64,000 nucleotides of DNA. It comes from an uncultured Acidimicrobiales bacterium (GTDB lineage Bacteria; Actinomycetota; Acidimicrobiia; Acidimicrobiales; Aldehydirespiratoraceae). Positions 1 through 64,000 of the stretch are shown here, piece by piece (position 1 is the stretch's first letter; every line of letters starts with the position of its first letter). Below the pieces are notes generated by a model. It had not been told where the DNA came from and ran no database searches. It saw only the letters and a list, made by a program, of their open reading frames with translations. A program made the position numbers and the translations under genes. The stretch is from assembly GCA_958296055.1 (NCBI GenBank), contig CATQHS010000001.1:62001-126000 (forward strand), given 5' to 3'.

Positions 1-3000
1 TGACGAAGGCGGCCGAGGCCGCGGCCCAGTCAGCCAGGATGCGGCCGGCCAGCGGGCTGCCGGTCTCGTGGCGGTGGCGGCCGATCCGGTCTCGCAGCCA
101 CTCCAGGTCGTCGGGGTCGGGCTCGCCCAGCTCCACCATCTCCGGGTTGACCCGGCGGCGGGACCGGCCGCCGGGGTCGTGCAGGTAGGCGACCCCGCCC
201 GACATGCCGGCCGCGAAGTTGCGGCCGATCTCCCCCAGCACCACGGCCCGGCCCCCGGTCATGTACTCGCAGCCGTGGTCGCCGACCCCTTCCACCACCG
301 CCGTCGCCCCGGAGTTGCGGACGCAGAACCTCTCCCCCACCCGCCCCCGCAGGTAGATCTCGCCGCTGGTGGCGCCGTAGCCGATCACGTTGCCGGCGAT
401 CACGTTGTCCTCGGCCGCGAAGGAGGCGTCGGCCGGGGGCCTCACCACCACCCGGCCCCCCGACAGCCCCTTGGCCGCGTAGTCGTTGGCGTCGCCTTCG
501 AGGCGCAGGGTGATCCCCCGGGGCACGAAGGCCCCGAAGGAGTTGCCGGCCGAGCCGGTGAAGTTGACCACGATGGTGTCGTCGGGCAGCCCGGCCCCGC
601 CCCAGCGGCGGGTCACCTCGTAGCCGAGCATGGTCCCCACCGTGCGGTTGACGTTGCGGATGGGGATGTCGATGGTGACCGGCCGGCCCTGGGTGATGGA
701 GCACTCGGCCATCTGGATCAGGGTCCGGTCCAGGGCCGACTCCAGCCCGTGGTCCTGGGGCTTGACCCGGTGCAGGGCCGCGCCGGGCGAAGGCTCGGGC
801 CGGTGCAGGATGGGGGACAGATCCAGGCCTCCCGCCTTCCAGTGGTCGACCGCGTCGGCCAGGTCGAGCGCTTCGACCCGCCCCACCGCCTCGTCGAGGG
901 TGCGGAACCCCAGCTCGGCCAGCAGCTCCCGCACCTCTTCGGCGACGTACTCGAAGAAGTTCACCACGAACTCGGGCCGGCCGTCGAACTTGGCCCGCAG
1001 CTCGGGGTTCTGGGTGGCCACTCCCACCGGGCAGGTGTCGAGGTGGCACACCCGCATCATCACGCAGCCCATGACCACCAGCGGCGCGGTGGCGAAGCCG
1101 AACTCCTCGGCCCCCAGCAGAGCGGCCACCACCACGTCCCGACCGGTTTTGAGCTGGCCGTCGACCTGCACGGTGATCCGGTCCCGCAGGTCGTTGAGCA
1201 CTAGGGTCTGCTGGGTCTCGGCCAGCCCCAGCTCCCAGGGCACCCCGGCGTGCTTGATGGAGGTGAGCGGCGACGCCCCGGTGCCGCCGTCGTGGCCGGA
1301 GATCAGCACCACGTCGGCCCGGGCCTTGGCCACCCCGGCGGCCACGGTGCCCACTCCCACCTCGGCCACCAGCTTCACGTGGATGCGGGCCGCGGGGTTG
1401 GAGTTCTTGAGGTCGTGGATGAGCTGGGCCAGGTCCTCGATGGAGTAGATGTCGTGGTGGGGCGGGGGCGAGATCAGCCCCACGCCCGGGGTGGAGTGCC
1501 GGGTCTCGGCGATCCAGGGGTAGACCTTGTGGCCCGGAAGCTGCCCCCCCTCCCCCGGCTTGGCCCCCTGGGCCATCTTGATCTGGATGTCGTCGGCGTT
1601 GACCAGGTATTCGCTGGTCACCCCGAAGCGGGCGCTGGCCGCCTGCTTGACCGCGCTGCGTCGGGAGTCGCCGTTGGGGTCGGGGGTGTAGCGGCGGGCG
1701 TCCTCGCCCCCCTCGCCGGTGTTGGACTTGGCCCCCATGCGGTTCATGGCGATGGCCAGGGTCTCGTGGGCCTCGGCCGAGATGGAGCCGTAGCTCATGG
1801 CCCCGGTGGCGAACCGCTTGACGATCTCGCCCACCGGCTCGACCTCGTCGATGTCCACCGGCGGGCGGTCGCCGGAGCGGAGCCGGAACAGGCCCCGCAG
1901 GGTGCCGAGCCGGCGGGACTGGTCGTCCACCCGGCTGGTGTAATCCTTGAAGACGTCGTAGCGGCCCTGGCGGGTGGCGTGCTGGAGCTTGAAGACGGTC
2001 TCGGGGTTGAAGAGGTGGTACTCGCCTTCCCGCCGCCACTGGTACTCGCCTCCCGGATCCAAACCCCGGTGGGCCCGGCGGGCCGGGTTCGCCGGAAAGG
2101 CCTGGCGGTGGCGGGCCGCGGCCTCGGCCGCCAGCTCGTCCAGGCCGATGCCGTCGAGGCGGCTGGCGGTGCCGGTGAAGTACTCGTCCACCACCCCCCG
2201 GCCCAGGCCGACGGCCTCGAAGATCTGAGCCCCGGTGTAGGAGGCGACGGTGGAGATGCCCATCTTCGACATCACCTTGAGAATCCCGGCCCCGGCCGCC
2301 TTGAGGTAGTTCCGCGGGGCCGACCCGGCCGGGTCGAGGCCGTGCTCGCCCGCCGCGGCCATGGCCGCGACGGTCTCCAGGGCCAGGTAGGGGTTGACGG
2401 CGTTGGCGCCGTAGCCGAGGTGCAGGCACAGGTGGTGCACCTCCCGGACGTCGCCGGCCGATACCACCAGGCCGACCCGGGTGCGGGCCCGGGTTCGCAC
2501 CAGGTGGTGGTGGACCGCGGCCAGCGCCAGCAGGGACGGGATGGGGGCCAGGCGCTCGTCGCAGTCCCGGTCCGACAGCACCAGGGCGGTGGCGCCGGCC
2601 TCCACTGCCTCGGTGGCGGCGGAGCGCAGCTCGGCCAGGGCCCGCTCCAGGCCGGCGCCGCCCCCGGTCGCCGGGTACACGATGGGCAGCACCGCGGCGG
2701 TGAAGCCCCGGGCGGCCGCGCCGGGGCCGGTCAGCCGGTCCAGCTCGGCGTCGGAGATCACCGGGGTGTCGAGGTGGATGGTGCGGCACGACTCGGGCCG
2801 GGGGTCCAAGAGGTTGGCCTCGGGCCCGACCCGGGCGTGCAGCGAGGTGATCAGCTCCTCGCGGATGGCATCCAGCGGCGGGTTGGTGACCTGGGCGAAG
2901 AGCTGTTTGAAGTAGTCGTAGACGAGCCGGGGCCGCTGGGACAGGACGGCCAGCGGGGTGTCGCTGCCCATGGAGCCGACCGCCTCTTTGGCGTCGCGGG

Positions 3001-4552
3001 CCATGGGGGCCAGCAGCAGCTTCTGCTCTTCATGGGTGTAGCCGAAGATCCGCTGGCGCCGCAGCAGTTCTTGGTCGGCGGGCGGCGTCGAGCCGTTGGA
3101 CTCGGCTCTGTTGGACCCGTTGGCCGGGGCCGGGGCGGTCCGGGGCGAATCGCTCGCGGCCGGGGCGGCGGGGAGCTGGTCCAGGCGCACCAGGTTGTCG
3201 TCCAGCCACCGCCGGTAGGGCCGGGCCCGGGCCAGCCGGTCCTTGATCTCGTCGTCGCGCACGATCCGGCCCTGGTCGGTGTCCACCAGGAACATGCGGC
3301 CGGGCCGGAGCCGGCCTTTCTCGGTCACCTTGTTCTGGGGGATGTCGAGCACCCCCACCTCGGAGGCCATGACCACCAAGCCGTCGCCGGTCACCCAGTA
3401 CCGGGAGGGGCGCAGGCCGTTGCGGTCGAGCACGGCGCCGATCACGGTCCCGTCGGTGAAGGCGATGGAGGCGGGGCCGTCCCACGGCTCCATGCGGGCG
3501 GCGTGGTAGCGATAGAAGGCCCGGCGGTCCTCGGCCATCTCGCCGTGGTTCTCCCAGGGCTCGGGGATCATCATGAGCATGGCCTCGGGCAGGGAGTAAC
3601 CGCCGAGGGTGAGCAGCTCCAGGACCTCGTCGAAGCTGGCGGTGTCGCTGGCGCCGGGCGTGCAAATGGGGAGGGCCCGCTCCAGGCCGTCGAGGTGGGG
3701 CGAGGACAGCAGGGCTTCCCGGGCCCGCATCCAGTTGCGGTTGCCGCCGATGGCGTTGATCTCGCCGTTGTGGACGATGAGCCGGTAGGGGTGGGCCAGC
3801 GGCCAGGAGGGGAAGGTGTTGGTGGAGAACCGGGAGTGGATCAGTATCAGGGAGGTGGTGACCCGCTCGTCGAGCAGGTCCGGGTAGAAACGGGCGAGCT
3901 GGTGGGGCACGAGCATCCCCTTGTAGACCAGGGTCCGGGAGCTGAGGCTGGCGAAGTACACCCCCCGGTGGGCGCCGGCCGCGCCGCCCATGCCCCCGCT
4001 GGAGGCGGAGGCGGGGCCAGCGGCGGCGATCTCGCGCTCGATGCGCTTGCGGGCGATGTAGAGGCGGCGGTCCAGGGCGATTCCCGACAGCCCGGCGCCG
4101 GTGACGAAGAGCTGGCGCAGGGCCGGCATGGCCCGGCGGGCTCCCAGCCCCAGCATCGTGTCGTTGGTCGGCACATCCCGCCAGCCCGCCGTCTCCAAGC
4201 CCTCCTCGCCGAGGATCCTCTCCACCTCGGCAGCGGCGGCGGCGGCGTCATTCGCGTCGGGCGGGAAGAAGCCGATGCCGGTGGCGTACTGGCCGGCCGG
4301 GGGCAGAGGGAAGGCGACGATGTCTCGTATGAACCGATCGGGGATCTGGATGAGGACCCCGGACCCGTCGCCGGTGTCGGGCTCGGCCCCTCGGGCGCTG
4401 CGGTGGTCGAGGTTGCACAGAGCCTCGATCCCCATGGTGACGATGTCGCGTCTGGGCTTGCCCGACATGTCGCACACGAAGCCGATCCCGCACGAGTCGT
4501 GCTCGCCGCGGGGGTCGTACAGGCCCTGGCGCGGGGGGAGGTCAGCGATCAT
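1..4552 (-). CDS. gltB: Glutamate synthase large subunit (GltB), C-terminus cut by window edge
   Basis: Minus-strand frame open from ATG at 4552 to position 2; N-term [38 protein letters not shown] (class II amidotransferase Cys); C-terminal part reads [50 protein letters not shown], GltB-like. Missing from ORF track because it has no stop inside the window. Confidence 0.92.
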
Positions 4553-4741
4553 CCGGCTCCTCGGGTCGGCTTGTTCTTGGGGTGCGATCTCGGGGCGGGG
4601 CGGCGCCGGGATCGATCCGGTCCGCTCCCGACCGTGCGGGACGCCGTTGGCCCGAACAGCAAGCTGTGGAAAAAGCTAGCCAGTGTTCGCCGGGTTGCCA
4701 AAGCCGGGCCGTCGGGGGGCGGGCGGGGCCATCATGGGCGG

Positions 4742-6145
4742 ATGAGAGATGCGCACCCGACGGCAGGCCCACCCGCCGGCCCCACCGACGACACTTCCGC
4801 CGAGACAGCCGCGGCTGACGCGACCGCCTCGGCCGACGCCACCGCCGACCCCGCGGCGGGCATCGACATGGCCGCGGCCGAGCGGATCGGCGGCCACATC
4901 GACGCCTCTCCCACCCCGTTCCACGCGGTGGAGCACGCGGTCGGCCTGCTGACCGCGGCCGGGGGGCGGCTGGCCGCCACCGCGGTCGAAGCCGCCTCGG
5001 CCGGGCTGTGGTACGAGGCTTCAGCCGGGTCGCTGACCGCCTGGTGCGTCGGCCAGCGCCACGGCCCCCGCAGCGGGTTCCGCATCGCCGCGGCCCACAC
5101 CGATTCGCCCAACCTGCGGGTCAAGCCCCGCCCCGACCGCGGCCGGGGAAGCTGCGGCCAGATCGGGGTGGAGGTGTACGGCTCGGCCCTCGTCAACAGT
5201 TGGCTCGACCGAGACCTCGGGGTGGCCGGGCGCCTGGCCGTGCGCGACGGCGCCGGCGGGGCGGCCGCCCGGCTGGTGCGCATCGACGGGCCGTGGCTGC
5301 GGATCCCCCAGCTCGCCATCCACTTGGACCGGGGCATCGACGAGCACGGCCTGCGCCTTAACCGCCAGCTCCACCTGTCGCCCATCTGGACCCTGGACCC
5401 CGGGGCTGAGGCCTTCCTGAGCGCGGTGGCCGCCGAGGCTGGGGTGGCCGCCGCCGACGTGGTGGGCCACGACCTGATGCTGTTCGATCCGGCCCCGTCG
5501 CGGCTGGTGGGGCCGGGCGGCGACATGCTGAGCGCGTCCCGCATCGACAACCTGGTGTCGTGCTTCGCCGCGGTGGAGGCCCTGATCGACGCGGCGGCCG
5601 CCGACGAGCCCGGGTCGGCCGTGCCGATGGTGTGTTTGTTCGACCACGAGGAGGTGGGCAGCGTGTCGGCCACCGGGGCGGCCTCGCCCCGGCTGGCGAA
5701 CGTCTTGGAGCGGCTATCCGCCGGCTTTGGGGCCTCGGCCGACGACGGGGCCGCCGCCCGGGCGGCCAGCCTGGTGCTGTCGGCCGACGGGGCCCACGCC
5801 ACCCACCCCAACTATCCCGACCGCCACGAGCCCGAGCATCTCGTCGCTCTCAACGGCGGCCCGGTGCTGAAAGTGAACGCCAACCAGCGCTACGCCACCG
5901 ACGCCCTCACCGGCGCCGCCTTCCGGCTGGCCTGCGAGCGGGTCGGGGCCCCGGTCCAGCTTTTCGTCAACCGGAGCGACCTGGCCTGCGGCTCGACCAT
6001 CGGCCCGGTCACCGCCGGCCGCCTCGGCATCGGAGTGGTGGACGCCGGCTGCCCTCAGTTGGCCATGCACTCGATCCGCGAGCTGGCCGGCCGCCGAGAC
6101 GTGGCCTGGTTCCGGGCCGCGGTGGCCGAGTTCCTGCGGGGCTAG
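4742..6145 (+). CDS. apeB: M18 family aspartyl aminopeptidase
   Basis: C-terminal part of the 1250..6145 ORF; starts MRDAHPTAGPP; contains AAHTDSPNLRVKP, CLFDHEEVGS, SADGAHATHPNYPDRHEPEH, typical of M18 peptidases. Confidence 0.9.
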   Translation: MRDAHPTAGPPAGPTDDTSAETAAADATASADATADPAAGIDMAAAERIGGHIDASPTPFHAVEHAVGLLTAAGGRLAATAVEAASAGLWYEASAGSLTAWCVGQRHGPRSGFRIAAAHTDSPNLRVKPRPDRGRGSCGQIGVEVYGSALVNSWLDRDLGVAGRLAVRDGAGGAAARLVRIDGPWLRIPQLAIHLDRGIDEHGLRLNRQLHLSPIWTLDPGAEAFLSAVAAEAGVAAADVVGHDLMLFDPAPSRLVGPGGDMLSASRIDNLVSCFAAVEALIDAAAADEPGSAVPMVCLFDHEEVGSVSATGAASPRLANVLERLSAGFGASADDGAAARAASLVLSADGAHATHPNYPDRHEPEHLVALNGGPVLKVNANQRYATDALTGAAFRLACERVGAPVQLFVNRSDLACGSTIGPVTAGRLGIGVVDAGCPQLAMHSIRELAGRRDVAWFRAAVAEFLRG

Positions 6146-6238
6146 GGGGATTCAGCGCCCCGGCCATCGACCAGCGCTCTCCAGCGGCGCTGCGCAACCG
6201 TCGGGTCTCTCGGCCGGGCCGAGGCGGCCGGCCGGCGG

Positions 6239-7855
6239 TCAGGACGCGGTCAGGCGGCGGCCGGGGGGGCTGGACAGGTCTTGGAGCCGTCGCCATCCGG
6301 CGGCGAACATCAACAGGATGGGGACGATCTCCAGCCGCCCGATCACCATGCACAAAGCCAGCACCAGCCGGGCCGGCAGGTTGAAGGCGTCGGCGAAGGT
6401 GGAGGTGGGCCCGGCCTCGGCTAGGGCCGGTCCCATGTTGCTGAGGGCCCCCACCACCGCCCCCAGGCTGCTCTCGAAGTCTCCGCCCAGGGCGGTGACC
6501 GCCACCAGCCCGACCAGCACCAGCGTCAGGTGCAGCAGGAAGAACCCCACCACCCGGGCCACGACCCCCTCGGCCAGGGCCCGGTCGCCGAGCTTGACCG
6601 GGATGACGGCCCGGGGCATCTGGGTCCGGCGCACCGACCGCACCATGACCACGCCCAGCACCTGCATCCTCAAGGTCTTGATGCCCCCCGCCGTGGACCC
6701 CGAGCAGCCCCCCACCACCATCAGGAACAGCAGCACCATCTGGGCGCCCCCCGCCCAGACGACGTAGTCGCCGGCCGAGCCCGGTCCGGTGGCGTTGGAG
6801 AAACCGCCGCTGGTGCCCAGCGACACCGCGTTGAACAGGCCAACCCGGACCGACTCGACCAGCCCGAGTCCCCCGTCCAGCCACAGCAGGGCCACGATGG
6901 CGGCGGCCGCGGCGGCCAACACCAACATGAAGGTCCGCAGCTCGCTGTCGCGGTGGTAGGCCGGATGGCCGGTGATGGCCCGCCAATGCAGCGTGAAGCT
7001 GACGGCCCCCGCGATCATGGCCGCCATCATCACCACTTCCACCGCCACGCTGCCGAAATGGCCGATGGAGTCGGGGTGGGGGGAGAACCCCCCGGTGGAG
7101 GCGGTGGTGAGGGCGTGGGCCACCGAGTCGAACAGCGACGGCCCCGGCACCGCGAACAGGGCCAGCGCCACCGCCAGGGTAAACCCGGCGTAGACCGCCC
7201 ACAGCCGCCTCACCGTCTGGCTGACTCTGGGGGTCAGGCGGTCCGAGCCCGGTCCGGGCACCTCAGCCGAGACCAGCTCCAGGCCGCCGACCCCCAGAAA
7301 CGGCAGCACGGTCACAGCCAGCAGCACCACTCCCATGCCCCCGTACCACTGGGTGGCCTGGCGGTACATGAGCAGGCCCCGGCCGGGCCGCTCGAAGTCG
7401 GCCAGGACCGTGGACCCGGTGGAAGTGAACCCCGACGCCGACTCGAAGAGGCTGTTCACGACCTGCTCGAGGCCATCGGCGCCGCCGACGGCGAAGGTGG
7501 CGGCCAGCAGGAAGGGCAGGGCCCCCATCAGGGTGGTGACCACCCAGGTCCAGCCCACGGCCGAGAACACGTCGCGGTTGCGGACCGCTCCCGGCGCGGT
7601 AAGGTACCACGCCCCGGCGCCGATCACCGCGGCCGCGGCCCCCGAGACGGCCAGCGCCGCGGTGTCGCGGTCGGTGGTGAGCCGCTCCAGCAGCGCGCAG
7701 GCCAGCATCCCCGCCGAGACGAAGCTGAGGGATATGCCGCAGACGTGGAAGGTGGTGCTGGAGTAGCGGCGCCGGTGGCGGCGCAGGATCGGGGGCGAGG
7801 CCGGGCCGGGCCTGGCCCCGGGTTCGGCCGGGGACCGAGCCGCGGGCTCAGCCAT
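6239..7855 (-). CDS. trkH: TrkH-family potassium uptake membrane subunit (canonical copy)
   Basis: Polytopic protein with K+ filter segments SGFTSTGST, STGGFSPH, GTSGGFSN, NMGPAL and QWYGGMG. Confidence 0.9.
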   Translation of the reverse strand: MAEPAARSPAEPGARPGPASPPILRRHRRRYSSTTFHVCGISLSFVSAGMLACALLERLTTDRDTAALAVSGAAAAVIGAGAWYLTAPGAVRNRDVFSAVGWTWVVTTLMGALPFLLAATFAVGGADGLEQVVNSLFESASGFTSTGSTVLADFERPGRGLLMYRQATQWYGGMGVVLLAVTVLPFLGVGGLELVSAEVPGPGSDRLTPRVSQTVRRLWAVYAGFTLAVALALFAVPGPSLFDSVAHALTTASTGGFSPHPDSIGHFGSVAVEVVMMAAMIAGAVSFTLHWRAITGHPAYHRDSELRTFMLVLAAAAAAIVALLWLDGGLGLVESVRVGLFNAVSLGTSGGFSNATGPGSAGDYVVWAGGAQMVLLFLMVVGGCSGSTAGGIKTLRMQVLGVVMVRSVRRTQMPRAVIPVKLGDRALAEGVVARVVGFFLLHLTLVLVGLVAVTALGGDFESSLGAVVGALSNMGPALAEAGPTSTFADAFNLPARLVLALCMVIGRLEIVPILLMFAAGWRRLQDLSSPPGRRLTAS

Positions 7856-9401
7856 CCCGCGCCCTCCCGCCCTCCCGCCACAGCCGGCGGCCCCGCCGCA
7901 GCAGGCTTCGCCTGAGCTGCAGCGCGGCCCCGATCACCGACAGCAGGGGCAAGATGGCGACCCGGCCCGTGACCATCAGCGCGGCCAAGACCAGCCGGGC
8001 CGGCCGGGTCACGCCGTCGAGGTGCCCGAAGGCGCCGATGTCGCCGAAGGCCGGGCCCAGGGTGGACACGGCGCTGACCGCCGACCAGACCCCCGACGGC
8101 ACCGACATACCGGCTGCGCCCAGCAGCAGGGCCCCGCCGCCGATCACCGCCAAGTGGGCCACCGAGTAGCCGCCCAGCCGGTCGAGGGTCCGGTCGCCGA
8201 GGGGCTGGCGGTCGTGGCGCACCACCACCACCGCGTGCGGGTCGAGCTGGCGGCGAAGCTCCCGCCCCCCGAAGGCGACCAGCAGCCGGGCTCGCAGCAC
8301 CCGGGTCCCGCCTCCGGCCGATCCGATCATCGACCCTATGCCCGCTGCCACCAGCAGGACCCCGGCCGCGGTGCTGCCCAACGCCGTCCACTCCCCCGTC
8401 GCGAACCCGGTCGTGCTCGACACCGACGCCGCCGTGAACAGGGCGTCGCCGACGCCGAGGCCGTCCACCCCGATCGCCAGGATGGCCGTGGCCCCGGCCA
8501 GGATGGCCAGGTAGAACCGCAGCTCCTGGGACCGCCACAGCCACCCGGCCCGGCCTCGGACCGCGCCCCACATGGCGAAGACGCCGGCCCCGGCCGCGAT
8601 CATGGCCCCGGTGGCCACCGCTCGGGCGGCTGGCCCGTAGCCCGCGAACGAATCGGCGTTGCTGGAGAAGCCCCCGGTCGACGCCGTGCCCAGGCCGTGG
8701 ACCGCCGCTTCGGTCGGGCCCAGGCCGGCGGCCAGATAAGCCGCCGCGCAGGCCAGGGTGAAGCCGGCGTACAGGACGGCCACCCGGCGAAGGCCCGCCG
8801 CCGTGGTGGGCATCAGGTCCACCCAGCGGTCGCGGGTGGTGTGGGCCAGCAGAGCCGTGCCCCCTAAGGCCCGGGGCAGGGCCCCGAGCGCCACCACGAT
8901 GGCGATCAGGCCTCCGACCCAGCTCGTGGCCGCCCGCCACAGCAGAACGGTCCGGGACGCCTCCTCGACCGCCAGCGTGGTCACCGCCGTGGTGGTGAGC
9001 CCGGCGGCCGCCTCCACCACCGCGTCGTCGAGCCTTCCGACCGCGCCCGTGGCCAGATACACGGCGGCGATCAGACCGATCATGGCCCCCCAGACGGTCC
9101 CGATGCCGACGATGACCCGGCGGGGGGCGACGTCGGCGGGCCGGCGGGTCCGGTGCCGGCCCGCCAGCCCGACCCCGGTCAGGATCGCCCCGGCGGCGGT
9201 GAAGGCCAAGGCGTCGCCGTTGTCGTCGCCGAGACCGCCCAGCCCGCAGAGAACCGTCACCGGACCGAGGACCGAGACGGCGTCGGCCAGCCCGGCCAGG
9301 GTCCACGAGTCCACCCGGTGCTGGCCGAGGGCACCGAACCGGGTTTCGCCCCGCAAACCGGCCCTTTGGCCGAGCCTCCGGCTGTCGGTTCCGCCTCTCA
9401 C
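7848..9401 (-). CDS. Divergent second TrkH-family protein
   Basis: GTG start at 9401 overlaps trkA stop (GTGA); STGGFSSN, SSTTGFAT and TLGPAF segments; first filter reads TTTAVT. Stop overlaps the next trkH start by 8 bp. Confidence 0.82.
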   Translation of the reverse strand: MRGGTDSRRLGQRAGLRGETRFGALGQHRVDSWTLAGLADAVSVLGPVTVLCGLGGLGDDNGDALAFTAAGAILTGVGLAGRHRTRRPADVAPRRVIVGIGTVWGAMIGLIAAVYLATGAVGRLDDAVVEAAAGLTTTAVTTLAVEEASRTVLLWRAATSWVGGLIAIVVALGALPRALGGTALLAHTTRDRWVDLMPTTAAGLRRVAVLYAGFTLACAAAYLAAGLGPTEAAVHGLGTASTGGFSSNADSFAGYGPAARAVATGAMIAAGAGVFAMWGAVRGRAGWLWRSQELRFYLAILAGATAILAIGVDGLGVGDALFTAASVSSTTGFATGEWTALGSTAAGVLLVAAGIGSMIGSAGGGTRVLRARLLVAFGGRELRRQLDPHAVVVVRHDRQPLGDRTLDRLGGYSVAHLAVIGGGALLLGAAGMSVPSGVWSAVSAVSTLGPAFGDIGAFGHLDGVTRPARLVLAALMVTGRVAILPLLSVIGAALQLRRSLLRRGRRLWREGGRARDG

Positions 9402-10741
9402 CCGAACAGGCGGCTGACCTCGTCCACCGAGCCCGGCATGGCGAAGACCACGACGTGATCGCGGCGCCGGAGTCGGCTCCGGCCCCGGGCGATGTGCGCC
9501 TTGCCGTCCCGCACGATGGCGCCGATCAGGACGTCCTTGGGCAGGCCCAAGTCCTTGACCTGGGTGTCGTCGGCGGTGCTGTCCCGGCCGACCTCCAGCT
9601 CGAGGACCTCGGCCTCTCCCTCCAGGAAAGTGGCCACCGCGGCCACGTCGCCCCGCACGAAGCGCATCACGCCGTTGGCGGTGGCGGTCCGGGGCGACAG
9701 GACCACGTCCACCCCGGCCTCGCCCAGCAGCGACAGCAGGGCCAGCTCGTGCACCACCGCGATGGTCTCGCCCGCGCCGGCCGCCTTGGCGTAGAGGCAG
9801 GCCAGGATGTTGGCGTGGTCTTCGCCGGTGAGCGCCGCGACCACGTCGAACCGGCTGACGTCGGCCTCTTCGAGCAGGTCGGCGTCGGTGATCTCGCCTT
9901 CGAGCACCAGCGCGTCGTCGAGCCGCTCGGCCAGTTGCCGGGCCCGGGCCGGGTCGCGCTCGACCATCACCACGTCCACTCCCCGGCGGGCGAGCTGACG
10001 GGCCAGGATCTCCGCGGTCCGCCCCCCGCCCAGCAGCATCACCCGGTTGGGCAGCCCCCGGGACAGGCCCAGCAGCTTGCTGACCCGGTTGCGGGCCCGG
10101 CGCTCGCACACCACCCGGACCAGGTCGTCGGCGGCCAGGCGGTGATCGGCCCTGGGGATGACGGTCTGGTCGCCCCGGGTTATAGAGCCCACCAGGAACT
10201 CCCAGTCGGGCTCGTACTCGGCCGCGATCTCCGACAGCGACCGGCCCACCAGCGGGGCCCGGGCCGAGAGCCGGGCCCCGATCACGATGGCCTCGCCCTG
10301 GGCCATCACCGCCACCTCGGCCGCGCCCGCGTTCTCGCACAGCTCGAGGATCTCGTGGGCGGTCTCCTGATCGGGATCGATGACCAGATCGGCGCCGAAG
10401 ACGGTGCGCAGCCTGGCCGCCTCCTTGCCCCGCAGCTCGGGCGCCTCGATCCGCACGATGCTGCTTTCCACCCCCCGCTGTTTGGCGATGAGCGAGGCCA
10501 CCAGGTTGACCTCGTCGTCGCTGGTCACGGCCACCAGCAGCTCGGACCGGCCTACGCCGGCCATCTCCAGGATGCTGGGGTGGGTGCCGCTCCCGGTGAC
10601 GGTGAGCACTTCCAGGTCGCCCTCGACCTCCCGGAGGCGCTCGGGGTTGATGTCGACCAGAGCCATGTCGTGGCCCTCGCGGCTTAGGCGGTGGGCGATG
10701 TAGGAGCCGACTTCGCCCGCCCCGACGACGATGACGTGCAC
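9398..10741 (-). CDS. trkA: Trk system NAD-binding regulatory protein TrkA
   Basis: GTG start VHVIVVGAGEVGSYIAHRLSREGHDMALVDINPERL; two RCK-type Rossmann repeats (second: LLGGGRTAEILARQLARRGVDVVMVERD). Confidence 0.92.
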   Translation of the reverse strand: MHVIVVGAGEVGSYIAHRLSREGHDMALVDINPERLREVEGDLEVLTVTGSGTHPSILEMAGVGRSELLVAVTSDDEVNLVASLIAKQRGVESSIVRIEAPELRGKEAARLRTVFGADLVIDPDQETAHEILELCENAGAAEVAVMAQGEAIVIGARLSARAPLVGRSLSEIAAEYEPDWEFLVGSITRGDQTVIPRADHRLAADDLVRVVCERRARNRVSKLLGLSRGLPNRVMLLGGGRTAEILARQLARRGVDVVMVERDPARARQLAERLDDALVLEGEITDADLLEEADVSRFDVVAALTGEDHANILACLYAKAAGAGETIAVVHELALLSLLGEAGVDVVLSPRTATANGVMRFVRGDVAAVATFLEGEAEVLELEVGRDSTADDTQVKDLGLPKDVLIGAIVRDGKAHIARGRSRLRRRDHVVVFAMPGSVDEVSRLFG

Positions 10742-10790
10742 GGCCACCGTTCTAGCGCATTCCGGCCCGCGGGCCGCGGGTGGCGCCGTC

Positions 10791-10895
10791 CTGCGCCTGG
10801 CCCGGGTGGTGCGGGTGTTGGCCGTGGCCGCGGTGATGCGGCGCGCCCTCACCACCGTCGGCTACGGCGACTACTACCCCTCGACTCTCGGCGGG
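10791..10895 (+). pseudogene. Remnant of a voltage-gated-like K+ channel (S4-like segment joined to pore signature)
   Basis: Plus-frame LRLARVVRVLAVAAVMRRALTTVGYGDYYPSTLGG between trkA and 5-FCL; contains the TVGYGD filter, no full channel. Confidence 0.55.
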
Positions 10896-11542
10896 GCGAT
10901 CTCTACCAGCCCCGACTCGGTGACGACGGCGTCGAGGGCCGCGTCCCACCGGTGGCGGGGCACCTCGTCCACCTGCTGGAAGGAGTGGGCCACGCCGATC
11001 AGGACCGGCCCCGGCCGCCCCGGCCCGCCCCCGGGCTCGGCCTCCAGCCCCGGCCGCCCCGGCCCCGGCCCTAGGGGCGCCAGGGCCCGGTCGTAGAAGC
11101 CCTTGCCCTGGCCGACCCGGTACCCGTCGGCGTCGAAGGCCACCACCGGCACCAGCACCACGTCGTGGTCGGCCAGGGCTACGACCTCGCCCCCGACCGG
11201 CTCGGGTATGCCGAAGGCGCCGGGCTCGACCGTCTGGTCCCGGCGGTGGACCACCATCTCCAGGTCCCGGCCCCTCACCCGGGGCAGCGTGTAGCCGATC
11301 GGGCCCCGGCCCGGAGGGGGGCCGTCCACCAGGCCGTCCAGCGAGATCTCCCCCCGCACCGCCCGGTAGGCCGCCACCAGCCGGGCCGCCCTCATCACCG
11401 GCAGCGCCCGCAGCCGGGCCACCGCCCCGGCGCTGGCCGCGGCCAGCGCGTCGGCGGTCAGCCCGGCCCGGCGCCGGCGCATGGCCGCCCGGATCTCGGC
11501 CTTGGCCGCGGCCACCCGGTCGTCGTCGGGGCCTGTCACCAT
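10874..11542 (-). CDS. 5-formyltetrahydrofolate cyclo-ligase
   Basis: Full-length ORF with IGYTLPRV, EPGAFGIPEP, DVVLVPVVAFDADGYRVGQGKGFYDRAL. Confidence 0.87.
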   Translation of the reverse strand: MVTGPDDDRVAAAKAEIRAAMRRRRAGLTADALAAASAGAVARLRALPVMRAARLVAAYRAVRGEISLDGLVDGPPPGRGPIGYTLPRVRGRDLEMVVHRRDQTVEPGAFGIPEPVGGEVVALADHDVVLVPVVAFDADGYRVGQGKGFYDRALAPLGPGPGRPGLEAEPGGGPGRPGPVLIGVAHSFQQVDEVPRHRWDAALDAVVTESGLVEIAPPRVEG

Positions 11543-11600
11543 CCGTTCAGGCTACGGCCCGGCACCGGTAGGCTGCCGCCGCCCTACCAGAGGAGCGCGC

Positions 11601-13724
<2,124 letters not shown>

Positions 13725-13764
13725 TCGCAACTAGGGGCGCGGACGGCGGACCGTCAAACCACAA

Positions 13765-14239
13765 CTAGAGGGCGCGGACGGCGGCTAGCCAGTCGAGGAT
13801 GGTGCGGACCAGCTCGTCGGAGTGACGGCGGTCGGTGAAGAGGTGGTCGGCCCCGGCAACGGTGCGCAAATCGGCTGAGCCGGCCGCGGCCAGGGCCTCG
13901 GTCTGATCGGAGCCCACCACGGTGTCGGCGCCGGCCTGCACCACCAGCAGGGGCCGGCCCAAGTCGGCCGCGGCGGCGGCCACGTCATGGCGGTGAAGGT
14001 CGTCTGGTGTCGGCCAACTCGCCGCCGCTGGAGCCCAGGCCGGTGAAGTCGAAGGCCAGGGTCAGGTAGCCCCCGGCGGCCAGGCCCCGGGCCATGCGGG
14101 TGGTGGTGAAGAGGTCCTTGGAGCAGGTGAAGCAGTGGACCAGCAGCGCCGCGCCGACGGGGGCGACGCCGGGGTGATGCAGCGCGCCCGCCAGCCTGGC
14201 CCCCGCTCCCCCTGTGAACTCGATCGACTCGGCGCTCAT
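13765..14239 (-). pseudogene. Alpha/beta hydrolase, copy A, internal deletion
   Basis: Near-identical to 20848..21606 but about 284 bp shorter; junction ...ggtcgtc|tggtgtcggcc..., frame broken so that only split ORFs remain. Confidence 0.85.
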
Positions 14240-15240
14240 CGGGCCTTGGCGCTCGGCCTCAGGCCGAGCGCCCTCCCGACCCGCCCTCGCCGCGACGGGC
14301 CCCTTCGTTTGTCGATGACTTCCTCTATGAGCCGGGCGTAGTTGTCGACCATGGCATCCGGCGAGAACATCTCCTCCGCCATCCTCCGTCCGGCCAGGCC
14401 CATCTTTTGGCGAGCCTCACGGGAAATGGCGGCGAACCTCAAGATGGCGTCGGCCATGTCCCGGGCCGACGAGGGTTCGAACAGCAGGCCGTTTCGCCTC
14501 TCCTCGACCAGCCTGGGGTTGTCGCCGACTCGGCCGACCAGCAGCGGGATGCCGCAGGCCATGGCTTCGCAGATGACGTTGGCCGTGCCCTCGAAGAGGG
14601 AGGGCAGGCACACCACGTCGGATCCGTGGTACAGGCGCTCGACGTCCTTGGCCGCCGGGCGCAGCCGGAAGGCGCCCCCCAACGACTTGCGGGCGATGGC
14701 CTCCTCCAACTGGGCGTAGTAGCCCTCCCGCTTCCACTGGTCCCCGTGCCAGTCCACTCGCACTTCGAGCCACGGCTGCTCCCGCCGAACGATCTCCACC
14801 GCCTCCATCAGCCCCAGGGGATTCTTTTGAGGGTGAAAGCGGGCCAGCACCAGCATTCTCAGCTCTCCGGGCTGGCTCGGGGGCGGCGAACCTGGAGTGA
14901 ACCTCTCCAGATCCACCCCGTTGACGATGATGCGGGCCCGGTCTCGAAGCCGGGGGGCCAGTTCGAGCATGCGCCGGTACTGGGCGTGGGAGTTGCTCAC
15001 CACCGCGTCGGCGAGGAGATGAAACCTGTAGCGCAAGGCTCTCCTCAGGCTCGGGCCGGTGATGTCCAGAGCCGCCTCCCTGGCGACGAAGGCGAAACTC
15101 CGGCGGGGCAGCCCGGCCAGTTCCACCAGCATGTTGGGTCCCTTCCATGCCGGCAATGACCGCATCCGGGCCGCTCGTCTTGATGGCCTTGCGCATGGTG
15201 CGGACAAGATGGGCCTTATTGCGGGACGGCACGAACCGAC
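14236..15240 (-). pseudogene. GT4-type glycosyltransferase, copy A, lacking N-terminus and frameshifted
   Basis: Aligns with 21705..22847 from VELAGLPRR...; upstream homology (SRNKAHLVRTMRKAIKTSGPDAVIAG) is in another frame; N-terminal Rossmann part (GGAQRQ...) absent. Confidence 0.72.
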
Positions 15241-15308
15241 GGTGACGCGGGCCCGGGTCATGCTCCGGCGGCATTGTCCACTGTCGGCTGCATTGTTCAT
15301 GTCCTAAC

Positions 15309-16470
15309 TTATGGTGCCTTGCCGATTTGGAAAATCGGCGTTTCCATCCCTTTGACCCGATATTCCTCGGCTGCTTCTAGGAAGAATTCGTGACGGATCG
15401 ATTCGTAGTAGCCAGCCTCCGGATAGATGTTGTTTATGTTCTCCCGGTTCCATGCGTTCCAGAGTTCGACCAGGCGGGTCGTCGCCTCGGTTTTGCTGTC
15501 GAACAGGTTGGTGGTTTCCCCGGGGACTTCTGCCAAATTGAAGAGCTGCATCTTCCCCTCAGGATCGTCCTTGACCAGCTTTGTCCGGTCGGCGCGGACC
15601 GCGAGCGTCGTCCTGTTCGGATCCCACGCCGACTGTCGCCAGAAGAGGGCCCAAAAGAGGGCCTTGCGCGGTGAGCCGGTCTCTGATCCTCGGACGAAGG
15701 GGTCTAGGTTCACGCCGTCCAACGGCCGATCAGGGTCGACCGCCGAGCCAGCCAGGGCCAAGGCGGTGGCGGCTATGTCTAGGCTGGAGACCATCGGCTC
15801 GAACGTCTCGCCCTCAGGCCATCGGGTGGGCCACGAGGCGACGAACGGCACGCGTATCCCGCCCTCGAGGAAACTCCCTTTGTCCTTGCTGAACGGGGCG
15901 TTATCCGCCCAAGTCAAATTCGGTGAGCGCGTCGGTCAGGTAGCCGTCGAACCCGACGGCCCCTCTATTCTCGTTGAGCGGCAGATACGCCATGTCGGCG
16001 CGAGTGAGATCAACGCTGAAGTAGTCATGCCCGCCGCCGAGAAAGCCTTAAAAGTAGTTGAACCCGCGGTTGAGAGGGTGGAAGGTCGGCGCGGCCCCCA
16101 GTTGCCACTTGCCGACGATCCCGGTCCGGTAGCCGGCCTCGTCGAGATAGGCGGCCATGGTCTTTTCCTCCGTTGGAAGAACCATGCCCTTCGTACCGGC
16201 GCGCGACGGGCCGCAGAAGGGATGCACGACGTAGCCGTTGGAGAAGACCACGCCTTCTTCGGCCAGTCGGTCGATGTTGGGGGTCTTGATCTCCGTGGCG
16301 CCGTTGTAGCTCACGTCGTTGTAACCGAGGTCGTCTACGAACACGACGACGATGTTCGGCCGGACATCCTCACCAGCAGACCCGGGGCTCTGCTGGTGGA
16401 CTGCGAGCATCCCGAAGCGATCACCAGAACAGCCAGAAAGCCTAGGCTGACGATCGTTTTGAAAGGATCA
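15309..16470 (-). pseudogene. Sulfatase lipoprotein, copy A (nonsense, frameshifts, deletions)
   Basis: Fragments RPNIVVVFVDDLGYNDVSYNGATE...CGPSRAG and DLGYNDV-type sulfatase core; in-frame TAA at 16048-16050 where copy B has TAC (Tyr); about 100 aa missing between DALT and WADNAPF; lipobox (VLVIASGCS) in a different frame. Confidence 0.87.
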
Positions 16471-16538
16471 TTCTCTCCTGTTCCATGCTATCAGCGGAGC
16501 CGCTGAATCAAGGGTGAGACGTTCTTCATCACCAGAAA

Positions 16539-16561
16539 CGGTTGGTTCAGCGGTCATCGGA
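16539..16561 (+). repeat. Left copy of 23-bp direct repeat flanking the GT39-like gene
   Basis: cggttggttcagcggtcatcgga; matches 18602-18624 with 2 mismatches. Confidence 0.7.
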
Positions 16562-18587
16562 CTGTGGGGCTGAACCTTTCTTGCCAGAGGCGGCCTTCTT
16601 CGGGTATCCATTGGCCGGTTATGATCATGCGGTGTTCATAGTCGGGTAGGATGCGGGTGATGGCGCATCGTCCTCCGAATGTGAATCCGTACACTTCGTC
16701 CGTGAATGTGTCTGTATAGAAAGTGAAGTCGAGATTGTCGAAGTCAAAAGCTTTGCGATGGTCGGGAAGATCGGAGCGATCGGTTGGGTAGATGTGCAGA
16801 AAAAACGGTGTTTCAGTGTCGACATCGCGGCATGAGTCCGCTATGTATACCAGCCTATCTCTGTCGAAGTATATGTTGAATTTGGAGCGTGTGACGAGTT
16901 GGGCGTCTCCTAGAATGGATTCAAGTATCAGGTCTTCGTTTAGACTTTGTCCAATATTATCGTGGCAGGCTTTCAGTATGACACCGTCTTCTAGCAATGC
17001 AGTTACTGTCAACTCTGGCAAGAGAGGAAATTCTATAAAATCATATCCAGTGAAATTTTCTCTGAAGTATCCAGCGTCTAGTCGACTGTAGAACCAAACG
17101 ACATGCATGTCAAGGTTTCCGGTGCGGGTACAGTCGGCAAATTGTAAATTGGGGCGATCAGGCCACAATCTATGGTACTGAATTTCTACTTCGGCTGGGA
17201 TATTCGCATTCATATTGGCGTAGATGGCTCTTATGGCGTTGCTCCAGATATGCCCATTGAGGGGATTGGATTTGAGGTATTGGATGGTCTGGGATTCTGT
17301 CCAGGATTTGGATGTGTAACCGACTCCTGATGCTAAGTGTTTCTTTATTTGCTCATGGCTGGAGGATGCTGGCAGGGCAAGCCAGAGAAACAGGCCCACC
17401 ATTGTGATGTGCTTGAGCCCTACTTTTGGTTGCCGTATTTTCGTAGAGACAACCCGGCATCCGCCTTTTTGAGTGCTGTAGGTTATGAGTCCATTCAGAT
17501 AAATCGCGACTGCGGCTAGTGCGGGTACGTATATTGGTGCAATGTATCGGCTTGTAAGACTAAAGTCTACCATGGGTAAGGTTATAGTTAAAACAATTGA
17601 GTAGATTGACACGAAAACGACAGGGACAGTCAACCCTTTTAATTCTTTGATTCTTCCTCTACGCCACAAGAATATGAGTCCGCATCCGAAAGCAGCCGTT
17701 ACAGTGATCAGGAACGCGATTTGCACTGATAAATCGCTGATTCCGTTTCTCTCTGCCTGTCTGTTCAGATAGTCAAAGCCGTAGTCCTCTAGAACCCACT
17801 TGGTGAACTCTGAGCTGGCAACATTAATAGAGATAAGCCAGTCGAAGCCATCCGGATGCAAACCTTGAGCCCATTTCCCCGACTTGAGGTAAGTTCGCAA
17901 TGTCCACATACCTATGGGAGCAATTGATATGACAGAATAAATAGCGATATGTCTTACTTTTGATAGAAACCCTGGACCCTTCTTTGTCAGGACAACAAGG
18001 ATTGTGGTGGCGACTATTGCAATCCCCATATTACGCGTTAGCAACGCTAAACTGGTGAACACTGCAGCTAAGATCAGCGCAGATTGCTTGTCGCTGTCCA
18101 AGAACCTATCCAACTTATAAAGTGATAGAACAGTGAACAAGATAAACAGCGGTTCCTGTAAAGCGTAGCTAAATATATTGCCTAGAAATGGTGATAAGGC
18201 ACAGGCACTACCTGCCCATAGAATAAGAAAACGGGATTCGATCCTACCGGATATCCACACAAGTAATACTATGATTGTAAACCCAAAGGCGATCGTATTC
18301 ACATATTGGGCTGCGACCAGCCCATTTTCAATACCCAAGGCTATGACGACTGCCATCATCAACGGGAATAAAGGTGGATAATATGCTTCATTAAAACCTT
18401 TCCCTTCCGACAAACCTTCACTGATAATGATGTACAATATTGCATCTGGACTCGTTGATATACCGTAGTTTAATTGACGCAATACTACCAAGGTTACACC
18501 CACACAACCAAGCAGCAGAATGATTCCTTTCCATCCCCTCCCCCCCCGGGGGGGCTTCCCCCGATCAGAAGCTATAACCGTTCTCAT
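16554..18587 (-). CDS. Polytopic membrane glycosyltransferase-like protein (GT39/ArnT-like)
   Basis: AT-rich ORF; start probably MRTVIASDRG; many TM segments; early acidic loop STSPDAILYIIISEGL, typical of GT-C topology, and a soluble C-terminal domain. Confidence 0.68.
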   Translation of the reverse strand: MRTVIASDRGKPPRGGRGWKGIILLLGCVGVTLVVLRQLNYGISTSPDAILYIIISEGLSEGKGFNEAYYPPLFPLMMAVVIALGIENGLVAAQYVNTIAFGFTIIVLLVWISGRIESRFLILWAGSACALSPFLGNIFSYALQEPLFILFTVLSLYKLDRFLDSDKQSALILAAVFTSLALLTRNMGIAIVATTILVVLTKKGPGFLSKVRHIAIYSVISIAPIGMWTLRTYLKSGKWAQGLHPDGFDWLISINVASSEFTKWVLEDYGFDYLNRQAERNGISDLSVQIAFLITVTAAFGCGLIFLWRRGRIKELKGLTVPVVFVSIYSIVLTITLPMVDFSLTSRYIAPIYVPALAAVAIYLNGLITYSTQKGGCRVVSTKIRQPKVGLKHITMVGLFLWLALPASSSHEQIKKHLASGVGYTSKSWTESQTIQYLKSNPLNGHIWSNAIRAIYANMNANIPAEVEIQYHRLWPDRPNLQFADCTRTGNLDMHVVWFYSRLDAGYFRENFTGYDFIEFPLLPELTVTALLEDGVILKACHDNIGQSLNEDLILESILGDAQLVTRSKFNIYFDRDRLVYIADSCRDVDTETPFFLHIYPTDRSDLPDHRKAFDFDNLDFTFYTDTFTDEVYGFTFGGRCAITRILPDYEHRMIITGQWIPEEGRLWQERFSPTVR
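18540..18554. repeat. C8G7 homopolymer tract in 5' coding region of GT39-like gene
   Basis: ccccccccggggggg read directly; encodes KPPRGGR just after the predicted start. Confidence 0.9.
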
Positions 18588-18601
18588 GAACATTTTTATC
18601 C

Positions 18602-18624
18602 CGATTGGATCAGCGGTCATCGGA
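18602..18624 (+). repeat. Right copy of 23-bp direct repeat flanking the GT39-like gene
   Basis: cgattggatcagcggtcatcgga. Confidence 0.7.
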
Positions 18625-18677
18625 TCCTCTCTTTCCAGAACCGCGGCTTTGAGACGGCCGACCGTTCAGCAACGCCG

Positions 18678-19225
18678 TCAGATGTCGAAAACACCGTCGG
18701 CCCCCAGACTGGCCCCGACCAGGATGGCCGCCGCTCCGGTGAGCGCCTGACCAGTCCGGATCACTCGGGGGCCGATCTGGCCACCCGGCGGCATCACCGC
18801 TACTGTCAACGCCAGAGCGGCCCGACCGCGACGCCGGTCCGCGCCGGCCCCAGATCGGCGCCGGCGCTCACGGCCAGCACTCCGAGGCCGGGCCCGAACA
18901 GGTGGGGTACGGCCACGGGTACGATCGCCGCCTTCCATCCCGGCAGCCCTGGCTCAGCCCGGGCCGGTCCGGTGACCGCGTCTCGGCCCCCTACCACGAT
19001 CAGAGCTACCCCGGCCCCGATCCGGGCGGTGGGCGCGCTGACTCCCAGAGACTCCAGCAGCGGCCCTGAGAGTCCTGCGATCGCCGACACCGCGGCCAGT
19101 ACCGCCAGCGCGCCGCCGGCCGCGCCGCAGAGCCTCCGGCGTCGGGACCGGGCCGGCCCGCCCGGCCAGACCCTCAGCGGGTTGACGGTCACGGCTGCGG
19201 CCACTGCCGCCATCAGAACGTTCAC
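18678..19225 (-). pseudogene. MarC-like membrane protein, copy A, frameshifted
   Basis: Two overlapping ORFs together align with 25121..25678; frame lost after ADLGPARTGVAVG and resumed at ALALTVAVM...GADGVFDI. Confidence 0.75.
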
Positions 19226-19236
19226 GGCCCCCGAAT

Positions 19237-20196
19237 CTAGTTGTCAGTTCGCGTGAGGTTGTTAGCGCGTGATGCGGGCGGGCCGCCGGCTGCGGTGTGG
19301 TGTCGGTGGCAGTTGTAGTCGCAGTTCCAGCGTTTGAGGCGGATGCGGCGGTCGGTTTCGGATCGGAGGCGCCGGTTGTAGAGGAACTCGTCGGCGATGG
19401 TGCGGTTGAAGCGTTCGGCTTTGCCGTCAGTCGGGGCCGGTAGGGGCGGGTGCGCAGATGGGTGATGCGGCGTTGGGCGAGTTGTTCGGCGAAGAGCCCG
19501 GAGCAGAAGTTGGCCCCGTTGTCGGTCATCACCGCGTCCACGGCCATGTCGTTGGCCCAGAACCAGTCCTGGGCTCTGGTCCAGAACCCGGCCAGGGCAG
19601 CGGCGGTCTCGTCGTCGAGGGCTTCGACGTAGGCGACCCTGGAGTAGTCGTCGACGGCTACGTGCAGGTAGGTGTACCCGCCGCGGCGGGGGCCGCGGCG
19701 GGAGCGGCGGGCCTGGGGGCTTTGGCGGCCGTGTGCCCTCCAGCCGCCCCCGGGCGGGATCTTCGCCACTTTTTTGATGTCGAGGCGCCAGCTCCCCCGG
19801 CGCCGACCTCTCATAGCGGCGGATCACCCGCCCGGTCGGGCGGTCGATGACGTCGAGCCGGTTCAGCCCGTGGCGGCGAAGGACCCGCCACACCGTCGAG
19901 GCCGCCACGCCGGTGCGCGCCGACAGATACGCCGGGCCCCGCTTGGTGCTGCGCCGCAGCCGGCAGATCCGCTCCTCGGTCTTCGCGTCGGTGCGCCGAG
20001 GAGACCGGCGCGGCCGCGAGCTGCGGTCCGCCAGCCCGCAATCGCCGTGCTCCTGCCAGCGCCGCCACCACTTCGCGACCGTGCCCCGCGACAGGCCCAT
20101 CTGGCGGGCCACTTCGGCCTGGGGCTCCCCCGCAGCCACCCGCTGGACCAGCAGCAGCCGCCCCGCGGGAGTCAAACGTGCATTAGCGTGCGACAT
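19237..20196 (-). pseudogene. IS481-family transposase with two frameshifts
   Basis: HTH (RVAAGEPQAEVARQMGLSRGTVAKWWRRW) in frame 1, DDE core (YTYLHVAVDDYSRVAYVE...MTDNGANFCSG) in frame 2, C-term (TDGKAERFNRTIADEFLY) back in frame 1. Confidence 0.87.
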
Positions 20197-20288
20197 CGAG
20201 CCTCCTGTGCTCGTGGGTTGGTACACCACCACACTCGCACAGGAGGCTCACCCCATCACGCTGCTACCAACCTCTATGCCCAGAACAA
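19241..20288 (-). mobile_element. IS481-like insertion sequence, about 1048 bp
   Basis: Imperfect terminal inverted repeats (ttgtcagttcgcgtgaggttgttagc-gcgtgatg vs rc of right end ttgttctgggcatagaggttggtagcagcgtgatg); direct CTAG repeats at 19237-19240 and 20289-20292. Confidence 0.85.
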
Positions 20289-20291
20289 CTA

Positions 20292-20690
20292 GTGGACCTT
20301 GATCTTCATTGGTATTGACAAGAGTTAATACGGCGACGGTCTCATTCATGGCAAGACGGAGCGCGTAGTTGCTGACGATCGGACCTTTTCCGTCATAAAT
20401 TAGCCAGACCTGTTCCACTCGTTCTTGATAATCGGAGGAATGGAAGCGTGTCAAAGCACGGAATGGAATCCCTACCACTGGTAATAATTGTATGAAACCA
20501 CTCAAAGAGAAGCGCTTTGGGGCCAGCGGAGACAGGACCAGGAAAAGACCTACAATAAGTAAACTATTGGCAAATCTAACGTTTAATATCCAGTCCGTTG
20601 CCCAATGAAATAGAAGTAAAAACTATTCCGAAGGGTCGATGTAGATGGGGTCTGAACAAGATAAATAATGCTGATATTTCTACATAAATA
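20292..20690 (-). pseudogene. Remnant of an AT-rich membrane protein gene
   Basis: Frame reading ...NSLLIVGLFLVLSPLAPKRFSLSGFIQLLPVVGIPFRALTRFHSSDYQERVEQVWLIYDGKGPIV...; cut by IS on one side and by the hppA fragment on the other. Confidence 0.4.
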
Positions 20691-20691
20691 A

Positions 20692-20803
20692 TGGCCATAT
20701 CCACCAAAGCCTCGCTGCGGGAGATGATGCTGCCGGGGGCCCTGGCCGTGGTGGTGCCGCTGGTGATCGGCTTCGTCGACGTCGACTCCCTGGGCGGTTC
20801 CTG
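20692..20803 (+). pseudogene. Duplicated 3' fragment of hppA
   Basis: tggccatatccaccaaagcctcgctgcgggagatgatgctgccg...ctccctgggcgg matches hppA from 13366; then jumps to the sequence at the hppA stop (tgatcgcaactag). Confidence 0.93.
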
Positions 20804-20847
20804 TGATCGCAACTAGGGGGCGCGGGCGGCGGCCCGTCTGACCACAA

Positions 20848-21606
20848 CTAGAGGGCGCGGACGGCGGCCAGCCAGTCGAGGATGGTGCGGACCAACTCGT
20901 CGGAGTGGCGGCGGTCGGTGAAGAGGTGGTCGGCCCCGGCGACGGTGCGCAAATCGGCTGAGCCGGCCGCGGCCAGGGCCTCGGTCTGATCGGAGCCAAC
21001 CACGGTGTCAGCGCCGGCCTGCACCACCAGCAGGGGCCGGCCCAGGTCGGCCGCGGCGGCGGCCACGTCATGGCGGTGAAGGTCGTCGAGGAAGTCCCGG
21101 CCCACCGTCACCGGCCGGGCGCCGATGGTCACCTCCCCCCGGCCGTCCTCGCGTATGCGCCGCAGGGCGTCGGCGTCGAAGAGGTGCTCGACGTGGGCGG
21201 CCGAGGCCGGCGAGGCCACCGCCGCCACCGCGGCCACCGTGTGCAGGCGGGACGCGGCCAGCACCGCGGCGGCCCCGCCCAGGCTGTGGCCGATCAGCGC
21301 GCAGGGTCCGGCCCCCCGCTCGATGAGCGCCACCGCGGCCCGGGTGACGTCGCTCACGTTGGTGGTGACGGTGGTGTCGGCCAACTCGCCGCCGCTGGAG
21401 CCCAGGCCGGTGAAGTCGAAGGCCAGGGTCAGGTAGCCCCCGGCGGCCAGGCCCCGGGCCATGCGGGTGGTGGTGAACAGGTCCTTGGAGCAGGTGAAGC
21501 AGTGGACCAGCAGCGCCGCGCCGACAGGGGCGACGCTGGGGTGATGCAGCGCGCCCGCCAGCCTGGCCCCCGCTCCCCCCGTGAACTCGATCGACTCGAC
21601 GCTCAT
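20848..21606 (-). CDS. Alpha/beta hydrolase, intact copy B
   Basis: 252 aa; oxyanion region HCFTCSKD, nucleophile elbow GHSLGG, C-term GADHLF. Confidence 0.88.
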   Translation of the reverse strand: MSVESIEFTGGAGARLAGALHHPSVAPVGAALLVHCFTCSKDLFTTTRMARGLAAGGYLTLAFDFTGLGSSGGELADTTVTTNVSDVTRAAVALIERGAGPCALIGHSLGGAAAVLAASRLHTVAAVAAVASPASAAHVEHLFDADALRRIREDGRGEVTIGARPVTVGRDFLDDLHRHDVAAAAADLGRPLLVVQAGADTVVGSDQTEALAAAGSADLRTVAGADHLFTDRRHSDELVRTILDWLAAVRAL

Positions 21607-21704
21607 GAATCTAATAAGAGCACTAGCTGCGTCAAATCGTATTGTAGTAATAAAACCCCACCTCCGTATAAATAACGGGTCTTCACTGTTTTCAAAAGCA
21701 TCAT

Positions 21705-22847
21705 TTAGAAGGTTCTTCGTTTATCAAGGACTTTTTGGATAAGTTCTATGTAGCTATCAATAAAGAAATCTGGAGAGAATATTTCCTCTACTAATCTACG
21801 GCCAGTCAAACCCATTGCTCGTCTAGTTTCGTGTGGTTTTCTAGCGAACTGTACAATTTTATCGGCCATATCTTGGGCTGATGGAGCATCGAACAACAGA
21901 CCGTTTCTTCCTTCTTTGACTAGTCTAGAATTGTCTCCGGTCCGGCTGGCTAGTACCGGGACGCCGCACGCCATCGCTTCGCATATGGTGTTTGATGTGC
22001 CTTCATAGAGGGAGGGTAAACATACGACATCAGCCCTGTGGTAGAGTTGTTCAATGTTCTTAACCGCCCGGTGTAGACGAAAAACGTCCTTCAACATCCG
22101 ACGCTCAATGGCCTCCTTCAGTCGGGCATAATAATCCTCATTCTGCCACCAAGGATCCCCATACCAATCCACCAGCACATCCAGTTGCGGCTGCTCTCGC
22201 CGAACAATCTCCACCGCCTCCACCAAGGTGAAGGGGTTCTTTTGTGGATGCACTCGAGCTAGGACTAGCATTCGCAGCTCTCTCGACCGGATCGGCGGCG
22301 ACTGGACTGGGGAGAATCGTTTTAGATCCACCCCGTTGACGATAATATGAGTCCGGTCGGCAAGGCGCGGAAATGTTTCGAGTATGTGGCGGTGCTGGGA
22401 ATAGGAGTTGCATACCACCGCGTCAGCGAGAAAGTGAAGACCGTAGCGCACGAAACGCTTCCTACCGACGGCATCCAAACATCGCTCTGAGGTAATGAGA
22501 GCGAATCTTCGGCGAGGCAGTCCGGCCAACTCCATCAACGAGTTCGGCCCAGTCAGATAGGAAACGACTACGTCTGGGCTGCTCGCCTTGATAGCCTTGC
22601 GCATGGCGCGGACAAGATGCGCCTTGTTTCGGAATGGCACAGAATTGAGAGATACTCCAATCTCGGTGAGATCATCGGCAAAAAAACCACCCCCGTGATA
22701 GATGAACGTCTCTACGTCGTAGCTGCGGTCCTTTAGAGCAGCAGCCAGCATCACCAGTTGTCTCTGCGCCCCCCCTGACTCCATCTTGTCTATGACGAAA
22801 GCGACTCGGGGCAAAGTGGGGTCTGATACCCGGGCCGTGTTGCTCAT
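21705..22847 (-). CDS. Glycosyltransferase family 4-like protein
   Basis: VAFVIDKMESGGAQRQLVMLA; IIVNGVDLKRF; PSLYEGTSNTICEAMACGVPVLAS. Confidence 0.9.
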   Translation of the reverse strand: MSNTARVSDPTLPRVAFVIDKMESGGAQRQLVMLAAALKDRSYDVETFIYHGGGFFADDLTEIGVSLNSVPFRNKAHLVRAMRKAIKASSPDVVVSYLTGPNSLMELAGLPRRRFALITSERCLDAVGRKRFVRYGLHFLADAVVCNSYSQHRHILETFPRLADRTHIIVNGVDLKRFSPVQSPPIRSRELRMLVLARVHPQKNPFTLVEAVEIVRREQPQLDVLVDWYGDPWWQNEDYYARLKEAIERRMLKDVFRLHRAVKNIEQLYHRADVVCLPSLYEGTSNTICEAMACGVPVLASRTGDNSRLVKEGRNGLLFDAPSAQDMADKIVQFARKPHETRRAMGLTGRRLVEEIFSPDFFIDSYIELIQKVLDKRRTF

Positions 22848-22859
22848 GTTTAGAGCCGC

Positions 22860-24869
22860 TCAACTGTTTCCAGCAACTTCACAGAACGGGAGTTCACCTT
22901 CGTTGAAGTCGTTGTCGACATACTGCAACGAATCTGGAATGCATCCGGTCAGCGAGTTGCCGCTCAGCCGGATCAGTTCCAAGTCGTCCAAGCCGGCCAA
23001 TGTTTCGGGCACCGATCCAGTCAGCATATTGTTGCCGAGCCGCAACTCTCTCAACTTCGTCAGATTGGCGATCTCAGACGGTATCGGCCCTGTCAACCGG
23101 TTGTTTTGCAAGTTCAGCTTTATCAGCTCGTCTAAGTTGCCCAATTTCGGTGAGATATTTCCTTCGATACTGCGGGACGGAAGTTCTAGTTCTCGGATTC
23201 GGTTGGGGTCGCCTCCGATAGTCACATGGTCCCAGTTTACGAGCGACTCGTCATAGGTCCAGTTCACACCTGCCCCTTCGGTCAGAGCATCCTTGGCCGC
23301 CATCAAGCTCTCGCAATCGCGGACCAAACCGAGACTGTGTTCGGGGCTCGGCACAACTATGCCATTGGAGCAGGACGTATCATACGGTTCCGGCGCTATG
23401 CCTACCTGGAAGATCGGCGCTTCTTTCCCGCTTGACTTGTACCCTTCGGTGAACTCAAAGACAGCATCGGCCTTCACCGTCGCATAGTGGCCTGCCTCCG
23501 GGTAGATATTCTGGATGTTCTCTCGGTTCCAAGCGTTCCAGAGTTCGGCAAGGCGGGCCGCCGTTTCGATGTCGCTGCCGATCAGGTCGTCGGTCTCTCC
23601 GGGGTCTTGCGCCAGATTGAAGAGTTGTGGCCCTCTCTCTGAGTCTTCTTTGATGAGTTTCGCGTTGTCGGCGCGGACCACGAACTTAGTCGAACTCGGG
23701 GTGCGAGACGACTGTCGCCAGAATAGCGCTTCATGCGGTGCTCCAACCTTCTCTCCGCGAACGAAGGGATCAAGGTTCACACCGTCCAGTGGCCGGTCGA
23801 GGTTGGGTGCCGATCCGGCCAGGGCCAAAGCGGTGGCTGCTATGTCTAGGCTGGAGACCATCGGTTCGAATGTCGCACCACTCGGCCATTCGGCTGGCCA
23901 CGAGGCGATGAAAGGCACGCGTATTCCACCCTCGAAGAAGCTCCCCTTGCCTGTGCGGAAAGGAGCATTGTCAGCCCAGTCGTGACCCGGGTAGACGACA
24001 GGAGACACTCCACCGTTGTCGCTCAGAAAAAAGACGACGGTGTCGTCCCGGACGCCCGACCGTTCGAGTGCGTCGAGCACCCGGCCCACGTTGCCGTCCA
24101 GCGAGTCGACCATCGCTAAGTAGAGCCGGCGATTCTCGTCTTCTATGTGCGAATACTTCTCGACAAGATCTTCAGGAGCTTGCAAAGGGGTATGGGGCGC
24201 GTTATAGGCGAGGTACAGGAAGAACGGATCCTCTCGCCGCTCTTGCACAAAGCTCACCGCCCGGTCGGTCAGAGCGTCGGTTAGATAGCCGTCCATTCCG
24301 GTGGCGCCTCTGTTCTCATTCAACGGCAAGTAGTCAATTCCCGGACGAGTGAGATCAATGTGGAAGTAGTCGTGTGCGCCGCCGATAAAGCCGTAAAAGT
24401 AGTCGAATCCACGATTGAGGGGATGGAAGGCTGGGGCGGCCCCTAGTTGCCACTTGCCAACGATGCCGGTCTGGTAACCTGCCTCGCTCAGATAAGCCGC
24501 CATGGTCTTTTCCTCCACCGGAAGGCCGTGTCCTTCGTCGAGAGGCGCATAAGCGACGTTGTACTCCATACCGAAACGAGCTGGATAGCGGCCGGTCATC
24601 AAACCGGCGCGTGACGGGCCGCAGAAGGGATGCACGACATAACCGTTGGAGAAAGCCACGCCCTCTTCGGCCAACCGGTCGATGTTTGGGGTCTCAATCT
24701 CGGTCGCACCGTTGTAGCTGACGTCGTTGTAACCGAGATCATCAACGAAAATGACGACGAAATTCGGCCGATTATCCTCAGAAGATCTAGCGGCCTTTCG
24801 ATCAGGCAGTAGTGAGCACCCTGAGGCGATCAAAAAAACGATCAGAAGGCAAATGCGGGCGCTCTTCAT
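22860..24869 (-). CDS. Lipoprotein sulfatase with C-terminal plant-type leucine-rich repeats
   Basis: Lipobox LIASGC; sulfatase signature CGPSR (CxPxR) and GKWQLG; C-term LxxLxLxxNxLTGxIP repeats (KLNLQNNRLTGPIPSEIANLTKLRELRLGNNMLTGSVPETLAGL). Confidence 0.92.
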   Translation of the reverse strand: MKSARICLLIVFLIASGCSLLPDRKAARSSEDNRPNFVVIFVDDLGYNDVSYNGATEIETPNIDRLAEEGVAFSNGYVVHPFCGPSRAGLMTGRYPARFGMEYNVAYAPLDEGHGLPVEEKTMAAYLSEAGYQTGIVGKWQLGAAPAFHPLNRGFDYFYGFIGGAHDYFHIDLTRPGIDYLPLNENRGATGMDGYLTDALTDRAVSFVQERREDPFFLYLAYNAPHTPLQAPEDLVEKYSHIEDENRRLYLAMVDSLDGNVGRVLDALERSGVRDDTVVFFLSDNGGVSPVVYPGHDWADNAPFRTGKGSFFEGGIRVPFIASWPAEWPSGATFEPMVSSLDIAATALALAGSAPNLDRPLDGVNLDPFVRGEKVGAPHEALFWRQSSRTPSSTKFVVRADNAKLIKEDSERGPQLFNLAQDPGETDDLIGSDIETAARLAELWNAWNRENIQNIYPEAGHYATVKADAVFEFTEGYKSSGKEAPIFQVGIAPEPYDTSCSNGIVVPSPEHSLGLVRDCESLMAAKDALTEGAGVNWTYDESLVNWDHVTIGGDPNRIRELELPSRSIEGNISPKLGNLDELIKLNLQNNRLTGPIPSEIANLTKLRELRLGNNMLTGSVPETLAGLDDLELIRLSGNSLTGCIPDSLQYVDNDFNEGELPFCEVAGNS

Positions 24870-25090
24870 CTTCGCAGCAGTGAACTTTCCAGTTTCGGCA
24901 GTTGCATGGCAGGCCGATGCGCGGGCAGGAGCAGTCTGGGATCGGCGGGATCGGCGTTGCGGCAAACTTCCCGTTGCGGCGAACTTCGAAGTGCAGGTGA
25001 GGACCAGTGTTCCATCTCGTTGAGCCTACTAGTCCGATGACCTCGCCCCGAGTGACGTAGTCTCCGGCTTCCACCGTCAGCTTCGACGAA
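24805..25090 (-). pseudogene. M23 (LytM-type) peptidase, C-terminal remnant
   Basis: SSKLTVEAGDYVTRGEVIGLVGSTRWNTGPHLHFEVRRNGKFAATP; HLHFE motif present, upstream half absent. Confidence 0.65.
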
Positions 25091-25120
25091 CAACGCGCCG
25101 CCTGGTCTGAGATGAGGCGG

Positions 25121-25678
25121 TCAGATGTCGAAGACCCCGTCGGCGGCCAAGGCGGCCCCGACTAGGACGGCCGCCGCCCCGGTGAGCGCTTGGCCGGCCC
25201 GGACCACCCGGGCTCCGGTCCGGCTCTGCGGCGAGGGCTGGGCCATCACCGCCGCCGTCACCGCCAGGGCGACCCCGACCACGGCGCCGGTCCGCTCCGC
25301 CCCCAGATCGGCGCCGGCGCTCACGGCCAGCACCCCGAGGCCGGGCCCGAACAGATGGGGCACGGCCCCGGGCACGATGGCCGCCTTCCATCCCGGCAGC
25401 GCCGGCTCCACTCGGGCCGGGCCGGCGACCATGTCCCGGGCGCCTACTGTGATCAGTGCCGCCCCGGCCGCGATCCGGGCGGTGGGAGCGTTGATCCCCA
25501 GGACATCCAACAGCGGCCCCGAGAGCCCCGAGATCGCCACCACCGCGATCAGCACCGTCAGCGCCCCGCCGGCCGCGCAACCGAACCTCTGGGGCCGGGA
25601 CCGGCCCGGGGCGCCCGGCCAGATTCGCAGCGGGTTGACGGTCACGACTGCGGCCACCGCCGCCATCAGAGCGCTCAC
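25121..25678 (-). CDS. MarC-like polytopic membrane protein
   Basis: 185 aa hydrophobic; TVNPLR, AAGAALITVGARDM, AIVPGAVPHLFGPG; family assignment tentative. Confidence 0.65.
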   Translation of the reverse strand: MSALMAAVAAVVTVNPLRIWPGAPGRSRPQRFGCAAGGALTVLIAVVAISGLSGPLLDVLGINAPTARIAAGAALITVGARDMVAGPARVEPALPGWKAAIVPGAVPHLFGPGLGVLAVSAGADLGAERTGAVVGVALAVTAAVMAQPSPQSRTGARVVRAGQALTGAAAVLVGAALAADGVFDI

Positions 25679-25688
25679 GGCCCCGAAG

Positions 25689-26948
25689 CTAGGGCTCCAA
25701 GTGCGGCATCAGCAGGATCAGGGCCGACAGGGTGTGCTGCTGGTCGTCCATGCGGGTCACCCCGAGCCGGAACCAGGCCCCGGTCACCGCGGCCGGATCG
25801 GCCCGCGGGTACTGGTCGGGCGAGCGAACCTGGCGCTCGATGAGCATCCCGGCCGCGCAGGCCATGCGCTCGGCCAGGGCGGCGGCGTCGACGTCGATGC
25901 CCGGCGCCGAGGCGTCAGCGTCCAGGCCGGAGTCAGCCTCGCTGGCGGCGGTGCCGACCAGCGTCCGGTCGGCCACTACCCGAGCCAGGTTTCCCAGTCC
26001 CTCCCCCACCGTTCCCACGCCTCCCGGCATGGCCACCGGCCCCCGGGTGAGCGTCGTGATCCCCCCTTGGCGCTGGCTCTCATAGCGGACCTGCACCCCG
26101 AACAGCCCGAGTTGGCGCTCGATCCAGGTCCGAACGGCGGCGTCGAGGGCGGGGGGCGGCCCCCATTCGCCCATGGCGGCCAGGCCATAGGAAGCCCAGT
26201 GGTCCGACAACATCGGGAATTGCTCCTCGGCGTCGTCGCGCTCGGTGGCGAGATAGCCGAGGATGCGCTGCGCGGCGGCCCTGTATCCCCGGCCGGGGAA
26301 CAGCGGCTCCAGGACGCTCAGGGCGTACATGACCTGGCCGATGGCGAAGGGCGAGCGGGTGCCGGCCGCGGACCTGTCGGCGGCGTCGATCACCGCCTCG
26401 ACCGCGCCCCGGTCGGTGACGGTTCCCAGCAGGGTCCGGCCGTAGGCGTCCATGTCGGCGTCTCGGCTGGTGTCGCCGGTGGCCCGTCGGCGCTGGCCGA
26501 GGGCGGCCACCAACAGCGCGGTGGCCCCGGTGGGTGCCCCGCGTCCCGGTCCGAACACGGCGCCGGCCCCGTCGGCGGTCGGGCTGGTGTGGCGGTCGAC
26601 GTAGACCAAGCCCTTGTCGGCGATGGCCGCGGCCCCGACGACGCCGGCCGCCTCGGCCTGATACAGGGAGAACAGCACACCGGCGTGGCGAGGGTCGTTG
26701 TAGCCGTCGATATCGGTCCCGGCCTCGGCGTCGTAGCCGTAGCGGAACCGACCGCTCTGGTCATCGACGTTGGCCCCGAACCAGCCCACCGCGGCTTCGA
26801 TGGCCTGCCGGGCCTCGGCCTGGCCGGCCGGAGGGCAGCGCTCGGGATGGACGGCCACCCCCACCACGGCCAGAACCGCGGCCCAGGTGACGGCGACCCC
26901 GGCCAGCCGACGTCGGATCCCTGACACCGGGAGCAAGGTACCCGCCAA
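25689..26948 (-). CDS. Exported hypothetical protein, possibly alpha/alpha-barrel fold
   Basis: 419 aa, N-terminal signal/TM, repeated helical hairpin-like segments; good coding frame next to the MarC-like gene. Confidence 0.7.
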   Translation of the reverse strand: MAGTLLPVSGIRRRLAGVAVTWAAVLAVVGVAVHPERCPPAGQAEARQAIEAAVGWFGANVDDQSGRFRYGYDAEAGTDIDGYNDPRHAGVLFSLYQAEAAGVVGAAAIADKGLVYVDRHTSPTADGAGAVFGPGRGAPTGATALLVAALGQRRRATGDTSRDADMDAYGRTLLGTVTDRGAVEAVIDAADRSAAGTRSPFAIGQVMYALSVLEPLFPGRGYRAAAQRILGYLATERDDAEEQFPMLSDHWASYGLAAMGEWGPPPALDAAVRTWIERQLGLFGVQVRYESQRQGGITTLTRGPVAMPGGVGTVGEGLGNLARVVADRTLVGTAASEADSGLDADASAPGIDVDAAALAERMACAAGMLIERQVRSPDQYPRADPAAVTGAWFRLGVTRMDDQQHTLSALILLMPHLEP

Positions 26949-27027
26949 CCTACGATGGCCCGGTGATCGGCTGGTGGCGCCGGGCCGGGCGGGGGCCGTT
27001 TTCTCGGCGGCCGGGAGGGGCGGTCCG

Positions 27028-27465
27028 GTGATCGGCTGGTGGCGCCGGGCCGGGCCCGTCGCGGTGGCTGCGATGGTGTTGGCGCCCGCGTTCGGCGACC
27101 CCGCCGTCGACGGCTACCCGCTGTCCAGCTATCCGATGTTCTCGACCGACCGCCCGGTCCGGGCCGACCTGGTCACGGTGGTGGGCGTGACCGGTGCTGG
27201 CGAGGCGGTGCGGCTCTCGCCTGAGTTGATAGCCGGTGCCGACGAGCCGATCCTGGCCGCGGCCACCGTGGCCGGCGCCGTCCGGGCCGACCAGTCCGAC
27301 CGGCTCTGTGCCGAAGTGGCCGACCGGGTGCGGGCGGCCGGGCCCGACGTGGCCGAGGCGGTGGTGAGAACCGAGCACGTCGACGTGGTGGCCCATGTGG
27401 CCGACGGCGCCGGCCCGCTGGCAGTGACCGTACATGCCCGCTGCCCGGTGACGCCGCCGCCGTGA
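27028..27465 (+). CDS. Hypothetical exported protein preceding HTTM gene
   Basis: GTG start VIGWWRRAGPVAVAAMVLAPAFGDPAVDGYPLSSYPMFSTDRP; stop overlaps next start (27462). Confidence 0.6.
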   Translation: MIGWWRRAGPVAVAAMVLAPAFGDPAVDGYPLSSYPMFSTDRPVRADLVTVVGVTGAGEAVRLSPELIAGADEPILAAATVAGAVRADQSDRLCAEVADRVRAAGPDVAEAVVRTEHVDVVAHVADGAGPLAVTVHARCPVTPPP

Positions 27466-28472
27466 CCGGTTTCCGGCTGCGCCCGCAACCCGGCGGGACC
27501 GGGGCCGGTCACGGTTTCCGGCTGCGCTCGCGACCCGCCGGGGTCGTAGACGAGCCGTACCTGCGCCGGCTGGGGCTGATCCGGGTTTTGGTGGCCGGCT
27601 ATGCCACGGCGTGGACCGCCGTCCGGGCCCCTCACCTGCTCGACCACCTCGACTTCGACGGCCGCCGCTTCGATCCGGTCGGGGTCTTGGCCCCCCTGAG
27701 CGGCCCGCCCGCCGGGATCGCCGTGGTAGCCGGGGTGGCGGCCACCGTCGCCTTCGGGGCGGCGGCGACGCTGGGCTGGCGCTACCGGGTCACCGGTCCG
27801 GCGCTGGCCGTGTCGTTCCTGGCCGTCACCACCTACCGCAGCTCATGGGGCCAGATCTTCCACACCGAGAACCTGGCCGCCCTCCATCTCGCCGTCCTAG
27901 CCGTCGCCCCCGCCGACCGCCACTGGGCCCTGCGACGGGCCCTGCTACCCCGCCACCCCCGGCGATCAGAGCCCGAGCGGTCTGCGGTTCGGAGCGGCGA
28001 CGACGGGCGCTGGGCGGTGCGGGCCCTGGCCGTCGCCACCGTGGCCGGCTACGTGGTGGCCGGGGTGGCCAAGCTGCGCAACGGCGGCGCGGCCTGGCTC
28101 GACGGCGAGGTGCTGGTGAACCAGGTGGCCTTCGACAACGCCCGCAAAGACGTGCTCGGCGACGTGATGAGCCCTCTGGCCGGCTTCTTCGTGGAGCACC
28201 GGTGGCTGGCCCGCCCGGCCGTGCTGGCCTCCATGGCCGTGGAACTCGGCGCGCCGCTGGCGCTGCTGGGCCGCCGGGCCGCCGGGGTTTGGAGCTTGGC
28301 TGCCTGGGGCTTCCACCTGGCCATCCTGGTCCTGATGGCCATCGTGTTCCCCTACCACCTGCTGGGCCTGGCCCTAGTCCCCCTACTCCCCCTCGAGGAC
28401 TGGACTTCCCGCCTCCGGCCGATAGGCCCTGTGTCGGCTGGCCGGAGCCCGTTCGGCGATCCAGTCGGCTAG
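27462..28472 (+). CDS. HTTM (gamma-carboxylase-like) domain membrane protein
   Basis: Multi-TM; TYRSSWGQIFHTENLAALHLAVLA, VAGVAKLRNGGAAWLDGEVL, GAPLALLGRR..., WGFHLAILVLMAIVFPYHLLGLAL. Confidence 0.75.
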   Translation: MTGFRLRPQPGGTGAGHGFRLRSRPAGVVDEPYLRRLGLIRVLVAGYATAWTAVRAPHLLDHLDFDGRRFDPVGVLAPLSGPPAGIAVVAGVAATVAFGAAATLGWRYRVTGPALAVSFLAVTTYRSSWGQIFHTENLAALHLAVLAVAPADRHWALRRALLPRHPRRSEPERSAVRSGDDGRWAVRALAVATVAGYVVAGVAKLRNGGAAWLDGEVLVNQVAFDNARKDVLGDVMSPLAGFFVEHRWLARPAVLASMAVELGAPLALLGRRAAGVWSLAAWGFHLAILVLMAIVFPYHLLGLALVPLLPLEDWTSRLRPIGPVSAGRSPFGDPVG

Positions 28473-29687
28473 GCCGTCGAGTTGGCGGGCCACCGAGTCG
28501 GGCGGGCCGGTCAGGTCGAGGGGCCGGCAGTGCAGGACTTGGCCCGAGTTGCGGACGGTGACCGGCTGGCCGGGTGAGCCGTCCTCGGCGTGGCAATAGA
28601 TGAGGACCCCCTCGCCGAGGCTGAGGGCGGTGGTGTAGGCCAGCATCTGGTAGTAGTCGGGGTTGCGGGCCTCCCCCGACTCGGTGAGCTTGTACTTGAC
28701 ATCGCCGACGTAGACGGTCTCGCCGCGCCGCTCGAACACCAGGTCGGGCCGCATCCGCACCGTGTCTCCCCGGCCCAGGTGGGTCGGGTACTGGTCCTTC
28801 ACCTTCAGACGACCCCGCAGCGCCCGCCGGAGCCGCTCAGTGACGAACCGCTCGAACAGGTCGTTCATGTCCACCATGAACGACACAGTCGTCCACCGGC
28901 CCGACCTATCGACCAGGGTCAGGTTCTCCAGCACCAGCCGGGCCAGGTGCAGGGCGGGCCGGTAGTGCTCGTTGAGCCGGTTGAAGTCGATCCGGTCGAG
29001 GTCGCCGGGCTCGACCCGGGCGTTGGCCACCTCTTCCAGGTCGGCGACCAAGCCGAGAAGCCGGCGCCGGTCCTCGGCTGGCACCATCGGCACCCGCAGG
29101 GCCAAGCGCAGCGCCGCCTTCAGGTAGCGGTTCTCCCTGACGTCGGCGGTGAAGTCGTCGTAGCGGCAGTCGAGCGGGAACGCCAGCCCGCCCCGGGCGA
29201 CCATGGGCGCCAGGTCGGGACGGCCCCGCAGGGCGGTCAGCCGCTCGCGGCGCTCTCGGTACCGGCGGAAGACGCCCCGGGCCAGGGTGGTCTCGGCGGT
29301 GCGGGCCAGGAACGAGATCACCGCGGGCAGCAGGTCCGGGTCGCCGGCGTAGTCGAAGGCCTCGGTGCGCCAGTCTTCGGGCCGCAGCCCCGCCTCCAGC
29401 AGCAGGAACAGGTTTTCGAGGCGGATCTTGGGCTTGACCAGGATGCGGACGTCGCCGACGATCAGCGTTCCCACCCGGTGGCCGGCCCTCACGTTCCAAC
29501 ATCGGGGAACCTGGCTCGGGGAGACCGACACCAACCGGGTGGCGGCCAAGTCGCGAGCTTGAGCGTCGGCGATCGGCAGATCCCGCTCCTCGTACTCGAA
29601 CAGCTCGTGGGTACTCATCCGGCCTGGGTCGGCGCCGCGCCCGTCGCTGGCGGCGCGGCCCTCGAGCACTCCGGCCGCGATGCTCAT
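28383..29687 (-). CDS. mcrC: McrC-family restriction component
   Basis: ATG at 29687 overlaps upstream stop (ATGA); ENRYLKAALR, MNDLFERFV, RPDLVFERRGETVYVGDVKYK (PD-(D/E)xK-like D...VKYK), PDYYQMLAYTTAL. Confidence 0.88.
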   Translation of the reverse strand: MSIAAGVLEGRAASDGRGADPGRMSTHELFEYEERDLPIADAQARDLAATRLVSVSPSQVPRCWNVRAGHRVGTLIVGDVRILVKPKIRLENLFLLLEAGLRPEDWRTEAFDYAGDPDLLPAVISFLARTAETTLARGVFRRYRERRERLTALRGRPDLAPMVARGGLAFPLDCRYDDFTADVRENRYLKAALRLALRVPMVPAEDRRRLLGLVADLEEVANARVEPGDLDRIDFNRLNEHYRPALHLARLVLENLTLVDRSGRWTTVSFMVDMNDLFERFVTERLRRALRGRLKVKDQYPTHLGRGDTVRMRPDLVFERRGETVYVGDVKYKLTESGEARNPDYYQMLAYTTALSLGEGVLIYCHAEDGSPGQPVTVRNSGQVLHCRPLDLTGPPDSVARQLDGLADWIAERAPASRHRAYRPEAGSPVLEGE

Positions 29688-31942
29688 GCGGTCGGCGGTT
29701 CGGGGCCGGTCTCGTCGGGCCCGTCCGGCTCCGATCCGGTCGGGTCCACGCTGGGATCGCCGGTCCGCTCCCGGTAGCGGCCCAGAACGGCATCGAAGCG
29801 GAACCGGTCGATCTGGGCCGGGTCGCCGAAGAACTGGTCCTCGATGAAGGGCTCGATGTTGTACTCCCAGATCTGGCGCAGCCGGTCGCGGTCGAGGCCC
29901 GGCTTCATGAAGTGGCTGGCACCGAGCAGCAGATGCGACCCGCCCAGCGCATGGGTGAGGTCGTCGTTGACCATGTCCACCAGGACGCCGACCCACTCCG
30001 GCTCGTTGTTGGCCCTCAGCCAGCGTTCGAGCAGCCCGCTGGCCGGGCCCCGGTCGGGGAAGAACGGCACGAACTGGAAGCGGCGGCGGAGGGCGGCGTC
30101 GATGAGGGCGATGGACCGGTCGGCGGTGTTCATGGTGCCGACGAACTGGAGGTTTGGGGGCAGACGGAAGGGTTGGTCGGGCCGGTAGAGGGTCCGCACC
30201 GACTCGTCCCGGTACTCGAATAAGAACAGCAGCTCGCCTAGCACCTTGGGCAGGTTGGCCCGGTTGATCTCGTCGATCACCATGACGTGGCGCCGGCCGG
30301 GATCGGCCGCGGCCTTCTCGGCCAGCAGCGCCAGCGGGCCGGGGGTGAGTCGATAGGCCAGGGCCCCGTCGGCGCCGGTCTCGGGCCGGTAGCCCTCGAA
30401 GAAGTCCTCATATGAGGTCGAGGGGTGGAACTGCACCAGCATCCGCCGATCCGGGTCGGGGGCCAGGGCTCGGGCCAGCCCCCGGGCCAGATAGGTCTTG
30501 CCGGTGCCCGGCGGGCCGTAGAGGATGGCCTGGCCCTTGTCGTCGAGCAGGCTCACCAGATCGTCGAGAAAGCCGCGGCCCTCCAGCAGCAACTCCTCGG
30601 CAAGGCTCTCGATCCTCGCGTCGAGGGAGCCCTCCGCGGCTTCGTCGTCTTCGGCCCCTTCAGCCTCGGCCTCTTCGTCTCCGGCGGCGACGGAACCCCG
30701 GTGCTCCGACCGCGATCCCTCGCCGGTTGCCGCCTGCATCACCCGATCCATCATGGGCCTTGCCGCCTCGGTGACCGATACCACCTCGGCCCGCAGATCC
30801 AGGCCGGCCAGTTCCTCGGGCTCGTACCACCTGCCGTAGAAGAGGTCGCCGTTGGCCCCCACGAACCCGTGCTTGTCGCTGTTCGGTGACTTGAAGTCTG
30901 ACAGGCGCATGACTTTGAACTCTTCGAACCCGGGCGGCCGCAACGCCTCGAGGGAGCCCTTCAGATCGGTCCAGGGGCTCAAGTGACCGGTGCGAAAACC
31001 GATAGCTGCGCCTTGGTGGTTGACCCAGACTCGGATGGCAGGGCCTTCGGGCTCCACCGGCAGCCGCCAGTCCACCCACAGGTCCGAGCGCCCCGGCCCG
31101 TTCTGATTCCACATTCGCGGGAGCTTCTTGTACTTCAGGTCCAGACCGGCTACCTCCGTGACCGACTCGCGTAGCGATTCGCCCAAATGCCGGGAGACGG
31201 CAACTAGAGCGTTGGCGTTGGCGAGAAGGGCGGCAGGGTCGATGTCTCGGTCGAGGCCGAACCGACACCGGTCGACCAGCACGGGGTCAAAGAGGGCATG
31301 ATTGTGCTGGACATGCATGTTGCGGACATACCAGAACCGCTCTGTGTCGTCGTCGAAGGCTCGGATCGCCTCCAAAAGCCGGAGATAGCGATCAGCCGGT
31401 TGAGAGGACGGCGGGAGGGTTGTGCCGGTGCAGTATTCGACGAAATAAACGGAGTCGCGCCAGGCGATGGGCCATTCAAGGGGATTCTCCATATTCCAGA
31501 AGTAAGACGCCAGGAACGCGGAGTAGCCAGGGGCAAGCAGTCTCCCCGCACCGATCCGCCGCACCTCGGCGGCCAGGTTGCTGATTTTACGGTGAGCCTC
31601 AGCGCTGTCGCGAGGCGGTCTCAACACATCGACCAGCAGACGGGCGGTGGCTCTGGAATCGTCGGTCTCGTTGTTGATATTACGCAGGAATATCTGTCCC
31701 GGGTAGCCCCTGAACGCAGTGTTTTTTCGTGAAAATTGCTGCATGGCTTCGACGAAGGCACCCAAGTCGTCGCTGCGGGCCAGTTCTTCGAGGTTGGCCA
31801 AGGCTATGGGAGCTTGGCGGCGCAAATACGGCAGCCAGTCGTCGGGGTCAGCGCCGCCGGCCGCCTCCCACTGCTTGACGTGAGCCCCGTACCAACGCTG
31901 GCTGAACTCGGCCAGTTCATTCTCGTATGCGTGCTCAGCCAT
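29684..31942 (-). CDS. McrB-family AAA+ ATPase, paralog 2
   Basis: GPPGTGKT, FHPSTSYEDFFEGYRPE, VMVIDEINRANLPKVLGELLFLFE, TMNTADRSIALIDAALRRRF. Confidence 0.9.
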   Translation of the reverse strand: MAEHAYENELAEFSQRWYGAHVKQWEAAGGADPDDWLPYLRRQAPIALANLEELARSDDLGAFVEAMQQFSRKNTAFRGYPGQIFLRNINNETDDSRATARLLVDVLRPPRDSAEAHRKISNLAAEVRRIGAGRLLAPGYSAFLASYFWNMENPLEWPIAWRDSVYFVEYCTGTTLPPSSQPADRYLRLLEAIRAFDDDTERFWYVRNMHVQHNHALFDPVLVDRCRFGLDRDIDPAALLANANALVAVSRHLGESLRESVTEVAGLDLKYKKLPRMWNQNGPGRSDLWVDWRLPVEPEGPAIRVWVNHQGAAIGFRTGHLSPWTDLKGSLEALRPPGFEEFKVMRLSDFKSPNSDKHGFVGANGDLFYGRWYEPEELAGLDLRAEVVSVTEAARPMMDRVMQAATGEGSRSEHRGSVAAGDEEAEAEGAEDDEAAEGSLDARIESLAEELLLEGRGFLDDLVSLLDDKGQAILYGPPGTGKTYLARGLARALAPDPDRRMLVQFHPSTSYEDFFEGYRPETGADGALAYRLTPGPLALLAEKAAADPGRRHVMVIDEINRANLPKVLGELLFLFEYRDESVRTLYRPDQPFRLPPNLQFVGTMNTADRSIALIDAALRRRFQFVPFFPDRGPASGLLERWLRANNEPEWVGVLVDMVNDDLTHALGGSHLLLGASHFMKPGLDRDRLRQIWEYNIEPFIEDQFFGDPAQIDRFRFDAVLGRYRERTGDPSVDPTGSEPDGPDETGPEPPTA

Positions 31943-34256
31943 GTTCCTCTCCACTGAAGAGCGGGTTTCCGTTCTGCTCTTCGTAGCGGTCAAGAACCGC
32001 CTCGAAGCGGAACCGCTTTATCTGAGCCCCATCGCCGAAGAACTGGTCCTCGATGAAGGGCTGGATGTTGTAGGTCCAGATCTTCCTCAGCCGCTCCCGG
32101 TCGAGGCCCGGCTTCATGAAGTGGCTGGCCCCGAGCAACAGATGCGACCCACCTAGCGTCTCGGCCAAGTCCCGGTTGACCATGTTGACCAGAACGCCGA
32201 CCCCTTCCGGCTCGTCGTTGGCCGTCAGCCAGCGTTCGAGCAGCCCGCCGGCGGGTCCGTCGTCGGGGAAGAACGGCACGAAATGGAAGCGGCGGCGGAG
32301 GGCGGCGTCGATGAGGGCGATGGACCGGTCGGCGGTGTTCATGGTGCCGATGAACCGGAGGTTCGAGGGCAGCTCGAAGGGCTCGTCGGACCGGTAGAGC
32401 GTCAGCACCGACTCGTCCCGGTACTCGAGGAGGAACAGCAGCTCGCCCAGCACTCTGGGCAGGTTGGCCCGGTTGATCTCGTCGATCACCATGACATGGC
32501 GCCGGGTGGGATCGGCCGCGGCCTTCTCGGCCAGCCGGGCCAGCGGACCGGGGACGAGCCGGTAGGCCATAGCCCCGTCGGGGCCGGTCTCGGGCCGGTA
32601 GCCCTCGAAGAAGTCCTCATATGAGGTCGAGGGGTGGAACTGCACCAGCATCCGCCGGCCCGGGTCCGGGGCCAGGGCTTCGGCCAGCTTGCGGGCCAGA
32701 TGGGTCTTGCCGGTGCCGGGCGGGCCGTAGAAGACCACCTGGCCCTTGTCGTCGAGCAGTTCCACGATGTCGTCGAGAAAGCCGCGGTCCTCCAGCAGCA
32801 ACTCCTCAGCCAGGTCCTCCAGCAGCAGCTCCTCGGCCAGGTCCTCGATCCTCGCGTCGAGGGAGGTCTCCGCGGCTTCGTCGTCTTCGGCTCCTTCAGC
32901 TTCGGCTCCTTCAGCCTCGGCCTCTTCGTCTCCGGCGGCGACGGAACCCTGGTGCCCCGGCCGGACCGATCCCTCGCCGGTTGCCGCCTGCATCACCCGA
33001 TCCATCATGGGCTTCGCCGCCTCGGTGACTGATACCACCTCGGCTCGCAGATCCATGCCGGCCAGTTCCTCGGTCTCATACCGTTTGCCGTAGAAGAGGT
33101 CGCCGTTGACCCCCACGAACCCGTGCTCGCCGCCGTTCGCTGGCCCGAAGTCGAAGTCCGACAGGCGCATGACTTTGAACTCTTCGAACTCGGGCGGCCG
33201 CAACGCCTCGAGGGAGGTCTTCAGATCGGTCCAGGGGCTCAAGTGACCAGTGCGCAGACCGATGGCTACGCCTTGATGGCTGACCCAGACTCGTATGGCT
33301 GGGCCCCCGGGCTCCACCGGCAGTCGCCAGTCCACCTGCAGGTCTGAGCGCCCCTTTCCGCTCCACATTCGCGGGAGCTTCTCGTACTTCAGGTCTAGGC
33401 CGGATGCCTCTGCGGCCGAATCGCGCAGCGCCTGGCCCAAGTGCCAAGAGACGTCGACCAAGACGTCGGCGTTAGCAAGGAGAGCGGCGGGGTCAATGTC
33501 TCGGTCGAGGCCGAACCGGCACCGGTCGATCAGTGCCGAGTCGAGGAAGGCTGGCTTGGTTTCGTCCCACCAGACCGCAACCCGCTCGAACCGCTCTATA
33601 TCGCCGTCGAATTCTCGGATCGCCTGCAAGTAGCGCTGATACCGGCTGGCCGGATCCGAGGTGGGCGGCAGTTTCTCGCCGGTGCAGTGTTCGATGAGCT
33701 TCAGGGCGCTCGGCCAGGCGACGGGCCAGCTTGCCCGGGCCTGCAGCGCCCAGAAGTAAGAGGCCAGGAATGCGGAGGAGCCGGGCTTGGGGTAGCTCCC
33801 CGAGCCGATCCGCCTCACCTCGGCGGCCAGGTCGCTCATCTTGCGGCGGGCGTCGGCGTGGTCACGGGGCGGGCGCAGCGCCTCGACCAGCAATCGGGCG
33901 GTGGCCTCGGGATCATCGGCTGTCTTGCCTATCTGATTCAGGAACATCTGCCCGTTAAAGCCGTTGAAGGAGAGGGTGTCGCGGTGCCGGGCCCAGACGA
34001 CCATGGCCTGGATGAAGGCGCCGAGGTCTCCGCTGCGGGCCAGTCCGTCGAGGTGGGCGAGGGCAATGGGGGCGCTGCGGAGGAACCTGACCTGCCGCTC
34101 GCGACCTTCGACTCCGACCGTCGAGAGCTTCTCGGCCGGCAGGGAAGACGCGGCGGCAGCGTCCCCTTCGCCCGCCGCCTCGAATCGCTCGATGTGGGCC
34201 TGGTACCAGCGCCGCCGGAACCCGGTCAGCTCGTCCTCGTGTGAATGTTCTGCCAT
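31935..34256 (-). CDS. McrB-family AAA+ ATPase, paralog 1
   Basis: Same motifs as paralog 2 (GPPGTGKT, INRANLPRVLGELLFLLE, MNTADRSIALIDAALRRRF), diverged N-terminal region. Confidence 0.9.
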   Translation of the reverse strand: MAEHSHEDELTGFRRRWYQAHIERFEAAGEGDAAAASSLPAEKLSTVGVEGRERQVRFLRSAPIALAHLDGLARSGDLGAFIQAMVVWARHRDTLSFNGFNGQMFLNQIGKTADDPEATARLLVEALRPPRDHADARRKMSDLAAEVRRIGSGSYPKPGSSAFLASYFWALQARASWPVAWPSALKLIEHCTGEKLPPTSDPASRYQRYLQAIREFDGDIERFERVAVWWDETKPAFLDSALIDRCRFGLDRDIDPAALLANADVLVDVSWHLGQALRDSAAEASGLDLKYEKLPRMWSGKGRSDLQVDWRLPVEPGGPAIRVWVSHQGVAIGLRTGHLSPWTDLKTSLEALRPPEFEEFKVMRLSDFDFGPANGGEHGFVGVNGDLFYGKRYETEELAGMDLRAEVVSVTEAAKPMMDRVMQAATGEGSVRPGHQGSVAAGDEEAEAEGAEAEGAEDDEAAETSLDARIEDLAEELLLEDLAEELLLEDRGFLDDIVELLDDKGQVVFYGPPGTGKTHLARKLAEALAPDPGRRMLVQFHPSTSYEDFFEGYRPETGPDGAMAYRLVPGPLARLAEKAAADPTRRHVMVIDEINRANLPRVLGELLFLLEYRDESVLTLYRSDEPFELPSNLRFIGTMNTADRSIALIDAALRRRFHFVPFFPDDGPAGGLLERWLTANDEPEGVGVLVNMVNRDLAETLGGSHLLLGASHFMKPGLDRERLRKIWTYNIQPFIEDQFFGDGAQIKRFRFEAVLDRYEEQNGNPLFSGEEHG

Positions 34257-34409
34257 GGCCCCAAGTCAACCACGGTGGTGCGACACCCGCCCCGCCGAGG
34301 CCGCACCGGCCACTTGCCGGGCCGGTGCGGCGCCGGCCCCGCGGACGGCTAGGCTGGCCCCGCAATTCTAAGATGGCACGCCTGACCGCGAAGGGGATCT
34401 TGCACAGCA

Positions 34410-35756
34410 ATGGCCGAACAACCTTCTAGAATTGTAGTGACGGGCGCGTCAGGTTATTTGGGACAGCACTTAATCGAGCTTCTGGCCAATAAAGGATATC
34501 AGGTCGTCGCGCTTGTGCGCGAACCAGAAAAACTTTTAAAAAAGGGAGTGGAAGCCAGTTACTATGACCTGAAGAGTTCAGCCAAACTGCCTGCAGAGGT
34601 TTTCAGTAATGCCGCCGCTGTAGTCCACGCTGCCGTAAACATAAATGACTCACCGCTATCGGAACAGATGGAGATTGAGGCGGCGCAAAGGCTGGTCGAA
34701 CAAGCCAGTCGAGCTGGTGTCGGGCGGTTGGTATTCATCTCAAGCTATGTGGCTAATCCCGATGGGCTGAGTCGCTATGCTCGGGTGAAATGGGCGATTG
34801 AACAGGTGTTCAAGAACGTCGGGGGCACGGTCGTGCGACCGGGGGTGGTTTACGGTGATAGCGCCGGTGCCAACCGGGGCCTGTTCGCCTTGCTTGACAG
34901 GTGGGCTAAGTCTGCCCCCTTCCTTCCGGGCTTTGTACCACCGCTGTGGGTGCGGACCATACATATCCATGACCTGTGCGATGTCATACTGAATAGCATC
35001 GAAGAAACAGACAATCTAATCCCTATGTACGAGGCGGCAGCTCAGGATATTCGCCTGACGACATTTCTGCGTCGACTCGCCTGGCACAGGCATCGTCGGT
35101 ATCCTACGGTAATCCCTTTTCCCGTTTTGTTGGTCAGCTTTGCCGCCGCGGTGGGTCGTGCTGTGCCGTTTGTCTCGGCCTACTACGTCGAACGGCTGAC
35201 GGGAATGCGGGCACTGCGCCATCGATCATCCGGCGAAACGCGCTCGTGCGCAGGCGTAACTCTGCGCCCGCTGGCGGACGGCATGTCCCCTTCGCCAAGA
35301 CGCCGATTGTTAGAAGAAGGACGAGCGTTAGGCCGCTATCTCAACGGCCAATTCCCGGGCTACTTGATCTTGAGCCGATACGTTCGGGCGGTGGAACGGA
35401 CAGCGTCACAAACCCAAATACATAGCCTGGAACTCGCACCCTTCTACCTCAAATGGCCAATAGCGTTGCGTCTTATTGATCCCAAATCTCCGCTGTGCCG
35501 TTTGGCACCGGACCTACGAGATGAAATAGCCCATCGCATCCAATTCATGGCGGCCTTATCCGAATCCAACCCCCGCACGGCACCGATGTACCATGCCCGC
35601 AAGCCCGCTCTTCTACCGTTCGTGGTCTTAGATCTGTCGCTTCGCATCTTCGCTGACGTCTTCTTGCGCGGGTTAGGAGCGATTGTACGTCTAGGCTGTC
35701 GGTTATCGAAGATGACGAGCAGCAAAGACACTAAACATGCAACCATCAACCTTTGA
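34410..35756 (+). CDS. NAD-dependent epimerase/dehydratase (extended SDR)
   Basis: IVVTGASGYLGQHLIELLANKG; VFISSYVANPDGLSRYARVKWAIE; VVRPGVVYG. Confidence 0.9.
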   Translation: MAEQPSRIVVTGASGYLGQHLIELLANKGYQVVALVREPEKLLKKGVEASYYDLKSSAKLPAEVFSNAAAVVHAAVNINDSPLSEQMEIEAAQRLVEQASRAGVGRLVFISSYVANPDGLSRYARVKWAIEQVFKNVGGTVVRPGVVYGDSAGANRGLFALLDRWAKSAPFLPGFVPPLWVRTIHIHDLCDVILNSIEETDNLIPMYEAAAQDIRLTTFLRRLAWHRHRRYPTVIPFPVLLVSFAAAVGRAVPFVSAYYVERLTGMRALRHRSSGETRSCAGVTLRPLADGMSPSPRRRLLEEGRALGRYLNGQFPGYLILSRYVRAVERTASQTQIHSLELAPFYLKWPIALRLIDPKSPLCRLAPDLRDEIAHRIQFMAALSESNPRTAPMYHARKPALLPFVVLDLSLRIFADVFLRGLGAIVRLGCRLSKMTSSKDTKHATINL

Positions 35757-37353
35757 ACCACAGGTAGTTATCATCGGAAGCGGTCCTGCCGGAGTATCCG
35801 CAGCCTTCCCATTGGTGGAAAAAGGTTTCCGCGTATTGATGCTCAATGCGGGCCGAGAGACTCCAGACCTCTCTGGGCTCGAAGAACAGGATACATTGCG
35901 TCGGCTTCGTGAGAGTTCAAGATTCTGGAAGATCATGGTTGGTGAGCAGTATGAGCGATTCGAGAAGGTTGACGGCGCGTCACCTAGGTACCAGGTTCCC
36001 TCGTATCGACGAGCCTTTGCCGAGTTCAAACAACGTTATGCAATCAGCACTGATAACTTCGCCGTATATGGATCGTTGGCGCGGGGCGGATTATCTAACG
36101 TATGGGGCACTGGCGTGAGCAGGTTTGACGATGAGGACTTAGCAGAATTTCCCATCTCGCTCAACGATCTTCGCCGTTCTTATCAGTGCGTGGTGCAGCG
36201 GATTGGCGTGAGTGGTGCCAACGATGATGATCTGTCTGCTTTTCATGGACACGAGGAGTCATTGCAGCCGCCCCTAACTCCAACCGGAAACGCTCGACTG
36301 CTTTATAGGCGTTATCGTACTCGCTCTAGGCTAGCGCACAGACACGGTATTTTTATAGGACATAACAGAATGGCAACGTTGTCCCGTAATCACCAAGGTC
36401 GCCAAGGGTGTGTAACCTGCGGTCTCTGCACCTACGGCTGCGCGAGTATGTCTATGTGGTCAGCAAAATATGATTTGGTAAAGCTTTTACAGTTTCCTAA
36501 TTTTAGTTATCAAGGTAACGCATTTGTCTCATATATGCGCCGCTTAGAGACAAGCTATATGATAGGTGTCTACTCCGATCAACGCCGCGTCATCGAAGAG
36601 GTCAAAACGAAGCAGGTGATTTTGGCAAGCGGTACTATCGGTAGCGCTAAACTTGTTATGGATACGCTTAAAATATACGATGAAAACAGAACATTGCTGA
36701 CCAATCCGATGGCCGCTTTCGCATTATCGGTGCCGCGTTGGCGGATCGGCAACTTGATCGATGAGGATGTGCTAGGCTCGTCGCAATTGTCATATTGTGT
36801 GGCGACGCCGGAATCAATCGAGCGCTACGCTTCAGGGTATATATTTCTTGCCGATACAATTTCTACGACTGAATTTCTTACTTACGTGCCGTTTGCTTAT
36901 CCGCTTTCGCGACGAATTGCTCGTCGACTGCAGCCCATCTTACTGATTGGAACCTGTTTATTAGGCAGCAGCTATGGTCGCAGTACGATGCGCCTGAGTT
37001 CATCCGGCGATGTGGAAATTCGCGGCGGTTATGCATCAACGGCAGAATCGGCTTTAAAGACGGCAATAAACCGTTTGGCGGGTGTCTTGATGCGCTTTGG
37101 CGTCTATTTAATACCCGGCAGCATAAACCTGAGCGAAATTGGTGAGGATGTCCATTACGCTGGTACGGTGCCAATGCGGGCTGAGCCCCGTATAGGCGAA
37201 GCTAATCCACAGGGAGAAGTGCAGGGTCTTCCGGGTGTCTATGTGGTGGATGGCTCAGCCTTGACCGCTTTGCCATCCAAACTGCATACACTGACGATAA
37301 TGGCCAATGCCGATCGGATCGCAACCGCCATAGCCGCGGCACAACCATGCTGA
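35737..37353 (+). CDS. GMC-family oxidoreductase, copy 1
   Basis: VVIIGSGPAGVSAAFPLVEKG; CVTCGLCTYGCA Cys motif; C-term GLPGVYVVDGSALTALPS. Confidence 0.9.
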   Translation: MQPSTFEPQVVIIGSGPAGVSAAFPLVEKGFRVLMLNAGRETPDLSGLEEQDTLRRLRESSRFWKIMVGEQYERFEKVDGASPRYQVPSYRRAFAEFKQRYAISTDNFAVYGSLARGGLSNVWGTGVSRFDDEDLAEFPISLNDLRRSYQCVVQRIGVSGANDDDLSAFHGHEESLQPPLTPTGNARLLYRRYRTRSRLAHRHGIFIGHNRMATLSRNHQGRQGCVTCGLCTYGCASMSMWSAKYDLVKLLQFPNFSYQGNAFVSYMRRLETSYMIGVYSDQRRVIEEVKTKQVILASGTIGSAKLVMDTLKIYDENRTLLTNPMAAFALSVPRWRIGNLIDEDVLGSSQLSYCVATPESIERYASGYIFLADTISTTEFLTYVPFAYPLSRRIARRLQPILLIGTCLLGSSYGRSTMRLSSSGDVEIRGGYASTAESALKTAINRLAGVLMRFGVYLIPGSINLSEIGEDVHYAGTVPMRAEPRIGEANPQGEVQGLPGVYVVDGSALTALPSKLHTLTIMANADRIATAIAAAQPC

Positions 37354-37445
37354 TACGCGAGCCATCCCGGCCAGTTCGGCGCTCGCCTGGACCTCGCACC
37401 TAGGCTTCCGGTTGCCGACGAGGACGAACCGCAAAGATAGGAGAC

Positions 37446-39065
37446 ATGCAACCATCAACCTTTGAGCCACAGGTCGTCATCATCGGAAGCGGTCCTGCCG
37501 GAGTGTCCGCGGCGTTTCCATTGGTAGAGAAAGGCATCCGCGTGTTAATGCTCAATGCTGGCCACGAGACTCTTGGCCTCTCTGAGCTTGACAAATACGA
37601 CACATTACATCGACTCCGCAATAGTTCAGAATTCTCGAAGATCGTGGTCGGCGAGCAGTATGAGCGATTCGAGAAGGTTGACGGCATATCGCCTAAGTTT
37701 CAGGTTCCATGGTATCGTCGAGATCTTGCTGAATTCCACCGACGTTATGCAATCCGTACCGACAACTTCACTGTGATGGGATCGTTGGCGCGCGGCGGAT
37801 TGTCTAATGCATGGGCCACTAACGTGTGTCGGTTCGACGATGATGACCTAGCAGACTTTCCCATTTCGCTCAACGATCTTCGCCGTTCTTACCAGAACGT
37901 GACGCAGCGGATTGGCGTAAGTGGCACTAACGAAGATGATCTATCTGACTTTCACGGATACGAGGAGTCATTGCAGCCACCTTTAGCCTCAAGCGGACAT
38001 GCTCGGCTGCTTTATGAACGCTATTGCAGTCGATCAGAGTCAGCGCGCAGACGCGGTGTCTTTGTAGGACATACTCGGATGGCGACGTTGACCCGTAATC
38101 ACCAAGGTCGCCACGGGTGTGTGTACTGCGGGCTCTGTGCATATGGCTGCGCGAGTGAGTCTATATGGTCAGCTAAATATGATGTAGACAAGCTCTTACG
38201 GTTCCCTAATTTTAACTATCGTGACGGCGCATTTGTCTCACATCTGCGCCGCTTAGATACCAACTATATGATAGGCATTAGCCCCGACCAGCACAGCGTC
38301 GTAGTGGAGGAGGTAAAGACGAAGCGGGTGATTTTGGCAAGTGGTGCTATTGGTAGTGCAAGACTTGTCCTAGATGCGCTTAAGATGCACAATGAGAGCA
38401 GGCCCTTATTGACCTCTCCGGGAGCAGCTTTCGCCTTATTAGTGCCGCGTTGGCGGATTGGTAACTTGATAGATGAAGATGTGTTAGGCACGGCACAATT
38501 GTCATATTGTGTGGCCACGCTGAACTCAGTTGAGCGCTATGCTTCCGGGTATATTACTATTGCTGATATAGTTAATACGGCGGAGTTTTTGGCTTATATG
38601 CCGTTTTCCTATCCACTTTCGCGACGAATTGCTCGTAGATTGCAGCCTATCCTGTTGCTTGGGATAATTTTCTTAGGCGGCGGTTATAGTTGTAACAAGA
38701 TACGGTTGAGTTTATCTGGCGATTTGGAAATTTCCGGTGGTTATATATCAACGACAGAATCAACTATTAAGACGGCGGTAAACCGTTTAGCAGGTACACT
38801 ATTGCGCTGTGGTGCCTACTTGATACCTGGCAGTACAACCCTGAGAAAGGTTGGTGAAGATGTTCACTATGCTGGCACGGTGCCGATGCGGGCTGCACCC
38901 CGTATAGGCGAAGCTAATTCACAGGGAGAAGTGCAAGGGCTTCCGGGTGTCTATGTAGTGGACGGCTCAGCCTTGACTGCCCTGCCATCCAAAGCACACA
39001 CACTGACGATAATGGCCAATGCCGATCGGATCGCAACCGCCATAGCCGCGGCACAGCCAGGCTGA
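37446..39065 (+). CDS. GMC-family oxidoreductase, tandem paralog copy 2
   Basis: Same N-term MQPSTFEPQVVIIGSGPAGVSAAF and C-term; CVYCGLCAYGCA. Confidence 0.9.
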   Translation: MQPSTFEPQVVIIGSGPAGVSAAFPLVEKGIRVLMLNAGHETLGLSELDKYDTLHRLRNSSEFSKIVVGEQYERFEKVDGISPKFQVPWYRRDLAEFHRRYAIRTDNFTVMGSLARGGLSNAWATNVCRFDDDDLADFPISLNDLRRSYQNVTQRIGVSGTNEDDLSDFHGYEESLQPPLASSGHARLLYERYCSRSESARRRGVFVGHTRMATLTRNHQGRHGCVYCGLCAYGCASESIWSAKYDVDKLLRFPNFNYRDGAFVSHLRRLDTNYMIGISPDQHSVVVEEVKTKRVILASGAIGSARLVLDALKMHNESRPLLTSPGAAFALLVPRWRIGNLIDEDVLGTAQLSYCVATLNSVERYASGYITIADIVNTAEFLAYMPFSYPLSRRIARRLQPILLLGIIFLGGGYSCNKIRLSLSGDLEISGGYISTTESTIKTAVNRLAGTLLRCGAYLIPGSTTLRKVGEDVHYAGTVPMRAAPRIGEANSQGEVQGLPGVYVVDGSALTALPSKAHTLTIMANADRIATAIAAAQPG

Positions 39066-39154
39066 CACGCGGGCCATCCCGGCCAGCTCGGTGCTCGACG
39101 TCGCCAGCGACAGCCTACAATCGCGCCAGCGCGAGACTGGGCGAGGAGGACGGC

Positions 39155-40606
39155 ATGGCGTCTTGGGTTCTCATAGAGGGAGGCACCGTCATCGACGGCA
39201 CCGGGGCGGCTCCGGTGCCGGGGTGCTCGGTGCTGGTGCGAGGCGACCGGATCGAGGCAGTCGGCCCCGACGCCGGCGCCACCGAGGGCGTCGTGCCCCG
39301 GGGCGACGAGGTGACCCGCATCGACGCCGCGGGCAAGACGGTGATGCCCGGCCTGATCGACGCCCACTGCCACACCTCCTTCGGCGAGACCCGCATGCAG
39401 GAGGAGCAGGACCTCTACACCAGCCACGAGCTGCGGACCCTGCGCTCGGCCTGGAACGTCACCAAGGTGCTGCGCTCGGGGGTGACCGGCATCTCCGACC
39501 CCGGTGGGAGCTACTTCGTCGGCGTCGGCATCCGCGAGGGCATCGCCGAGGGCCTCATCCAGGGGCCGAAGATGACCACCGCCGGCCGGTTCATCACCAC
39601 CAGCAACGGCATCAGCGACTGGTACCCGTCATCGGTGGGCGTGCCCGACTCCAGCATCGGCACCCTGGCCAACACCACCGACGAGATGGTCACCGAGATC
39701 CGCCACCAAGTCAAGAACGGCGTCGATCTGATCAAGATCGGCGACAGCCTCCTCGGCGACTTCGAAGCCTTCTCCCCCGATGAGATAAAGGCCATGTCCG
39801 ACACCGCCCACCGCCTCAACAAGCGCATCACCATGCACGCCCGAGGCTCGAACAACGTCGACTCGGCCGTGGCCGCCGAACTCGACTGGATAATGCACGG
39901 CAACACCCTGCGCGACGACACCATAGAGCGCCTGGCCGAGTCGAAGATACCGCTGTGCCCGGCCCTGCTGCTGCTAGGCAACCTGGCCGAGTTCGGCCCC
40001 GCGGTCGGGGTCCCGATGGCCACCCGGGACGCCTACGCCGGCCTCCTCGAGGACACGGCCGAGTCGTTGCACAAGGCCCGCCAGGCCGGCGTCACCATCA
40101 TCTGCGGCACCGATACCGGCTTCGCGGCCACTCCCTACGGCGAGTGGCACGCCCGGGAGCTGGAGCTGCTGGTGCGCTACGCGGGCATGACCCCGCTGGA
40201 GGCCATCAAGGCCGCCACCCACGACACCGCGGTGGTGCTGGACCCTGGCGCCGACACCGGCGCCCTGCAGCCCGGCAAGGGCGCGGACGTGATCGTGGTG
40301 GACGGCGACCCGCTGGCCGACATCCGGGTGTTACAGGACAAGCGCCGCATCTCCACGGTGATCCTGCGGGGGGAGGTCCAGCGCTTCGACGACGAGGTGC
40401 TGGCCCAGCGCCGCCCCTACGAGCAGGCCCAGCACATCTGCCCCGACATCATCACCTACGACAGCGTGTACAACGGCGACGGGGCCGGAGCCGGCGGCGC
40501 CGGGACCGCCGAGCAGCCCGATGTCCGCGATTTCGCCGCCGACGGCGATAAGGAGCTGGCCGCCGAGCTGGCCGACCGGGCCGCGGCCTTGGCCGAGACG
40601 GCCTGA
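39155..40606 (+). CDS. Metal-dependent amidohydrolase
   Basis: GKTVMPGLIDAHCHTSFGE; ITMHARGSN; IICGTDTGFAATPYGEWHARELELLVRYAGMTPLEAIKAAT. Confidence 0.92.
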   Translation: MASWVLIEGGTVIDGTGAAPVPGCSVLVRGDRIEAVGPDAGATEGVVPRGDEVTRIDAAGKTVMPGLIDAHCHTSFGETRMQEEQDLYTSHELRTLRSAWNVTKVLRSGVTGISDPGGSYFVGVGIREGIAEGLIQGPKMTTAGRFITTSNGISDWYPSSVGVPDSSIGTLANTTDEMVTEIRHQVKNGVDLIKIGDSLLGDFEAFSPDEIKAMSDTAHRLNKRITMHARGSNNVDSAVAAELDWIMHGNTLRDDTIERLAESKIPLCPALLLLGNLAEFGPAVGVPMATRDAYAGLLEDTAESLHKARQAGVTIICGTDTGFAATPYGEWHARELELLVRYAGMTPLEAIKAATHDTAVVLDPGADTGALQPGKGADVIVVDGDPLADIRVLQDKRRISTVILRGEVQRFDDEVLAQRRPYEQAQHICPDIITYDSVYNGDGAGAGGAGTAEQPDVRDFAADGDKELAAELADRAAALAETA

Positions 40607-40659
40607 GCCCAGCCCCCGGACCGAAACCGGAAAGACCGGAAAGAGAAGCGAGGAGGCCG

Positions 40660-41511
40660 ATGGTGATCCAATACCCGCTCGGGGTCGGGGGCGCCCTCAC
40701 CCGGGTGCTCGAGGCCGGCGCCGGCGACCGGACCATGCTGCTGGTACACGGCGTGGGGGCCCGGGCCGACCGGTGGCGCCGCAACCTGGAGGGGCTGGCC
40801 TCCGCCGGCTACCACCCCTACGCCATCGACCTGCCCGGCCACGGCCTGGCCCAAAAGGGCTCCGACATCCCCCACACCGTACCCGGCTACGCCCGCTTCG
40901 CCCGAAAGATGCTCGACGACATGGGCGCCGGCGAGGTCTATTTGGTCGGCACGTCGATGGGCGGCCACGTGTGCGCCACCGCGGCCTGCGAGATGCCCGA
41001 CCGGGTGGCCGGGCTGGTGCTGGTGGGCACGGTGGGAATCACCCCCATCGGGGCCGAACGCCGCAAGCGCACCGAGTCCATCGTGGGCGAGACGTCCTGG
41101 GAGGCGGTGGACCGCAAGCTGCGGGTGGTTCTGCATGACGAGGCGCTGGTGACCGAAGAGCTGCACCGCGAGGAGTTCCACGTCAACAACTCCCCCGGCG
41201 CGGCCGAGAGCTTCGAGCGCATCGCCGACTACTTCGGCAACCATCTCGACGACGACGCCGTCGGCGACCGGCTGGCGGCGGTGTCCGGCGCCTTCCCGGT
41301 GCTCATCGTGTGGGGCCGCGAGGACGTGGGCTTCCCGCTGGAGTTGGGCGAGGCCGCCCACGCCAAGCTGCCCGGCTCGCGGCTGGCAGTGATGGACGAC
41401 GCCGCCCATGCCCCCTACTTCGAGCGCCCCGAGGCCTTCAACCGGATCGTCACCGACTTCCTGGCCGGCCGCCTGGGCGAAACCCCGATAGAGGGCGTTG
41501 AGCTGACATAG
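40660..41511 (+). CDS. Alpha/beta hydrolase
   Basis: LLVHGVGARADRW; GTSMGGH nucleophile elbow; VWGREDVGFPLEL; DDAAHAPYFERPEAF. Confidence 0.9.
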   Translation: MVIQYPLGVGGALTRVLEAGAGDRTMLLVHGVGARADRWRRNLEGLASAGYHPYAIDLPGHGLAQKGSDIPHTVPGYARFARKMLDDMGAGEVYLVGTSMGGHVCATAACEMPDRVAGLVLVGTVGITPIGAERRKRTESIVGETSWEAVDRKLRVVLHDEALVTEELHREEFHVNNSPGAAESFERIADYFGNHLDDDAVGDRLAAVSGAFPVLIVWGREDVGFPLELGEAAHAKLPGSRLAVMDDAAHAPYFERPEAFNRIVTDFLAGRLGETPIEGVELT

Positions 41512-41585
41512 ACATCAGCGGCGCGGCCAACTCCAGGCGCGCCAACCGCCCGGCTAGGAGCAAGAGCGACCGCGTGTGATTGGCC

Positions 41586-42122
41586 TCAGAAGTCGGCGGC
41601 GGCAGCCAAACCGGGGCCGGGTCGTCTTGATGCCTCGATCATCCGATCCATACGGGCGTTGAACTGCTTGTTGGCCTGATCGAACCGAGCGTTGAACTGT
41701 TTGTTGGCCTCGTCTCTCCGCTTGTTGGCTTCGTCCATCCGAGCGTTGAACTGCTTGTTGGCTTCGTCCATACGGGCGTTGAACTGCTTGTCGGTTTGAT
41801 CAAGCCGAGCGTAGAACTGCTTGTTGGCCTCATCGAACCGGGCGTTAGCTTGGGCGATGGTTTCGTCAATCCGAGCGTTGGCTTGGTCGATCCGGGTGCC
41901 GAGTTCAATCCGCACGCTCTGAATCTCGGCTCGTATGTCCTGGCTGACCGTGTCCAAGCGGCGAAGGAAGAAGACCGCGAACCCGAACATGCTGGCGAGG
42001 ATCGTCACGCCGGTGCTGATGACGGCGATCAGAATCGTCAAAGCGTCGCCTTCCACGGCGGGCACCTTAGCCGCTCCCCCGGTACGCTGCAACCCTTCAA
42101 GATAGCTTTCAATGGTTTTCAC
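41586..42122 (-). CDS. Membrane-anchored coiled-coil protein with 11-residue repeats
   Basis: One TM (LTILIAVISTGVTILASMFGFAVFFL) then repeated (N/Y)AR(M/F/L)D(E/Q)ANKQF units, about 33 bp each in DNA. Confidence 0.8.
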   Translation of the reverse strand: MKTIESYLEGLQRTGGAAKVPAVEGDALTILIAVISTGVTILASMFGFAVFFLRRLDTVSQDIRAEIQSVRIELGTRIDQANARIDETIAQANARFDEANKQFYARLDQTDKQFNARMDEANKQFNARMDEANKRRDEANKQFNARFDQANKQFNARMDRMIEASRRPGPGLAAAADF

Positions 42123-42188
42123 TTAGGAGACCGGGGAAAGCCCGGGGCCGCTTGGTCACTCCGGCAGCCCGACCGCTAGCCTGCGGGC

Positions 42189-42929
42189 ATGGCTGTTGAA
42201 CCAAACGCACTGCTCAAGCGGATCGACGAGACGGTCGAGGCTGAGCACATCAAGTTCCATCCCCTGGTCACCGAGATCTGCGCCGGGCGGGCCGACACCG
42301 AGGCGCTGCGGGGGTTCGCCCGCCAGTTCTTCTTCGTCGGCCCCAAGCCCAACCCCCGGCCTCACTGCGCGGTGTACGCCTACGCCCCCGAGGGCGACCC
42401 CGACATCGAGAACCTCTGGTTCGGCGACGTGCTGATGGAGGAGGCCACCGGCAGCCACTCCGGGACCGGCCACCACCTGCGCATCTACTTCGACTGGTGC
42501 GCCACCCTCGGCCTGTCCGACGACGACATGGCCAACGTCGACCCCATCCCCGAGACGGCCGCCTTCGAGCAGTGGCGCTACTTCAATGCCTTCAAGGGCG
42601 ACTGGATCGCGGCCATCGCCGGCATCGCCTTCATCGAGTCCGCCTCGGCCAAGCGCAACGACCTGATCATCGAGTCGTTCGTCGAGAACTACGGCTACGA
42701 ACGGGGCACCGACGGCCTCAAGTACTGGGAGATACACGCCTCGGAGATCGAGGAGGGCCACGGCGACATCGGCCCGGCCATCGTGCGCCGCTACGCCCTT
42801 GACGACTACACCCAGAACCGGGTGTGGAATGCGGTCCGCCGCAGCATCGACCTGCAGTGGCTGGCCTTCGACGGCATGTACCGGGCCTTCATCCTCAAAG
42901 ACCCCCGCTACGCCCGCTGGCAGGAGTAG
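42189..42929 (+). CDS. Heme-oxygenase-like (TenA/PqqC/CADD) fold protein, possible iron-dependent oxidase
   Basis: FARQFFFVGPKPNPRPHCAVYAYAP; LMEEATGSHSGTGHH; IAFIESASAKRN; YWEIHASEIEEGHGD: conserved E/H ligand pattern. Confidence 0.75.
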   Translation: MAVEPNALLKRIDETVEAEHIKFHPLVTEICAGRADTEALRGFARQFFFVGPKPNPRPHCAVYAYAPEGDPDIENLWFGDVLMEEATGSHSGTGHHLRIYFDWCATLGLSDDDMANVDPIPETAAFEQWRYFNAFKGDWIAAIAGIAFIESASAKRNDLIIESFVENYGYERGTDGLKYWEIHASEIEEGHGDIGPAIVRRYALDDYTQNRVWNAVRRSIDLQWLAFDGMYRAFILKDPRYARWQE

Positions 42930-43020
42930 CGAGCCCGGCCGAAGGTCAGACTGGCAGGAGTAGCGAGCCCCGGCCGAAGGTCAGACTGGCAGGAGTAGCG
43001 AGCCCGGCCGAAGGTCAGAT
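42917..43020. repeat. Three tandem copies of a 34-35 bp unit
   Basis: ctggcaggagtagcgagccc(c)ggccgaaggtcaga starting at 42917, 42951 and 42986; first unit carries the end and stop codon of the preceding CDS. Confidence 0.95.
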
Positions 43021-43533
43021 GGGCGTTGACAGCAAGCGGTCTACGGTGAAGGTGTCGGCCACCACCGTCTTCTCGGCGAACAGCGCCCGCCCGCCGGAGA
43101 ACACCACCCGGTCCCGGTAGGTGCCCACGCTGAACAGTCTGGTCTCGCCGTTGGCGGTGGTCTGATACAGCGAGTAGTTGGCCTGCACCGACCACGCCCG
43201 CACCCCGTCCTCGTCCTCATCCTCGGGCCCCGACACCCTCACCGCCCCCAGAACGTGCTTGTCGGTGTGCACGTTGTACAGCACCGCCTCCCGCAGCGAC
43301 AGGATCCGGTCCCGCAGCATGTCCTTGCTGTCACACGACATCAGCTCCAGCGGGTAGCCGGCGTCGACGTTCTCCCGGGACAGGATCCGGTACGAGCAGT
43401 CCTCGACGAACAGCTCCACCCAGTCCTCGAGCCGGTCGTCGTCGATGAAATGGACGTAGTCGGCCATCAGGTCGGCGATGGCCTCGCGCTCGCTGCGCCC
43501 CCCGGACCCCGAACTCGAACCGGAATCCGACAT
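43015..43533 (-). CDS. Aromatic-ring-hydroxylating dioxygenase beta subunit
   Basis: MSDSGSSSGSGGRSEREAIADLMADYVHFIDDDRLEDWVELFVEDCSYRIL; start overlaps alpha-subunit stop. Confidence 0.88.
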   Translation of the reverse strand: MSDSGSSSGSGGRSEREAIADLMADYVHFIDDDRLEDWVELFVEDCSYRILSRENVDAGYPLELMSCDSKDMLRDRILSLREAVLYNVHTDKHVLGAVRVSGPEDEDEDGVRAWSVQANYSLYQTTANGETRLFSVGTYRDRVVFSGGRALFAEKTVVADTFTVDRLLSTPI

Positions 43534-44792
43534 CAGGCCGCGGGCTCGATTCCCATCAGCTCGTAGTAGTACGACCAGAACCCCCGGATCGGGGTCTCGG
43601 TGACCAAGTACTCTTGATGGTCGGCGATGGGGCCCTTGCCGCCGATCTCCACCACCGCGTGCTCCTCCTGTTCGCGCCGCACCGCGGTGTGGACCATCTC
43701 CACCGCCTCGCCGTCCTCCATGGAGATGAGCCCGCCCGGCCCCACCAGGTTGGCCTGGGCCAGTCGGTGGCGGGCCATCTCCTCGTCGTCGTCGGCGAAG
43801 CCGAAATAGGTCCAGTACAGGTCCATCTCGCCCGGCCCCCGGGTCCGGATCTGGCGGGTGCACAGGCTGTTGGTGATCTGCTGCACCACCAGGTTGGGGA
43901 ATACCGACAGGATCACCAGGGTGATGTCGTCGGGGTACTCCTTGCGGTACGCCAGCATCGACGGGTCCTTGAGCCGGAAGCCCTGGTCGAAGACGTTCTC
44001 GGTGTCGGCGAAGGCCTCGACGTCGCCGGCTTCGTCGCTGGTGCCGGCCAGGCTGTAGCTGATGTTGTGGCGGTGGCGGGAGTCCATCTTGGCCCCGCCG
44101 AGCTGGGTGGGGCGGTACAGCCCGAAGGTGGCGTGGAACATGTGCAGCAGAGCCCCGTGGTTGGGGTCGCGCACGTTGTCGTTGTAGAGCTTCCAGTTGC
44201 CGAATATGCGCTGGCGCTGGTAGCCGATCAGCTTTATGGGTCGTTCGAAGATCCGGTCCAGCTCGGCCCGCACGCTGGGGCCGAGATAGTCATCCAAGGG
44301 CTCGGCCGCCTCGGAGAACGTCCCGAACAGCAAGCCCCGGTAGCTGTCGACCTGCATCTCGTCGAGGTGCACCGAGGCGATGTCGAAATCGTCGGGCAGC
44401 CCGCCCTGGCCCCGGTGGCCCCGGGCGAAGGGGACGCCCCGGAGCTGCCCGGTCAGGTCGTAGGACCACTGGTGGTAGAAGCAGGTGTGCATCCGGGAGT
44501 TGCCCCGGCATTCGCGCTTCAAAAGCGTGCCCCGGTGCATGCACCGGTTGACGAAGGCGGAGACCCCGCCGTCGTCGCGGCGGTTCACCAGCACCGGGGT
44601 GTCGCCGATGACGGTGGTGACGAAGTCGCCGGGCTCGGGTATCTCAGCCTCCAGGGCCAGGTAGCTCCAGGCCGGCCCCCGGAAGATCCGCTCCTGCTCC
44701 TGGCGGTAGACATCGTCGTCGTGGTAGGCGGCGAAGGGGATGCGGGTGAAGTCGTCGACGGGCCAGTCGAGCCCGAGAGCGGCAGCGGTCAC
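43533..44792 (-). CDS. Aromatic-ring-hydroxylating dioxygenase alpha subunit (Rieske)
   Basis: Rieske CMHRG...CFYHQWSYDLTG; NWKLYNDNVRDPNHGALLH. Confidence 0.92.
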   Translation of the reverse strand: MTAAALGLDWPVDDFTRIPFAAYHDDDVYRQEQERIFRGPAWSYLALEAEIPEPGDFVTTVIGDTPVLVNRRDDGGVSAFVNRCMHRGTLLKRECRGNSRMHTCFYHQWSYDLTGQLRGVPFARGHRGQGGLPDDFDIASVHLDEMQVDSYRGLLFGTFSEAAEPLDDYLGPSVRAELDRIFERPIKLIGYQRQRIFGNWKLYNDNVRDPNHGALLHMFHATFGLYRPTQLGGAKMDSRHRHNISYSLAGTSDEAGDVEAFADTENVFDQGFRLKDPSMLAYRKEYPDDITLVILSVFPNLVVQQITNSLCTRQIRTRGPGEMDLYWTYFGFADDDEEMARHRLAQANLVGPGGLISMEDGEAVEMVHTAVRREQEEHAVVEIGGKGPIADHQEYLVTETPIRGFWSYYYELMGIEPAA

Positions 44793-45769
44793 TAGGCGAA
44801 CTCCGTTCCGACGGCGGCGGCCAGCCGGCGACGATATTCAAGGGCCGGTTCGTCGGCAACCTTCAGGTGCAGTTCGGCGGTGATGTCCAGAGGCAGCATC
44901 TCGGGCCGCTGGTTCTCGACGATCATCCGGTCCTGCTCGATCACCTTGGTGTGGAAGGCGGTCAGCTCCTCGTCGGTCTGAGCCCGCCGGCCCTTCTGGC
45001 CCACGAACTCCCAGAACCTCACCTTGTCCAGCGAGACGGGCTGGTTGGCGATGAACACCACCGTGTCGAGGGTCTCGGCGGTGATGAGCAGCCGCCAACT
45101 GAACGGCAGCTCCACCCAGGTCTTCTGGGTGACCAGCTCGTCGGCGTTGCCGAACATGGCCTCGTCCACGTCGTGGCGGCGGGCTGAGAAGGCGAACCCC
45201 CGGTCGGTGTCCTCCATGTCGAAGGGGGCGATGACGGTGGCGGCCGGGTCGGCCAGCAGGCCGGGGTGCACGATCGGCAGATGGGAGGTGTCGATGGCGT
45301 TCTCCACGAAGCGGGCCGCGCTGGCGTTCCAGGTCCACTCCCCGGTGCGGATCGTGTAGAAATCGTCGTTGGCGTACTCGGGGAACTCCGGCACCGGCGC
45401 CACCGGCTCCTCCAGGGCCACGTACACCAGCGAGTAGTGCTCGGCGGTCCGGTAGGCCGGCACCTTGGCCTGCGACGGGATCCGCTGGGCGTCGGCGGGC
45501 TGGGACGGTATGCGCACGCACTTGCCGCTGGTGTCGTAGGTCCAGCCGTGGTACGGGCAGACGATGCACCCGTCGGCGTTGAGGCTGCCCATGGAGAGCC
45601 TCGTCCCCCGGTGTATGCACAGATCGGCCAGGGCGTGGACCCGGCCGCCGCTGCGGAACACCACCAAGTCCTCGTCGAGGAGAGTGGTGCGGATCGGCCC
45701 GCCGTTGAGTTCGTCGACGGCGGCCACCGGGTGCCAGTAATTGCGAAGCTCCGGGCTCACGGCGCTCAC
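44792..45769 (-). CDS. Second Rieske oxygenase (VanA/PaO-like)
   Basis: RNYWHPVAAVDEL; CIHRGTRLSMGSLNADGCIVCPYHGWTYDTSGKCVRIPSQP; ENAIDTSHLPIVHPG. Confidence 0.92.
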   Translation of the reverse strand: MSAVSPELRNYWHPVAAVDELNGGPIRTTLLDEDLVVFRSGGRVHALADLCIHRGTRLSMGSLNADGCIVCPYHGWTYDTSGKCVRIPSQPADAQRIPSQAKVPAYRTAEHYSLVYVALEEPVAPVPEFPEYANDDFYTIRTGEWTWNASAARFVENAIDTSHLPIVHPGLLADPAATVIAPFDMEDTDRGFAFSARRHDVDEAMFGNADELVTQKTWVELPFSWRLLITAETLDTVVFIANQPVSLDKVRFWEFVGQKGRRAQTDEELTAFHTKVIEQDRMIVENQRPEMLPLDITAELHLKVADEPALEYRRRLAAAVGTEFA

Positions 45770-45906
45770 GATTCCCCCTTCTCTTGGTTCCTGTCAGGCT
45801 CGGTTGGGCGGACGCCCGATATGGCCCTATGCTCTTCGCCGAGCTTGGCTGGCAGTCTAGGCAGTCTAGATAGCCGGCCCCGAGGGAGCCAGTTGGAGGG
45901 TCCTTT

Positions 45907-47145
45907 ATGAAACGCGTTATCGCACTCCTGTGCCTGTTCGGTCTGGTAGCCGCAGCCTGCGGCGGCGGCGACGACTCCGACGAGCCGATCAAGTTCGGGT
46001 TCCTGAACGGCCAGACCGGCGACTACGGACCGTGGGGGGCCTGGGCCCTCTGGGCCGCCGAGGTGGCGGTCGAGGAGCTGAACGCGGCCGGCGGCGTGCT
46101 GGGCCGCACCGTCGAGCTGGTGGTCGAGGACAACGGCTCCACGCCGGAGGGCGCAGTCTCGGGTTACGCCGAGCTCACCGATGTGGACGGCATCGACGCC
46201 CTGGGCGGGATCGAGTCCGACGGCATGCTGGCCGTGTTCGACACCGTCCACGAGCAGCAGCTCCCCACCATCTGCAGCACCTGCGGGACCACCGAGCTGG
46301 ACACCACCGGCGGCGATTACGTCTTCCGCATCATCGGCTCCGACACCGACAACGGCATCATCGGCGCCCAGGTGGCCCGCGACGAGGGCTACGACAACGT
46401 GGCCATGCTGGTGGAGCTGAGCGAGGGCACCATCAGCCCCGCCGACGTCTTCAAGACCGTGTTCACCGAGCAGATCGGCGGGACCATCACCGAGGACGTC
46501 CGCTTCGACGCCGGGCGCTCCAGCTACTCCGCCGAGGTGGCCCGGGCCTTCGACTCCGGCGCCGACGCGGTGTACATCTCGGTCGGGTTCGAGACCGGCG
46601 TCCCCATCCTCAACGAGTGGAAGCGCCGCGGCTACTCCGACGTCCCCCTGATCCTCACCACCGACCTGCTCAGCCCCGACATCGCCGCCGTCGTCGGCGA
46701 GGTCGAGGGGGCCTCCGCCGTGGTGGCCGCCGCCGCCTATGATACCGAGGGCAACCCGGCCTGGGACGCCTACGTGCCCCGGTTCGAGGCCAAGGCCGGC
46801 GACCCGCCCGAGATCGGGTTCTACGACGCCTGGCAGTACGACCAGTACATCATCCTGGGTCTGGCCATGGAGAAGGCCGGCACCACCGACGGGGCGGCCG
46901 TGGCCGCGGCCATCCCCCAGATCACTAACCCGCCCGGCGTCGAGGTGTTCACCTACGCCAGCGGCTTGGCCGAGCTTCAAGCCGGCAACGAGATCGACTA
47001 CCACGGGACCACGTCGAACATGAACCTGAACGCCGTGGGCAACCTCCAGTCCCCGGTCATGGCCGTGAGCGCCGTGACCGACGGCTCCTGGCAGGTCCGG
47101 GACTACGTCGAGCTCGACCCGACGCTGGAGAAGCCGTCCTCCTGA
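45907..47145 (+). CDS. Branched-chain amino-acid-type ABC transporter substrate-binding protein
   Basis: Lipobox VAAACGG; IKFGFLNGQTGDYGPWG...AVEELNAAGGVLGRTVELVVEDN. Confidence 0.92.
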   Translation: MKRVIALLCLFGLVAAACGGGDDSDEPIKFGFLNGQTGDYGPWGAWALWAAEVAVEELNAAGGVLGRTVELVVEDNGSTPEGAVSGYAELTDVDGIDALGGIESDGMLAVFDTVHEQQLPTICSTCGTTELDTTGGDYVFRIIGSDTDNGIIGAQVARDEGYDNVAMLVELSEGTISPADVFKTVFTEQIGGTITEDVRFDAGRSSYSAEVARAFDSGADAVYISVGFETGVPILNEWKRRGYSDVPLILTTDLLSPDIAAVVGEVEGASAVVAAAAYDTEGNPAWDAYVPRFEAKAGDPPEIGFYDAWQYDQYIILGLAMEKAGTTDGAAVAAAIPQITNPPGVEVFTYASGLAELQAGNEIDYHGTTSNMNLNAVGNLQSPVMAVSAVTDGSWQVRDYVELDPTLEKPSS

Positions 47146-47234
47146 GGCCGCTGGAGGCCTGACCGCACCGGCCGGCCCGGGGGATTCCCCGGGCTGGCCG
47201 GCGGTCGCCGCCCCCGCCGCCGACAGGCACAGCC

Positions 47235-48104
47235 GTGCAGAACATCGTCTTCGGGATCGTCACCGGCAGCACCCTGGCCGTCGCCACCATCGGGTTCGCC
47301 ATGGTGTACCGGACCGAGAACTTCCTGAACATCGCCCACGCCCAGATGATGGCGCTGGGCGGCTTCATCGGAGTGGTCCTGGTGGACAGCTACGGCTGGA
47401 ACATCTTCGCGGCCGGGGCCGTCACCGTGGTGAGCGTGGGGGCGCTCGGGGTGGTGGTGGCCGCGGTGTTCTTCCGGCCGGTCCGCCACTTGGGCGGCAC
47501 TGTCTTGTTGTTCACCTCCATCGGGGTGTCGCTGATGCTCTACGCGGTGATCATCGCCCTGTTCTCCACCCAGGCCCGGTTCTACCCGGTCGGGTTCGGC
47601 GGGCGCTACGAGATCGCCGGGGTCAACGTCTTGACCGCCGATCTGGTGATCGTGGGCCTGGCCTTCGCCAGCATCATCGCCCTTCAGGTCTTCTTGAACG
47701 GGACCGGGCTGGGCCGGGCAGTGCGGGCCACCGCCAGCAACGGCGAACTGGCCCGGGTGCGGGGCGTGCCGGTGGGGCGGGTGTCCAACACCATCTGGTT
47801 CATCAGCTCGGCCTTCGGGGCCATGGCCGGGGTGATGATCGGGGTGCTGAGCTCGGTCAACGCCGAGATCGGCTGGCACCACATCCTGACCGTGTTGGCC
47901 GCGGCCGTGCTGGGCGGGCTCCGCAGCATCAGCGGGGTGATCGTGGCCGGGCTGCTGCTGGGGATCGTGATGGACGTCTCGGTGCTGTACATCCCCAGCG
48001 CCTACCGACCGGTGGTGGCCTTCGGGGTGCTGGTGGCGGTGCTGGTGCTGCGGCCCGAGGGGCTCCTGGCCGTCCAGCGCCGCAAAGAGGCGGCGGTGAC
48101 ATGA
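47235..48104 (+). CDS. LivH-type permease
   Basis: GSTLAVATIGFAMVYRTENFLNIAHAQMMALGGF...GRAVRATASNGELARVRGV; GTG start. Confidence 0.92.
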   Translation: MQNIVFGIVTGSTLAVATIGFAMVYRTENFLNIAHAQMMALGGFIGVVLVDSYGWNIFAAGAVTVVSVGALGVVVAAVFFRPVRHLGGTVLLFTSIGVSLMLYAVIIALFSTQARFYPVGFGGRYEIAGVNVLTADLVIVGLAFASIIALQVFLNGTGLGRAVRATASNGELARVRGVPVGRVSNTIWFISSAFGAMAGVMIGVLSSVNAEIGWHHILTVLAAAVLGGLRSISGVIVAGLLLGIVMDVSVLYIPSAYRPVVAFGVLVAVLVLRPEGLLAVQRRKEAAVT

Positions 48105-48168
48105 CCGGCCTCGCCGGCCCCGCCCCCCTCGCCCCCGCGGCGGCGCCCGGCCAAGAGGCGGCGGCCGC

Positions 48169-49125
48169 GTGACCAATCCCGTCTTCTGGGTGGGGGTGCT
48201 GACCCTGGCGCTGATCTACGGCAGCCTGGCCATGGTTCTAAACGTCGAGTCGGGCTGGGGCGGGATGTGGGACCTGGGCGTGGCCGGCCTGCTGGCCTCT
48301 GGCGCCTACTGCTACATAATCCTCGGCATCGACGACCCCGACCTGGGCACCCGGTTCGTGCCCGGGCTGCCCATGTGGCTGGCCTGGCCCCTGGCCGCCG
48401 CATTCACCGGGCTGGTGGCCTTGGCCATCGCCTTGCCCTCGCTGCGATTACGCCGCGAGTACTTTCTGATAACCACCCTGGCCTTCGCCGAGATCATCCG
48501 CCAGATCGCCGTCATCCAGGCCGATCTGACCCGCGGCACCACCGGCTTCTCCAGCCTCGACCGGCCCTTCGACACCCTGGTCGAGCCCCGCGACTACAAC
48601 TACGTGCTGCTCGGGATCGTCGCCTTCGCGGCCTTGGTCGTGTACCTGATCACCCGGCGCATCGGGACCTCGGCCTACGGGCGGACCCTCAGAGCGGCCC
48701 GCGACAACGAGGCCCTGGCCTTGGCTTTGGGCAAGCGGGTCAACCGGATGCGGATCAAGACCTTCGTGGTGGCCGGGGTGCTGATCGGCGCCATCGCCCC
48801 CCTCTACCTGTTCTACATCCGGGCCATCACCCCCCAGCTCTTCGCCCCGGGCATCACCTTCACCATCTGGACCGCCCTGGTGATCGGCGGCATCGGCAGC
48901 ATCCGGGGCGGGCTGGTGGGCGCGGTGGTGCTGATCGTGTTCACCGAGGCGGTGGGCCTCATCGAGGTCGATCCCCAATACATCAACATCTTGGTGTCGA
49001 TCGAGCCGTTCTTGGTCGGGCTGTTGCTGGTGCTGGTGCTGCGCTTCCGGCCCGACGGCCTCATCTCTGAGCGCAACGCGTTCGGGACCCGGGCCGGCCG
49101 GCGGGCCCGGCGGGTCCCGGCGTAG
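48169..49125 (+). CDS. LivM-type permease
   Basis: LPSLRLRREYFLITTLAFAEIIR...GRTLRAARDNEALALALGKRV; GTG start. Confidence 0.92.
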   Translation: MTNPVFWVGVLTLALIYGSLAMVLNVESGWGGMWDLGVAGLLASGAYCYIILGIDDPDLGTRFVPGLPMWLAWPLAAAFTGLVALAIALPSLRLRREYFLITTLAFAEIIRQIAVIQADLTRGTTGFSSLDRPFDTLVEPRDYNYVLLGIVAFAALVVYLITRRIGTSAYGRTLRAARDNEALALALGKRVNRMRIKTFVVAGVLIGAIAPLYLFYIRAITPQLFAPGITFTIWTALVIGGIGSIRGGLVGAVVLIVFTEAVGLIEVDPQYINILVSIEPFLVGLLLVLVLRFRPDGLISERNAFGTRAGRRARRVPA

Positions 49126-49147
49126 GCGGGGACGGGGACGGGGCGCG

Positions 49148-49939
49148 GTGGAGCTGGTTCTGGACGGGGTCCGCAAGGTCTTCGGCGGGGTGGTGGCCGT
49201 GGCTGACGTGTCGGCGGTGATACCCCAGGATCAGGTCACCGCGCTGATCGGGCCCAACGGGGCGGGCAAGACCACCCTGTTCAACGCCGTCACCGGCTTC
49301 GACCCGCCGGATCAGGGGACGATCACCTTCGGGGGCCGCCGCATCAACGGGCTCCCGCCCTGGCGGGTGGCCGAGCTGGGCCTGATCCGGACTTTCCAGA
49401 CCCCGGTCGGGTTCACCACCCTGACGGTGCGGGAGAGCATGCTGGCCGCGGCCACCCCCTGGTTCATGGAGACGCCCAGGGGGGCCTTCGGGCTCGGTCC
49501 CGGGTTCGGTCGGAAGGGCCGCAAGCTGGAGCGGGATGCCGAGATCCGCACCGGGGAGATCGCAGCCGAACTCGGCCTCGAAGACCTGCTCGACGTGCGC
49601 ACCGACGAGCTGTCGGCCGGCGACCGCAAGCTGTTGGAGTTCGCCCGCCAGCTCATGGCCCAGCCCAAGATGCTGCTGCTGGACGAGCCGGCCGCGGCGG
49701 TGGCCCCGGCCAACATCGGCCGGCTGTCGCAACTGGTGCGCCGGCTCTGCGACGAGCGGGGTCTGGGCAGCCTCATCATCGACCACAACCTGTCGTTTCT
49801 GATGCAGATCGCCGACGAGGTCCACGTGCTGGACCAGGGGGTGCTGATCGCCTCGGGCCCGCCGGAAGCGATCGCCGCCGACCCCGAGGTCATGCGGGTG
49901 TATCTGGGCGAACAGGCGGCCGAAGGAGCCGGGCCGTGA
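49148..49939 (+). CDS. LivG-type ATP-binding protein
   Basis: Walker A GPNGAGKTT; LSAGDRKLLEFARQL; LLLDEPAAAVAP. Confidence 0.93.
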   Translation: MELVLDGVRKVFGGVVAVADVSAVIPQDQVTALIGPNGAGKTTLFNAVTGFDPPDQGTITFGGRRINGLPPWRVAELGLIRTFQTPVGFTTLTVRESMLAAATPWFMETPRGAFGLGPGFGRKGRKLERDAEIRTGEIAAELGLEDLLDVRTDELSAGDRKLLEFARQLMAQPKMLLLDEPAAAVAPANIGRLSQLVRRLCDERGLGSLIIDHNLSFLMQIADEVHVLDQGVLIASGPPEAIAADPEVMRVYLGEQAAEGAGP

Positions 49940-50703
49940 GCGAAGCGGGCGAGGCGGCCGCGGCCGGGTCGATCCTGCGGGTGAGGGGCCTCGACGCCGG
50001 CTACGGGGGCTTCCCGGTGCTGCACGGCGTCGACCTCGACGTCTCCGCCGGCGAGATCGTGGCCGTGGTGGGGCCCAACGGGGCGGGCAAGTCCACGCTG
50101 CTCAAGACCATCTTCCGGCTGCTGCCCGCCCAGGCCGGGTCGGTGCGCTTCGACGGCGCCGACCTGCGCCGGACCCCGGCCCACGGCCTGGCCGCCATGG
50201 GCATGGGGTATGTGCCCCAAGAGAACAACACCTTCCCCGACCTCAGCGTCCGCGACAACCTGGCCGTGGCCCTGCGGGGTCAGAACCCGATCGAGATCCG
50301 GCGCAAGATCAGGGCCGTGGGCGAGGCCTACCCGGCCCTGGCCGGCCGCATGGGCCAGAACGCCAGCACCCTGTCGGGGGGCGAGCGCCAGATGCTGGCT
50401 TTGGCCAGCGCCATGATCACCAGCCCGAAGTTCCTGGCCCTCGACGAGCCGACCACCGGGCTGGCCCCGTCGATCGTGCGGGAGCGCATCGACGACATCT
50501 TGCGCATCCGCGACGCCGGCACCACCCTGCTGTGGGTGATCGAGGAGAGCCCGCTGCTGTGCCTGCCCCATGTGGACCGGGTGTTCGTGATGCAGGCCGG
50601 CGTGCTCGACCCGCCGGTGACCAGCCAGGCCGTGCTCGAGGACGCCGCCCTGCACTCGCTGTTCTTCGGGGTCGACCAGGCGGCCGAGCAATCCCCCGAC
50701 TGA
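49936..50703 (+). CDS. LivF-type ATP-binding protein
   Basis: GPNGAGKSTLLKTI; LSGGERQMLALASAM; LALDEPTTGLAPSI. Confidence 0.93.
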   Translation: MSEAGEAAAAGSILRVRGLDAGYGGFPVLHGVDLDVSAGEIVAVVGPNGAGKSTLLKTIFRLLPAQAGSVRFDGADLRRTPAHGLAAMGMGYVPQENNTFPDLSVRDNLAVALRGQNPIEIRRKIRAVGEAYPALAGRMGQNASTLSGGERQMLALASAMITSPKFLALDEPTTGLAPSIVRERIDDILRIRDAGTTLLWVIEESPLLCLPHVDRVFVMQAGVLDPPVTSQAVLEDAALHSLFFGVDQAAEQSPD

Positions 50704-50739
50704 CCTGACGTTGCAACCTAAAGGAAAGGTGAGGCGCCG

Positions 50740-51849
50740 ATGCCGATAGTGGTGCGGAAGATCCCGTTCGAGTTCGTGACCGACACCGACGGGCTGCTGG
50801 CCGAGATCTCCTCGGGCTCGTTCACCGCCGATGAGATCATCGCCGTGGTCGGCAAGACCGAGGGCAACGGCGGCGTCAACGACTTCTCCCGGATCCTGGC
50901 CGACCGGGTGCTGCGCGACTTCTTGGTCGCCCACGGAACCCGGACCAGGGACGAGATCAACGAGATGCCGATCGTGTGGTCGGGCGGCACCGACGGCGTG
51001 ATCGCGCCCCACATGAACGTGTTCGCCCGGGTGGGCGGCGACGGCGGCAGCGGCGGCGGCGAGAAGCGCCTGGCGGTGGGGGTGGCCATGTCCGAGCCGA
51101 TCCTGCCCGAGGAGATCGGCCGGCTGGCGATGGTGGAGAAGGTGGCCGAGGGGGTGCGCCGAGCCATGACCGACGCCGGGATCGACGACCCGGCCGACGT
51201 CCACTTCGTGCAGTCCAAGACGCCGCTTCTGACCCGGGAGCGGATCGAGGACGCCCGGTCCCGGGGCCAGACGGTGGCGCTGGAGGACACCATGGAGTCG
51301 ATGGCGGTGTCCAACGCCACCGCCGCTTTGGGCATCGGCTACGCGGTGGGCGAGATCCCCCTCCCCCGCCCCGAGCAGATCGCCAAGGACTTGGACCTGT
51401 ACTCGTCGGTGGCGTCGTGCTCGTCGGGGGTGGAGCAGGTGGCGGGCCAGATCGTGGTGGTCGGCAACCGGGCCGGGGCCGGGGGCGACTTCCGCATCGG
51501 GCATTCAGTGATGAAAGACGCCCTGGACTTCGACGGCATCTACGACGCCATCCGCTCGGCTGGCCTGGACCTGCCCGAACGCCCCCACCCCAGCGACCTG
51601 GGCGACGCCCTGGTCAACTGCTTCATCAAGTGCGAGACCGACCCGTCGGGGCGGCTGCGGGGCCGGCGGCTGGTGTCGATCAACGACTCCGACATCCACC
51701 ACACCCACCACACCAAGGGGGCGGTGGGGGCGGTGGCGGCCGCCGCCACCGGCGACCCGGCCGTCTACTGCTCGGTGGCCGCCCTCCAGCAGGGCCCGGC
51801 CGGCGGCGGCATGGTGGCCGCCATAGTCGACATGTCCAAGGCCCCCTAA
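50740..51849 (+). CDS. Ring-opening amidohydrolase (barbiturase / cyanuric acid hydrolase family)
   Basis: GKTEGNGGVNDFSR; WSGGTDGVIAPHMNVFAR; SCSSGVEQVAGQIVVVGN; HHTHHTKGAVGAVAAAATGDPAVYCSVAALQQGPAGGG. Confidence 0.85.
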   Translation: MPIVVRKIPFEFVTDTDGLLAEISSGSFTADEIIAVVGKTEGNGGVNDFSRILADRVLRDFLVAHGTRTRDEINEMPIVWSGGTDGVIAPHMNVFARVGGDGGSGGGEKRLAVGVAMSEPILPEEIGRLAMVEKVAEGVRRAMTDAGIDDPADVHFVQSKTPLLTRERIEDARSRGQTVALEDTMESMAVSNATAALGIGYAVGEIPLPRPEQIAKDLDLYSSVASCSSGVEQVAGQIVVVGNRAGAGGDFRIGHSVMKDALDFDGIYDAIRSAGLDLPERPHPSDLGDALVNCFIKCETDPSGRLRGRRLVSINDSDIHHTHHTKGAVGAVAAAATGDPAVYCSVAALQQGPAGGGMVAAIVDMSKAP

Positions 51850-51947
51850 CCGTTTTTCTGAGCAAGGATTGTCGCTATACGACAACGGATGCTCAGCAAA
51901 CCTGGGGGGCTTCGCGTTTCCCGGCCGGCGGGTCCTGTCACGGGCGC

Positions 51948-51974
51948 GGGTTTTGCCGCGGGGCGGCAAAACCC
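51948..51974. terminator. Bidirectional hairpin between convergent genes
   Basis: gggttttgccg-cgggg-cggcaaaaccc: 11-bp perfect stem, 5-nt loop, with outer cacggg/cccgtg arms. Confidence 0.7.
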
Positions 51975-52072
51975 TGGCCCCCGTGCCACCCCCCGGCCTG
52001 GCTCTTCGACTTTGACCAGGGCGGACTTCCGGCAAAGTCGGGAGTCAGCCTCAGTGACGGCTGTGGCGACTC

Positions 52073-53044
52073 TTATCGCTCCAGCGGCGGGATGTAGAAG
52101 TGGGGGTCGGTGCCGAGGGACTCGTAGCCGATGGCGCGGATGTCGTCTAGGACTACTTGCAGCATGTTTGACTGGCGGGAGTCTCCGCCGGCGGCTCGGA
52201 AGGCTTCCCTGGCCAGCATGACGCAAGCCCCGGCGAGGTTCACGAGGCTGATTTTTTGCGCCTCCGCTTCAGCCCACTGTTTCTCAAGGTAGTTGCTGTA
52301 GTTGCTCTTGGCGTACCACTGCGAGATTTCACGGGTGGTCAGTCCGGCGGCGTCAACCGCCTGACGCAGGCCGTCTGCCAGTAGGTGATCCTGCAATTGG
52401 TCTAACAGGTTGGCGATGTCGTGGACCCTCTCCGGCGGGGTTCCTTCTAGCGCGACCAACAATTTGATTGACGCTTCGATCACCCGGGCGGCGTCTCCGC
52501 ACAGCTTGCGCATCCGGTTCAGCCGATAATGCTCTTTGTCTTCGGGCTCCGCCGTCGCCTCATATTTGTCTGGGGCCAGACGCCCACTTAGGTCAATGCA
52601 ATGATCGACAACGTCATCGAACCGCCGTTTGGCTTCTTCGAGGTTGCTGTCCACGCGGCCGATCTCTTTTTCCCAGTCGGGACTAACGGCTGGCGTGCCG
52701 TCGATCAGCGCCACCGCGTAACTGGCTATGGACGCCTCGAACGATGCCGAGACTTCGGTGGTGCGCTTGCGCCACTCCGGGAAGTCGGTCACATGCACGT
52801 GCACCGGATGTCCGACTCTTTCCCGCGTCTCCGTCATCAACGTCGCCTGCCGGTCCCAGCGGTCGGAGTAGTCGCCCAGGTCGTCGAAGATGGCCACCAG
52901 ATCGATGTCGCTGTGGACTTTGGCGGTGCCTCTGGCCACTGAGCCGTACAGCAGCACCCGGGTGGCCCCGTGAGCAGCGACCGTCTCCGCGGCCCGCTGA
53001 GCGTCCTCGCTCGTCGGCGGATTCCTGACCAGCACAGCCATCAA
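52073..53044 (-). CDS. Minimal nucleotidyltransferase fused to HEPN-like domain
   Basis: N-term LLYGSVARGTAKVHSDIDLVAIFDD (GSxARGx5SDIDL); C-term helical VIEASIKLLVALEGTPPERVHDIANLLDQL...LAREAFRAAGG. Confidence 0.78.
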   Translation of the reverse strand: MMAVLVRNPPTSEDAQRAAETVAAHGATRVLLYGSVARGTAKVHSDIDLVAIFDDLGDYSDRWDRQATLMTETRERVGHPVHVHVTDFPEWRKRTTEVSASFEASIASYAVALIDGTPAVSPDWEKEIGRVDSNLEEAKRRFDDVVDHCIDLSGRLAPDKYEATAEPEDKEHYRLNRMRKLCGDAARVIEASIKLLVALEGTPPERVHDIANLLDQLQDHLLADGLRQAVDAAGLTTREISQWYAKSNYSNYLEKQWAEAEAQKISLVNLAGACVMLAREAFRAAGGDSRQSNMLQVVLDDIRAIGYESLGTDPHFYIPPLER

Positions 53045-53171
53045 AGTTCAGGATAGTGCGGTCAGGTTGAGCCAGAAGTTGGCTCGTTCTCACCAGCGCG
53101 CCTCCGCCTAGCTGTTTTCGACCAAGCGGGGAAGCGGGTGCCGACGATACTGGAGCCGGTGCCCTCTCCCA

Positions 53172-53199
53172 ACCCGATGGCCCACCTCGGCCATCGGGT
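53172..53199. terminator. Strong inverted repeat downstream of minus-strand ORF
   Basis: acccgatggcc-cacctc-ggccatcgggt: 11-bp perfect stem, 6-nt loop. Confidence 0.6.
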
Positions 53200-53205
53200 G
53201 GCGGC

Positions 53206-53543
53206 TCAGGTCGGGGCGGCGGTGAGGGACTGCCAGCAGACGAGATGGACGTCGTCGGCGGTGATCTCCGGGAGGGGCTCGGGGGTGGAGTAGGGCTCTA
53301 GGCCGAGGTCGTCGATGACGGCGAGGATGCGAGCGGGGCAGGCATGTCCAACAAGGCGCGGATGTCCGGCAGGTCGCGGGGCGGCCTGTCGAGCAGATTC
53401 TCCCACGTCGCCTGTGCTTCAGCGTCTAGGACGAGTCCGGCCCGGCTCGTCAGAGCGTCAGCGCTGTCGGCTGGCGTCGCCGCAGAAGCAGACGCGGGCG
53501 GCGATCCGGGTTGGATGCTTGCATCAACCACCAAGCCGAACAC
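53206..53543 (-). pseudogene. Short frameshifted ORF, possible antitoxin-like remnant
   Basis: LDAEAQATWENLLDRPPRDLPDIRALLDMPA in one frame, RILAVIDDLGLEPYSTPEPLPEITADDVHLVCWQSL in another; join near 53340. Confidence 0.3.
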
Positions 53544-53547
53544 TCCT

Positions 53548-54633
53548 TCAAGAGCGGGGGGCGCGGTCTATTTGGCGGCGGCGGCGCTCGGCCACTATTT
53601 CGGCGAACACGGAGCGGGTCTGTTCGACGCTCTCGATGGGCTCCTCCGCGAAGCGGTCGCTGGGCCAGCCGGGCCAGGAGGCGTACTCCTGGGCGTACAT
53701 CTCGGCCCGCAGCGTCACCGGGTGGAAGGGCTTGGCCCGGGCCCGGCGCAACGCCTCCAGGTCGATCGGGCCCTTGATGGTGGCTTCCCCTCCCCCGTTG
53801 ACCTTGTTCAAGACGCTGCCGTCGAAGCTGTGCACGGACGAGTCGCCGTGGGAGCCGTGCAGGCCCCGGGTGGCACCCTCGTACATCCCGATGTTGGCCA
53901 TGGCCAGATAGCACTTGTTCTCGTAAGCCCGGGCTGTCCGCAGCGCCTCCCAATTGCGCACATCGCCGTGGCTCATGTTGTGGGGCTCCGACGTTAGGTG
54001 CAACAGCACCTCGGCCCCGTTCATCATGGTGCAGCGGGCATTCTCGGGGAAGCCGAGCTCGCCGCAGGTAATCAGCCCGATGCCCCCCAGCGGGGTGCGG
54101 GCCACCGGGAACAGGGCCAGCCGGCCGTAGCGCTCGACGAACTCGCTGTATATGTCCGACGGCGTGGTGTAGGGGAACACCCAGGCGTTGTTGTTGTTCT
54201 TCCAGTGCTTGATGACGATCTCGCCGTCGGGGGCGACCAGAAAGGACGTGTTGAAGAACCGGCCCGGGAAGTCGGAGTGGACCTCCATCATGTTGGCCGC
54301 GATATAGAGGCCCCGCTGCCGGGCCTTGTCGGCGATCAGCTCGGTGTAGGGGCCCGGGATGGGGCTGGCGATCTCGATCCACTGGGCCAGCGACAGCTTC
54401 TCCCAGCGGGCGTTGATCGAGTACTCGGGCATCACCACCAAGCGCACCTCGGAGTTGCCGAAGGCGGTGACGTAGTCGATCATCTCGAAGGCCCGGGCCA
54501 GGTTGGCCCGGATGTCGCGGTCGCGCTGGGCGGCGTCGAGCGAGACGGCCCGGGCCCGGGTCTGCAGGCAGGCCACCTCGTAGTGGGTGATCGCGGGGGC
54601 GGCGGGGCTGTCGTGGTCGGGCATGGGGTCCAT
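53548..54633 (-). CDS. Nitrilase-superfamily carbon-nitrogen hydrolase
   Basis: LVVMPEYSIN (E), IVIKHWKNNN (K), GLITCGELGFPENAR (C). Confidence 0.88.
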   Translation of the reverse strand: MDPMPDHDSPAAPAITHYEVACLQTRARAVSLDAAQRDRDIRANLARAFEMIDYVTAFGNSEVRLVVMPEYSINARWEKLSLAQWIEIASPIPGPYTELIADKARQRGLYIAANMMEVHSDFPGRFFNTSFLVAPDGEIVIKHWKNNNNAWVFPYTTPSDIYSEFVERYGRLALFPVARTPLGGIGLITCGELGFPENARCTMMNGAEVLLHLTSEPHNMSHGDVRNWEALRTARAYENKCYLAMANIGMYEGATRGLHGSHGDSSVHSFDGSVLNKVNGGGEATIKGPIDLEALRRARAKPFHPVTLRAEMYAQEYASWPGWPSDRFAEEPIESVEQTRSVFAEIVAERRRRQIDRAPRS

Positions 54634-54635
54634 TT

Positions 54636-56246
54636 TTACAGGATGGCGGCGACGGCTTCGCGGCGGCGGTCGGCGGCGGCGATGGGCGAGCCGTCGGGGC
54701 CGAGGCCGACCGCGGTCAGGCTGCCGAACAGCTCGACGTCGTCCGGGCCGGTCAGCGCTACGTCGTGGCCCCGGTTCCGCAGCCGCCGGGCCGCCTCCGG
54801 GCCCAGGGCTGGTTCGAGGTGCAGACGCCGGTCGGCGCCGGGCCGGCGGGGCGCGCCCGACAGCCAGCGGGGGGCGTCAATGGCGGCCTGAAGGCCCATG
54901 CCGCCGTCCACCATGTTGGCGATTACTTGGAAGTTGGTCTGGAACTGGCCTCTCCCGCCGGGCGTGGCCCCCATCACCGCCGGCGCCCCGGCGCGCTCCA
55001 CCAAAAAGGCGTGCAGGGTGTGCAGCGGCCGCCGGCCGCCGGATACCTGGCCGGGGCCGGTGCCGACGGTCTGGTTGGCCAGCCGGTCGTTGAACAGCAC
55101 CCCGGTGGCCGGGTCGAGTTCCCGGGACCCGAACTCGTTGAAGAGGCTGTGTATGATCACCGCCTGCTGGCCCCGGCCGTCGGCGGCGGCCACACAAGTG
55201 GTGTCGGCCCCGGCGGCCAGCCCGCCCGCGGCCTGCTCAGGACTTGTCGCCTGGCCGAGCCCGGCGGCCGGGTGGGCCAGTTCCTCCGGCAGCGCCTCCA
55301 ACAGCCCCCGTACTCGGGCCTCGACGTGCTCGTCGGACAGCAGGCGCTCGGCCCGTTCGGCCGCGCCGGGGTCGTCGCCCAGTACGGCCAGGGCGTCGGC
55401 TAGGGCCGCGTGCTTGCACCGGACCATGGCGTCGATCCGCTTCGGGTCGCCGGGGTCGGTGCTCCCCAGGCCGAGCCGCTCGTACAGGCGCAGCTCCAGC
55501 AGGGCCACGCAGCCCAGCGAGACCGGCGGATGGACGGCGACGGTCGCGCCCCGGTAGGCGGCGGTGATCGGCTCGACCCACTGGCTTGAATGAGAGGCCA
55601 GGTCGTCGGGGTCGAGCACTCCCCCGCGGCCCCGGACGAAGGCGGTCATGGCCTCGGCCGCCTGCCCCCGATAGAAGGCGGCGGGGCCGTCGGCGGCGAC
55701 CACCTCAAGGGTGTCGGCTAAGGCGGGCAAGGCCAGAGTCCGGTCGGGGCGGGCCAGGGCATCCTCCAGGCACTGGCGCAGCGTCGAGTTGCTCTCCAGG
55801 TTGGGCGCGACCCGCTCGGCTGCTCGGCCCAGCTCGCCCGACAGCTCGACCCCAGCCCGGGCCAGCTCAACGGCCGGGGCGAACAGCTCGGCCAAGGGCA
55901 GGGCCCCGTAGCGGGTGTGGGCCTGGCCGACGGCGTCGGCGAAGCCGGGCACAGCCACCGAGATGGGGCCGAACCGGGGTGCCTTCGAGCCCGACTTCAC
56001 CGCGGCTTCGAGCCGGGCCGGGGCGGCGCCGCTGCCGTTGAGGGCAACGACCCGGCCCGACGGCTCGCGCACCAGCACGAAGGCGTCGCCACCGATGCCG
56101 CCCCACGGGAACTCCACCACGCACTGCACGGCAGCCGCGGCCACGGCGGCGTCCACCGCGCTGCCCCCACGGCTGAGCGCGTCGAGGGCGGCGGCAACTG
56201 CGGCCGGGCTGCCCGCAGCCGCCGCCCCGCCGGGTTCGGGGGTCAC
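54636..56246 (-). CDS. Gamma-glutamyltransferase family protein
   Basis: GTG start overlapping ridA stop; GGSAVDAAVAAAAVQCVVEFPWGGIGGDAF; DTTCVAAADGRGQQAVIIHSLFNEFGSRELDPATGVLFNDR. Confidence 0.88.
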   Translation of the reverse strand: MTPEPGGAAAAGSPAAVAAALDALSRGGSAVDAAVAAAAVQCVVEFPWGGIGGDAFVLVREPSGRVVALNGSGAAPARLEAAVKSGSKAPRFGPISVAVPGFADAVGQAHTRYGALPLAELFAPAVELARAGVELSGELGRAAERVAPNLESNSTLRQCLEDALARPDRTLALPALADTLEVVAADGPAAFYRGQAAEAMTAFVRGRGGVLDPDDLASHSSQWVEPITAAYRGATVAVHPPVSLGCVALLELRLYERLGLGSTDPGDPKRIDAMVRCKHAALADALAVLGDDPGAAERAERLLSDEHVEARVRGLLEALPEELAHPAAGLGQATSPEQAAGGLAAGADTTCVAAADGRGQQAVIIHSLFNEFGSRELDPATGVLFNDRLANQTVGTGPGQVSGGRRPLHTLHAFLVERAGAPAVMGATPGGRGQFQTNFQVIANMVDGGMGLQAAIDAPRWLSGAPRRPGADRRLHLEPALGPEAARRLRNRGHDVALTGPDDVELFGSLTAVGLGPDGSPIAAADRRREAVAAIL

Positions 56247-56629
56247 TCGAGGACGGCGACGGCTTCGATCTCCACCAGCATCTCGGGGTTCTTGAGCCGG
56301 CTGACGAAGACCGACGACCTCGGCGGCCGGGGCTCGGCGAACCGCTCGATCCACACCTGGTTGAGGGGGCCGGTGTTCGTTCCCTCCTTGATGAACACGG
56401 TGAGCTTCACCACATCGGCCAGGGAGGCGCCCGCCTCGGCCAGGATGGCCTCGATGTTGCGCAGCGCCCAGTCGGTCTGCTCGCCGATGTCGCCCATCTG
56501 GCCGGTGTCGCGGTTGCGGCCGGCCTGGCCGGCGGTGAAGACCAGGTTGCCGACCCTCACCCCCTGGCTGAACGGGCCGGTCGGGGTGGGGGCGTTGCTG
56601 GTGTGGATGCTGGTACGGGGCATGGTCAC
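56243..56629 (-). CDS. RidA/YjgF family protein
   Basis: PTPTGPFSQGVRVGNLVFTAGQAGRN...QTDWALRNIEAILAEAGASLADVVKLTVFI...PPRSSVFVSRL. Confidence 0.9.
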   Translation of the reverse strand: MTMPRTSIHTSNAPTPTGPFSQGVRVGNLVFTAGQAGRNRDTGQMGDIGEQTDWALRNIEAILAEAGASLADVVKLTVFIKEGTNTGPLNQVWIERFAEPRPPRSSVFVSRLKNPEMLVEIEAVAVLE

Positions 56630-56695
56630 CTCTGGGGCTTGGGTCAGGACGGGGTGGGGGCGGTCACCGGATGCGGTGCCGGGATCGGGCCCGGC

Positions 56696-57721
56696 TCACC
56701 TCCCGGGCTCGAGGGTGGTGGCCGGGGCCGGGATCTCCGCCCAGTGGTGGCAGGCCACCCGATGCGACCGGTCCTCGCCGTCGGCGGCTCCGGCGACGAC
56801 CTCGGCGGCGGGCACGACGATGCGGCACGGGTCGTCCGTCGCGTAGGGGCAGCGGGTTTGGTAGGCGCATCCGGCGGGCGGGTCGAGCAGGCTGGGGATC
56901 TCGCCGGCGGCCAGGCGCTCCACGAGCTGGAGGCGCTCGTGGCCCCCGGTGTCGGCGTGGAGGATGGCGGCCACCAGCCCCTGGGTGTAGGGGTGGCGGG
57001 GATGGGCGAACAGATCCTCCACCGGCGCCTCCTCCACCATGCGGCCCAGATACATCACCCCCACCCGGTCGCTGAGGTGGCGCACCACGGCCAGATCGTG
57101 GGCGATGAACAAAAACGCCACCTCCAGGCGGTCCCTCAGGTCGGCCAGCAGGTTGAGGATCTGGGCCCTAATCGACACGTCCAGGGCCGAGACCGGCTCG
57201 TCGCACACCACCAGGCCCGGCTCGGTGATCAGTGCCCGGGCGATCCCGACCCGCTGCTGCTGGCCGCCGGAGAGCTGAACCGGCCGCCGGTCGAACAGCT
57301 CGTCGGGCAGGCCGACCAGCTCCATCATCTCCCGCACCTTGGCCTCCCGGTCCCGGCGGCCGGCCAGGTCGTGGACCCGCAGCGGCTCGCCGATGATCCG
57401 GCCCACGTTCATGCGCGGGTCCAGCGAGCCCCGGGGGTCCTGGAAGATCATGGGGCAGCGCCGCCGCAGCTTGCGCAGCTCCCGACCGTCCAGCTCGGCC
57501 AGGTCCCGTCCGAGCAGGCGCACCTGTCCGCTCTGGAAAGGGGTGAGCTTCAGCGCGGCCCGGGCCAGGGTGGACTTGCCGCAGCCGGTCTCGCCCACCA
57601 GCCCGAAGGTCTCGCCGGGCCCGATGTCCAGCGAGACCCCGTTCACCGCGGTGAAGGGCTGCCCGTCGTGGCTCCGGTATCGCACCACCAGATCCCGGAC
57701 GCTCAGCACCTCGCCGGTCAC
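56696..57721 (-). CDS. Oligopeptide/dipeptide-type ABC transporter ATP-binding protein (DppF/OppF-like)
   Basis: GETGCGKSTLARAALKL; LSGGQQQRVGIARAL; HPYTQGLVAAI; Cys-rich C-term; GTG start overlaps DppD stop. Confidence 0.92.
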   Translation of the reverse strand: MTGEVLSVRDLVVRYRSHDGQPFTAVNGVSLDIGPGETFGLVGETGCGKSTLARAALKLTPFQSGQVRLLGRDLAELDGRELRKLRRRCPMIFQDPRGSLDPRMNVGRIIGEPLRVHDLAGRRDREAKVREMMELVGLPDELFDRRPVQLSGGQQQRVGIARALITEPGLVVCDEPVSALDVSIRAQILNLLADLRDRLEVAFLFIAHDLAVVRHLSDRVGVMYLGRMVEEAPVEDLFAHPRHPYTQGLVAAILHADTGGHERLQLVERLAAGEIPSLLDPPAGCAYQTRCPYATDDPCRIVVPAAEVVAGAADGEDRSHRVACHHWAEIPAPATTLEPGR

Positions 57722-58761
57722 GGCTGCTCCCAGGGCTTGTCGGGCGCGGTCTCCCGCCGGGCCCGCTCCTCGGCCAGCCAGCAGGCCGAGTGGTGCGACG
57801 GCCCCAGCCGCACCGGCGGGGGGCGCTCGGCCGCGCAACGGTCCACAGCATGGGTGCAGCGGGGCTCGAACGGGCAGCCGGCGATCGGCTCGGTGAGGGC
57901 TGGGGGCTGGCCCTCGATGGGCCGCAGCCGCTTGTGGGCCCGGTGCTCGAAGCGGGGCACCAGCCGCAGCAGACCCTCGGTGTAGGGGTGGTTGGCCCGC
58001 TGGAACAGGTGGTCGGTCGGGCAGTGCTCCATGGGCTGGGCCGCGTACATCACCAGCACCCGGTCGGCGGTGGCGGCCACCACCCCGAAGTCGTGGGTGA
58101 TGACGATCAGGGCCATGCCCATCTCCCGGCGCAGCTCGTCGAGCAGCAACAGGATCTGGGCCTGCACGGTCACGTCCAAGGCGGTGGTGGGCTCGTCGGC
58201 GATGAGCAGCTTGGGCTCGCAGGCCACGGCGATGGCCACCATCACCCGCTGGCGCATCCCGCCGCTGAAGCTGTGGGGCAGTTCGTGGTAGCGGTTGGCC
58301 GCGTCGGGGATGCCGACCCGGTCCAGCAGCTCGACGGTGCGGCGGCGGGCGGCGTCCCGGGAGGCCCCGGTGTGGAAGCGCAGCGACTCGGCCACCTGCT
58401 CGCCGACGGGCATGACCGGGTTGAGCGAGGTGAGCGGGTCCTGGAAGATCATGCCGATCTGCCCGCCCCGCACCCGAGACATCTCGGTCTCGGAGAGCCG
58501 CAGCAGGTCGCGGCCCTCGAAGCGGACGGCGCCGGTGACGGTGACGTCGTCGAACAGCCCGAACAGGCGCAGGATGGACAGCGACCCCACCGTCTTGCCG
58601 CTGCCGCTCTCCCCCACGATGCCCAGAGCCTCGCCCCGGTCCAGCGTGTAAGAGAGACCGTCCACCGCCCGCACCACCCCGCGGCGGGTGTTGAACGACA
58701 CCGACAGGTCTTCCACCTCCAGCAGCGGCGGGGCCCCAGCCTCGGTGCCTGCGCCGGTCAT
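57718..58761 (-). CDS. Oligopeptide/dipeptide-type ABC transporter ATP-binding protein (DppD/OppD-like)
   Basis: [57 protein letters not shown]. Confidence 0.93.
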
Positions 58762-58807
58762 GCCGCTGGGCTCGCGGTTCCGCCCGGCACTTCGGTGCCT
58801 GCGACCG

Positions 58808-59686
58808 TCATGCCGCGGCTCCGGCGTATTGCTCGAAGCGGCGCGACAGCATGTTCAGCGACAGCACCACCACGCCCAGCAGCACGCCGGGGAGGATGGT
58901 GAGCCACCAGGCCACGGTCAGCAGCGGCCGGCCGTCGGCGATGAGCAGGCCCCAGGTCACGTCCGGGGGCTGCACCCCCACCCCCAGGAAGCTGAGCCCG
59001 GCCTCGGCCAGCATGACGTGGCCGATCTCCACCACGTACAGCACCAGGATGCGGGGCACGACGTTGGGCAGCACGTGGGTGAACAGCACGGCGGGCACGG
59101 TGCATCCGGTGGCCACCGCGGCCTCGATGTAGGTGGCCTCCCGCACCTGCAGCGTCTCGGCCCGCACCACCCGGGCGAAGATGGGCCACACCAGGGTGGG
59201 CAGCACCACGATCAGGATGACGACGCTGGGCCCGAGCATGCTCAGCAACAGGATGGCCACCAGGAACATGGGCATGGCCGTCTGGGCCTCGCCCAAGCGC
59301 ATGAGCAGCCGGTCGGGCAAGCCGCCGAAGTAGCCGGCCAGCATCCCGACGAGCACGCCCACCGCCGCGCCGATGGTGGTGGCGACCACGGCGATGTACA
59401 GGGTCAGTCGGGTGCCCCGGATCATCTGGGAGAACAGGTCCCGGCCCAGGGAGTCGGTGCCGGCCAGGTGGCGGCCGTCGTCGGAGACGGCCAGCGGCGA
59501 CAGCAGGCGGCGGAGCGGGTTCAGCCGGTCGGAGTCGAAGGGCATGAACAGTTCCGGAACGGCGGCCCAGGCCGCCATCAGGACCAAAAAGGCGGCGAAC
59601 ACCCACCACCCGTGGCCCCGCCAAGACCGCCGGGATCGGCCGGCCGCCGGCTCGGCCCGGGCTGCGGTCTCGGCCCCGGTCGCCAT
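58808..59686 (-). CDS. DppC-like permease
   Basis: HLAGTDSLGRDLFSQMIRGTRLTLYIAVVAT...EAGLSFLGVGVQPPDVTWGLLI. Confidence 0.93.
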   Translation of the reverse strand: MATGAETAARAEPAAGRSRRSWRGHGWWVFAAFLVLMAAWAAVPELFMPFDSDRLNPLRRLLSPLAVSDDGRHLAGTDSLGRDLFSQMIRGTRLTLYIAVVATTIGAAVGVLVGMLAGYFGGLPDRLLMRLGEAQTAMPMFLVAILLLSMLGPSVVILIVVLPTLVWPIFARVVRAETLQVREATYIEAAVATGCTVPAVLFTHVLPNVVPRILVLYVVEIGHVMLAEAGLSFLGVGVQPPDVTWGLLIADGRPLLTVAWWLTILPGVLLGVVVLSLNMLSRRFEQYAGAAA

Positions 59687-60663
59687 CAGCTCGCCTTCAC
59701 CCGGTTGTCGATGGCCCTATACATCAGGTCCACCAGCAGGTTGCTGGTGACGACGAAGGCGCCGGCGATGATCACCGCAGCCTGCAAGACGAAGAAGTCC
59801 TGGCGATGGGCGGCGTTGATCATCAGCGTGCCGATCCCGGGCCAGGCGAACACCCACTCGATGGCGAACACCGCCCCGCCCCACAGCCGCACGTACTCCC
59901 AGCCGGCGATGGTGGCGGTGGTGAGCCCGGTGTTGCGCAGCACGTGGCGCCACAGCACGGTCCGGCGGGGGAAGCCCTTGCTGCGGGCCACCAGGACGTA
60001 GGGCTTGGACATCTCTTCCACGGTGGCGGAGCGGACCAACTGGAAGATCCGGCCGCCGTGGACGATGGCCACGGTGGCCGCGGGCAAAACGATGCTGCTC
60101 CACCCCAACTTGCCCGAGGTGGGGAACAAGCCCAGCCGGAGGGAGAACACCACGATCAGCAGCAGCCCCAGCCAGAAGTTCGGCACCGACAGCGCCGCCA
60201 CCGAGGTCAGGTTGTTGACCCGGTCGAAGACAGATCCCGGCCGGGCCCCGGCCATTATCCCGCCGATTATGCCGAACACGGCGGCGCCGGCGATCCCGGC
60301 CAGGGTGAGCATGATGGTGTTGGGCAGAGCATCGAACACCGCGTTGAGGGCGGGCCGCTTCTGCCAGTGCGAGTCGCCGAAGTCGCCGGTGAACACGTCG
60401 ACGAAGTACTCGGCGAAGCGCTGGAGGAAGGGGTCGTCGAGGCCGAAGGCCCGGGCCAGGCGCTCCACCTCCTCGTCGGTGGCGTCCACCGGGGCGTACA
60501 CCAGGGCCGGGTCGCCGACCAGGTTGGTGAGCACGAAGATGACCGCCACCACCAGGGCCAGGGTGATGATCCCGTCCCGCAGACGGCGCAGGATCAGCAG
60601 GACCAAGCCCCCCGCCGCCGGCCCGTCGGGACGGCCGGCGGCGGGGGTTTGCGGGGTCGGCAT
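59686..60663 (-). CDS. DppB-like permease
   Basis: GDFGDSHWQKRPALNAVFDALPNTIMLTLAG...SVPNFWLGLLLIVVFSLRLGLFP...VLVARSKGFPRRTVLWRHVLRN. Confidence 0.93.
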   Translation of the reverse strand: MPTPQTPAAGRPDGPAAGGLVLLILRRLRDGIITLALVVAVIFVLTNLVGDPALVYAPVDATDEEVERLARAFGLDDPFLQRFAEYFVDVFTGDFGDSHWQKRPALNAVFDALPNTIMLTLAGIAGAAVFGIIGGIMAGARPGSVFDRVNNLTSVAALSVPNFWLGLLLIVVFSLRLGLFPTSGKLGWSSIVLPAATVAIVHGGRIFQLVRSATVEEMSKPYVLVARSKGFPRRTVLWRHVLRNTGLTTATIAGWEYVRLWGGAVFAIEWVFAWPGIGTLMINAAHRQDFFVLQAAVIIAGAFVVTSNLLVDLMYRAIDNRVKAS

Positions 60664-60722
60664 CGGGACCGGGGGCCTCGGCCTCTAGGGGAGGCTCTTC
60701 ACGGCCGGCGCGGCGCCCGTCA

Positions 60723-60797
60723 CCTACGAGGGGCTTATGTCGGCCCCGTAGTGCCCGGCGCCTACGAGAGGCTCATCTCGGCCACGTAGTACTCGTC
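60723..60797. repeat. Duplicated 3' end of the Dpp-type SBP gene (about 38-bp offset)
   Basis: cctacgaggggcttatgtcggccccgtagt at 60723 and cctacgagaggctcatctcggccacgtagt at 60761. Confidence 0.85.
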
Positions 60798-62426
60798 GTC
60801 GAGGCGGGGCTCCCACACCAGGTTCGCGGCCATGCCGTAGATCAGGTCCTGCTGGAGCAGGTAGATGGCATGCGGATTCTCGTGCAGCCGAGCCCAGGCC
60901 CGCTGGTAGGCCTGATCGCGCTCGTTCTGGTCGACCACGGTGACGCCTATCTCGAACATCTCGGTGACCAGCTCGTCGCAGATCTTGCTGGAGCGGCCGC
61001 CGCAGGTGACGTGGCTGGCCACCCGGGCCGAGTCGAACCACTCGTTGGAGTTCCACCCGTACTTCAGGTCGAGGGCGTCTTCCTCGGTGCCGGGGATGCG
61101 GCCGGCCGAGCGGTACTCGTTCCACTCCCATTGCTGGATGTCCACGTCGAGGCCGATGTCTTCGAGATACTGGGCCACGAGCAGGCCCGTCTCCTCGCCC
61201 CGCAGGTACCGGCCGATGGGCACGTTCATGGTGACCTGGAACCCGTCGGGGTAGCCGGCCTCGGCCAGCAGGGCCCGAGCCTGGTCCGGGTCGTAGGGGA
61301 AGGGGCCGATGTCGTCGTTGAACCCCAGCGACTCGGGGGTCAGGTGCTGGGCGTTGTTGGGCCGGGCGAAGCCGCCGTAGAGCGACGCGGCCAGCGTCTC
61401 CTTGTCGACGGCCAGGTTCATGGCCACCCTCACCCTCGGGTCGGACATCTCGGGCACGTAGGTGTTGAAGGCGATGTAGCTGAACTCGGTGGCCGGGACG
61501 TTCTTGGCCTGGGGGACCATATCGATCTGCTCGGGCAGGATGTCGAGCACCAGGTGCACCTCGTCGTTCTGAAGGGCGGCCAGCGCGGTCTGCTTGTCGG
61601 GCACGATCCGCACCACGAAGCGGTCGATGGAGCCGCCGTCGCCCCAGTAGCCGTCGAACAGCTCGGCGGTGATGCTCTGGCCCCGATCCCAGCCCGCGAA
61701 CATGTACGGGCCGGTCCCGACCGGGCTGTCGTTCATCTCGTCGCCTGCGCCGTCGGGGACCATGGGCACCTGGGCCATCTGCAGGGGCAGGATGGCGTCG
61801 GGTCCGTCGGTGCTGACCCTGATCGTGTAATCGCCGACGGCTTCGGCCGACAGGATGCCCCTGATGTAGGAGCCCCGCTGGGTCTCGAAGTCCTCGGCCA
61901 CCATCCGGTTCACGCTGAAGGCCGCGGACTGGGCGTTGAACGGCGTCCCGTCGTGGAACTCCACGCCCTCGCGCAGGGTGAACTCCCAAGTGGTCTCGTC
62001 GACGGGCCCCCAGCTCAGGGCCAGGCCCGGCGCGAGCTGGGCGTTGCGATCCCGGAAGATGAGCGACTCGAACAGGTTGCCGGTCACCACCCGGGCGGCC
62101 CGGTCGTTGACGACCTGGGCGTCGAGGGTGGAGGGCTCGGTGGTGACCGCTATCACCAGCTCCTGGGGCTCCATGTCCTCCATCGGCGCCTCGGTGGTGG
62201 GCGTCTCGCTCGGAGCTTCGGTGGTGTCCGGGGCCGGTGCTTCGGTGGTCTCCGCGGGCGCATCGCCGCCGCCGCCGCCGCCGTCATCGGCTGGCGCGGC
62301 GGTGGTGACGGGCGCGGCCGGCTCGGCGCCGCCGTCGTCGTCGCCGCCGCACCCGGCGGCCACCAGCGCCATGACAGACACGGCGAGCAGCCAGCGAGCT
62401 ACGGCTCGGTTCCGGTTGGGTCTCAT
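60762..62426 (-). CDS. Peptide/nickel-type ABC transporter substrate-binding protein (SBP_bac_5)
   Basis: Lipobox MALVAAGCGG; TTEPSTLDAQVVND...WEFTLREGVEFHDGTPFNAQSAAFSVNRM. Confidence 0.93.
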   Translation of the reverse strand: MRPNRNRAVARWLLAVSVMALVAAGCGGDDDGGAEPAAPVTTAAPADDGGGGGGDAPAETTEAPAPDTTEAPSETPTTEAPMEDMEPQELVIAVTTEPSTLDAQVVNDRAARVVTGNLFESLIFRDRNAQLAPGLALSWGPVDETTWEFTLREGVEFHDGTPFNAQSAAFSVNRMVAEDFETQRGSYIRGILSAEAVGDYTIRVSTDGPDAILPLQMAQVPMVPDGAGDEMNDSPVGTGPYMFAGWDRGQSITAELFDGYWGDGGSIDRFVVRIVPDKQTALAALQNDEVHLVLDILPEQIDMVPQAKNVPATEFSYIAFNTYVPEMSDPRVRVAMNLAVDKETLAASLYGGFARPNNAQHLTPESLGFNDDIGPFPYDPDQARALLAEAGYPDGFQVTMNVPIGRYLRGEETGLLVAQYLEDIGLDVDIQQWEWNEYRSAGRIPGTEEDALDLKYGWNSNEWFDSARVASHVTCGGRSSKICDELVTEMFEIGVTVVDQNERDQAYQRAWARLHENPHAIYLLQQDLIYGMAANLVWEPRLDDEYYVAEMSLS

Positions 62427-62492
62427 GTGTTTGTTTCCCCTCTGTGGTTGTTGGTCAGCTTGTCTATCGGGTGTGGGCGGTGACGCCGGCCG

Positions 62493-62912
62493 CTAATCCG
62501 GCGGCGGGGCCGGGGCCGTCTCGGGATAGGCGGAGGCGACCGCTTCGGCGATGCGCCGGTCGTTCTCCGGCGTGGAGCCGCCGACGCCGACCGCGCCCAC
62601 GAACTCGTCGCCGTCGAAGACGGGGTGACCGCCCGGGTTGAGCGTCACCCCCCCGGGCAGGATGTCCACCAGGCTCTCGGCGAACAGCGGTCGGTCCTTC
62701 CAGCGCTCGAGCAGATCGGCGGTGGGCTTGCGGAAGGCGGCGGCCAGCCGGGCCTTGCCCATGGCCATGTACGGGCCGTGCCAGGACCGGCCCCGGGCCA
62801 GGGCCACGGGATGGCCGGCCGCGTCGGCCACGGCCACGGTGGCGGTGATCCCCTCCCGGGCGGCCAGCTCCCGCCCGATGGCGATCAGCTTCAGGGCCCG
62901 GTCGGTCTCCAT
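62493..62912 (-). CDS. GlcG/HbpS-family heme-degrading-like protein
   Basis: AREGITATVAVADAAGHPVALARG...LLERWKDRPLFAESLVDILPGGVTLNPGGHPVFDGDEFVGAVGVGGSTPENDRRIAEA. Confidence 0.85.
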   Translation of the reverse strand: METDRALKLIAIGRELAAREGITATVAVADAAGHPVALARGRSWHGPYMAMGKARLAAAFRKPTADLLERWKDRPLFAESLVDILPGGVTLNPGGHPVFDGDEFVGAVGVGGSTPENDRRIAEAVASAYPETAPAPPPD

Positions 62913-62922
62913 CAGCCCTGAA

Positions 62923-64000
62923 TCAGCCGGCGTCGGCCCCGACCGGCTCGGCCGCGATGGCGCCCGGCTCGGCGGTGGCGTTCGACCCGGCGGTCTCGCC
63001 TGACCCGGCCGGCGGGGGGTCGGTCCACGGGTCGGTGAGCAGGCGCAGGTAGCGGGCCGCGTTCTCGCCCATCAGCTTGCGGGTGGCCTCGGGGCCCAGC
63101 ACCGGTTCCCAGGCCAGCACCCGGTCGGTGCTCTCGGGGTAGGTGCACTCCGGGTGGGGGAAGTCCGAGGCGTACATCAGCACGCCGTCGCCGAGCAGCT
63201 CGTTGACCGCCTTGGTCATGTGCGGGCCCTCGTGGGACTCGATGGCGCAGAACACCCGGCCCATCTGCACGTACTCCATGGGGGTGTGCTTGAGGTCCTT
63301 GGGGACCGCGCCCTTCACGTAGTCGATCTGGCTGGTGAGGCGGATGATCCAGTTGGGCAGCCAGCCGTGGCCGGTCTCCACCGCCGCCACCCTCAGGTTG
63401 GGGTGGCGGTCGAGCATCCCGCTGATCAGCACGTAGGCCAGCAGGCGCTGGGCGCCCCAGACGTGGGCGGCGGTGCGGGCCACGGCCACGTTGCCCCAGA
63501 TGTCTCGGTAGCCGGGGAAGTAGGGGGCCTCGTAGAAGAAGCTGTGGTGCATGATGGGCAGGTCGGCCTCGTTCATGGCCGCCCACACCGGCTCCAGGTC
63601 GGGGTCGTCCACCGGCAGGCCCTCGGGCAGCACCGGCCACACCGCCCCCAGCCACTCCCGGTCGGCGTGCTCGGCGATCATGGCCGCGGCCGCGGCCGGG
63701 TCGACGCAAGGGGCCAGCACCAAGCCCTTGAGCCGGCGGGGGTCGGCGGAGCAGTAGTCGTCCATGTAGCGGTGGTAGGCCCGGTACATCGACAGGGCCA
63801 GCGACGGGTCCAGGGCGCTGGAGCCGGGGGCCCAGGTGCCGGGGATCAACAGGTTTACGTCGACGCCCTCCACGTCCATGTTGGCCAGTCGCCCGGCGGC
63901 GTTGCCGTGTTGGATGCCCTCGGCGATCGGCTTGAGGGCCAGGTTCTGCACCCGGCCCTCCAGCGCCCCCCTGGCCCCGGCCCCCCGGGTATCGGGCTCG
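62923..64000 (-). CDS. Amidohydrolase-2 (ACMSD-like TIM-barrel) family protein, N-terminus cut by window edge
   Basis: Frame open to window end; DVEGVDVNLLIPG...PIMHHSFFYEAPYFPG...ETGHGWLPNWIIRL...MYASDFPHPECTYPES...LMGENAARYLRL. Confidence 0.88.
   Translation of the reverse strand, partial: EPDTRGAGARGALEGRVQNLALKPIAEGIQHGNAAGRLANMDVEGVDVNLLIPGTWAPGSSALDPSLALSMYRAYHRYMDDYCSADPRRLKGLVLAPCVDPAAAAAMIAEHADREWLGAVWPVLPEGLPVDDPDLEPVWAAMNEADLPIMHHSFFYEAPYFPGYRDIWGNVAVARTAAHVWGAQRLLAYVLISGMLDRHPNLRVAAVETGHGWLPNWIIRLTSQIDYVKGAVPKDLKHTPMEYVQMGRVFCAIESHEGPHMTKAVNELLGDGVLMYASDFPHPECTYPESTDRVLAWEPVLGPEATRKLMGENAARYLRLLTDPWTDPPPAGSGETAGSNATAEPGAIAAEPVGADAG

What the first reader, a model, noticed from the sequence alone, without database searches (positions are those of the whole stretch)
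28383..34256. Three-gene McrB-McrB-McrC restriction locus with two tandem, diverged McrB ATPases
Two full-length McrB-like proteins (about 770 and 753 aa), both with intact Walker A/B and similar roughly 400-aa N-terminal regions, are coupled to one McrC by 8-bp and ATGA overlaps. Classical McrBC has one McrB. Two co-translated paralogs suggest a mixed hexamer or dual target recognition. The shared N-terminal region has no DNA-binding domain I can recognise.
Basis: partly seen in the sequence, partly recalled or inferred. Interest (0 to 1): 0.72.

Follow-up and report, generated by a model that had tools for sequence, protein, structure and literature searches.

The report
McrBC restriction locus with duplicated McrB
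This is an ordinary kind of bacterial anti-phage DNA-cutting system (McrBC) in which the motor/sensor gene has been copied in tandem in this one lineage, so two versions share a single nuclease and one version's far N-terminal region is drifting away from the family.

Summary
On the minus strand, two full-length McrB-like AAA+ proteins (A, 773 aa; B, 752 aa) are followed by one McrC, with an 8-bp and an ATGA overlap. Both McrBs keep Walker A/B, the McrB signature MNTADRS and the arginine fingers. McrC keeps PD...D-x-K. The genome has two McrBs and only one McrC.

The triplet is not a conserved system. About 105 relative loci, 36 relative-bearing genomes of 396 in the class and 40 hit genomes of 398 in the phylum showed no other tandem pair. 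A and B are sisters in every domain tree, so this is a lineage-specific tandem duplication.

Silent-site divergence is a mosaic: dS about 0.76 in residues 1-270, 0.17 in the middle (about 312-688), higher again at the C-end. Orthologous pairs do not show this. The core was probably homogenised by gene conversion. Copy B's first domain evolves faster and has lost a family-conserved WW motif.

The roughly 400-residue N-terminus matches no Pfam, PADLOC or PDB sequence; predicted (pLDDT 87-90) as a helical domain plus an alpha/beta domain weakly resembling DUF1054. Dual target recognition is possible but unproven.

Known kind, modest variant, moderate-low interest.

The parts
31935..34256 (-). McrB-A, upstream McrB-like AAA+ GTPase-type subunit, 773 aa; keeps the family-typical N1 domain
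29684..31942 (-). McrB-B, downstream paralog, 752 aa; accelerated N1 domain with the conserved WW changed to MH (residues 209-210)
28383..29687 (-). McrC nuclease subunit, 434 aa, PF10117, PD...D-x-K intact; the only McrC in the genome
31935..31942 (-). 8-bp overlap of the A stop and B start; Shine-Dalgarno of B lies in the last codons of A
   Evidence: sequence
29684..29687 (-). ATGA overlap of the B stop and McrC start
   Evidence: sequence
33447..34256 (-). N1 region of A (residues 1-270), predicted all-helical, no known domain; dS to B about 0.76
32979..33491 (-). N2 region of A (residues 256-426), predicted alpha/beta, weak fold match to YktB/DUF1054 (2a8e); placing the match on N2 is inferred from the secondary structure
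32193..33323 (-). homogenised core of A (residues about 312-688: most of N2, linker and AAA+ domain); four-fold sites 12% different from B against 39% outside

Best explanation
This is a McrBC-type (Type IV-like) restriction operon in which mcrB was duplicated in tandem in this lineage. Shown: both McrB copies and the single McrC are intact and overlap; A and B are sisters in each domain; the core (most of N2, linker and motor) is almost identical at silent sites while N1 and the C-terminal end are not; B's N1 is accelerated. Inferred: gene conversion between the tandem copies keeps the motor and second N-terminal domain alike. Because the motors are 85% identical and encoded by overlapping genes, A and B assemble into mixed McrB hexamers on the shared McrC dimer, which cuts DNA recognised through the N-terminal regions. 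Copy A keeps the family-typical N1 and copy B's N1 is changing its contribution to sensing. The targets (modified or sequence-specific DNA) are unknown.
For: Domains and motifs. Overlaps and the Shine-Dalgarno of B. Only one PF10117 and two McrB matches in the genome. A+B sister: N1 100/100, N2 100/100, AAA 98/92. dS mosaic: N1 0.76, core 0.17, C-end 0.53; Fisher p=4e-14 (N1 vs core) and 1.6e-4 (C-end vs core); two-breakpoint model 0 of 200 permutations. Eleven control pairs of relatives show no such mosaic (N1/AAA dS ratio about 0.8-2 against 4.5), and the A-B excess of N2 over N1 identity (0.25) exceeds all 561 other pairs (maximum 0.196). Purifying selection: nonsynonymous below synonymous in N1 (p=3e-7), core (p=0.001), AAA (p=0.02), all gaps in frame. 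Relative rate, N1 residues 61-270: A keeps the majority residue at 20 sites, B at 5 (p=0.004); AAA 9 against 7. Both N-termini keep a confident predicted fold (pLDDT 87.3 and 89.8).
Against: Mixed rings are inferred from similarity and gene overlap only; no complex was modelled. N1 of B could instead have been imported from an unsampled relative. With a single genome carrying the pair, the retained state could be transient. Omega of about 0.5 in the core is relaxed compared with 0.23 in the neighbouring GMC pair.
Confidence: 0.5

Rival explanations
1. Dual target recognition: A and B recognise different DNA targets and each, or both together, direct the shared McrC, widening the restriction range.
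For: B's N1 is accelerated and lost family-conserved residues (R14S, W70F, M84I, N87R, P136L, W209M, W210H) while the motor did not diverge asymmetrically. Intragenomic McrB paralogs with divergent N-termini are known (PMC2614495).
Against: The second N-terminal domain, normally as variable as N1 or more so among relatives, is nearly the same in A and B. Which domain contacts DNA is unknown. Losing conserved residues fits loss of function as well as new specificity.
Confidence: 0.2
2. B is a modulator: a McrB with an impaired N1 that joins rings and tunes activity, as the short McrBs form does in E. coli.
For: B lost the WW motif kept in 33/34 and 30/34 relatives but keeps all motor motifs. 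E. coli McrBs is a titled precedent (reference in PMC6344862).
Against: N1 of the pair remains under purifying selection and B keeps the fold. A modulator would not need a 400-residue N-terminus.
Confidence: 0.15
3. Redundant or dosage duplication without a new function, one of several duplications in a duplication-prone island, likely to be lost.
For: No other genome has the triplet. The adjacent GMC oxidoreductase genes are also a tandem pair (dS 0.63) and other duplicated pairs lie in the same 14-39 kb stretch. Two direct repeats can recombine to one.
Against: N1 silent divergence of about 0.76 suggests the copies have been kept for long, both with intact frames and constraint.
Confidence: 0.15

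Closest known systems
McrBC (E. coli K-12 type, Type IV restriction)
   Same: AAA+ McrB with Walker A/B and MNxxDRS signature, directly followed by McrC with PD-(D/E)xK; operon arrangement
   Different: Two full-length McrB genes; N-terminal region without a Pfam match to DUF3578, and E. coli McrB's N-domain not among the listed fold matches
E. coli McrB / McrBs (long and short forms)
   Same: Two McrB forms sharing one McrC
   Different: [quoted passage not shown] here it is a separate full-length paralog
Intragenomic McrB paralogs diverged at the N-terminus (Fukuda et al. 2008, PMC2614495)
   Same: Conserved motor, divergent N-terminal part, proposed shift in recognition
   Different: Those pairs are described as two mcrBC homologs in one genome; here both McrBs lie in one operon with one McrC
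LlaJI / LlaI / BsuMI type McrBC-related restriction cassettes
   Same: McrB-like plus nuclease subunit, unique N-terminus in LlaJI; three-ORF cassettes exist (PMC1459862)
   Different: Those belong to restriction-modification systems; no methyltransferase among the neighbours scanned here
CoCoNuT systems (PMC11090510)
   Same: McrBC-family motor and McrC homolog
   Different: CoCoNuTs have NxD and long coiled coils; here NxxD and an intact McrC nuclease motif

Membership tests
McrBC restriction systems | McrB AAA+ motor with Walker A, Walker B and MNxxDRS signature | tested here: met
   GPPGTGKT, MVIDEINR, MNTADRS in both A and B; AAA_5 and NF008457 hits (NF008457 below its equivalog cut-off)
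McrBC restriction systems | McrC partner with PD-(D/E)xK nuclease | tested here: met
   PF10117 3e-51; P314, D315, D329, K331 conserved across 58 relatives
McrBC restriction systems | mcrB and mcrC adjacent and co-transcribed | tested here: met
   8-bp and ATGA overlaps; adjacency also in nearly all relatives. Co-transcription itself not tested
McrBC restriction systems | GTP-dependent, modified-DNA-dependent cleavage | not testable with these tools
   needs biochemistry
McrBC with a known recognition domain (DUF3578, YTH/EVE, B3) | N-terminal domain of one of these folds | tested here: not met
   no credible Pfam hit among 34 members; no PDB sequence relative; best folds are YktB/DUF1054 (2a8e, E 5e-3 and 7e-3, TMt 0.60 and 0.61), no E<=0.001; only the top 50 matches were seen
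CoCoNuT | NxD GTPase motif and long coiled coils | tested here: not met
   NTAD = NxxD; predicted N-terminus is helical plus alpha/beta
LlaJI-type restriction-modification | cognate methyltransferase in the cassette | tested here: not met
   flanking genes with matches are HTTM, NAD-epimerase, GMC oxidoreductases, sulfatase, glycosyltransferase, amidohydrolase; methyltransferases elsewhere in the genome not searched
Conserved McrB-McrB-McrC triplet system | same triplet in other genomes | tested here: not met
   none among about 105 loci, 396 class genomes, 398 phylum genomes or the plasmid records with two matches that were opened

The most novel reading that the evidence does not exclude
A McrBC machine that works as an obligate or facultative hetero-ring of two McrB paralogs on one McrC, with the motor and one sensing domain kept alike by gene conversion while a second, structurally new helical sensing domain diversifies, giving combinatorial recognition.
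Probability: 0.15. Interest if true: 0.6.

Novelty: new variant of a known kind. Interest (0 to 1): 0.33.

Why it matters
If the two McrBs share one McrC in mixed rings, the locus is a natural test of how a defence AAA+ ring tolerates unlike subunits and how recognition evolves after duplication while the motor is held constant. It also points to an unannotated N-terminal region (two predicted domains) spread through McrB proteins of Acidimicrobiia and other actinobacteria.

Tried and rejected
A conserved triplet was searched for in relatives, class, phylum, named genomes, plasmids and viral contigs and not found; the viral scan found no relative at all. Domain shuffling of B's N1 from a sampled relative was rejected because A and B are sisters for N1. 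Intrinsic slow silent evolution of the core was rejected with pairs of relatives. A dead copy was judged unlikely (intact motifs, constraint, in-frame gaps). The roughly 200-aa insert of the longer relatives is not a copy of N2 (hhalign), and nothing outside the AAA+ domain of the 9 relatives scanned has a Pfam match at E<=0.01. A direct profile comparison with MrcB_N (DUF3578) was planned, but the family search found nothing anywhere, controls included, so it is uninformative. DUF1054 relatives were absent from 150 actinobacterial genomes, so no profile comparison of N2 with DUF1054 was made.

Full report
What is there. The minus strand carries McrB-A (34256-31935), McrB-B (31942-29684) and McrC (29687-28383) as overlapping genes. 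The overlaps are 8 bp and ATGA. The last codons of A (SGEEHG, then stop) encode the Shine-Dalgarno and start codon of B. Pfam, NCBIfam and motif scans make A and B McrB-type AAA+ proteins and the third gene McrC. The own genome has two McrB matches and one McrC match, all here.

How common it is. McrB relatives are widespread in Acidimicrobiia and other actinobacteria: 61 of 101 related genomes have some match, many of these only weak AAA+ matches, and 80 named loci were retrieved. With only strong matches counted, no retrieved locus has two McrBs in tandem, and nearly all have one McrB beside one McrC (L061 is one McrB split over two frames). A class-wide search (36 of 396 genomes positive) and a phylum-wide search with the McrB family (40 of 398) showed two adjacent McrBs only in this genome. 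Four plasmid records with two matches were opened and had a single McrB at the matched locus, beside McrC in three of them. A viral scan found none. Limits: large collections were sampled, the first look of the search tool scores few candidates per genome, and unrelated McrB types in tandem were tested only through one family model.

Origin. Trees of N1 (residues 1-270), N2 (285-425) and AAA (488-690) each join A and B with strong support (100/100, 100/100, 98/92). So the pair arose by duplication in this lineage, not by bringing two old McrBs together. Silent-site divergence is not uniform: dS about 0.76 in N1, about 0.17 over residues 301-690, 0.53 at the C-terminal end. The best breakpoints are at residues 312 and 688 of A; four-fold sites differ by 12% inside and 39% outside, and no permutation of 200 matches. 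Eleven pairs of relatives show no such pattern, and there N2 usually diverges at least as much as N1. Over 561 pairs, no pair has as large an excess of N2 over N1 identity as A-B. The simplest reading is an older duplication whose core was later homogenised by gene conversion. The alternative, a young duplication with N1 and the C-end replaced from an unsampled close relative, is not excluded.

Divergence. Relative to the family majority, B's N1 changed more (A keeps 20, B keeps 5, p=0.004), including a WW pair (A 229-230, B 209-210) present in 33/34 and 30/34 relatives. The AAA domains show no asymmetry (9 against 7). The pair is under purifying selection.

The N-terminal region. No member of a 34-sequence alignment has a credible Pfam or PADLOC match and there is no PDB sequence relative. 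AlphaFold2 predicts both N-termini confidently (pLDDT 87.3 and 89.8): about 250 residues of helices, then an alpha/beta domain. Foldseek gives the same best hit for both, B. subtilis YktB (2a8e, DUF1054), E 5e-3 and 7e-3, TM-score 0.60 and 0.61 by target; no match passes E 0.001. That this match falls on the second domain is inferred from the secondary structure. The known McrB recognition folds named in PMC7680126 (DUF3578, YTH, B3) were not among the matches seen. So the recognition region is of unknown type, but it is shared by the wider family and not special to the triplet.

Mechanism. In characterised McrBC, two McrB hexamers bind an McrC dimer, and McrC stimulates GTP hydrolysis (PMC6624300, PMC7680126). 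With 85% identical motors made from overlapping genes and one McrC, mixed rings are the most likely outcome. That is inference. Whether B adds a second specificity, tunes activity, or is simply tolerated cannot be decided from sequence.

Comparison. A short McrBs form is described for E. coli as a modulator of McrBC (reference in PMC6344862). Paralogous McrBs with divergent N-termini within one genome were noted in 2008 (PMC2614495). The CoCoNuT census reports frequent multiple McrBC copies in the same islands (PMC11090510). A search of open-access papers for two-McrB operons found no such description in the passages read. The new elements here are the single-McrC tandem pair and the conversion mosaic, both modest.

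Verdict. Observation confirmed, interpretation partly supported, known kind with an unusual lineage-specific variant.

Noticed in passing
window 35737-37353 and 37446-39065 (+): A second tandem duplicate close to the operon: two GMC-type oxidoreductases, 75% identical, dS about 0.63, with a less diverged 3' end (dS 0.27).
   Followed up: partly
window about 14200-25000: Duplicated pieces: glycosyltransferase 14236-15300 and 21705-22847 (62% over 281 aa), sulfatase fragment 15309-15917 and sulfatase 22860-24965 (64% over 200 aa). With the McrB and GMC pairs this stretch looks duplication-prone.
   Followed up: no
window about 14000-40000: G+C falls to 0.50-0.67 over much of this stretch against about 0.70-0.75 on either side, consistent with a mosaic accessory island; the McrB genes (about 0.65-0.67) lie in it.
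   Followed up: no
window about 32790-32850 (-), residues 471-490 of McrB-A: A 9-residue in-frame tandem repeat (EDLAEELLL twice) in the linker before the AAA+ domain of A; B has one unit.
   Followed up: no
L042/L045, L075/L097: Relatives with nearly identical AAA+ domains (95-96%) but strongly diverged N2 (53-60%, dS 1.7-2.0), which suggests swapping of N2 between McrB genes of this family.
   Followed up: partly
L041, L042, L045, L051, L075 and others: Many relatives carry an extra stretch of about 210-240 residues between N2 and the AAA+ domain, with no Pfam match in those scanned; the window's copies lack it.
   Followed up: partly
window 22860-24965 (-): Sulfatase with a C-terminal leucine-rich-repeat stretch, an unusual fusion.
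   Followed up: no
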